A stretch of 32,157 nucleotides of DNA from Verrucomicrobiota bacterium (GTDB lineage: Bacteria; Verrucomicrobiota; Verrucomicrobiia; Opitutales; Puniceicoccaceae): the NCBI GenBank assembly GCA_038744685.1, contig JBCDMB010000033.1, forward strand, positions 1 to 32,157, read 5' to 3'. The notes beneath the pieces are model-generated. The model was given only the letters and a program-made list of their open reading frames with translations. It made no database searches and was not told the DNA's origin. Positions 1-32,157 of the stretch are shown one piece after another; position 1 is the stretch's first letter, and every line of letters begins with the position of its first letter. The position numbers and the translations under genes were made by a program.

Positions 1-1
1 A

Positions 2-202
2 CCGGACTTCGAATTGCGCACTTGGAAAGTCAAGACCGAGTCTGGCGACCGAGTCTTTCAGACGGCTCTGGACTCTTGGCCGCGCAACTTGGAGGACGGA
101 AGCTACCTCGTCGAAGACGTCTTCGGCGACCTCTACCGCTTCCCCCCACTCGATCAACTCGACAAGGAAAGTGCTCGGTATCTTTGGTCATTGGTGGGGT
201 GA
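2..202 (+). CDS. C-terminal end of an unrecognised protein (partial)
   Basis: The frame is open from the window edge and ends at TGA 200-202, so this is the tail of a gene that starts outside the window. About 66 residues are visible. They are rich in acidic and aromatic residues and contain a stretch reading SYLVEDVFGDLYRFPPLDQL. No signal peptide, membrane segment or catalytic motif can be seen in this piece. An internal TTG at 14 could act as a start, but the frame is already open upstream, so a truncated view of a longer gene is more likely. Function unknown. Confidence 0.5.
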   Translation, partial: PDFELRTWKVKTESGDRVFQTALDSWPRNLEDGSYLVEDVFGDLYRFPPLDQLDKESARYLWSLVG

Positions 203-254
203 GTGTTATCCTTCGAATCTCTGAATCATTCTGAATCATGACATAGAAGATATT

Positions 255-303
255 GTTTCAGTTTTGTTGATATAAGCTATTTTGTATCAGTTTTATTGAC
301 ATA
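255..303 (+). promoter_or_regulatory. Imperfect 20-bp direct repeats upstream of the satD-like gene
   Basis: Two copies of a 20-base element, GTTTCAGTTTTGTTGATATA at 255-274 and GTATCAGTTTTATTGACATA at 284-303, match at 17 of 20 positions and start 29 bases apart in an AT-rich leader. They sit 30-80 bases before the ATG of a protein with a predicted C-terminal helix-turn-helix. A tandem binding site for that protein or another regulator is an inference. A consensus -35-like TTGACA (296-301) lies inside the second copy, without a convincing -10 at the right distance. Confidence 0.4.
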
Positions 304-333
304 TTTTGTGTTTCTCCCTAAGAAGGAACCACA

Positions 334-972
334 ATGCACAAACTGAGAACGATCCTGATGGCGGATGTCATCAAAAGTTCGAAGCAGGACCAGAGTAGTT
401 TGATGGCCGGCTTGAAGGCCGTTGTTCAGGAGACAAACCGCGAAATTCCGAATGCTTTTCTGTCACCGCTCACGATCACTCTAGGCGATGAGTTTCAATC
501 GGTGCCCCATAGCCTCGCGGAAGCTGTCCAAGCAATCTTTCAGATCGAGGAAACAATCATTCGGAAGAAACAGACGTTCAAACTTCGCTACGTCTTATCT
601 CAAGGAGAAATAGATACGCCCATCAACAGGAAAGTTGCTTACGAAATGTTGGGTAGTGGACTGACGGAGGCTAGAGAGTTACTGAACGCATCCAAACGAG
701 GAGGACGCAGATTTCACATCAACCTGAGAGAGGCGGAGATACAGCGTTCGTTGACTGACGCGTTCTTCGTCTTCCAAGCAATCATTGACAAGTGGAGAGT
801 CGACAAGGACTACGGGCTGATTACTGAGTTTCTCGCATACCGAGACTACAAAGCGGTTGCAGATCGCCTCGAAAAGACCCGCTCACAAATTTACAAGCGA
901 AGTAAAACACTCATGACCGAGGAATACTTTGCGATAAAGTCGCTGATCAACCACCTCGTCCAACGAAAATGA
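334..972 (+). CDS. SatD-family regulatory protein
   Basis: A 212-residue protein resembling the SatD family. The N-terminus reads as a hydrophobic strand followed by ADVIKSSK, and the segment with TITLGDEFQ (about residues 47-55) is the family hallmark. The last 45 residues contain a likely helix-turn-helix (about 167-190, around AVADRLEKTRSQIYKRSK), so DNA binding is plausible. The start is well supported: an AAGGA Shine-Dalgarno (324-328) lies a few bases before the ATG. The stop overlaps the next start in ATGA (969-972), so the two genes are probably translationally coupled. SatD was named in an acid-tolerance operon of streptococci; its biochemical role is poorly known and should not be assumed here. 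The direct repeats just upstream could be its operator. Confidence 0.75.
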   Translation: MHKLRTILMADVIKSSKQDQSSLMAGLKAVVQETNREIPNAFLSPLTITLGDEFQSVPHSLAEAVQAIFQIEETIIRKKQTFKLRYVLSQGEIDTPINRKVAYEMLGSGLTEARELLNASKRGGRRFHINLREAEIQRSLTDAFFVFQAIIDKWRVDKDYGLITEFLAYRDYKAVADRLEKTRSQIYKRSKTLMTEEYFAIKSLINHLVQRK

Positions 973-1307
973 GTCTTTTCCTCCTCATCGCAGGCCTTTT
1001 GGTCGCCGAGATATTGATCGCATACGGCTACACCCTCCTCGCTCGGTGGGTTTACAAAAGGATCGGGTTCGATCTTCGCTCCATCATCAAGGGAGTGATT
1101 GAACGAGGTTTTCTCGTTATCTGCCTTCTGAATGGATACCCACACGCACTCACCCTCTTCGGTGCTCTCAAACTGGGGACCAGACTCAAACGGGACGACG
1201 CGGACAACGACGAAAAGACATTCAACGACTACTATCTACTGGGGAACCTGATTTCCGTTTCAATCGCAATTGGCTACGTGAAGATCATTCAAGAAATGTT
1301 CTCCTGA
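969..1307 (+). CDS. Small membrane protein paired with SatD-like gene
   Basis: A 112-residue protein with about three hydrophobic segments (residues 2-24, 46-66 and 92-108). A short charged loop with many Asp, Asn and Lys residues lies around 72-88. It overlaps the satD-like gene by four bases, so it is almost certainly made from the same mRNA. SatD-family genes are often followed by a small integral membrane protein, and this fits that arrangement. No catalytic residues are recognisable. A role as membrane partner of the SatD-like protein is inferred from position only. Confidence 0.65.
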   Translation: MSLFLLIAGLLVAEILIAYGYTLLARWVYKRIGFDLRSIIKGVIERGFLVICLLNGYPHALTLFGALKLGTRLKRDDADNDEKTFNDYYLLGNLISVSIAIGYVKIIQEMFS

Positions 1308-1403
1308 GTCTTCGAATCGGGTAAAGCCCACCGGCCGGACTCCAACACCAGACCCGACTCCTCATCTGATTGATGCGTCAACGTAATTTGGGTGCCTTAT
1401 TAC

Positions 1404-1436
1404 TTGACACCATAAAGTATCACTCGTTTGATACTT
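1404..1436 (+). promoter_or_regulatory. PadR promoter with perfect 8-bp inverted-repeat operator
   Basis: A consensus -35 hexamer TTGACA (1404-1409) is followed 17 bases later by TTTGAT (1427-1432, 4 of 6 matches to a -10). Over the -10 lies a perfect inverted repeat, AAGTATCA (1415-1422) and TGATACTT (1429-1436), separated by six bases. The nonamer TACTTGACA occurs at 1401-1409 and again at 1432-1440. The position directly before a PadR gene suggests autorepression by blocking RNA polymerase. This also argues against the TTG at 1435 as a start, because it lies inside the operator. Confidence 0.6.
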
Positions 1437-1449
1437 GACAGAAAAAGGT

Positions 1450-1803
1450 ATGAAGAGACTCAGCAAGAAGGCCCTCGACGGCAATGTCGAAACCCTACTC
1501 ATGGCGATTCTGGAGAAGGGACCGAGCTACGGGTATAAGATCGTCCAGGAGCTGAACGATCTCGCCCCTCACCATCTCAAGATGGGCGAAGGGACAGTCT
1601 ATCCGGTTCTCCACCGCCTCGAGGAACGCAAGTTGATCAAGCCAGAGTGGAAAGCGGGCGAGACGGGTCGGCAGCGAAAGTACTACAGCCTGACCACAAG
1701 CGGCGAAAGAGCCTTTGCCGCCAACCGCGAGGAGTGGGCGGCCTTGACCAAAGTCATGAGTTCCATCCTTGGCGACAATTCCGCCCAACCGCAACCAGCC
1801 TGA
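1450..1803 (+). CDS. PadR-family transcriptional repressor
   Basis: A 117-residue PadR-type winged-helix regulator. It shows the family pattern: a hydrophobic helix followed by KGPSYGYKIVQEL, then a recognition region with GEGTVYPVLHRLEERKLI, then a beta wing with GETGRQRKYYSLTTSGE. The start is placed at ATG 1450. An upstream in-frame TTG (1435) is rejected because it falls in the palindromic operator. The next gene encodes a HAAS-domain membrane protein, the usual partner of such small PadR regulators. The pair is therefore probably a membrane-stress or envelope-responsive switch, with PadR controlling its own operon; the inducing signal is unknown. Confidence 0.85.
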   Translation: MKRLSKKALDGNVETLLMAILEKGPSYGYKIVQELNDLAPHHLKMGEGTVYPVLHRLEERKLIKPEWKAGETGRQRKYYSLTTSGERAFAANREEWAALTKVMSSILGDNSAQPQPA

Positions 1804-1825
1804 TTCCCAACTCACAAACAAAGCT

Positions 1826-2539
1826 ATGAGCAAAATTCTCAACAACTATCTCGATCAGGTCGTGCTTTATGCGAATCGATCGGCAAAGGAATCAGAGAGC
1901 CTACGCGACGAACTCAAGGATCACCTCGAGACCGGAATCGAGGCACGAGTGGAGAATGGTGAAAGTCGAGAGGACGCAATCTACGAGGCGATCATGGCAA
2001 ACGGCGACGCAAAGACGGTCGGCCACAAGCTTCGGCCACGCTTCCCGCTGATCGACATTCGTTCGGAGGGCATCGCTCGTGGTTTCATCGCAATCGGTCC
2101 CCGAGCAGTCGGTGTATTCGCGGCTGGCGGCGTTGCCGTGGGCGTGGTCTCGTTCGGCGCTTTCTCTGTCGGTTTGATCAGTATCGGAGGTCTGGCTCTA
2201 GGGTTGTTTGGCTGGGGAGGCCTTGCTCTTGCCGTCCTCGCTTGCGGGGGCTTTGCCGCAGGCGCTATTGCAGTGGGTGGCATGGCTACAGGGCTTGTCG
2301 CCATAGGCGGGCAGGTTTTTGCGCTCTGGTCACCCAGTTTTGGAAACGGCTACAGCTACTTCACTTCTTCCAATGTGCCGGAGATTCTGAGTTCACTCGA
2401 AATCTACGCTCATGGTCTCTATAAAATAGTTCAGTCGATGAACATAGTTCTCTTCTTCTATTTCGCTCTTCTGGCCCTCATCACATTTGCCCAGGTCCGC
2501 GAGAAGAGACGAGTCGATCAGCACCGCAGGGTGATCTGA
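1826..2539 (+). CDS. HAAS-domain (DUF1700-like) glycine-rich membrane protein
   Basis: A 237-residue protein. Residues 1-70 look like the alpha-helical HAAS/permease-prefix domain usually encoded beside PadR regulators (YLDQV, ELKDHLE and a region with ENGESREDAI). Residues about 80-170 form a long run of Gly/Ala/Val-rich hydrophobic units, in which GG or AVG motifs recur every 7-9 residues, consistent with tightly packed membrane helices. A final membrane segment (about 203-222) precedes a basic tail. The ATG at 1826 is preferred: the longer frame opens with a TTG inside padR and would add a non-homologous Gln/Asn/Pro-rich head. It lies 22 bases after padR and is probably cotranscribed. Its activity is unknown. 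Confidence 0.7.
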   Translation: MSKILNNYLDQVVLYANRSAKESESLRDELKDHLETGIEARVENGESREDAIYEAIMANGDAKTVGHKLRPRFPLIDIRSEGIARGFIAIGPRAVGVFAAGGVAVGVVSFGAFSVGLISIGGLALGLFGWGGLALAVLACGGFAAGAIAVGGMATGLVAIGGQVFALWSPSFGNGYSYFTSSNVPEILSSLEIYAHGLYKIVQSMNIVLFFYFALLALITFAQVREKRRVDQHRRVI

Positions 2540-2554
2540 GAGCAGTCTCGCACA

Positions 2555-2570
2555 GGATTCTGCGGAATCC
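2555..2570. terminator. Weak hairpin between convergent genes
   Basis: GGATTC (2555-2560) and GAATCC (2565-2570) form a perfect 6-bp stem with a TGCG loop, in the 36-base gap between the HAAS gene and mogA, which converge. No U-tract follows on either strand, so termination activity is only a possibility. Confidence 0.25.
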
Positions 2571-2575
2571 GTATC

Positions 2576-3091
2576 CTAAGGCCGGAAGATCTCTATCTTA
2601 CTGGAATCGACCTCAATGAACGGTCCTTCAATCAGGTCAATACAGTAAGGTATCGCAGGGAAAACAGCCTCCAAACACTCCCGGATCGCCTTTGGCTTGC
2701 CCGGTAGGTTGACGATCAGACTCTTGCCACGGATACCTGCGGTTTGTCTGGAGAGGATCGCCGTTGGCACGTAGGCGAGAGAGGTAGCCCGCATGAGTTC
2801 ACCGAATCCGGGGAGGATTTTCTGGCACACCGCTTCAGTGGCCTCCGGGGTCACATCACGAACCGCCGGACCTGTTCCTCCGGTGGTTAGGATCAACGCA
2901 CAGCCTTCCTCGTCCGCAAACCTCAGAAGCTGAGCTTCGATTTCCGCCTGTTCGTCAGGGATCACGGCATAGACTGTTTCAAAAGGCGTTGTGATCCACT
3001 CCTTCAAGGAGGCGACTGCAGCCTTGCCCGGCAAATCTTCATAGACTCCCGCACTCGCACGATCCGATACATTGATCACTCCCAGTTTCAT
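2576..3091 (-). CDS. mogA: Molybdopterin adenylyltransferase MogA
   Basis: A 171-residue MoaB/Mog-type protein that activates molybdopterin with ATP to form adenylylated molybdopterin, the step before molybdate insertion. The hallmark TTGGTGPAVRDVTPEAT is present, as are the MogA-like region with PGFGELMR and the C-terminal motif PYCIDLIEGPF. The ATG at 3091 gives the usual family N-terminus MKLGVINVSDRASAG. A TTG four codons upstream is possible but less likely. The gene is convergent with the HAAS gene and divergent from mqo across a 338-base gap. No other molybdenum cofactor genes are visible here. Confidence 0.92.
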   Translation of the reverse strand: MKLGVINVSDRASAGVYEDLPGKAAVASLKEWITTPFETVYAVIPDEQAEIEAQLLRFADEEGCALILTTGGTGPAVRDVTPEATEAVCQKILPGFGELMRATSLAYVPTAILSRQTAGIRGKSLIVNLPGKPKAIRECLEAVFPAIPYCIDLIEGPFIEVDSSKIEIFRP

Positions 3092-3429
3092 TCTGCGAAC
3101 CAATCAACGACAAAACAAGATAGCGAAATCATCACCTCGGACTTCAGCACAAACCCCCACCGCGAGGCAATACGACACGCTGAGGTATCCGAATCAAAAA
3201 TGCTCCTCATGCTATTACCTGGAATTCACGAAACCGGCCGCACGGTTCCTTTTCCAAAACATTTCACTCTTCTCACACCGAGAGTCGCCCAAAGAAAATT
3301 CCGGATAAGAAGCACTAATTTTACCGATTAATTTCCTTACAATTCCCCATCGATGCATAAGCCATCCTTGAAATCTGCATAAGTGGCAATTGGGCTGCTC
3401 TGTTTTCGGAAGAACCAATCCGTCCACCC
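3092..3429. promoter_or_regulatory. Divergent intergenic region between mogA and mqo
   Basis: This 338-base gap must hold both leftward and rightward promoters, but I cannot define convincing hexamers for either. The part nearest mqo is AT-rich (about 3300-3345). The octamer TGCATAAG occurs at 3354-3361 and again at 3376-3383, a 22-base spacing of about two helical turns, which would suit a regulator contacting one DNA face upstream of mqo. No gene or RNA is recognisable in the gap. Confidence 0.35.
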
Positions 3430-4977
3430 ATGAGTGAACCAATTGAAACAGATATTGCCATTGTCGGGGCTGGCATCATGAGCGCTACCCTTGCAACTAT
3501 GCTCCGTCAGATCGACCCGAGCCTGCGCATTATCATTTACGAGTCCCATAATCGTGCTGGTCTTGAGAGTTCAAACGCGATGAACAACGCCGGAACGGGA
3601 CACGCAGGTCTATGCGAGCTCAATTACACTCCGGCAGGTGCAGACGGTGACGTGGACGTTTCCAAGGCCAAGAGAATCTTCGAGGACTTTGAGACCACGA
3701 AGCAATTCTGGGCACATCTTGTCGAATCCAAGGTTCTCCGTGATCCCGAGTCTTTCATAACGGCAGTTCCTCACATGAGTTTCGTATGGGGTAAAAACAC
3801 TTACTACCTCAAGCGCCGCTTCGAGAATATGAGGGGCCACCACTTTTTCTCCGATATGGAGATCACCGAAGATTGGGAAAAAGCGCAGGAATGGGCACCA
3901 CTACTGACCGAGGGTCGTGACAGGAAGCAGGAATTTGCACTGACGCGAGTCCGAGGCGGCACGGATGTCAACTTTGGAAAGCTCACTCGGGAACTCGTGG
4001 CGCACCTCGAGTCGCAGCCCGGTGTAAGTGTTTCTTTCAAACACTCGGTTACTGCAGTCAATCGTGTGGGAGAAAAATGGCATTTGCGTGCAAAGAACCG
4101 AGTGGATCGCTCGACGGTTGAATGCGAGGCGAAGTTCGTTTTCCTCGGCGCCGGAGGGGGGGCGCTTCCGCTTCTTCAGAAATCGGGGATCGACGAAGCC
4201 AAAGGCTTCGGTGGGTTTCCCGTCAGCGGACAGTGGTTGATCTGCTCGAAGCAAGACATAGTCGACCGACATGAGGCGAAAATATACGGCAAAGCCGCCG
4301 TTGGAGCTCCGCCGATGTCGGTCCCACACCTCGACACCCGTTATATCGATGGGAAGCGTTGTTTACTCTTTGGGCCATTTGCTGGATTCTCTCCAAAGTT
4401 CCTCAAATCCGGCTCGCACCTCGACCTGTTGAAGTCGATCAAGCCGAATAACCTGCTCCCCATGTTGGCCGCCGGGAAGGACAATGTCGGCCTGACGATT
4501 TACCTGATCAAACAGGTCCTCCAGTCCAAACGGAAACAAATGGAGGCCGTCAGAGAATTCTTTCCCGACGCACGGGAATCCGATTGGAAACTAGCGACTG
4601 CGGGGCAACGTGTGCAGATCATAAAGAAAGATCCGAAGAAAGGTGGGGTCCTCCAGTTTGGCACCGAGGTAGTCGCCTCTGCTGACGGTTCGATCGCAGC
4701 CCTCCTCGGAGCATCACCCGGTGCCTCCACCGCAGTCGGGATCATGCTCGAGGTTATCGAACGTTGCTTCAAAGAGGAGATGGACTCGGGCAGCTGGAAA
4801 GAACGTCTTCAAGCCATCATTCCTTCCTACGAGAAGGATCTGGACAGAGATGCTGAACTCTACTCCAAGCTACGAAAACGGAGTGACCAGCTACTGAAAC
4901 TTTCTACCGATGACGACTTCGAGGACCAAGTTGAAAAGGAAATTGCTCCGCAACCTCGTCCAAGACAGACCGTTTAA
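3430..4977 (+). CDS. mqo: Malate:quinone oxidoreductase
   Basis: A 515-residue FAD-dependent, membrane-associated dehydrogenase that oxidises malate to oxaloacetate and passes electrons to quinone. The N-terminal dinucleotide-binding motif ([13 protein letters not shown], residues 13-25) is followed by an [15 protein letters not shown] segment typical of the family. The conserved C-terminal FAD-contact region with [30 protein letters not shown] lies near residues 405-435. Length is normal for Mqo. The gene is monocistronic and convergent with the AsnB-like operon, with a hairpin between them. Two degenerate copies of its 3' part lie at 9001-9183 and 10776-11056. It fits a lactate/malate respiratory context with the ldh and lactate permease genes in this window. 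Confidence 0.95.
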
Positions 4978-4992
4978 TACCAGACGGGGTGA

Positions 4993-5020
4993 GGGAGGAA
5001 ATTGCTTTAAAACTCCTCCC
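4993..5020. terminator. Hairpin at the mqo / AsnB-like convergent junction
   Basis: GGGAGGA (4993-4999) pairs with TCCTCCC (5014-5020) around a 14-base AT-rich loop. It lies 16 bases past the mqo stop and spans the stop codon of the minus-strand AsnB-like gene. There is only a weak T-rich run on either side, so a shared bidirectional terminator is plausible but not certain. Confidence 0.45.
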
Positions 5021-6767
5021 TGTTAATTACTAGTCGGCGCCACAGTTCGAAGGTGATTAGCATCCACAGGCGCAAGCCATAGCGCCCATGGCCCTCCTCA
5101 ATGTTGTAGTCGAGCAGTTGTTTAACTCGTGCGTAGTTCCAAATACCTGACTTCTTGAGCACATCTTTGTCGAGAATACGCCTAGACAGGCGCTTGAGCT
5201 CCTTCTCGAACCAAAAGTGAACCGGCACCCTCATTCCACTCTTTGGCCGATCAATTACACTCTTTGGTAACCATCCACGATAGGCTTCCTTCAGAACCCA
5301 TTTCTCGATCCCACGGTGAAACTTCATCCGTCCCGGCATGGCAAAGCTAAGCTCGATTAAACGCGAATCAAAAAGCGGATTGCAGGCCTGCAGCCCATGG
5401 GCACCATACATTCGGTCAACCTTCGGGAGAATAAGGTTTGCACCCTTCATTCGGATGTTGATCGACATGAGCTTGTTCAGAAAGAGCCTTGGTGGCTCTT
5501 GTTCGAAGAACGGTCTGAAGAGCCCCTCAAGATCCCTTACCGGTTCAATGCAACTCGCGAAATCCAAATCCATGAGACGGAAAACCTCTTCGTAGGCTCT
5601 TCGATAAGACTCGAGGTACCAACGTTCCCGATTCCTCGCATCAGAGGGAACACTATACCAATGCTGCAAGAGCATCGGAATAGTCTTCGGCCCACCAAAC
5701 AGGGGATCGCCTCCCTCTCCGTTAAAGGCATAGTCACTAAACTCTGAAGCCAGTTGTGAAATCAAAAAGTTAGGAGCAGTGATCGGATCACCAATAGGCT
5801 CATCCAGATGGCGGATCACGCGGGGGAGTTCAGCTGCCATCATCTTGGGATCCATCTCGACCTCTTCGAGATTCACATCAATTCGTTTTGCCACCTCACG
5901 GGCAAATTCGAGCTCATTCGGGTAATTTTCGCCAAAGTGGATCGCGTAGACCGTCAGCCTCTCGGGACAGAGTCTCGCCAGTTCAGCGGTTACGATACTA
6001 GAGTCCAGACCGCCCGAGAGAAAACTCGCTACCTGGCCTTTTGGAGGAAGTCTATCAACGATGGCCTGGTGCACAAGATCCTGAGTTCTCCTCACCCACC
6101 CTGCTGCACGGGCATCCGTCTCGGGTTCAAAAGCAGTATCGTAGGGATGTTCATATCTCTCAAAGTCGAAAAATGACTGGCACGACTCTACGACTCCGCC
6201 GTCGTTGAAGGTGAATTCCACACACGACCCTGCCACCACCTGGTTCATCTTTTCCAAAGCTGTGCGTGGTGCCGGAATATAACTTAAGCTGAGATACTGA
6301 GCCAAAGCGTCAGGTCGAAGCCGGCGATCAATCCCTGCAGAAACAATCACTGCTTTGGGCTCGGTAGCAAAATAAACCTTACCACCAGCAACTGCGTAAG
6401 CTATTGGAGAATTTCCGGCTGAATCACGCACCAATACCAACCTTCCGGAGAGGAAAACCGCCGCAGAGAATTGACCGTGACAGTCGGAGAAGATGCCCGC
6501 TCCTTCTTTCCGAAAACCATGGAGAAGTTCACTAGCCAAATTGGACCCTCGATCAAAAGGATGTTCAAAAATCGATCCGCAAACGACACAAATGTCCTCT
6601 CTTTCTACATGCAGAGAGTACTCCGGTTCACGACTGAACCGCAAACCGACGCTCATCATGGGAAGAGAAACCACTTTCTGCTCTACACCACGATGGATTA
6701 GATTCGTGCCCATTGGATCAATAGCCACGCTCGCGCCAGGCCCAGCACATCCAAACAGCGCTGGCAC
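5007..6767 (-). CDS. Asparagine-synthetase-like amide ligase lacking the glutaminase Cys2
   Basis: A 586-residue AsnB-family protein. The C-terminal ATP-pyrophosphatase domain is intact, with the PP-loop SGGLDSS (251-257), EPIGDP (323-328) and GEGGDPLFGG (350-359). Such domains adenylate a carboxylate before amide formation. The N-terminal Ntn-hydrolase-like domain is recognisable (LIHRG near 23-27, FSAAV near 100-104, YFATEPKAV near 132-140), but position 2 is Pro instead of the catalytic Cys. A Cys at position 7 is out of register. The enzyme therefore probably does not use glutamine, and its product may not be asparagine; beta-lactam-synthetase- or lasso-cyclase-like chemistry is an alternative. 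The GTG start overlaps the preceding stop by one base (TAGTG), so it is translated from the upstream operon. Confidence 0.85.
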   Translation of the reverse strand: MPALFGCAGPGASVAIDPMGTNLIHRGVEQKVVSLPMMSVGLRFSREPEYSLHVEREDICVVCGSIFEHPFDRGSNLASELLHGFRKEGAGIFSDCHGQFSAAVFLSGRLVLVRDSAGNSPIAYAVAGGKVYFATEPKAVIVSAGIDRRLRPDALAQYLSLSYIPAPRTALEKMNQVVAGSCVEFTFNDGGVVESCQSFFDFERYEHPYDTAFEPETDARAAGWVRRTQDLVHQAIVDRLPPKGQVASFLSGGLDSSIVTAELARLCPERLTVYAIHFGENYPNELEFAREVAKRIDVNLEEVEMDPKMMAAELPRVIRHLDEPIGDPITAPNFLISQLASEFSDYAFNGEGGDPLFGGPKTIPMLLQHWYSVPSDARNRERWYLESYRRAYEEVFRLMDLDFASCIEPVRDLEGLFRPFFEQEPPRLFLNKLMSINIRMKGANLILPKVDRMYGAHGLQACNPLFDSRLIELSFAMPGRMKFHRGIEKWVLKEAYRGWLPKSVIDRPKSGMRVPVHFWFEKELKRLSRRILDKDVLKKSGIWNYARVKQLLDYNIEEGHGRYGLRLWMLITFELWRRLVINREEF

Positions 6768-7252
6768 TACTGATCTCCGGCCTTCGATTCAAGGAAGCCC
6801 GCCAAAGCAGCAGCTTCAGGAGAGAGAGTGCCGCGGGGATTAGCCGCCAGATCCCTAAGAATCTCTAAGGCTCTATTCTCGTTCCCTTCGAGAAGATCGA
6901 TAAAGGCTAGTTTGTAAGAAGACTTCTCAGCCTCATTGGTATTTGGGTAGAGTTCCCGACAGTTCTCAAAGGCGATCCTTGCTGCTGGCAAATCACCCAG
7001 TCCGAGGTCACACTTCGCAACAAAAAAACTAGCCCGACTGGCGAATTTACCAGTTGGTTGCGCGGATAAGTATTCTACAAAGCCCTTCTTCGCCTCAGCG
7101 AATCGGCCCTCCATAACCAACTCGCGAGAGGCTAAAAAAAGGGAGTGATCGTCGGTCAATTCCAAGTCGCAGCCCGTCGCCCCAAACGAAAAGACAAAGA
7201 GAACACTACAGATCAAGACCTTACCCGAACGATGTTTCCAAAGAACTTTCAT
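6767..7252 (-). CDS. TPR-type lipoprotein
   Basis: A 161-residue protein with a basic N-terminus, a hydrophobic h-region and a lipobox GATGC with Cys28 as the lipidation site. Asp at the +2 position would favour retention in the inner membrane by the E. coli Lol rule, though that rule may not hold in this phylum. The mature part is a set of helical pairs resembling tetratricopeptide repeats (about residues 36-155; motifs such as EGRFAEAKKGF and GDLPAARIAF). It overlaps the upstream gene by 32 bases and the downstream AsnB-like gene by one base. A scaffold role for the other products of this operon is an inference from position. Confidence 0.75.
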   Translation of the reverse strand: MKVLWKHRSGKVLICSVLFVFSFGATGCDLELTDDHSLFLASRELVMEGRFAEAKKGFVEYLSAQPTGKFASRASFFVAKCDLGLGDLPAARIAFENCRELYPNTNEAEKSSYKLAFIDLLEGNENRALEILRDLAANPRGTLSPEAAALAGFLESKAGDQ

Positions 7253-8213
7253 TATATTTTTTGGGATTTGCGATAATCGTCTCCAATGGGAGGCCTTGCT
7301 CCGCTGACAAATTGACTCCGTAGACGAGGGCCATGTATGGAATCATATCCACGGAAGCAACTGCAGCTACCTCACGCGAAACCGCCTTCTTTATACCCGG
7401 AAGCATGAGTAATGTTTCGGGGCCGATACCGACATCCACCATTTGAGTGGCTCCCGCGAGAAAGGGCATAGAATCCGTAGACTCAGACTTCATTCTTTCG
7501 AACGACCAGTTCGCATCATGTAAAAAGAGAACTGGAATTTCGGGATTCTCGATCACTAATCGTTCCGCTTGATGCGCAATGTAGCCTGGGTAACCGCTAG
7601 ATGAAACTACCAATGCAGAACCTTCTGCATGAAAGCTATTCATAACGAAAAGGTCGACCAGGATATCCCGGTTCACTATGAGAATCTTCTCCGCGCCATA
7701 ATCATAGATATCGGGCTCTGGCCAGTCGGGCGGTAAAGAATGGAGAGACGGCTTATCAAGAAGTAGCTCGTTACCTCGGCCTGCATCAATCCACTTATCC
7801 AGAGCATCCGAAAGGTCTACTTTCTTCCTGTTCGGGCGCCTTAGGGATAGAACCCAGTAGGACAAAGCAAAAACGGCACCTAGAATACCGATTCCGACTA
7901 AGATCCTCATGTCAGACGGAATCGCATCTGAAAAAAAGATCGAGAGGACCACGGCACCGACCAGACCGAAAACAACACAAGGAATAAATTTGTCTTCAAG
8001 TGTTGTTACTTCGCGACGCAACCATTCAGAGAAGAGCATGTCTCTCGTGTAATGCTTGGTTCCTCCGTAGCTGGCACGATGGATCAGTAGCTTCATTTTG
8101 CCATCGGCGAGGGCGCTTATCTTGGGATTTAGGACAAACTGGTAGGAACACTTCCGGCAGACCATCCCCACGGATCTGTAACTTTGCTGATACCCGCATT
8201 GAGGGCACTTCAT
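7221..8213 (-). CDS. Zinc-ribbon membrane protein with a degenerate Toprim-like domain
   Basis: A 330-residue protein. Two CxxC pairs (Cys3/Cys6 and Cys19/Cys22) form an N-terminal zinc ribbon, and two membrane segments lie at about 77-94 and 103-123. Residues 175-235 read like a Toprim fold of the Spo11/topoisomerase VI A type: strand KILIVN, then GYPG (207-210), then LFLHDAN (229-235). The catalytic Glu expected after the first strand is Asn181, and the DxD motif is DAN, so nuclease or nucleotidyl-transfer chemistry is unlikely. The start overlaps the cupin gene stop in ATGA, and the end overlaps the lipoprotein gene by 32 bases. The Toprim reading is pattern recognition, not proven. Function is unknown, possibly binding a small phosphorylated ligand near the membrane. 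Confidence 0.6.
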   Translation of the reverse strand: MKCPQCGYQQSYRSVGMVCRKCSYQFVLNPKISALADGKMKLLIHRASYGGTKHYTRDMLFSEWLRREVTTLEDKFIPCVVFGLVGAVVLSIFFSDAIPSDMRILVGIGILGAVFALSYWVLSLRRPNRKKVDLSDALDKWIDAGRGNELLLDKPSLHSLPPDWPEPDIYDYGAEKILIVNRDILVDLFVMNSFHAEGSALVVSSSGYPGYIAHQAERLVIENPEIPVLFLHDANWSFERMKSESTDSMPFLAGATQMVDVGIGPETLLMLPGIKKAVSREVAAVASVDMIPYMALVYGVNLSAEQGLPLETIIANPKKYNESSLETSFG

Positions 8214-8935
8214 CGAGTCACCTCCGGAAGTTCAGTCGTCGCAATCTCAGGTTTATTTCTGGCCGATTGTCCTTCGACTATGGTACGGTTGATCATCGGA
8301 TGATCATCATGCGAAGGACCACAATCGCTGTCAGGGTGGAAGGCAATTACCAGAAGTTCCTGATCCATTGTATGAAAGCTGTGTCTTCCGTTAGGCCGAA
8401 TCGCAAAGAGTTTGCCCCGTTCCAGCGGAACGCTTCCCTCCGTTGTGACGCAATGTCCACCTCCACTCACGATCACTCCGGAACGAAGGGTTGGGTGGGT
8501 GTGTTGCGTCTGATCAATCCCGGGCGGAATGTGTAGAAGGTTCAAGCAAGGATCCCCTTTGACCGGAGGACCAATCAACAATGAGTCGGCACAACCGTCG
8601 ATGTAACGAAGGCGTCCGCTTTGCTCAATTGGACCTCCGATGGAAAAAAATCCCCGCCAGTCCAATCGCGTGCTGATCATCACCAAGCCAGAGCTCTCAA
8701 CAACACCACTTGCAGGAAGGGAAAAATACATACCAGCGCGTAGCGAAAACTCACCAGCATCCGTGCACAAAACCGTTTCTCCGTCCTGCACAAAGCCGTA
8801 ATGGGTGCCTTCGCTGGACAGACAAAGCTGCCCGCCACAAACCGCGTAGAGACGACAACCAAACGATTCTGCCGAAAAGTCCGCCAGCAATCCCGTTTGA
8901 GGTTTGAATTCCAGAAAACTAGCGATTTCTCCCAT
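8210..8935 (-). CDS. Double-cupin-fold protein, first gene of the AsnB-like operon
   Basis: A 241-residue protein with two cupin-like halves. The second half carries a metal-binding motif with His145 and His147 (QHTHPTLRSGVIVSGGG) and a downstream GKLFAIRPNGRHSFH with further His residues (185, 188). These suggest one metal site, as in dioxygenase, isomerase or sensor cupins. The first half lacks the His cluster and may be structural. The tail has the motif HPMINRT (212-218). It is the promoter-proximal gene of a four-gene minus-strand operon, and its stop overlaps the next start by four bases. The ATG at 8935 has no clear Shine-Dalgarno. It may act on, or sense, the substrate or product of the AsnB-like enzyme (inference). 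Confidence 0.75.
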   Translation of the reverse strand: MGEIASFLEFKPQTGLLADFSAESFGCRLYAVCGGQLCLSSEGTHYGFVQDGETVLCTDAGEFSLRAGMYFSLPASGVVESSGLVMISTRLDWRGFFSIGGPIEQSGRLRYIDGCADSLLIGPPVKGDPCLNLLHIPPGIDQTQHTHPTLRSGVIVSGGGHCVTTEGSVPLERGKLFAIRPNGRHSFHTMDQELLVIAFHPDSDCGPSHDDHPMINRTIVEGQSARNKPEIATTELPEVTR

Positions 8936-9000
8936 GATGAATTACCGAAAAGAAGGAGTGAACTGAAACCCGGCCCATAATTACACTTTTCCTAACGGAC

Positions 9001-9183
9001 AAGAAAAGACCGAATCCTGCTAAGCAAGGTCAAAGCGGAGGCTCGATCACAGATCTGCTCGGAGCCTCGCCTGGTGCACCTACAGCGTTAGAAATAAAGA
9101 TGAGAGTTTTCAGCACTGCTTAAGAAGTAATTGCTCCCGAAGATGACAGGCTATCCATCATTGCCTACAACCGACTGCTTGCG
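9001..9183 (+). pseudogene. Decayed 3' fragment of a malate:quinone oxidoreductase gene (copy 1)
   Basis: The frame starting at 9001 reads KKRPNPAK and then [20 protein letters not shown], matching the intact Mqo segment with [24 protein letters not shown] stop follows (9121-9123). The same frame then continues with DRLSIIAYNRLL, which aligns with Mqo [14 protein letters not shown]. About 20 codons between the two matched parts are missing compared with mqo. There is no start and no 5' part, so it cannot make a working enzyme. It lies on the plus strand like mqo, just upstream of the divergent cupin gene. Confidence 0.75.
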
Positions 9184-9309
9184 GGACATCTCCTGACTTG
9201 GGACAGACCAACCCGTTGCTCATCGGTCACCAAATGGAGGTCAACTGTGCGCGCTCAAATTTGGGAGAAGTGGATGAAAATAGAAGATTACTTTTCCGGT
9301 TCGTAAAGC

Positions 9310-9339
9310 GACAGTTTCCCGAAGCTGTCCTGTTTTTTT
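9310..9339 (+). terminator. Rho-independent-type terminator downstream of mqo fragment 1
   Basis: GACAGTTTC (9310-9318) pairs with GAAGCTGTC (9321-9329), with one G-T wobble and a small loop. Three bases later comes a run of seven T (9333-9339). On the plus strand this is a classical intrinsic terminator. No intact gene reads into it; the only plus-strand coding trace upstream is the decayed mqo fragment, so it may be that fragment's former terminator. It would also shield the hydrolase gene at 9442 from read-through. Confidence 0.6.
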
Positions 9340-9441
9340 GCAATAGAGAGCAAGTAACGAAACCGCTGACGATCCTGCTGCCCAAAATGCCAGATTGAAT
9401 CACCAAGTGTTTTTTGACTATCGTCTCGGTTTTATCGAACA

Positions 9442-10713
9442 GTGAAAAGATTCTTAAAAACTGTGGCTTCTTGCCTGTTCTTTCTCTCTATTTCACAGGC
9501 AGCTGACCATGAAATCCGGACTTGGACCAGCACGGTTGGGAGCACTCTCAACGCCCGGTTGATCCACCATGATAGCGGCTCTGTAACTCTTGAAAGGGAA
9601 GACGGAAGCGTCCTAACAGTCCAGCTCGACCAGCTCTCGGCGCAAGATCGCCACTACGTCGCTACTCTACCTGAAGAAAGGGGCCAGACAACGATTGCCG
9701 GGATCGATGCTCAACCCGGAAAGATCAGTCCGAAGAACCGTTGCGAAAGCGATTCCCAATGGAGCTATCATCTCTATCTGCCTAAGGATTTTCATGACGC
9801 GCGTAAGTGGCCGGTTCTTTTCGTCATGGCGCCAGGAGGAGGCAGCGGCGGCGGCTCGCTCAAACGTTACATCGAAGGTGCGGAGACGTTGGGGTTCATC
9901 CTCGCACTGTCCGTGGAATCTAGAAACGGTTTCGCCAATTCCCATGAAGCTATGAAAGCTATGGTGGAGGATGTCTATGAACGTTTGCCAGTTGCGGAAG
10001 AACTCTCTTTTTCCAGTGGCTTCTCTGGCGGCTCACGGATGGCCTACAGCTTGGCGGAGGACAATCCAAACATCAAAGGCGTGATCGCCTGTGGCTCAGG
10101 CAGTGGCATCTATCCCGAATCTGGAAAATTCCGCGATGCGAAGCTCCGCCGCTCAACCTATGTCTACAGTCTGATCGGCTCCAACTGTTTCAACCGAACC
10201 GGTGCCTACAATAGCCATGAAGATTTCCCTGAACACTTCCGCTTGCGATTTTTTCCGGGGAATCATGTCTGGGCATCGGCTCCATTGATCCAAGAGGCCA
10301 TGGCCCGTGTGCTGGGGGAAGCCCTGAAAGATTCGAGGGAGCCGGTGGCGAAAGAGTTGCGGGACCGTTTTGCCAAGGCCGCATGGAACATGACCCAGTC
10401 CCTGGAAAAAGATCAGCCATGGGAGGCCTACTACTGGGCAGAATTCCTTTCCGATTTTCCCGCCGACCGGGATATCCGAAATCAATCGGTAGCGTTGAAG
10501 AACCGCCTCGGGCGCGACAGCAGAGTGGAGCTAGCCCAAGAAGCAGAGGAAGCAATCGGAGAACTGGGCCGAGAGTTTTACCACGACATTTCCTACCAGA
10601 AGGACCAGCAGGATAATCCCGACCGTCAACAATTTGCGGACCAGCTCGCCTCCGACTTTGAATCCATCCCCCATGCGGAACTCATTCGCAAACTGGGAGC
10701 ACCGGCTCGGTAA
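9442..10713 (+). CDS. Exported SHD1-domain alpha/beta hydrolase
   Basis: A 423-residue secreted protein. A signal peptide (residues 1-20, ending SQA) is followed by an SHD1-like domain (about 24-76, from IRTWTS to LSAQDRHYV), a module common at the N-terminus of exported Planctomycetota and Verrucomicrobiota proteins. Then comes an alpha/beta-hydrolase fold with HLYLPKDF, an unusual glycine-rich oxyanion-region loop (PGGGSGGGS, 131-139) and the nucleophile elbow GFSGGS with Ser195. A GNHVW motif near residue 276 probably supplies the catalytic His. The last 120 residues are helical and charged. The start is GTG 9442. The natural ester substrate, such as a carbohydrate ester or polyester, cannot be told. 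The gene stands between two mqo 3' fragments. Confidence 0.8.
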   Translation: MKRFLKTVASCLFFLSISQAADHEIRTWTSTVGSTLNARLIHHDSGSVTLEREDGSVLTVQLDQLSAQDRHYVATLPEERGQTTIAGIDAQPGKISPKNRCESDSQWSYHLYLPKDFHDARKWPVLFVMAPGGGSGGGSLKRYIEGAETLGFILALSVESRNGFANSHEAMKAMVEDVYERLPVAEELSFSSGFSGGSRMAYSLAEDNPNIKGVIACGSGSGIYPESGKFRDAKLRRSTYVYSLIGSNCFNRTGAYNSHEDFPEHFRLRFFPGNHVWASAPLIQEAMARVLGEALKDSREPVAKELRDRFAKAAWNMTQSLEKDQPWEAYYWAEFLSDFPADRDIRNQSVALKNRLGRDSRVELAQEAEEAIGELGREFYHDISYQKDQQDNPDRQQFADQLASDFESIPHAELIRKLGAPAR

Positions 10714-10775
10714 TCGTGTGCGAGCCGCTCTCAACGGTTTGTTCGCCAAAAATTGCAAAAACCATGCCGTCTTTG

Positions 10776-11056
10776 GGGGGACGTCTACAGATCATCAGAA
10801 AAACCCGACCAAAGGTGGGGCTCTTCAGTTCGGAACCGAGGTAGTGGCGTCTCAAGACAGTTCGATCGCATCCCTGCTTGGAGAGTCGCATGGTGAATCC
10901 ACCGCAGCACCGTTCAAGCTCAAGATTACCCAGCGTTGCTTCCAAGACAAACTGCGCGAGACTCACCAGCAACCGTACGCACTAGCTCGGGGGTTGACTA
11001 CCGATCACTACTGCATTTCGTCACGCACTACCCGTTTGTTTAACCGCAGACCATGA
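10776..11056 (+). pseudogene. Decayed 3' fragment of a malate:quinone oxidoreductase gene (copy 2)
   Basis: This region is clearly homologous to mqo at the DNA level from the codons for Mqo [11 protein letters not shown] onward. It reads [19 protein letters not shown], then SIASLLGESHGESTA, and later QRCFQDKL. Compared with mqo, one base is missing before the KGG codons, and similarity fades after about 10960. The frame is open upstream only by chance, through the end of the hydrolase gene region, and stops at TGA 11054-11056, overlapping the next ATG. The 5' nine-tenths of mqo is absent. Similarity to the intact mqo looks moderate rather than near-identical, so the copy is old or came from a diverged relative. 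Confidence 0.85.
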
Positions 11057-11877
11057 GTTCACATATACCGAACGCACACTACTTTCTCGGTCAAAAGGAA
11101 GACTCACTATTTCGCTATCAGCTCTTCAACGAGGTCTATCAACCGGGGACGGAGCAGGTCTTTTCATGGCTCAATCTTCAAGCAACGTCACAAGTTCTCG
11201 AAATTGGCTGCGGTATCGGAGCTACTGCTCTCTACATGGCGAGAGAGATCGTTCCAGAGGGCCACGTCACCGCTTTCGACGTAGCGAGTGACATGGTTGA
11301 TTACGGAAAACGCACGGCGGAAAAATTGGGGATTGCGAACATTTCCTTTCACCATGCCAGCGCACAGGATTTTCACTACGCACCTGGAGGATTTGATCTA
11401 GTCCACACTCGTTTTGTCATCTCTTATCTGCAGGACGCTGAGAAAATCGTACAGAACGTCTACAGAGCACTGAAGCCATCCGGACACTTTTTTGCAGAGG
11501 AAATCGCCCAGGCTTTTTTGAATTTTGGTGATGTGGAATGGTACGAAAAAATGGCATCGTGGTTCGTACAATTGGCTGACCTCAACGGTGGAGATGCGGA
11601 CTACGGATCTACTCAGCTAGCCCGGGATATGCGAAAAGCCGGATTTTCAATCGAGAACGTTGGCAGCTTCGTTCCGGTAAAAAACGAACCCAAGATGAGG
11701 CAAATGCTTGCGATGCTTCTCTCCAATGAAATGAGGGACGATCTCACGAAGCTGAGTATCGCGACGGGAGAAGAAATTGATCGCGTGGTCGCGAGGATGA
11801 AATCCACTGAGGACTCCTCGCAGATCAGTGCGGTCATGGCGTCACAGGTGATCGGACGCAAACCTTCCGAAAACTAG
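11053..11877 (+). CDS. Class I SAM-dependent methyltransferase
   Basis: A 274-residue Rossmann-fold methyltransferase. Motif I is VLEIGCGIGATALYMA (about residues 48-63), followed by an acidic strand end at AFDVASDMV and the motif IV region FDLVHTRFVISYL. The family, similar to UbiE/arsenite-type and small-molecule methyltransferases, is clear, but the substrate cannot be read from the sequence. The ATG overlaps the stop of the mqo remnant frame (ATGA), so its leader lies within a pseudogene. No Shine-Dalgarno is visible. It converges with a second, unrelated-looking methyltransferase gene. Confidence 0.85.
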   Translation: MSSHIPNAHYFLGQKEDSLFRYQLFNEVYQPGTEQVFSWLNLQATSQVLEIGCGIGATALYMAREIVPEGHVTAFDVASDMVDYGKRTAEKLGIANISFHHASAQDFHYAPGGFDLVHTRFVISYLQDAEKIVQNVYRALKPSGHFFAEEIAQAFLNFGDVEWYEKMASWFVQLADLNGGDADYGSTQLARDMRKAGFSIENVGSFVPVKNEPKMRQMLAMLLSNEMRDDLTKLSIATGEEIDRVVARMKSTEDSSQISAVMASQVIGRKPSEN

Positions 11878-11955
11878 ACCTCGCGAAAATTGGGCTTTTC
11901 GTCGATCTCGGAACCAAAGGGAATAAGGGAGCCGCGCCTCCCGCGAATTGAGAAC

Positions 11956-12819
11956 CTATTTTCGGGGCAGAGCGGTTTTGAGTCCTGAGCGATCGATATT
12001 GGACCCTTGACTCAACTCATTAAATTTCTCGCCGACTGTATGCGTCGTGAAAAAGACCGGCTCTCCGACAGGTTGCCTTGCCTCACACCAATTAAGAATC
12101 TCATCCACGACTTTCTCGGGCCACGTTTCACGAGAAATCTGACGGTAGATTTTTGTAAATTCGATTACCAACGAATAGAAATTCCGGTCACCTACCGTAC
12201 TGGGCGATATGTGGTTAATTGTAGACCGAACATTGCGAAAGTTCGCGGCTTTCAGACGGCTGGGTAGCTTCGAGGCGACCCGTGGATGGATTCCTGCTTT
12301 CCTGTAAGTTGCCATCTCCCGTGCTCTAAACTCTCCCCAGATACCGTCCTCAACATCCAGATCACTGATGTAGTATTCAATAATCACGATAGTCCCGTTC
12401 TCCGCGAGTTTCTCGTAAGCCTGATTCAAGAATGCGGCCATACCATCCTCATCTCTCAGATGTTCCAACGCAAACCGAGCCAAGATTAGATCAAAGTCAG
12501 ATCCGACAGGGTCGACTCCGAACTGCAATGAGGAAAAGTCGACCGAGACACCAAGACGAGCACTGTTCGCCTTCCCTTTTTCTATAAGCTTTTCGTTGAT
12601 ATCAATCCCTTGAAAAAACGAACCGCTACATCTCCGGGCTAACCCGATAAGAAAAGAGCCTTCACCCGTCCCAACATCCAAAACTCTCTTTCCCCCACCC
12701 TTTGTGATCATCTCGGTCAGAAAAGGGTAATCAAAAACCCCGAAGGCTTTCGTCTGAATTTCATAGACTGGCCCTACATCGAGATTCGGGTCTTTGATCG
12801 CTTCATTTACATGAGTCAT
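11956..12819 (-). CDS. Class I SAM-dependent methyltransferase
   Basis: A 287-residue methyltransferase. Motif I is VLDVGTGEGSFLIGLARR (about residues 46-63). An acidic GIDINEKLI strand end and the motif IV region SDFDLILARFALEHL follow, then the post-motif strand GTIVIIEYYI. The last 100 residues are helical and may form the substrate lid. The substrate is unknown. It lies downstream of ldh on the same strand, separated by 200 bases, so it is probably a separate transcription unit. The ATG at 12819 has no clear Shine-Dalgarno. Confidence 0.85.
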   Translation of the reverse strand: MTHVNEAIKDPNLDVGPVYEIQTKAFGVFDYPFLTEMITKGGGKRVLDVGTGEGSFLIGLARRCSGSFFQGIDINEKLIEKGKANSARLGVSVDFSSLQFGVDPVGSDFDLILARFALEHLRDEDGMAAFLNQAYEKLAENGTIVIIEYYISDLDVEDGIWGEFRAREMATYRKAGIHPRVASKLPSRLKAANFRNVRSTINHISPSTVGDRNFYSLVIEFTKIYRQISRETWPEKVVDEILNWCEARQPVGEPVFFTTHTVGEKFNELSQGSNIDRSGLKTALPRK

Positions 12820-13020
12820 ATCAATTACACTTCAAAACAGTCTCCGGCCAGATTTCGGTGAAGTGCTCCTAAACTTCGAACGGTTCATGGAAGGACACAA
12901 CCACCGAGGTCTGGAGAAGAATCGTGCTCAAACTTTCAACCGCTTCAAGAATCAGGTCCGGCTTTCGTAGACATCCTCTTCTTTTGAGAGCCGTTAGTCT
13001 CACTATCCTCAAACCAGCAG

Positions 13021-13974
13021 TCACAACCCAACAGCCGAAAGGGATTCGCGCAGGATGTTCGCCGAGGTCGCAAGCTGGGTGACTTCGTCTTCTGAGAGTC
13101 TGATACGGATAATATGGTCGACGCCTTGCCGATGGACCTGGGTGGGTAGGCCCATACAAACCCCCTTCGCTTCAGGGTACTCATCGACAACGAGAGAGGA
13201 AATCGGGAGGATCGCGTTCTCGTCGTTCAGGATCGCCTTAGTGATGCGGACAAGAGACATCCCGATTCCGTAGTAGGTAGCGTGTTTCCGGCGGATGATC
13301 TCCTCAGCCGCATCGCGGACGCTACGGTAAATATGGTCAATTTCTTCCCACTTCAGCAAGGGCGTCTCCTCGATCACTTCGGCGATTGGCTTTCCGCCAA
13401 CCGTGACCCTTGACCAAGCAACAAACTCGCTGTCCCCGTGCTCTCCAAGGACGAAGCCTTGGATGTCGCGGCTGTCGATGTTGAGCCTCTTTCCAATCTC
13501 GTAGCGGAGACGGGCTGTATCGAGAGTGCAGCCCGATCCGATCACTCGCTTTCGATCCCATTCCGATTCGCGAAGGACGACCTGAGTGAGGACGTCCACC
13601 GGATTTGTCGCGACGAGAAAAATGCCGTCAAACCCCGAACCGATTACCTGATCCGTGATTATCCTCATGATTTCGGCATTAACCCGAAGGAGATCGAGGC
13701 GGGATTGGCCCGGTTTCTGCGCTGCCCCAGCAGTGATGACGACAAGGTCGGCATCCGCACAGTCACCGTAATCGCCCGCGTGAATCCTCAACTTTGCGGG
13801 AGCAAAGGGAAGCCCGTGGTTGAGATCCATCGCCTCACCTTCGGCCTTTTGTTTGTTCACGTCGATCAGGACAAGCTCGTTGCCGTAGCCTTGATTCAAA
13901 AGGGAGTAAGCGTAAGACATCCCGACGAACCCAGTGCCGATCAGTGCGATCTTCTTAGAAGTGCGTTTTTTCAT
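13021..13974 (-). CDS. ldh: L-lactate dehydrogenase
   Basis: A 317-residue NAD-dependent L-lactate dehydrogenase interconverting pyruvate and L-lactate. The NAD-binding motif GTGFVGMSYA is near residues 13-22. The loop AAQKPGQSR carries the Gln that marks lactate rather than malate specificity, together with the active-site Arg. GEHGDSE contains the catalytic His. The protein is slightly basic at the N-terminus and of normal family length. It starts 15 bases after the lactate permease gene on the same strand, so the two form a lactate import and oxidation (or export) operon. Confidence 0.93.
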   Translation of the reverse strand: MKKRTSKKIALIGTGFVGMSYAYSLLNQGYGNELVLIDVNKQKAEGEAMDLNHGLPFAPAKLRIHAGDYGDCADADLVVITAGAAQKPGQSRLDLLRVNAEIMRIITDQVIGSGFDGIFLVATNPVDVLTQVVLRESEWDRKRVIGSGCTLDTARLRYEIGKRLNIDSRDIQGFVLGEHGDSEFVAWSRVTVGGKPIAEVIEETPLLKWEEIDHIYRSVRDAAEEIIRRKHATYYGIGMSLVRITKAILNDENAILPISSLVVDEYPEAKGVCMGLPTQVHRQGVDHIIRIRLSEDEVTQLATSANILRESLSAVGL

Positions 13975-13989
13975 AGTGAGAATTGGTGT

Positions 13990-15588
13990 TCAGAAAAGAA
14001 AGGCTGCCGTCGCGATGGCAATCAATCCGTAGAAAAACATCGGTATCGCATTAAACCTTAGGATGCGGCCCTCGTATTGCGAGATACCAAGAATCGCGCA
14101 GATCGCCACGATGTTGTTGATACAGATCATATTTCCCATCGCGCCACCGACCGATTGGAGAGCGAGAATCGTCGAAGTCGAAAGGCCTAGAGCCTCGGCG
14201 GCCGAGTATTGGATACTCCCGAAGGTTAGGTTGGAAATCGTGGCCGATCCGGAAAAGAACGAACCGATAGCGCCCAGGTACGGTGCGAGGAATCTCCAAT
14301 TCTCGCCAACATTCTCTGCCAGGCTCGTACCGATGATGGAGGCTGTCGAATCCGCTCCTCCAGCCATAACCAGCCGCACATAAACGAGCGCTCCCAGCAG
14401 GGCTACGGAGGGCAGAGCCATCATCTTGGCGGTATCCACAAGAGTAGTAGCAACCAACCGAGGTGGACTCCGGTAGAGCAGGAAAGTGATGAAGGAAACT
14501 AGAAAGAAAGGGATCAGCCACGGGATGTAGAGGATTTGAAAAGACCACTCCTCAGCGGTGCCGAAAATCTCCTGCAAAGAGACGACCAATGAGGGACTAA
14601 GGCCAAACCATCCGAGTGAGCCGAGGGTCAGAGACCAGCCTCCAGCCGAATCGGTGAGCAGCGACTTGATTCCCAGTTGCGGAATCCGTGTCAGCAGCAA
14701 GACAAGAACCGTCCCCCAGAGTGGAAACAAAGCCTTAAGAAGTCCGGTTGGGCGCTCAGCGGTCCCTCCCTCCTCCGATTCGGCGGCCTTTTTGAGTCCG
14801 ATTCCCTTGGAAGCAATCCAGATCGACAGGCCGGAACCAATCATTCCGGCGATTAGGGCCGGAAATTCATAGCTAAAAAACCCGAGGACCACGTAAGGAA
14901 CGACACAAGAGGCAACACTTAGATAGATGTAGACGAGGTTTGCTCGGGTTTCCTTCCAACCAACAGTGAAAACAATTCCGAAAAGGGGAATGAACAGAGC
15001 GGCGAACCCATGGATTAAGACGGTCTTAATGCCCACCTCCCGAAGCAATTGCGCCTGAGTATCCGGATCGAGCGTCTCGAGGATTGGGGCGAAGCCATAC
15101 CAAGTCGGCGTGCCAACCGCCCCGAAAGAAACGGGCACGGAATTCATCACCAGACAGAAAACCGCAACCCGCAGAGCCGGGAACCCAAGTCCTACCAGTA
15201 TCGGCCCGGCTAGCGCGGCCGGCGTTCCAAACCCACTGGCCCCCTCGATCATGAAGGAAAACGCCCAGCCAATGATCATGAGCTGGGCGACCCGGCTCTC
15301 CGTCACAGAGTTCAACCATTTGCGAATACGCGGCATCGCCCCGGTCGCCTCCATGGTTTTGAAAAGAAAGATCGCGCCAGCGATGATACTAATCGGCACG
15401 AGGGCTGATAGCAGTCCAAGAACGACAGTCGCATGAACCTCGTTAGGGCTATCCGCAAACCAGATAATCCGCACGAGATACATAATCAAGGCCACCAGCG
15501 GGAGGGCCTTGTGAGAGGCCATCGCCGAAGGCTTCGCCATCCAATAGATGAGAAGGAGGATCGGTAAGACTGCGAAGACAAGATCCAT
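13990..15588 (-). CDS. lctP: L-lactate permease (LctP/LldP family)
   Basis: A 532-residue polytopic membrane protein of the lactate permease family, importing lactate (and often glycolate) with protons. Around a dozen hydrophobic segments are visible. The conserved blocks FMIEGASGFGTPAALAGPIL (about residues 111-130) and GSFFSGSATISNLTFG (near 444-459) are typical of LctP. The ATG at 15588 has a strong Shine-Dalgarno (GGGAGG, two bases before the ATG on the minus strand). The gene is followed after 15 bases by ldh. Confidence 0.92.
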   Translation of the reverse strand: MDLVFAVLPILLLIYWMAKPSAMASHKALPLVALIMYLVRIIWFADSPNEVHATVVLGLLSALVPISIIAGAIFLFKTMEATGAMPRIRKWLNSVTESRVAQLMIIGWAFSFMIEGASGFGTPAALAGPILVGLGFPALRVAVFCLVMNSVPVSFGAVGTPTWYGFAPILETLDPDTQAQLLREVGIKTVLIHGFAALFIPLFGIVFTVGWKETRANLVYIYLSVASCVVPYVVLGFFSYEFPALIAGMIGSGLSIWIASKGIGLKKAAESEEGGTAERPTGLLKALFPLWGTVLVLLLTRIPQLGIKSLLTDSAGGWSLTLGSLGWFGLSPSLVVSLQEIFGTAEEWSFQILYIPWLIPFFLVSFITFLLYRSPPRLVATTLVDTAKMMALPSVALLGALVYVRLVMAGGADSTASIIGTSLAENVGENWRFLAPYLGAIGSFFSGSATISNLTFGSIQYSAAEALGLSTSTILALQSVGGAMGNMICINNIVAICAILGISQYEGRILRFNAIPMFFYGLIAIATAAFLF

Positions 15589-15599
15589 TGCCTCCCGAC

Positions 15600-15624
15600 T
15601 AACAAAAGCCCTTTCGGGGAGCTA
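15600..15624 (-). terminator. Possible terminator between the toxin gene and lactate permease
   Basis: On the minus strand a short stem formed around CCCGAAAGGG with flanking AG/CT pairs is followed by CTTTTGTT. It sits in the 48-base gap between the toxin stop and the permease start. The stem is short and bulged and the T-run is interrupted, so this is a weak candidate. Confidence 0.3.
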
Positions 15625-15636
15625 GACCAAACTGTG

Positions 15637-15906
15637 CTAACGCAGGTAGTTGGCCTCAAAGACCTCGTAAACAAGGCTTTTGCGCTCAATGAAAATGCAA
15701 TCGATCTTCTTTTGGTGAATTTTCAGAATGATCCTGAATTGGTAGACCCGCAGGCGACAATATCCATCCAGCGGGTGTTCGAGGTCCATCAGGTCACCTT
15801 CTATTTTTGCCAATGATTTTAGTGCAGCCCGTATCCGTTTATTCGGCACTGGGGGTAAACCGCGAACATATTCGACCCCCTGGTCAGACAGTTCGACGGA
15901 TTTCAT
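15637..15906 (-). CDS. RelE/ParE-superfamily toxin
   Basis: An 89-residue basic protein of the type II toxin fold. The pattern of an N-terminal strand, two helices (EYVRGLPPVPNKRIRAALKSL) and a C-terminal sheet (LDGYCRLRVYQFRIILKI and DCIFIERKSLVYEVF) is that of RelE-type mRNA interferases, which cut mRNA at the ribosome. The start overlaps the antitoxin stop by four bases (15903-15906), the standard antitoxin-first layout. It lies immediately before the lactate permease gene on the same strand. Confidence 0.8.
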   Translation of the reverse strand: MKSVELSDQGVEYVRGLPPVPNKRIRAALKSLAKIEGDLMDLEHPLDGYCRLRVYQFRIILKIHQKKIDCIFIERKSLVYEVFEANYLR

Positions 15907-16154
15907 TCATCCAAGATGTCAATTGGATGAAAACGGGTCTTGCCTGCCTCGTAATCACGAATCGCAGCGGCCGCATCCCGGTTGGCGAGAATTTCCACTG
16001 TCTCAGTAATGGCCTTCATCCGCTCTTTGCTCACGAGGTAGGCTTTCACATCTTCGCGGACACTGATTCCGTAAGCTGTACCCCGCTCGTTTACTTCCTT
16101 TAGGAGCGCGGGAAGCTTACTCTGTGCTTGGGTCACAGTATACGTATTTTTCAC
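15903..16154 (-). CDS. Phd/YefM-type antitoxin
   Basis: An 83-residue protein beginning (GTG 16154) MKNTYTVTQAQSKLPALLKE, the typical Phd/YefM DNA-binding head. A middle section with ISVREDVKAYLVSKE follows, and then an acidic tail (EAGKTRFHPIDILDE) suited to wrapping the toxin. The same frame stays open upstream to 16376, but that extension is not family-like, so the shorter form is chosen. It is stop-start overlapped with the RelE-like gene. Such antitoxins usually repress their own operon. Confidence 0.72.
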   Translation of the reverse strand: MKNTYTVTQAQSKLPALLKEVNERGTAYGISVREDVKAYLVSKERMKAITETVEILANRDAAAAIRDYEAGKTRFHPIDILDE

Positions 16155-16319
16155 TACTAAAATATGTAGAATTACCTTCCGGTCTCCCTTTTGAGGCAAG
16201 TGGCTACCGAAGACTAAGCACTTTCCTTCTTCCTGGGAACGGAACATTGTGAGAGGCACTGCTACTACAATCCAAGGTAACTGAAATCGAAATGCCCTAA
16301 CCAGATCACTAAGAAAACC

Positions 16320-17039
16320 ATGCAGGTTACCCAGCAAAACCAAACCATCACTTGGAAATTGAACCGCCCTGAACACGAAAACGGTCTGGATATCGCGACG
16401 ATAGAGTCCATGGAGCGCTCACTTACGGAGTTGGAGAGAGAGGCTGATCCCCAGGTTGTCTGCCTTTTGGTCGTTGGCCAGCCTACCATATTCAGTACCG
16501 GTCTCGACAGAGATTTGCTGGAAAACTGCTTTAGCGATGCCACTCTGTTCCACAATGTAGTCCAACGCGTGAATCATTTGCTCAATCGGCTGGAGATTCT
16601 TCCGCTCGTATCCATAGCCTGTGTCGAAGGTACTTGTCGACTTGGTGGACTGGAGCTCGCGTTGGCGTGTGACTGGATCATTGCCGGTGAAAGTGCGACC
16701 TTTAGTGACGGCCATCTCGCCTACGATGCAATGCCTGGTGGAGGTGCTACGCGTCGCCTACCGGCGCGACTAGGCTACCCATGTGCTCTTCGATTTATCC
16801 TTCAAAAAGAAACACTGAACGCAGCGGATGCCGCCAAAAGAGGTCTTGTAGATGAGGCAGTACCATCCGGTGACGCTCTGAGTCGAGCCAATGAGATTGC
16901 GACATCGCTCGCAACGGCGCATCCGTCGGTGATCCACGGAATCAAATCCAGTCTTCGTGCAGCCGTTCCGCAGGTTTCTGAAGTGACGGAATCAGAGAAT
17001 TTCCAGCGCGCCGTTATCAACCGACTGGTCGCCCATTGA
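16320..17039 (+). CDS. Enoyl-CoA hydratase/isomerase family protein
   Basis: A 239-residue crotonase-fold protein acting on acyl-CoA thioesters. The oxyanion-hole segments are visible: FSTGLDRDLL (about 58-67) and EGTCRLGGLELALACD (about 103-118). The second active-site loop is GGGATRRLPARLG (about 141-153). The position usually taken by a catalytic Glu in hydratases is not clear-cut, so hydratase, isomerase or another crotonase reaction are all possible. It is divergent from the toxin-antitoxin operon and convergent with the transporter gene. It fits the acyl-CoA synthetase further along the window as a fatty-acid-related function. Confidence 0.8.
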   Translation: MQVTQQNQTITWKLNRPEHENGLDIATIESMERSLTELEREADPQVVCLLVVGQPTIFSTGLDRDLLENCFSDATLFHNVVQRVNHLLNRLEILPLVSIACVEGTCRLGGLELALACDWIIAGESATFSDGHLAYDAMPGGGATRRLPARLGYPCALRFILQKETLNAADAAKRGLVDEAVPSGDALSRANEIATSLATAHPSVIHGIKSSLRAAVPQVSEVTESENFQRAVINRLVAH

Positions 17040-17068
17040 ATTGGCTACTTTTTCCGGGGTCAAAGAAC

Positions 17069-17099
17069 CGAGGCCACCCAGCCTCGAAGCTGCGCTTCG
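17069..17099. terminator. Two overlapping hairpins between convergent genes
   Basis: CGAGGC (17069-17074) pairs with GCCTCG (17081-17086), and CGAAGC (17085-17090) pairs with GCTTCG (17094-17099). The two perfect 6-bp stems share two bases. They lie in the 117-base gap between the converging hydratase and transporter genes. A shared terminator is likely from position, but no long T-tract follows. Confidence 0.4.
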
Positions 17100-17156
17100 G
17101 AGGAAGTATTTGTAATTGAAACTGGGCCTGATCGTATCTCGTTTTCGCAAAATTGA

Positions 17157-18218
17157 TCAATCGTCCTCCCGAACAATATCCTCCCGCAAAGCCCCCTGCG
17201 AAGGGTCTTTGGCAATACGGCTTGGCAGAAAGTCTTTCGGGTAATTGGTTTTCCATTCGGTGCCGAAAAGCCGGGTGTGGATAATCGTGTTGCGGTAGAC
17301 GTCCCAGTCGAACTGTCCGATCTTGCGATACCAAATAGTGATACAGGAGGAGCTGATGACGATGAAAATGGAATAGAGAATCGCCACCCAAAGCATATCG
17401 TTTTGCATCGCAGAATCGGGAAAGCTCAGCAGGATAATCGTGAAGGCTATGGGAGTGTTTTGAATCCCTGTCTCGAGACTGATTGCCCGCTGCTGAATAG
17501 GATACGCTCCAAGCAATTGCGACACGTAGTAGCCGAACAAAAACCCAATCAGTCCGAGCGCGATGGCTGCAAAATAAATGGTTAGTGGAGTGCTGAAAAT
17601 GAGCGGATAGTGCCGGGCAAACGCGGTCACGATCAGGTAAAGAATTACAATCATCCCCATAAACCCGGCAGTATCCTCTGCCACTTTCGCCCACCCCCTC
17701 GAAAAACGGCGGAGGATGAGACCACCCGCGACCGGCACCAAGACCAAAACCAAAGACAAGACAATGTCCTTCGTTGGGACGACAAACGCGGCCTCCCCGC
17801 CGAACTCTTCTGAAATCTTCTCCGCAAAAGGGCTCGCATAAAGACCTAGAAGCAAAGGGGTCATGACCAGTGCCAGAATTGTCGAGACAGTAGTCATCGA
17901 GATACTCAGTGCCACCTGTCCACGAGCAAAATAGCTAAAGAGATTTGAGGTCGTTCCCCCAGGCAAGCAACCCACCATAATCAGCGCGATCGCTGCAGCA
18001 GGCGGAAGATGAAGAACCAGCGAAATCCCGAACGCGATCAACGGCATAAAGCCAAACTGCGAGAGAAAACCGACAAGGATAAGGCGAGGTCGCCGAAGGG
18101 CGCCTTTGAAGTCTGTAGCAGTCAAACTGGCTCCCATCCCGAACATGATAATAAGGATCATCACCGCAAGAAGAGCCTTATCGATTGGGTAGAGAAGCTG
18201 GGTGTCTGGAGGAATCAT
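17157..18218 (-). CDS. Bile acid:sodium symporter (BASS/SBF) family transporter
   Basis: A 353-residue membrane protein with about ten hydrophobic segments. The SBF-family features are GMGASLT near the first core helix and the region GCLPGGTTSNLFSYFARG with the crossover-helix GG. The segment SLETGIQNTPIAFTI (about 248-262) matches the second crossover region. Such transporters import organic anions with sodium, for example bile-acid-like steroids, pyruvate or pantoate. The substrate here cannot be told. The ATG at 18218 (MIPPDTQ) is chosen over a GTG eight codons upstream. The tail has a charged extension of about 50 residues after the last helix, rich in Arg, Asp and Glu. Confidence 0.85.
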   Translation of the reverse strand: MIPPDTQLLYPIDKALLAVMILIIMFGMGASLTATDFKGALRRPRLILVGFLSQFGFMPLIAFGISLVLHLPPAAAIALIMVGCLPGGTTSNLFSYFARGQVALSISMTTVSTILALVMTPLLLGLYASPFAEKISEEFGGEAAFVVPTKDIVLSLVLVLVPVAGGLILRRFSRGWAKVAEDTAGFMGMIVILYLIVTAFARHYPLIFSTPLTIYFAAIALGLIGFLFGYYVSQLLGAYPIQQRAISLETGIQNTPIAFTIILLSFPDSAMQNDMLWVAILYSIFIVISSSCITIWYRKIGQFDWDVYRNTIIHTRLFGTEWKTNYPKDFLPSRIAKDPSQGALREDIVREDD

Positions 18219-18270
18219 TGAAAAGTGAGAATGTAGAACCACGGTTCACACGGAAAAAACTTAAAAATGC

Positions 18271-18301
18271 GATTAGTATTACGAGCACGATTACGATTAA
18301 G
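18271..18301 (+). repeat. GATTA-rich repeat, outer left copy
   Basis: A short run of GATTA and ATTACGA units containing GAGCACGATTACGATTAAG. The core (GAGCACGATTA plus a second GATTA unit) recurs in the same orientation at 18814-18846. These repeats bracket the four-helix-bundle gene. Confidence 0.5.
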
Positions 18302-18356
18302 AAGTGGGATCTCACTAATCGACAAAAACCGGTGCCCCTGAACTGCATCACATTTC

Positions 18357-18392
18357 ATAATCATAATCCTAATCGTAATCCTAATCGAGATT
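18357..18392 (-). repeat. GATTA-rich repeat, inverted copy at the end of the four-helix-bundle gene
   Basis: TAATC units repeated five times in the opposite orientation to the flanking copies (complement: GATTAGGATTACGATTAGGA). It overlaps the 3' end of the gene on the minus strand, so the last few codons (LNLD and the stop) come from the repeat. Confidence 0.5.
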
Positions 18393-18794
18393 GAGTGACT
18401 CCGACCCTCCTGAATCGTAATTGGCTGGCTCCTCGTGGACCCGACTCCCTGAAGTGCTTCGAATCAATCCAACGAGCATAGACACGATTCGTACCAACAT
18501 CACTTTACCATCCTGTGTCGAATCCAAGTGCTTTCGTGCTAGCAATACGTCGAGGCAGGCAGCGCATTCCAGAGCAGAACCTCGCGCGATATCGAAAAAC
18601 CGACAGCGATCAGGAGCCGTGTGTTTTCCGTTACCCTCCGCAATATTCAGCGGAATCGACGTCGAGGCTCTATCCAACTGGTTGTGGACAGCAAGGGTCT
18701 TAGGAATGCCGTCTAAAAGCTCATCAACCCAGCAAACGAAGCGGATCGACTCTTGATAAACCTCTAATTTTTCGTGGTCAAAGTTCTGCTTCAT
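18381..18794 (-). CDS. Four-helix-bundle (S23/IVP-like) protein
   Basis: A 137-residue protein of the four-helix-bundle family first known from intervening sequences in 23S rRNA genes. The signature is present: KLEVYQESIRFV near the start, then QLDRASTSIPLNIAEGNGK (about 39-57), then helices with FFDIARGSALECAACLDVL. The gene stands alone here and not inside an rRNA. Its ends touch GATTA-rich repeats in both orientations, and the C-terminal tail (about 117-137) is low in helix content and partly repeat-derived. The function of the family is not established. Confidence 0.8.
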   Translation of the reverse strand: MKQNFDHEKLEVYQESIRFVCWVDELLDGIPKTLAVHNQLDRASTSIPLNIAEGNGKHTAPDRCRFFDIARGSALECAACLDVLLARKHLDSTQDGKVMLVRIVSMLVGLIRSTSGSRVHEEPANYDSGGSESLNLD

Positions 18795-18813
18795 AGTGAG
18801 AAAAGATTTAGAA

Positions 18814-18846
18814 GATTATGATTAAGAGCACGATTAGGATTAGGAT
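18814..18846 (+). repeat. GATTA-rich repeat, right copy
   Basis: Units GATTATGATTAAG, GAGCACGATTAG and GATTAGGAT lie between the start of the four-helix-bundle gene and the end of the acyl-CoA synthetase gene. It shares GAGCACGATTA with the copy at 18271-18301, in the same orientation. Confidence 0.5.
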
Positions 18847-18855
18847 CGGTCACCC

Positions 18856-20778
18856 TCATTGTTCCAACATCTCCTCGATCAACTCTGCGTAACGCTCTTG
18901 GATCACGTGGCGTTTCAGCTTGAAGAGATTGGTAAGCTCTATCCCCACTTCGAGTGGCTTTTCCAAAAAGCGGAAATCCTGAACCACTTCGAATCGTTTG
19001 AACTCGGATGGATCGCTCATCGCACTGCGGATCTCGACAGTGATCCTTTCCCTAAGCGCCGGCAGACGCACCAGCTCAGCCAGTGTCCGTGCGGAAAACC
19101 CGTCGTCGTGACAAGCCTTCAAGTCCGGGAGAATCAAAGCACCGAGAAACTTTGCGTCCTGGCCGACCACTACGCATTCCGCGATTAAAGGATTCAACTT
19201 CAGGTGCAACTCGATGTGCTCGGGTTCCACGTTCTCGCCGTTACTCAGGACGATCGTCGACTTGCAGCGACCAAGGATTTTGAGACAGTCGTTGAAAGTC
19301 ATCATTCCCAGATCGCCAGTCCGGAACCAGCCGTCCTCGCTCAGAACTTCTCCCGTCGTTTCGGAGTCCTTGTAATATCCCTTCATCACCTGAGGACCTC
19401 GCACCTGAATTTCTCCCCGGAGCCCCCTACCCGCGTCCGATTGACTGTCGTTCGGATAAACCACTTCGCTGGTTTCCAAGTCCACTATCCGCAGTTCGGT
19501 TTCAGGAACGAGCGGACCTACCGTGCCGCACACCAAACGATCGGGAGTCCTCACTGCAAGAACGGGAGACGTTTCGGTCAGCCCATAGCCTTCTAAAACC
19601 GGGATACCAATCGAATTGAAGAATCGATCAATTTCAGGAGAAAGAGCTCCTCCCCCTGAAATCGTCCCTTTGATGGAACCTCCAGCCTTCTGGCGAACGG
19701 CCTCCAAAACCGCTGCATTGAAAAAGCCATACCAAGGAAGGACCAACACCCATTTCAGTACCGCCCAGACCTTCCGCAGAATAACATGCGCGGAAGATAC
19801 CTGCTGCATACGAAGATCCTGATCGCGCAGAACGAAAAGCGCGTCGCGGTAATGAACCCCCAAAAACACCCCGATATGGAACAAGGCCCGACGAATTGGA
19901 TGAGACTTTTTGACCGCAGAGAGGATACGGCTATGCAAACTCTCCCACAACCGGGGTGCGGAGCCCATGAACGTAGGCTCTACCTGTTTGAGGTCCTCTC
20001 CAAAATAACGTGCGCTGGTGTAATAGGTGCAGGCACCGTGGCTGATGGTGTAAATCTCCAGCATCCGTTCGAAAATGTGCCAGACCGGTAGAATTGAGAG
20101 AGCGCGGTCCGTGCACGAAAACTGCAATGGAACATAATCCACTTGCGACATGATATTGGCCTGCGTGAGCATCACACCCTTCGGCTTACCTGTGGTTCCC
20201 GAAGTGTAGATGAGCGAAAACAGGTCGTCTCGTTGAACGCCTACAGCACGTTCATCCACCTGGTTTGAACCATTTTCCAGGTGCTCACGTCCGAGTGCCT
20301 CAACCTCGTCCAAGCGGCGGACACCTTCCGGTGAATCCTGATTGGTATCGAGCTGGATCAAGGTTTGCAAATCCGGCATCTCCGAACGCAACTCCTGACA
20401 CCTGCGGGCCATTCGTGAATTCTCGACAAAAGCCGTCTTCATCCCTGAGTGATTGACGATGTGCACCAGCTCGGTATCCGTCAGATCGACCCCGCGCGGC
20501 GTGTTTACCGCACCAGAGAGCTGGATGCCTGCATCGGAGAGAATCCACTCGACGCGATTGTCACTAAAAAGACCGACCGGCTCTCGGGCGGCGACCCCAA
20601 GAGCAATCAAACCTTCCCCAATAGCCCGCCCCCGTTCGTAGAGGCTCTGAAACGTGAGAGGTTTCCAGGAAAGATCCTTCTGGCGGGTCGCGAAAGCAGG
20701 CAGCACCCCAAATCGCTCCGCTGCGAGTCGGTAAAGATCGGCCAAGTGATCGGCCCGAACCCGGGTTGATCCTTCCAT
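18856..20778 (-). CDS. Long-chain acyl-CoA synthetase (AMP-forming)
   Basis: A 640-residue adenylate-forming enzyme that activates fatty acids to acyl-CoA. The AMP-binding signature SLIYTSGTTGKPKGVML is near residues 188-204, and GYGLTETSPV (about 398-407) and GWFRTGDLG (about 490-498) are the later core motifs. The large insertion around residues 270-350 is typical of the long-chain (FadD15/ACSL) subgroup. The final catalytic Lys region is less obvious but expected near the C-terminus. The start at ATG 20778 has no strong Shine-Dalgarno. The leader contains a 13-base palindrome at 20860-20872. It probably initiates fatty-acid breakdown or membrane lipid recycling. Confidence 0.9.
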   Translation of the reverse strand: MEGSTRVRADHLADLYRLAAERFGVLPAFATRQKDLSWKPLTFQSLYERGRAIGEGLIALGVAAREPVGLFSDNRVEWILSDAGIQLSGAVNTPRGVDLTDTELVHIVNHSGMKTAFVENSRMARRCQELRSEMPDLQTLIQLDTNQDSPEGVRRLDEVEALGREHLENGSNQVDERAVGVQRDDLFSLIYTSGTTGKPKGVMLTQANIMSQVDYVPLQFSCTDRALSILPVWHIFERMLEIYTISHGACTYYTSARYFGEDLKQVEPTFMGSAPRLWESLHSRILSAVKKSHPIRRALFHIGVFLGVHYRDALFVLRDQDLRMQQVSSAHVILRKVWAVLKWVLVLPWYGFFNAAVLEAVRQKAGGSIKGTISGGGALSPEIDRFFNSIGIPVLEGYGLTETSPVLAVRTPDRLVCGTVGPLVPETELRIVDLETSEVVYPNDSQSDAGRGLRGEIQVRGPQVMKGYYKDSETTGEVLSEDGWFRTGDLGMMTFNDCLKILGRCKSTIVLSNGENVEPEHIELHLKLNPLIAECVVVGQDAKFLGALILPDLKACHDDGFSARTLAELVRLPALRERITVEIRSAMSDPSEFKRFEVVQDFRFLEKPLEVGIELTNLFKLKRHVIQERYAELIEEMLEQ

Positions 20779-20859
20779 TTCTAAAAAGCGGAACAGACAA
20801 CACAGATGTGGTCAACGTTACCCGTGGGACAAAACCGGTTCATCTGACTTCTATCGAGA

Positions 20860-20872
20860 GTAAGTCACTTAC
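20860..20872. promoter_or_regulatory. Perfect 13-base palindrome in the acyl-CoA synthetase / PEP-CTERM divergent region
   Basis: GTAAGT (20860-20865), a central C and ACTTAC (20867-20872) form a perfect palindrome about 82 bases before the acyl-CoA synthetase start. Such short symmetric sites are typical of TetR-type operators, but no regulator gene is in the window, so its owner is unknown. It could serve either divergent gene. Confidence 0.35.
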
Positions 20873-21023
20873 GCTTCAGATCTGTGAGTGATTTGTTAGC
20901 AGGTTCTTACCTTGAGTCTACCGAAATGCTCGCTATCAAACAAGCTTGATGAGATTGTCGTTCACTCGTCATTTCTAAATTCGGTATTCTAACCAAAGAT
21001 CATCCACCAAAGACCAAAAAAAA

Positions 21024-21632
21024 ATGAATGTGCGAACCAGGGCTGCGTCTATCGCCACTCTTGCCGGGGCTTCAAGCGCTCACGGAATCATTGTTACCAA
21101 TACCGATCTTGGGTTGAGCGGATTTACCGTCGGAGACGACGGGAGCACCTTTGTCTCTTGGGACATCGACGATACCGGTAGCTCGGAGTTGTTCGTAGTG
21201 GATGAAATTCCCTACATCAATTTTACTAACGCAAGCAATGACTTTAGGGTGCGGGTAACTGGCAATTCCTTGCTCAATCTTGGCGAGGACAACTACGTAA
21301 ACACAGGAAACTTCAAGAATAATGGAATTTCTAGTATCCTCAAGGACGGCGACATCGACAAAGCGGTTGGTTTCGCCAGTGGCGAGAGTGGATACATCGG
21401 GTTCAGCTTTAACTCAGGAGGCTCAACAGTGTTTGGCTGAGCGGAAGTCATCTTAACCGAAGGAAGTAGAGGAGCCCTGGAAGTGTTGCAATGGGCTTAC
21501 GACGACTCCGGTTCAGACATCCGAACCGGCGTGATCCCTGAACCGGAAACGGCGGCAATCGGTCTGGGCGCTCTCGCGCTTGGTGCCGCAGGTCTCCGCC
21601 GGATGCGGAAGCTCAAGTCATCTAGAAGTTGA
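21024..21632 (+). pseudogene. PEP-CTERM protein gene with an in-frame TGA stop
   Basis: The frame runs from ATG 21024 to TGA 21630-21632 (203 codons) except for one internal TGA at 21438-21440. Before it lie a signal peptide (MNVRTRAASIATLAGASSAHG) and a beta-rich domain like other verrucomicrobial sorted proteins. After it the frame continues with AEVIL, a WAYDDSG segment and a C-terminal tag: IPEPETAAIG, a hydrophobic helix, and basic RRMRKLK. This is the exosortase/PEP-CTERM sorting signal. The family usually has Gly-Trp-Ala where this frame reads FG-stop-AEV, so TGA most likely replaced TGG. As read, only a 138-residue product without the anchor would be made, so the protein would be released or unstable. 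A sequencing error is the main alternative. Confidence 0.8.
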
Positions 21633-21667
21633 AGACTTCGGTCCAATCACGGATCGAAGACAACGGA

Positions 21668-21882
21668 GCTCCCGAGCCGCCCCCGCTCCCCGCGCCCGGC
21701 CCCCACTTCCGCACGCGAACTCGCACAACGCCCTTTATGTCAAAACCCGCCCCTTCCGAACGAAGCTTGCGAGTGGCAGGAAGGTCCAAGGCGGGATTGG
21801 ACATAAAGCCGTTGTGCGAAAGGCGCGGGCCATACCCGCTAATCCAAGGGCCGGGCGCGGAGAGCGGGGGCTGTTCGGGAGC
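21668..21882. repeat. Very long imperfect inverted repeat (about 215 bases)
   Basis: The left arm (21668-21757) and right arm (21779-21882) are mutually reverse complementary in several long blocks. The outer GCTCCCGAG...CGCGCCCGGCCC block of about 35 bases pairs with few mismatches to 21848-21882. The CGCACAACG and TTTATGTC blocks pair with the region 21798-21818. The innermost CCTTCC/GGAAGG (21752-21757 and 21779-21784) closes a 21-base loop. A middle part of about 25 bases does not pair. No coding function is apparent; short open frames on both strands here look like chance. It fills the gap between the PEP-CTERM gene and the RHS locus. It could be a structured RNA, a terminator for both flanks, or a MITE-like element. 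Confidence 0.65.
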
Positions 21883-21893
21883 GGACGATACGC

Positions 21894-21923
21894 GCCTGGA
21901 GTCGCCTGGAGTCGCCTGGAGTC
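21894..21923 (+). repeat. Three tandem copies of a 10-base unit
   Basis: GCCTGGAGTC is repeated three times exactly (21894-21903, 21904-21913, 21914-21923), directly outside the right arm of the long inverted repeat. Probably a small slippage-type repeat, possibly variable in copy number between strains. Confidence 0.7.
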
Positions 21924-21955
21924 GGATCGGGTCAGGGATCGGGAGATTCACTTTT

Positions 21956-22312
21956 TCAAGATTTCGTGGCCTGACCCTTTCCAGCGATTTTTGACCCTGT
22001 GCGGTTTTTCGCATCACCTTCAGAATCCTTCAGCACTATACAATTAGGCCAGAGCAATCTTTGAGTAAATAAAATCACTGTCCAAAGGATGATTGATATC
22101 ATCAAGTTTTCTCGAACGTTTCGCAGGGTCCCTTTCTGTAACTCAAAAATCATTGAGTTTGTGTTATGCGTGGCCCCCGTTAATCTGTATTGAAGCCAGT
22201 CCGCTTGGTAAGATAAAAAACCGATTAAGCCATTCCCTGCGAGGATTGTAAAGTAGGCCGCAAGTGAATACAAGAAAACGCTCAAAAGCACGCGAGTGGT
22301 TCCAAAAATCAT
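21956..22312 (-). CDS. Small two-helix membrane protein, candidate immunity protein for the RHS protein
   Basis: A 118-residue protein with two hydrophobic segments (about 8-32 and 71-88) and a charged, soluble tail rich in Lys, Gly and Ser. Its ATG overlaps the stop of the giant RHS gene by four bases (22309-22312), so it is translationally coupled to it. A small gene directly after an RHS/polymorphic-toxin end is the standard place for an immunity protein. No immunity family can be recognised, and it could equally be an unrelated small membrane protein. Confidence 0.6.
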   Translation of the reverse strand: MIFGTTRVLLSVFLYSLAAYFTILAGNGLIGFLSYQADWLQYRLTGATHNTNSMIFELQKGTLRNVRENLMISIILWTVILFTQRLLWPNCIVLKDSEGDAKNRTGSKIAGKGQATKS

Positions 22313-25300
22313 TCAGAGTTCTCTGACGGATCGAAGATAGATGAGACAAAGTCAATAGTCGACTCGACAAAATCCGATACGGCACTCTTGATCTTATCAG
22401 TTCCAATCCTGTTAAAAGCGTTGTCAGGAGAGAGATGATCAGTCGGATCCTTCGATTCGAGTTTGTCGATCGAATCAGCAGCAACGCCCGGCGTATCGAT
22501 ACTCGGGGTAATAAGGCTTACCGGGAACCCCGGTTCGGTATCGATTTTTTCGCCCGAAGCAAGTTCCCAGATATCTCTAGCGGATGTAGTGCAATTAGGC
22601 ATCGGTGCATCTGTTCCGGCAATCGTCACCGTTTCCTGATTATAAACAAATGGATCAGTTTCCACGAAAGACCTGATCTCATCCCATTTCTCTTGGGACA
22701 CGATAGTATACCGTGATGACTCAGGAAGTTGTCTCTGAGGATCTTGGAAAATCCTATCAGTTCTGAACTGTCCGTCTTCGACATTAGTTGCAACCTCATT
22801 CCAACGTTGAGCATTCGATGCATCTCCGTCAGGAAACGCATGTATCGTAGTCATAGATGCGGCACTTCCTTTCTGCACTGAGTATGCAGAGTTCCAAGTA
22901 TGACCCTCGTATTCCAAACTACCTTCCGCTGTTGTTGATGAATGAATCCCAATAACCCAATCGTCGAGTCCAAACGGATCAAACTTGGTCCAGGGGTTCT
23001 GGACGACGTATGTATAGACGTTTGGGCCGTCGACGAAGCCGAGTGGATCGCGGGTGATGAAGCTTCCGGTTTCCAGGTCGCGGTAGCGGAAGCCTTCGTT
23101 GAGGAGTCCGGTCGGGTCTTCATCTTTCGTATTGGCCTGCTGGGGATCAGGATTTGTGCCCCACTCCTCCGAGGTGGGCGTATCGCCGTGTTTCCCGAAG
23201 GCTTCGTAGGCGGCTTGATAAGTGAGGACGCCTGACGTGTCGGTCGCGGCAACTACGTCGCCCCGCGAGTTGTAGTGCTTGAAGGACGGCGTGCCAGAGC
23301 GGAGGCTGTAGAGCAGGCCTCCAATCCCGCCTCCGTAGTCCGAACCGCGGATGTATTCCGCATCCGGTGTGGCACTGACTGTATCGATGTGCTCCTGAAC
23401 GGAAAGACCATGAGAGAAGGAAAGAAGATGAAGGTCACGGCCTGCGACCGCACTCTCATCGCGTACTACCCGACGGGTACGGTGGTCATAGGCATACTTG
23501 TAAAGACCCGTATCACTGTCACCTGTCTGGTAGTTGAGCGACACCAGGCGGTTCTCATAGTCATAGGTATAGGTATCCGTTTCGGAACCTTCGGTGCGGG
23601 TGGCGCGGTTGCCGTTGGCATCGTAGGTAAAGGTGATGGTATTGGACCTCTCAGTAAAGGAAACGAGTTGGTTGCTGTTGCCACCGCTGGCGACGGAGCC
23701 GTCCCCATATTGATAGTTTGTGACCTCCTCGGGAGCACTCCCTACCGTTACGCCCTTGCGGGTGCGGTTATTGCCGTCGTCATAGTCATAGTCGGTGACC
23801 TTGGTCGTGCCTTCCGAAAGAATTGTCTCAGTGTCAAGGCGATAGGTTCTATCGTATGCGTTCGTCACCTCCCGGTAGGCAAGGTTTCCTTCTGGATAAG
23901 CTTCGACAATCCGAGCTAGGTTCCCTGCGGCATCGTGATCATAAGTGTAAGAGGCAAACGGATTGCTCGCACCACTGGCGATATTCGTCGAAGTTTTCTT
24001 CCGACCGAGAAGATCGTAGGTGCATTCCACGATCACCCCATTGGCCAAGTCCTTTTGGACGATGTTACCAGCTAGATCATAGTGGTAACCAGTTACCCGA
24101 CCACCCTCGGTCATCGTATCCAATCGGTTCAGCGCATCGTAGGTGGAGACGATCTGGCGAGTAGTCAGACCGTAGGTCGTCGTCCGCAAATTTCCTGCTT
24201 TGTCGTAAGTATACCCGTGGGAAACCCCTGCCGAGGTCTCCGAGGTGATGCGGTTCAGATAATCGTAATCGTTGACGACGGCTCGGACATCAAATGGGTC
24301 CTCCGGGTAGGAAACCGTCTCAATGTTGCCATTTTCATCGTAACCGTAGGTGCGGTTGTCCTGGGAACGGCCTGTGTAGAGCACCTGTTCGAGACGGTGA
24401 AGATGATCATAAAGATACTGGGTAACTTGATCCTTTTCATCCGTCCTCCCAGTCATCACAACAGCGTCATAGGTGTTTGTCTTCGTGCGCTGGAGCTGAG
24501 AACCAAAGTCCCAAATCGTTCGGGTATTCCGAGCCAAGCCGTCGTAACGGAACGCGGTTTGCGCTCCTTCCCCGTCTGTGACAAGGGTTTGGTTACCGGA
24601 GTCATCGTATTCGTAGCGAACGACAATGTCACCGGGAAGGGGATTAGCCGAGTTGGGAGAGGGCTGCCCGTTAACCGGATTCGTGGCCGTGGCAACGAGA
24701 CGGTTGAGGTCATCGTAGGAATTGGTTGTCCGGTTGCCGGCGAAGTCAGTGACCGAGGTGATATTACCGTTCTTGTCGTAGAGAGTGCTCGATGTAAGGG
24801 TCTGGTCGCCGACAAGGCCAAACACAGGAACGGACGAGACTTCGACCTCAAAGGGGCGGTCAGCAAAATCGTATTCAGTAACGGTAGAAAGAAAACGAGG
24901 ATCTACGGTCCGTATCACATTGCCCACGCCGTCGTAGTAGGTCTGCGTGAGAGGACGGGACGAGGCATTGTTAGGATGCGAGGCATCAACGACCTCCGGA
25001 GCAAACTCCTGCACTGGGCGGTTCCGTGCGTCGTAGGTAAAGTCCCATCGCTGGCCACGCGGATTGATAGTGGCCTCTACGTTTCCGGCTGCATCGTAAA
25101 TCGTCTCGGTAACGGGAGATCCGATAAGACCATCTCCGGCGGGCTGGCGGTTGATCTGACCGGTGACGGGATCGGATTGCCAAACTTTGACCGGACGGGC
25201 GGCACCATCGTACTCGGTCTCGGTATAACCGCCTCTGGGATCGGTGACCCTCCAGGCTAAACCAGTGCTGGAAAAGTCAGTGTGAGTGGTGATCGCATCT

Positions 25301-28300
25301 GCAGTCCCAAAGGCATCGGTGACTTTGATCACGCGCCCGAGGCCATCGCGCTCGCTACGGGTGACTTTGCTACGAGGATCCGTGACGGTGGAAACTAGAC
25401 TTTCTTTCCCGAACGAATCGATCGTGCCGTAATCAGTAATAGTGGTCGCGAAATTGCCTGGGGAGTATTCGCTACTGCCGTAGACTTTCCGGTAGTCGGC
25501 GTCATAACGATGATGGCTCTCGAGGGTAAGTAAGCCAGAGGTCGAAAGCACTGCATCGTGCCGGACAATGCGAGTAGGCTTGAAGCCTTCGGAAGCGAAG
25601 GCGCTGGCTCCCGGATTATACTGCAGCTCGTAGAAAAATTCGGTATGGGTTTTTTCCGAGGAGCTTGCCGACGGGTTGTCCCAGTTGACATAGGTTGCCT
25701 CGACTCGCTGGAGATCATCATACTCGTGACGGGTGACAATGCCTCGCGGATCGGTTACCCTTGAGAGCGAACTAACGGCATTGTATGCCAATTGCGTTCT
25801 AATGTCGGCAGGCGTGTAGCTACCGCGGTTGTCTTCCAAAAGAATCTGCGGCGCTGTTTCTGCGGGCAAGTTAGGTAGACCAAAGCCATCCATGTCCTGA
25901 ATGACCCCAGTGCGGCGATTGAGGGCATCGTGGTGATATAAAGTATAGCGACCCTCTTCGTCGACGACACAGGCAAGGTTGCCACGGGCATCATAAAGTC
26001 GGCGGACATGAGTGATCCCTACGTCGGAACTCGTACCCGCTGCCGGATAAGAAGTCTTAACGAGGCGGTTGAGCGAGTCGTAGGTGAATACGGTTAGGTT
26101 GTCTCGCGGATCAAGAATCGATGTGCGGTTATTATTGAGGTCGTAATTATATTCGGTAGTCAGAGACAGACCGCCGGGATCGACGATCTCCTTCCACAAC
26201 CTTCCACGCGAATCCGGCTCGTACTCGGTAACCAAATCTTGCTCCCAGGATTGGCCGCTGACATTGGCAAAGGCAACCACCCGTTTCTCTCTCATGAAAC
26301 CTTCAAAGCCAGCTGTAGTATCAAAGACATAGCGTTCCTCAAGAAGCTTCGTTCCCGACTCATCGAGAATCGTCATATCCTTTCGTCTACCCATCTCGTC
26401 CACGTCCCATTGAGTCACCGTTCCATGAACATCTTCCACTCGTGACATTACGCGCCAAGGGCCATACTGATAGGTTTCCACGCGGCCCAAGGCGTCGGTT
26501 TTAGAGGTGGGGTCCGACCACCGGGTCATAAAAGTAGGTTCCGACTCAATGACGGGAACCTCGGTCTCGGGAGGAATCGCGTCTTCGAAGGACCAAGTGG
26601 TGGTATTCCCCGACAGGTCTGTCATTGAGGACAAGGCTAGGCCTGACGGCAAATCGAATACGAAAGTCTCCGAACCGACGTCGCTATGCTCAATGGTCAT
26701 CGTGGTGTAGTAAATCATCCAGTCAGTGGAGACCGGAACCACTCCAAAGGACCCCTTTGTATCTACGTCGACGATTTCGCCATGGATTCCCTCAAAGCGG
26801 TAGCGGGTCTCATTGCCGAGCGTATCGGTAACGACTGTTCCCGAACTCGCACTGAATTCCGGACCAAATATCGTTTCAGACTCCGGCGTCTTCGCGAAGG
26901 TGCTCGTGCCCTCTTCTCCTGGGAGAACAACAGATCTCACTTGTCGGGGAAGGCCGTATTGGTCTCTAAACTCGCCTTCGAACGAAGAATCACCAAATCC
27001 GTTCATTTCCTGTAGCTGTGAAATTACGCAGCTTTGAACATCTCCTGGCAACTCATTGAACTCTCCTGAAGATACTCCAATCCGAAAGGTCCCAATACCA
27101 ATTTGGGAGCTTTCGACCCAATACGCCTTCGTCCGGTCAAAACCATATTCAAAATTATACGTGTTGCCTCGTTTATCCGTAACCGATGAAAGGTTCGCAT
27201 GATAATGCCAAGTGATCTTGCCATCCGAACCGACTTCCTCGTCAACTGCTACTTCGTAGCCATAACTACGCTCGGTTCCATCCGAAAATTGCACGGCGTC
27301 AAGAGTGCCATAATCATAGATGATTCCGTCGCTCGAAATAAGGCCTCCATCTCCCGGTGCAGATACCTGATTGACTGAATAGATGAATTCGGTCGTTTCT
27401 CCGCGGGCATCAGTTATCGACTCCACGCGGCGACCATCTTCGCTTCGAACAATAACAAGCCATTGATCATCCCGGTCCACTGCTTCAATGAGTTCCGGTA
27501 TCAATGACACTCGGGAAGAACCATAATCATACAGAATCCGATTTCCGTAGCGGTCCTCGACTTCCTCTAACCTCCAATAGGTGCTGCGACGAAGTGCTCC
27601 ACCCGCAATCCGATCCGACGAATACATAAACCAGGCATCGCACGGCCGGTAGGTCAGCTTGGTGCCAAACTTCTTGATCAAAACCAAGTCGTCGCCTTCA
27701 CGAACCAATTGGTTCAACCAAGTCTTTTTATCGACCCGAGAAGAGGGCCATGGAAAAAACTCTTGCTGGTTCGCCGTACCAAAACGCTGGCTACGGCCTC
27801 CCTCATCGACCACCGTGACCGAAATCGGATCCGAGGTAAAATCCTCGAGAGTTTCTGTAATCTCAATGTAGGCGCAGAGATTGGAAGTCCAGCCGACGCC
27901 GAAAGGAAGCGTCAAACTCTCGATTGGGCGTAATCCGTTGCGATTACTCCATCCAGTTTCACGCACGGAAGCGTTTGCCTCCAGCACGAGATCGCTGGCT
28001 GCCAAAGGAACGTAAGCATAGGAGGTATCGTGACGGAGGCTAAGGTCAAATGCGTCAACGTATGTCTCCTCCTGATAGCTTTCGGTCTCGTCCTCCTGCT
28101 CGGGCTTCTCATCAGGTGCCGGTCGTCCATTTAAATACACCTTGCGATACCTGGGACCCACTGCGTCACTCCCCGAGAAACTTTGGGAGAAACCGCTGCT
28201 TGCCGAAGTGATCGGGACCAAATAGGTCCTCTTGTCGACCCAATACTCATCGGGTTGATCGTCCATTTCAAACTCTCCTTGCATTCCGTCCGGATCGCAG

Positions 28301-30963
28301 AGGAGAAATCCCGAAGTCTGATCAAAAACCAGGGAGTAATCGTAATCCGGGAAACCATCACCTTCGCCGTTGGTAGACACATGTGAGATTGAGACTTCCC
28401 AAATCCGGTCGGTGGGCAAAACGAGTCCGAAGTCCTCAACTTCGCCAAAAGTTCTATTCCTAACGGATTTCGAGTTGTTAAAATTCAGCCTCCATCTTTC
28501 GGACTCGGAACCCGAATGATCACCCATGCCACCCAAGACGTTTTTTACACCAACTTTTGCACCGCCACCCAGAAAGTCCAAGCGTCCAATAGGTTCCATA
28601 TCAGCGTCGTCAAGGGGCGGACCATAGAAATCTTCAGGGTTAAAAGGCACACTTCCAGGATCATTTGGATTGGCTCCGGCGAGAACCTCTGCCCCATCGG
28701 ATATACCATCTCCATCGGTGTCTTCCAAATCGGGATCTGTCCCATGGATGAGTTCTTCTAATGCGTCTAGCCCGTCACCATCATGGTCCTCTTCGATATC
28801 GTTGAAAACCAACGGATCCAGATAAATACTGTTGTATTCGAAACCGTCCGGCAGGAGATCACCATCCGTGTCGAAGTTGTTTGGGTCACTTCCAATAGAA
28901 ATCTCGACCAGATCAGTCAGTCCATCCCTGTCGGAATCCAAGAATTCGTAGATATCACCAGTATTTTTAATAGGAGAAGTAGTTGGATCACGTGGGTTGG
29001 TTCCCGCTAAAAATTCTTCATAATTTGAAAACCCATCGCCGTCGATGTCGCCATTCCTACCTTTTGGCGTGTTGATTCTATTTTCGTTGTAGAAATCCAG
29101 ATCATTCTGTGCGGCCCATACGGCTTCAGGGTCTGAGCTAAAGACGTTTGCTGGGTCAAATTCGCTGTGGGATGTTATCCACCCGACTCCTCGAAACTGC
29201 GCCATGAGACCTACGCCCCTTGACAATGACACTTCGTTGATCAGGGTTGGCAACAGCCGCACCTCATAGATATTGTAAGGATTTTGACTATAGTCAGGAG
29301 AGACACGGTCCACCCCTTCAATCCAACCATAACCAGCGTCCACAGTAGATGCAATCAACTGATTGCCATAAGAAAATGAACTGTCACCCGGAACAGTTAA
29401 TCCGTAATAAACAGCCCGCGGTGCTTCGAAATAGTCTGGCCGCATCTCTTTCGGTCCGGTTACCCAGCCCTTCCCAGCAGATTTAGCCGAAGAAGTATTC
29501 AATTTGAAAATATGATCGTCAACCAACGCGGTATGCGTCCCGACAAACACTTCCTGAGACGGTACCGAAAAATCGGCTTGGATCGTCTGAGGGCCTGTAA
29601 TCCAACCTCTTCCAACACGACCTAGCTCGGCTCCTGAAGAACTCGTCGTGTAAACGAACACCTGATCATGAGGAGGAGTTGACCACAGTCTCTTGAAGTA
29701 AAGTACCTTTGACTGCTCATTGAAATCAGGTAGGAACTCCGAACTAGAAATAGCCCAGCCTTTTCCGACTTCCACCCTAGGAAGTGAAACTTGATTTGCT
29801 TTACCAAACCTGTAGTCAGTCCCCCACGCAGTCGAAGGTCCGTAATAAATGACTTCTGACTGAGCTGTAGGTGGGTTCTCATTTTCAGGCGGTGTAAAGG
29901 GCCCCCATGCTAGAGGTCTACTCTCAGGATCGTTAGGGTCCGTACCGTGAATTACTATCTCTATTCGATCATTGAAGCCATCGGTATCAGAGTGCTTCTC
30001 CAGAGGGTCGGTGCCGAAGAGGTTCACCTCGGAGCCATCAAAGAGGCCGTCACCATCTGAATCAATGTCATGAGGATCCGTTCCCAGAGAAACCTCATCC
30101 CCGTCGGACAGACCGTCGCTGTCAGTATCGGTGTTGTTTGGATCTGTTCCGGACAAATACTCCTGATCGTCGTTGAGACCGTCCTCATCGGTGTCGATTA
30201 GACGGTTGTCCTCACCAACAACGAGGTCATTGGCCAGTTCCCAATCATCCGGAATACCGTCGAGATCGATATCAGAATTATCATTGGGGTTCGTTCCCTG
30301 TTCGAACTCAATCCTGTTCGTAACAGAATCTCCATCAAAATCACCTTCTCCGCTCTCAGAGAGGTTCCCAAAATTCAGAATCTCCCAGTCGTCTGGAAGG
30401 TCATCGAAATCCCCATCAACAGCGGATGTTGGATCAGTTCCCAACAAAAACTCATCGAGATTACTTACTAAATCTCTGTCATTATCACGCCGTCCATTAT
30501 ATCTAAGGTTCCCAAAATAATAATACTCCCAGGAATCAGCAAGTCCGTCCTGATCCGAATCGGGGTCTGGGTTGAGGGTGAATACTTCAACGTTGCTCCA
30601 GCCATCATCACCCGAGGATCGGGCTCTAAAATGGTAGACACCCGCAGATTCAGTGTAAAAGACGTATGTAAAGAGATGGCCCCCGTCCACATCGGACCAC
30701 ACCAACTCACCATCAATCATTGATCCGATCTGCCAATACACCGGGCAATCGGGATGAAGTCCATTCGCCGTCAGCTCGGCGGCGGGCAATAGGTCTTCGT
30801 CCACTCCAATAACGACGCTTGCATCCAACTGGCCTTCGCTCTCTCCAATCATTGAAATCGACTCCAATTGGCAGTGACCGTCGGGGATACCAAATGCCCG
30901 TGAGCCCGTGATGACGAGTAGCCAACAAAGCCAGAGGCCAGATCGGCTAGGTATAGTATTCAT
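22309..30963 (-). CDS. Giant exported TSP3/RHS-repeat protein with papain-like C-terminal module
   Basis: A 2884-residue protein. It has a signal peptide (about 1-25), then calcium-binding DxDxDG thrombospondin-type-3 units (about 133-345 and 637-772). Between them are five tandem units of about 46-51 residues, each with a Gly-x-Gly-Trp or Gly-Trp core (369-608). From about residue 980 it is an RHS/YD-repeat shell running to the usual end DPFGLD. The last 218 residues form a separate module with GHTW (His codon 22900-22902) and NCTTSA (Cys codon 22591-22593). This His-then-Cys order is that of permuted papain-like (NlpC/P60-type) domains often fused to RHS shells. The stop overlaps the next small gene, and the start overlaps the end of the upstream TPR gene, so three genes form one operon. 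It is probably surface-displayed or secreted, with the C-terminal module as toxin or processing enzyme (inference). Confidence 0.88.
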   Translation of the reverse strand: MNTIPSRSGLWLCWLLVITGSRAFGIPDGHCQLESISMIGESEGQLDASVVIGVDEDLLPAAELTANGLHPDCPVYWQIGSMIDGELVWSDVDGGHLFTYVFYTESAGVYHFRARSSGDDGWSNVEVFTLNPDPDSDQDGLADSWEYYYFGNLRYNGRRDNDRDLVSNLDEFLLGTDPTSAVDGDFDDLPDDWEILNFGNLSESGEGDFDGDSVTNRIEFEQGTNPNDNSDIDLDGIPDDWELANDLVVGEDNRLIDTDEDGLNDDQEYLSGTDPNNTDTDSDGLSDGDEVSLGTDPHDIDSDGDGLFDGSEVNLFGTDPLEKHSDTDGFNDRIEIVIHGTDPNDPESRPLAWGPFTPPENENPPTAQSEVIYYGPSTAWGTDYRFGKANQVSLPRVEVGKGWAISSSEFLPDFNEQSKVLYFKRLWSTPPHDQVFVYTTSSSGAELGRVGRGWITGPQTIQADFSVPSQEVFVGTHTALVDDHIFKLNTSSAKSAGKGWVTGPKEMRPDYFEAPRAVYYGLTVPGDSSFSYGNQLIASTVDAGYGWIEGVDRVSPDYSQNPYNIYEVRLLPTLINEVSLSRGVGLMAQFRGVGWITSHSEFDPANVFSSDPEAVWAAQNDLDFYNENRINTPKGRNGDIDGDGFSNYEEFLAGTNPRDPTTSPIKNTGDIYEFLDSDRDGLTDLVEISIGSDPNNFDTDGDLLPDGFEYNSIYLDPLVFNDIEEDHDGDGLDALEELIHGTDPDLEDTDGDGISDGAEVLAGANPNDPGSVPFNPEDFYGPPLDDADMEPIGRLDFLGGGAKVGVKNVLGGMGDHSGSESERWRLNFNNSKSVRNRTFGEVEDFGLVLPTDRIWEVSISHVSTNGEGDGFPDYDYSLVFDQTSGFLLCDPDGMQGEFEMDDQPDEYWVDKRTYLVPITSASSGFSQSFSGSDAVGPRYRKVYLNGRPAPDEKPEQEDETESYQEETYVDAFDLSLRHDTSYAYVPLAASDLVLEANASVRETGWSNRNGLRPIESLTLPFGVGWTSNLCAYIEITETLEDFTSDPISVTVVDEGGRSQRFGTANQQEFFPWPSSRVDKKTWLNQLVREGDDLVLIKKFGTKLTYRPCDAWFMYSSDRIAGGALRRSTYWRLEEVEDRYGNRILYDYGSSRVSLIPELIEAVDRDDQWLVIVRSEDGRRVESITDARGETTEFIYSVNQVSAPGDGGLISSDGIIYDYGTLDAVQFSDGTERSYGYEVAVDEEVGSDGKITWHYHANLSSVTDKRGNTYNFEYGFDRTKAYWVESSQIGIGTFRIGVSSGEFNELPGDVQSCVISQLQEMNGFGDSSFEGEFRDQYGLPRQVRSVVLPGEEGTSTFAKTPESETIFGPEFSASSGTVVTDTLGNETRYRFEGIHGEIVDVDTKGSFGVVPVSTDWMIYYTTMTIEHSDVGSETFVFDLPSGLALSSMTDLSGNTTTWSFEDAIPPETEVPVIESEPTFMTRWSDPTSKTDALGRVETYQYGPWRVMSRVEDVHGTVTQWDVDEMGRRKDMTILDESGTKLLEERYVFDTTAGFEGFMREKRVVAFANVSGQSWEQDLVTEYEPDSRGRLWKEIVDPGGLSLTTEYNYDLNNNRTSILDPRDNLTVFTYDSLNRLVKTSYPAAGTSSDVGITHVRRLYDARGNLACVVDEEGRYTLYHHDALNRRTGVIQDMDGFGLPNLPAETAPQILLEDNRGSYTPADIRTQLAYNAVSSLSRVTDPRGIVTRHEYDDLQRVEATYVNWDNPSASSSEKTHTEFFYELQYNPGASAFASEGFKPTRIVRHDAVLSTSGLLTLESHHRYDADYRKVYGSSEYSPGNFATTITDYGTIDSFGKESLVSTVTDPRSKVTRSERDGLGRVIKVTDAFGTADAITTHTDFSSTGLAWRVTDPRGGYTETEYDGAARPVKVWQSDPVTGQINRQPAGDGLIGSPVTETIYDAAGNVEATINPRGQRWDFTYDARNRPVQEFAPEVVDASHPNNASSRPLTQTYYDGVGNVIRTVDPRFLSTVTEYDFADRPFEVEVSSVPVFGLVGDQTLTSSTLYDKNGNITSVTDFAGNRTTNSYDDLNRLVATATNPVNGQPSPNSANPLPGDIVVRYEYDDSGNQTLVTDGEGAQTAFRYDGLARNTRTIWDFGSQLQRTKTNTYDAVVMTGRTDEKDQVTQYLYDHLHRLEQVLYTGRSQDNRTYGYDENGNIETVSYPEDPFDVRAVVNDYDYLNRITSETSAGVSHGYTYDKAGNLRTTTYGLTTRQIVSTYDALNRLDTMTEGGRVTGYHYDLAGNIVQKDLANGVIVECTYDLLGRKKTSTNIASGASNPFASYTYDHDAAGNLARIVEAYPEGNLAYREVTNAYDRTYRLDTETILSEGTTKVTDYDYDDGNNRTRKGVTVGSAPEEVTNYQYGDGSVASGGNSNQLVSFTERSNTITFTYDANGNRATRTEGSETDTYTYDYENRLVSLNYQTGDSDTGLYKYAYDHRTRRVVRDESAVAGRDLHLLSFSHGLSVQEHIDTVSATPDAEYIRGSDYGGGIGGLLYSLRSGTPSFKHYNSRGDVVAATDTSGVLTYQAAYEAFGKHGDTPTSEEWGTNPDPQQANTKDEDPTGLLNEGFRYRDLETGSFITRDPLGFVDGPNVYTYVVQNPWTKFDPFGLDDWVIGIHSSTTAEGSLEYEGHTWNSAYSVQKGSAASMTTIHAFPDGDASNAQRWNEVATNVEDGQFRTDRIFQDPQRQLPESSRYTIVSQEKWDEIRSFVETDPFVYNQETVTIAGTDAPMPNCTTSARDIWELASGEKIDTEPGFPVSLITPSIDTPGVAADSIDKLESKDPTDHLSPDNAFNRIGTDKIKSAVSDFVESTIDFVSSIFDPSENSE
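29140..29859 (-). repeat. Five tandem Gly-Trp repeat units inside the RHS protein
   Basis: Residues 369-608 contain five units of 46-51 residues. Each has an initial strand (VIYYGP, VLYFKR, EVFVGT, AVYYGL, NIYEVR), a variable middle and a core of GKGWAIS, GRGWITG, GKGWVTG, GYGWIEG or GVGWITS. Trp falls at 403, 454, 500, 547 and 595. Most end in a P-D-F/Y-type turn. The regular spacing (51, 46, 47, 48) indicates a solenoid or propeller-like beta module. I do not recognise a named family. Confidence 0.75.
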
Positions 30964-32157
30964 CCTCTCATCAGTCCCCTATCCATTTCGAGTGCCTGCA
31001 ACTGAGACTCAAGATAGCTCTCCGTATACCCCTCCCGGTCTCCCAAAACTGCCGCCGGCATATTCCATCCCCACAAGACCAATGCTGCTCGAGAATCAAA
31101 CTCCCACTCCCAAGCGTAGGCAGGATTCCCCCCAACACATTGCCGACACGACAATGCATGAGACTGAGAGAGGGGCATATCCGACTGGACGAGCGCTTCA
31201 ACCATCAACCAGTAATACGCCTCTGAACTAGATCTCGAGGTTGGTGCCTCTTCAACAAGAAACGCCGCGAGACTCTTCGCTCTCGCCAATTTCTTGTTAC
31301 GAGCAAACAGAGATACGAAAGGTCCTCCGACGAGTGCCTTCCCTCCTGCAGGAACTCTTTCGTCGGCGAGGACCGCCTCCATCATCTCCAACGCTTTTCT
31401 TCGCTGCCCCCAATGAAAATGACTGCGGGCAACCAGAGAGAGGTACTCCCAATACTTGTTCCCGGTTTTCCTTAGCCGATCTGAAACCGGACTCACATAG
31501 CGATTGTAGATCGAAATGAGTTCTCCACCCTGCTGAAAGTCGTAGTATTGCCGTCTCGCCAACGGAAGTAAGATGGCGATCATTGAACCAGGAGAAGACT
31601 CGACTCTCAACTGTTCAACCGCCAGTTCCGTGCTGCGTGCCATCAAATCATTCCGTAAACCAGCAAAGTGGCTCTTTGGCAGATGGCGCGCAAAATCGAG
31701 AAGTTCTCGAAAATCATCGCTTCCGCTTACCATTTCCTCGACTACGGGACTCAGCTCTTCCACCGTGAATCCAAATCCGTTTTTTTCTACGAGACTCATC
31801 CAGCGGGAGAACCCTTGCAGACGAAACCTCTTTGGAATCTCTACAGTTTCGAAAAAGCGTCGATAGGCAGATGTAGCCTCGTAGGCGTTGCCCAACTCAT
31901 TCTCCATGCGGGCAAAGGCCCAGAGTCCCTGCCCCCACGTCTTTTCCTGGGGTGAAAAAGTTTCGAGGTTCTTCAAAAGGAGCTCCCGGGAAACATCAAA
32001 AAACTTCGCTTTCGATGCAGCCAACGCCATCGAATGAACCACCTGTCCCGAAGATTTCCGACCCCACTTTCGGGAGATTCTGCTCACGAGGCGGGGAACA
32101 TCGGACTCCATCCCGAGGCGAAGCCCTGAAACCAACCAGATCCCTGCGACGTGTCTC
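30960..32157 (-). CDS. TPR-like helical repeat protein (5' end outside the window)
   Basis: The frame is open to the window edge, so the N-terminus is missing; about 399 residues are visible. They are helical throughout, with repeated pairs like tetratricopeptide units (for example WAFARMENELGNAYEATSAYRRFF, RRKALEMMEAVL and RNKKLARAKSLAAFL). Upstream of the TTG at 32135 the frame still codes, so this is not the true start. The stop overlaps the start of the giant RHS gene (ATGA, 30960-30963). The product is probably a partner in export or assembly of the RHS protein, or a regulator; this is inferred from coupling only. Confidence 0.7.
   Translation of the reverse strand, partial: RHVAGIWLVSGLRLGMESDVPRLVSRISRKWGRKSSGQVVHSMALAASKAKFFDVSRELLLKNLETFSPQEKTWGQGLWAFARMENELGNAYEATSAYRRFFETVEIPKRFRLQGFSRWMSLVEKNGFGFTVEELSPVVEEMVSGSDDFRELLDFARHLPKSHFAGLRNDLMARSTELAVEQLRVESSPGSMIAILLPLARRQYYDFQQGGELISIYNRYVSPVSDRLRKTGNKYWEYLSLVARSHFHWGQRRKALEMMEAVLADERVPAGGKALVGGPFVSLFARNKKLARAKSLAAFLVEEAPTSRSSSEAYYWLMVEALVQSDMPLSQSHALSCRQCVGGNPAYAWEWEFDSRAALVLWGWNMPAAVLGDREGYTESYLESQLQALEMDRGLMRG

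Follow-up and report, generated by a model that had tools for sequence, protein, structure and literature searches.

What might a bacterium do with a cupin, a zinc-ribbon/Toprim membrane protein (hereafter ZnR), a TPR lipoprotein and an AsnB-like ligase encoded side by side? The four genes overlap on the minus strand of a Verrucomicrobiota contig, of which we analysed a stretch of 32,157 nucleotides (the window). Asparagine, beta-lactams and lasso peptides are the familiar products of AsnB-fold enzymes, and the literature that we searched, which largely excluded subscription journals, held no description of the cassette.

A recurrent three-gene unit

A first-pass annotation of the window had described four open reading frames overlapping by 4, 32 and 1 bp and had given them the domain calls named above, all of which were borne out by the ORF positions, profile searches and structural models (Table 1). 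It had also treated the four genes as one functional unit and had suggested a search of gene neighbourhoods for recurrence. Cupin, ZnR and ligase were indeed found together in unrelated genomes, from Verrucomicrobiota, Planctomycetota, a Bacteroidetes MAG and a 'Proteobacteria' MAG; one carrier, Aeoliella straminimaris ICT_H6.2 (locus L003), is recorded as a named strain. Because the gene order is kept across several phyla at roughly 25–55% protein identity, the cassette is not a chance arrangement. The flanking genes differ between loci, and no other biosynthetic gene was seen to recur beside the cassette. In a sample of 196 Pirellulales genomes, cupin, ligase and ZnR are confined to five, each of which has all three, and the scattering of the genes among relatives that the annotation had named as grounds for abandoning the idea was not seen in that sample. 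Divergence of ZnR and of the ligase is correlated across loci (r=0.84, with species history uncontrolled).

The single unit therefore stood, but not its extent. The TPR lipoprotein is present at only 4 of 12 loci (the window, L003, L005 and L028) and was rejected as a core gene; since it is optional, the core consists of three genes. Cupin is absent beside ZnR and ligase at two of the 12 (L008 and L021), and at L021 the remaining pair stands alone as a two-gene core. The cassette is a rare bacterial three-gene unit of cupin, ZnR and AsnB-like ligase, to which a fourth gene may be added.

Other identities for the locus were considered and set aside. No ZnR relative turned up in plasmids and none was confirmed in viral contigs, and a mobile element was rejected. 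A known anti-phage defence system found no support from PADLOC, which gave only QueC and TPR matches, at E about 0.04, and none for ZnR or cupin. Matches to the ZnR profile in G453, G945 and G1306 proved to be zinc-ribbon-only or short and spurious.

Table 1. Positions in the window of the cassette genes and of the features within their products.
Feature	Position	Strand	Basis
AsnB-like ligase gene, 586 aa, GTG start	5007..6767	(-)	PF00733 E=1e-68; cassette clade support 1.0
Ligase: DP..GGPK, residues 354-361, in place of canonical DE..GGY dyad region	5685..5708	(-)	
Ligase: ATP pyrophosphatase loop SGGLDSS, residues 251-257	5997..6017	(-)	Same in all cassette members except for L/I variation
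Ligase: degenerate glutaminase domain, about residues 1-200, Cys1 to Pro	6168..6767	(-)	Comparison of 12 members
TPR lipoprotein gene, 161 aa, optional part	6767..7252	(-)	TPR profiles and YbgF/BamD-like matches
ZnR gene, 330 aa: zinc ribbon, membrane hairpin, Toprim-like domain, disordered tail	7221..8213	(-)	
ZnR: disordered tail, residues 322-330, Phe329-Gly330-stop	7224..7250	(-)	pLDDT<50
ZnR: Toprim-like domain, residues 164-309, degenerate acidic triad	7287..7724	(-)	
ZnR: two predicted membrane helices, residues 72-124	7842..8000	(-)	Hydropathy and model
ZnR: zinc ribbon, residues 1-26, CxxC...CxxC	8136..8213	(-)	C3, C6, C19, C22 invariant in alignment
Bicupin gene, 241 aa	8210..8935	(-)	PF07883; alignment; model pLDDT 84 and fold matches

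The ligase keeps its synthetase site but not its glutaminase

The PF00733 match and the residues of the synthetase site place the ligase in the Asn_synthase superfamily of AsnB-fold, ATP-dependent amide ligases. All 12 cassette ligases retain the PP-loop SGG[LI]DS, E348, D351 and the catalytic lysine K449, and all 12 have lost the glutaminase nucleophile Cys1 and the glutamine pocket (R49, N74, E76 and D98). Cys1 is present in every one of 18 canonical-type sequences having a complete N-terminus. The cassette ligases also share DP...GGPK (12/12), which none of 19 canonical-type sequences has, all of these keeping DE...GGY, and with this change the E352/Y357 dyad is lost. L047 and L070 were left out of the canonical comparison, the ORF picked there not being the AsnB frame. 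The window's ligase falls below the cutoffs of the AsnB equivalog TIGR01536 (199.5 vs 267.1 bits), the lasso cyclase NF033535 (76.5 vs 525), the XrtA/PEP-CTERM amidotransferase TIGR03108 (188.9 vs 816.9) and the NAGGN amidotransferase TIGR03104 (181.8 vs 570.1).

Judged by these residues and scores, the cassette ligase is not an ordinary asparagine synthetase. The annotation had named a strong match to housekeeping AsnB with normal glutaminase activity as its other ground for refutation, and this did not materialise; we rejected a housekeeping AsnB on the lost glutaminase residues and the score below the AsnB cutoff. We regard it as highly improbable that the locus makes asparagine, or that it is a RiPP or lasso cluster whose precursor was missed. 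It is true that no full-length Asn_synthase protein other than the cassette ligase was found in the genome to which the window belongs, and that the AsnB and lasso cyclase models both give sub-threshold matches. Separate canonical-type AsnBs, however, are present in most other carriers, the catalytic cysteine and glutamine pocket are gone throughout, and no conserved small ORF was found within 700 bp of the 12 loci; with no precursor and a cyclase score far under its cutoff, the RiPP/lasso assignment was rejected as well.

The cupin and the lipoprotein

The cupin (PF07883, E=9e-10) carries HxH at residues 145-147 plus H185, together with a family-specific segment, HPDSDFGP...HPM, seen in the alignment. 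Its model is a bicupin that matches 1sfn with Z=19.0, and ureidoglycine aminohydrolase is among its fold matches (Z 17.8, 15% identity). For the lipoprotein, the TPR profiles are weak; it has a lipobox-like ...FGATGC and a predicted lipid-attached cysteine, Cys28.

A degenerate Toprim protein in the membrane with an invariant end

The connection to the membrane that the annotation had proposed is supported by ZnR, for which hydropathy peaks in the region of residues 72-124 in all 12 members and the model places helices at 72-93 and 100-124. Beyond the hairpin, PF21180 (TopoVI-A/Spo11 Toprim) matches 10 of 10 aligned members, with a best E of 1e-7, and structural re-alignment to TopoVI-A 1d3y gives Z=8.1. 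Foldseek alone returned no significant match (best E 0.18), and the Toprim assignment is therefore built on the sequence profiles and the re-alignment. The catalytic triad of Glu and DxD is not preserved, the Glu position being N, D, Q or E and DxD being mostly HDA; an active Toprim nuclease or topoisomerase was rejected for this reason. The family is a clear example of a Toprim domain without its acidic site being reused in a membrane protein.

[Phe/Tyr]-Gly forms the exact C-terminus of ZnR in 12/12 members, as against 1 of 191 other local ORFs, although the 12 tails, all being homologous, do not amount to 12 independent observations. Nothing else in the disordered tail is conserved, and these two residues are fixed at the free C-terminus. 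The codons for Phe/Tyr, Gly and stop all vary, so the constraint acts on the protein, and an origin of the ending in a Shine-Dalgarno sequence was rejected. The annotation had reported no precursor peptide gene, which holds for the neighbourhood of the cassette, but it overlooked a candidate substrate because that candidate lies inside the operon, as ZnR's own C-terminus.

A conserved dipeptide at the C-terminus of a disordered and often acidic tail is typical of docking motifs, for example that of bacterial SSB. Docking is the main rival to activation of the tail: [FY]G would be a short linear motif to which the ligase (or the cupin) binds and by which it is kept at the membrane, and the ligase would then join small molecules, one of them supplied or modified by the cupin. 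We consider this possible and only slightly less likely than activation of the tail. A conserved C-terminal dipeptide looks equally like a docking motif, and the cupin resembles small-molecule enzymes; on the other hand, the fixed terminal residue is a glycine, which has no side chain to bind and is typical of activated C-termini, and the lack of any other recurring biosynthetic gene beside the cassette also counts against docking.

A possible tail-ligation system

The sequences suggest an enzyme that would activate the ZnR tail and join it to something. We tentatively favour, as possible if short of probable, a membrane-based, ATP-driven amide-ligation system whose substrate is borne on that tail; the exceptionless co-occurrence of cupin, ZnR and ligase in the 196 genomes and the lack of a conserved precursor nearby were counted for it, as were the correlated divergence of ZnR and ligase, the isolated pair at L021, the fixed tail end, the pattern of residues kept and lost in the ligase, and the precedents of beta-lactam synthetase and of PesC, TsrC and ScdTA described below. 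On the cytoplasmic side of the membrane, the ligase would adenylate the carboxylate of the terminal glycine; the activated glycine would then be attacked by an amine, whether of a protein, a lipid head group or a small molecule, and an amide would form. The probable role of the bicupin is to make, modify or sense the amine partner or to regulate the ligation step, and the TPR lipoprotein may, in those species that have it, tie the system to the cell envelope. That the cassette modifies a protein is plausible. A fuller version, in which a dead-glutaminase AsnB-type enzyme joins the ZnR glycine to protein or lipid amines, amounting to bacterial tail conjugation that does without the ubiquitin fold and to a counterpart of Atg8 lipidation assembled from unrelated components, we think unlikely.

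The same carboxylate could instead be converted by the ligase to a C-terminal amide (or nitrile) by means of free ammonia, of which the cupin might be a local source. PesC, TsrC and ScdTA amidate peptide C-termini, PesC taking ammonia instead of glutamine (PMC13060819), and ammonia-releasing ureidoglycine aminohydrolase is the cupin fold match noted above. The known amidating enzymes, however, keep the E-Y dyad that the cassette ligase has lost, and the cupin is both distant from the aminohydrolase and missing beside L008 and L021, which leaves simple amidation of the tail quite improbable. Tail ligation, for its part, pinpoints one residue (ZnR Gly330) and one enzyme.

Comparison with known systems

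The ZnR Toprim domain resembles that of topoisomerase VI-A/Spo11 in profile (PF21180) and fold, but its triad is degenerate and it is fused to a zinc ribbon and a membrane hairpin. The cupin shares the two-barrel fold of DUF861/ureidoglycine aminohydrolase (UGAH)/BacB bicupins (Z 17-19), differing in its low identity (13-16%), its HxH...H motif and its own conserved segment.

Beta-lactam synthetase, CarA and lasso cyclases have a non-functional glutaminase and, like the cassette ligase, an AsnB fold with an intact synthetase site; in beta-lactam synthetase, whose amine is internal, the Glu of the dyad is missing too. Alignment to beta-lactam synthetase (100.8 bits) and CarA (61 bits) is only partial, however, and the cassette lacks lactam genes and genes for a lasso precursor or a leader peptidase.

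Processed Atg8-family proteins carry an aromatic residue before the C-terminal glycine. In Atg8/Atg12 and ubiquitin-like conjugation, a C-terminal glycine is first adenylated and then linked at the membrane to an amine (PMC12005411), and the proposed process would be akin to this but with an AsnB-type activating enzyme. ZnR's likeness is its invariant C-terminal glycine, an analogy of mechanism only: searches of Pfam and of structures returned a zinc ribbon, a Toprim and an AsnB fold rather than a beta-grasp modifier and an E1-like enzyme, and the cassette contains no E1, E2, E3 or ubiquitin fold. If true, tail ligation might be an additional route to protein conjugation via a C-terminal glycine.

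Modification of small-peptide C-termini is a recently known role of the AsnB fold: in ribosomal peptides the C-terminal carboxylate is modified by the AsnB-like PesC, TsrC and ScdTA, adenylation has been shown for PesC, and the PesC E363-Y368 dyad is proposed to position the carboxylate (PMC13060819). The cassette ligase shares their fold, and the ATP activation of a ribosomal product's C-terminal carboxylate that PesC performs is what we propose for it. Their substrates are small precursor peptides, they keep the E-Y dyad and PesC uses glutamine, whereas the cassette ligase is partnered by a 330-aa membrane protein and has lost both dyad and glutaminase residues; because the positioning dyad is replaced, its carboxylate chemistry may differ. 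A dedicated AsnB-type ligase acting on a membrane protein with an invariant glycine end would, if true, extend C-terminus chemistry to whole proteins.

Operon and recurrence

The first-pass annotation had placed four minus-strand ORFs in one operon, and our coordinates and the overlaps between successive ORFs (4, 32 and 1 bp) agree. Its cupin, Asn_synthase and TPR calls were returned by Pfam and NCBIfam, and its Toprim-like call for ZnR, the zinc-ribbon/membrane-hairpin/Toprim protein, gave E=0.015 in the window protein alone, yet 10/10 aligned members match (best E=1e-7). Mqo converges on the operon from one side and a divergently transcribed gene lies on the other; a lactate/malate dehydrogenase-family gene, adjoining one for L-lactate permease, is separate from Mqo.

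Features of the window, with domain matches
Feature	Position	Strand	Match or remark
Mqo	3430-4977		flanks operon
AsnB-like ligase	5007-6767	minus	Asn_synthase PF00733, E=1e-68
TPR lipoprotein	6767-7252	minus	weak TPR matches (Pfam/NCBIfam)
ZnR	7221-8213	minus	TOP6A-Spo11_Toprim, weak in window protein alone
Cupin	8210-8935	minus	PF07883 (Pfam/NCBIfam)
Divergently transcribed gene	9442		flanks operon
Lactate/malate dehydrogenase-family and L-lactate permease genes	13021-15588	minus	
138-aa ORF	21024-21440	plus	no Pfam match
2884-aa protein	22309-30963	minus	RHS and bacterial TSP3 repeats

Scanning genome contigs for ZnR gave eight loci in Planctomycetota, Verrucomicrobiota, one Bacteroidetes MAG and one 'Proteobacteria' MAG, and whole-genome searches added the carriers G253 (from the window's own class), G310, G1280 and G1351. 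The predicted recurrence of these families together in unrelated genomes holds across several phyla. The idea of a four-gene unit stands in part: the order cupin > ZnR > (TPR) > AsnB is kept in nearly all loci, but the TPR lipoprotein occurs in only 4/12 (the window, L003, L005 and L028). Locus L021 has ZnR and AsnB only, L008 is without an adjacent cupin, and at L029, a 3.3 kb contig of G1351 that includes an unresolved stretch, AsnB is divergent from cupin-ZnR, which may be an assembly effect. No flanking gene was common to the neighbourhoods compared. The cassette is real and self-contained, and apparently undescribed so far.

It is also rare and patchy, present in 2/286 genomes of the window's class (a same-genus genome lacks it) and, outside that class, in a handful of carriers per several hundred genomes; searches of plasmid and viral sequences found no ZnR relatives. 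Among 196 Pirellulales genomes sampled, the ligase (E<=1e-100) and cupin (E<=1e-10) families are each found in exactly G286, G289, G290, G1280 and G1351, the same five that hold ZnR in a 296-genome search of Pirellulales.

The ligase

The 12 cassette ligases form a single clade (support 1.0, long stem), set off from the other AsnBs that their genomes encode. We compared them with 19 usable canonical-type sequences, using E. coli AsnB numbering. In place of Cys1 the cassette ligases carry Pro, Ser, Gly or Ala, and they have also lost R49, N74, E76 and D98, which bears out the earlier view that this is not a housekeeping AsnB. SGG[LI]DS, E348, D351 and K449 are kept in 12/12; the DE(352)...GGY(357) region, [ED]...GY in 19/19 canonical-type sequences, is DP...GGPK in 12/12, and the canonical ExRxP motif has another residue in place of its Arg. 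The residues kept and lost predict an enzyme able to bind ATP and to activate a carboxylate, yet unable to take ammonia from glutamine, with a rebuilt acceptor pocket.

Nearest among solved structures come a hydroxyamidotransferase, AsnB and beta-lactam synthetase. Beta-lactam synthetase, whose amine comes from within its own substrate, is likewise without the Glu of the E352/Y357 dyad. The window's genome (97.8% complete) has no other full-length Asn_synthase protein and no full-length canonical asparagine synthetase B, and its asparagine presumably comes by another route; most other carriers have further full-length Asn_synthase proteins.

ZnR and the cupin

The AF2 model of ZnR (pLDDT 81) shows a zinc ribbon, a pair of long helices (72-124) coinciding with hydropathy peaks in 12/12 members, and a Toprim domain at ~164-309. 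Foldseek alone gave no significant match for this model; among its fold relatives TopoVI-A ranks first (1d3y; Z 8.1, 4.2 A over 130 residues), ahead of other Toprim proteins. The family has a degenerate acidic triad (N, D, Q or E at the Glu position, DxD mostly HDA) and other residues are invariant instead, among them YDYG, VD, N192, H195, YPxY, H232 and D260; the alignment thus points to binding, rather than nuclease chemistry, as the likely role of the domain.

The AF2 model of the cupin (pLDDT 84) is a bicupin most closely resembling DUF861 proteins (1sfn, Z 19.0), ureidoglycine aminohydrolase (4e2q, 17.8) and BacB (17.2), a likeness in fold that does not tell its chemistry. Conserved in its alignment are an HxH...H metal-type motif and, specific to the family, the segment HPDSDFGP...HPM. 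Its internal SD[F/C]GP motif resembles the DFG end of ZnR, which may be coincidence.

The ZnR tail and a proposed mechanism

Residues 322-330 of ZnR are predicted to be disordered (pLDDT<50), and tail length and sequence vary among relatives. The last residue is nevertheless Gly in 12/12, preceded by Phe in 11 and Tyr in 1; Asp, Ser or Gly occupies position -3, with little conservation from -4 inward. Such an [FY]G ending occurs in 1/191 other local ORFs. Since codons for the tail end differ freely among members, selection acts on the protein and its free C-terminus. Near the cassettes no small ORF proved to be conserved, in line with the reported absence of a precursor peptide gene. Some ZnR tails are repetitive (GGWFGHDGGWFGDDAGWGGDDAGDFG in the ZnR of L007, 4852-5889, and DDFDDFDDFDDFG in that of L008, 1665-2657), looking like multiplied copies of the end motif. 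Apart from ZnR, the 138-aa ORF (...TVFG) alone among local ORFs >100 aa ends in [FY]G; it could be a second tail protein or chance. In processed Atg8-family proteins the last two residues are FG or YG.

The strongest rival account of this conserved end is that the tail merely docks the ligase. The AsnB-like enzymes PesC, TsrC and ScdTA are documented to modify ribosomal peptides at their C-terminal carboxylate (PMC13060819). Given this chemistry, and an invariant Gly end in the ligase's constant partner, we propose that the ligase would adenylate Gly330 of ZnR, a step we infer rather than observe, and that an amine would then complete the amide. The genes, their linkage, the residue losses and the tail conservation are established here; the nature of the amine, a cytoplasmic topology and the cupin's role are what we infer in the model. 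As enzymology, this is a new variant among AsnB-like ligases; tail conjugation, if true, would be far more novel, and stands as a proposal. The analogy with Atg8, whose C-terminal Gly is adenylated and then joined to phosphatidylethanolamine (PMC12005411), is functional: the C-terminal Gly of ZnR would likewise be activated and joined to an amine.
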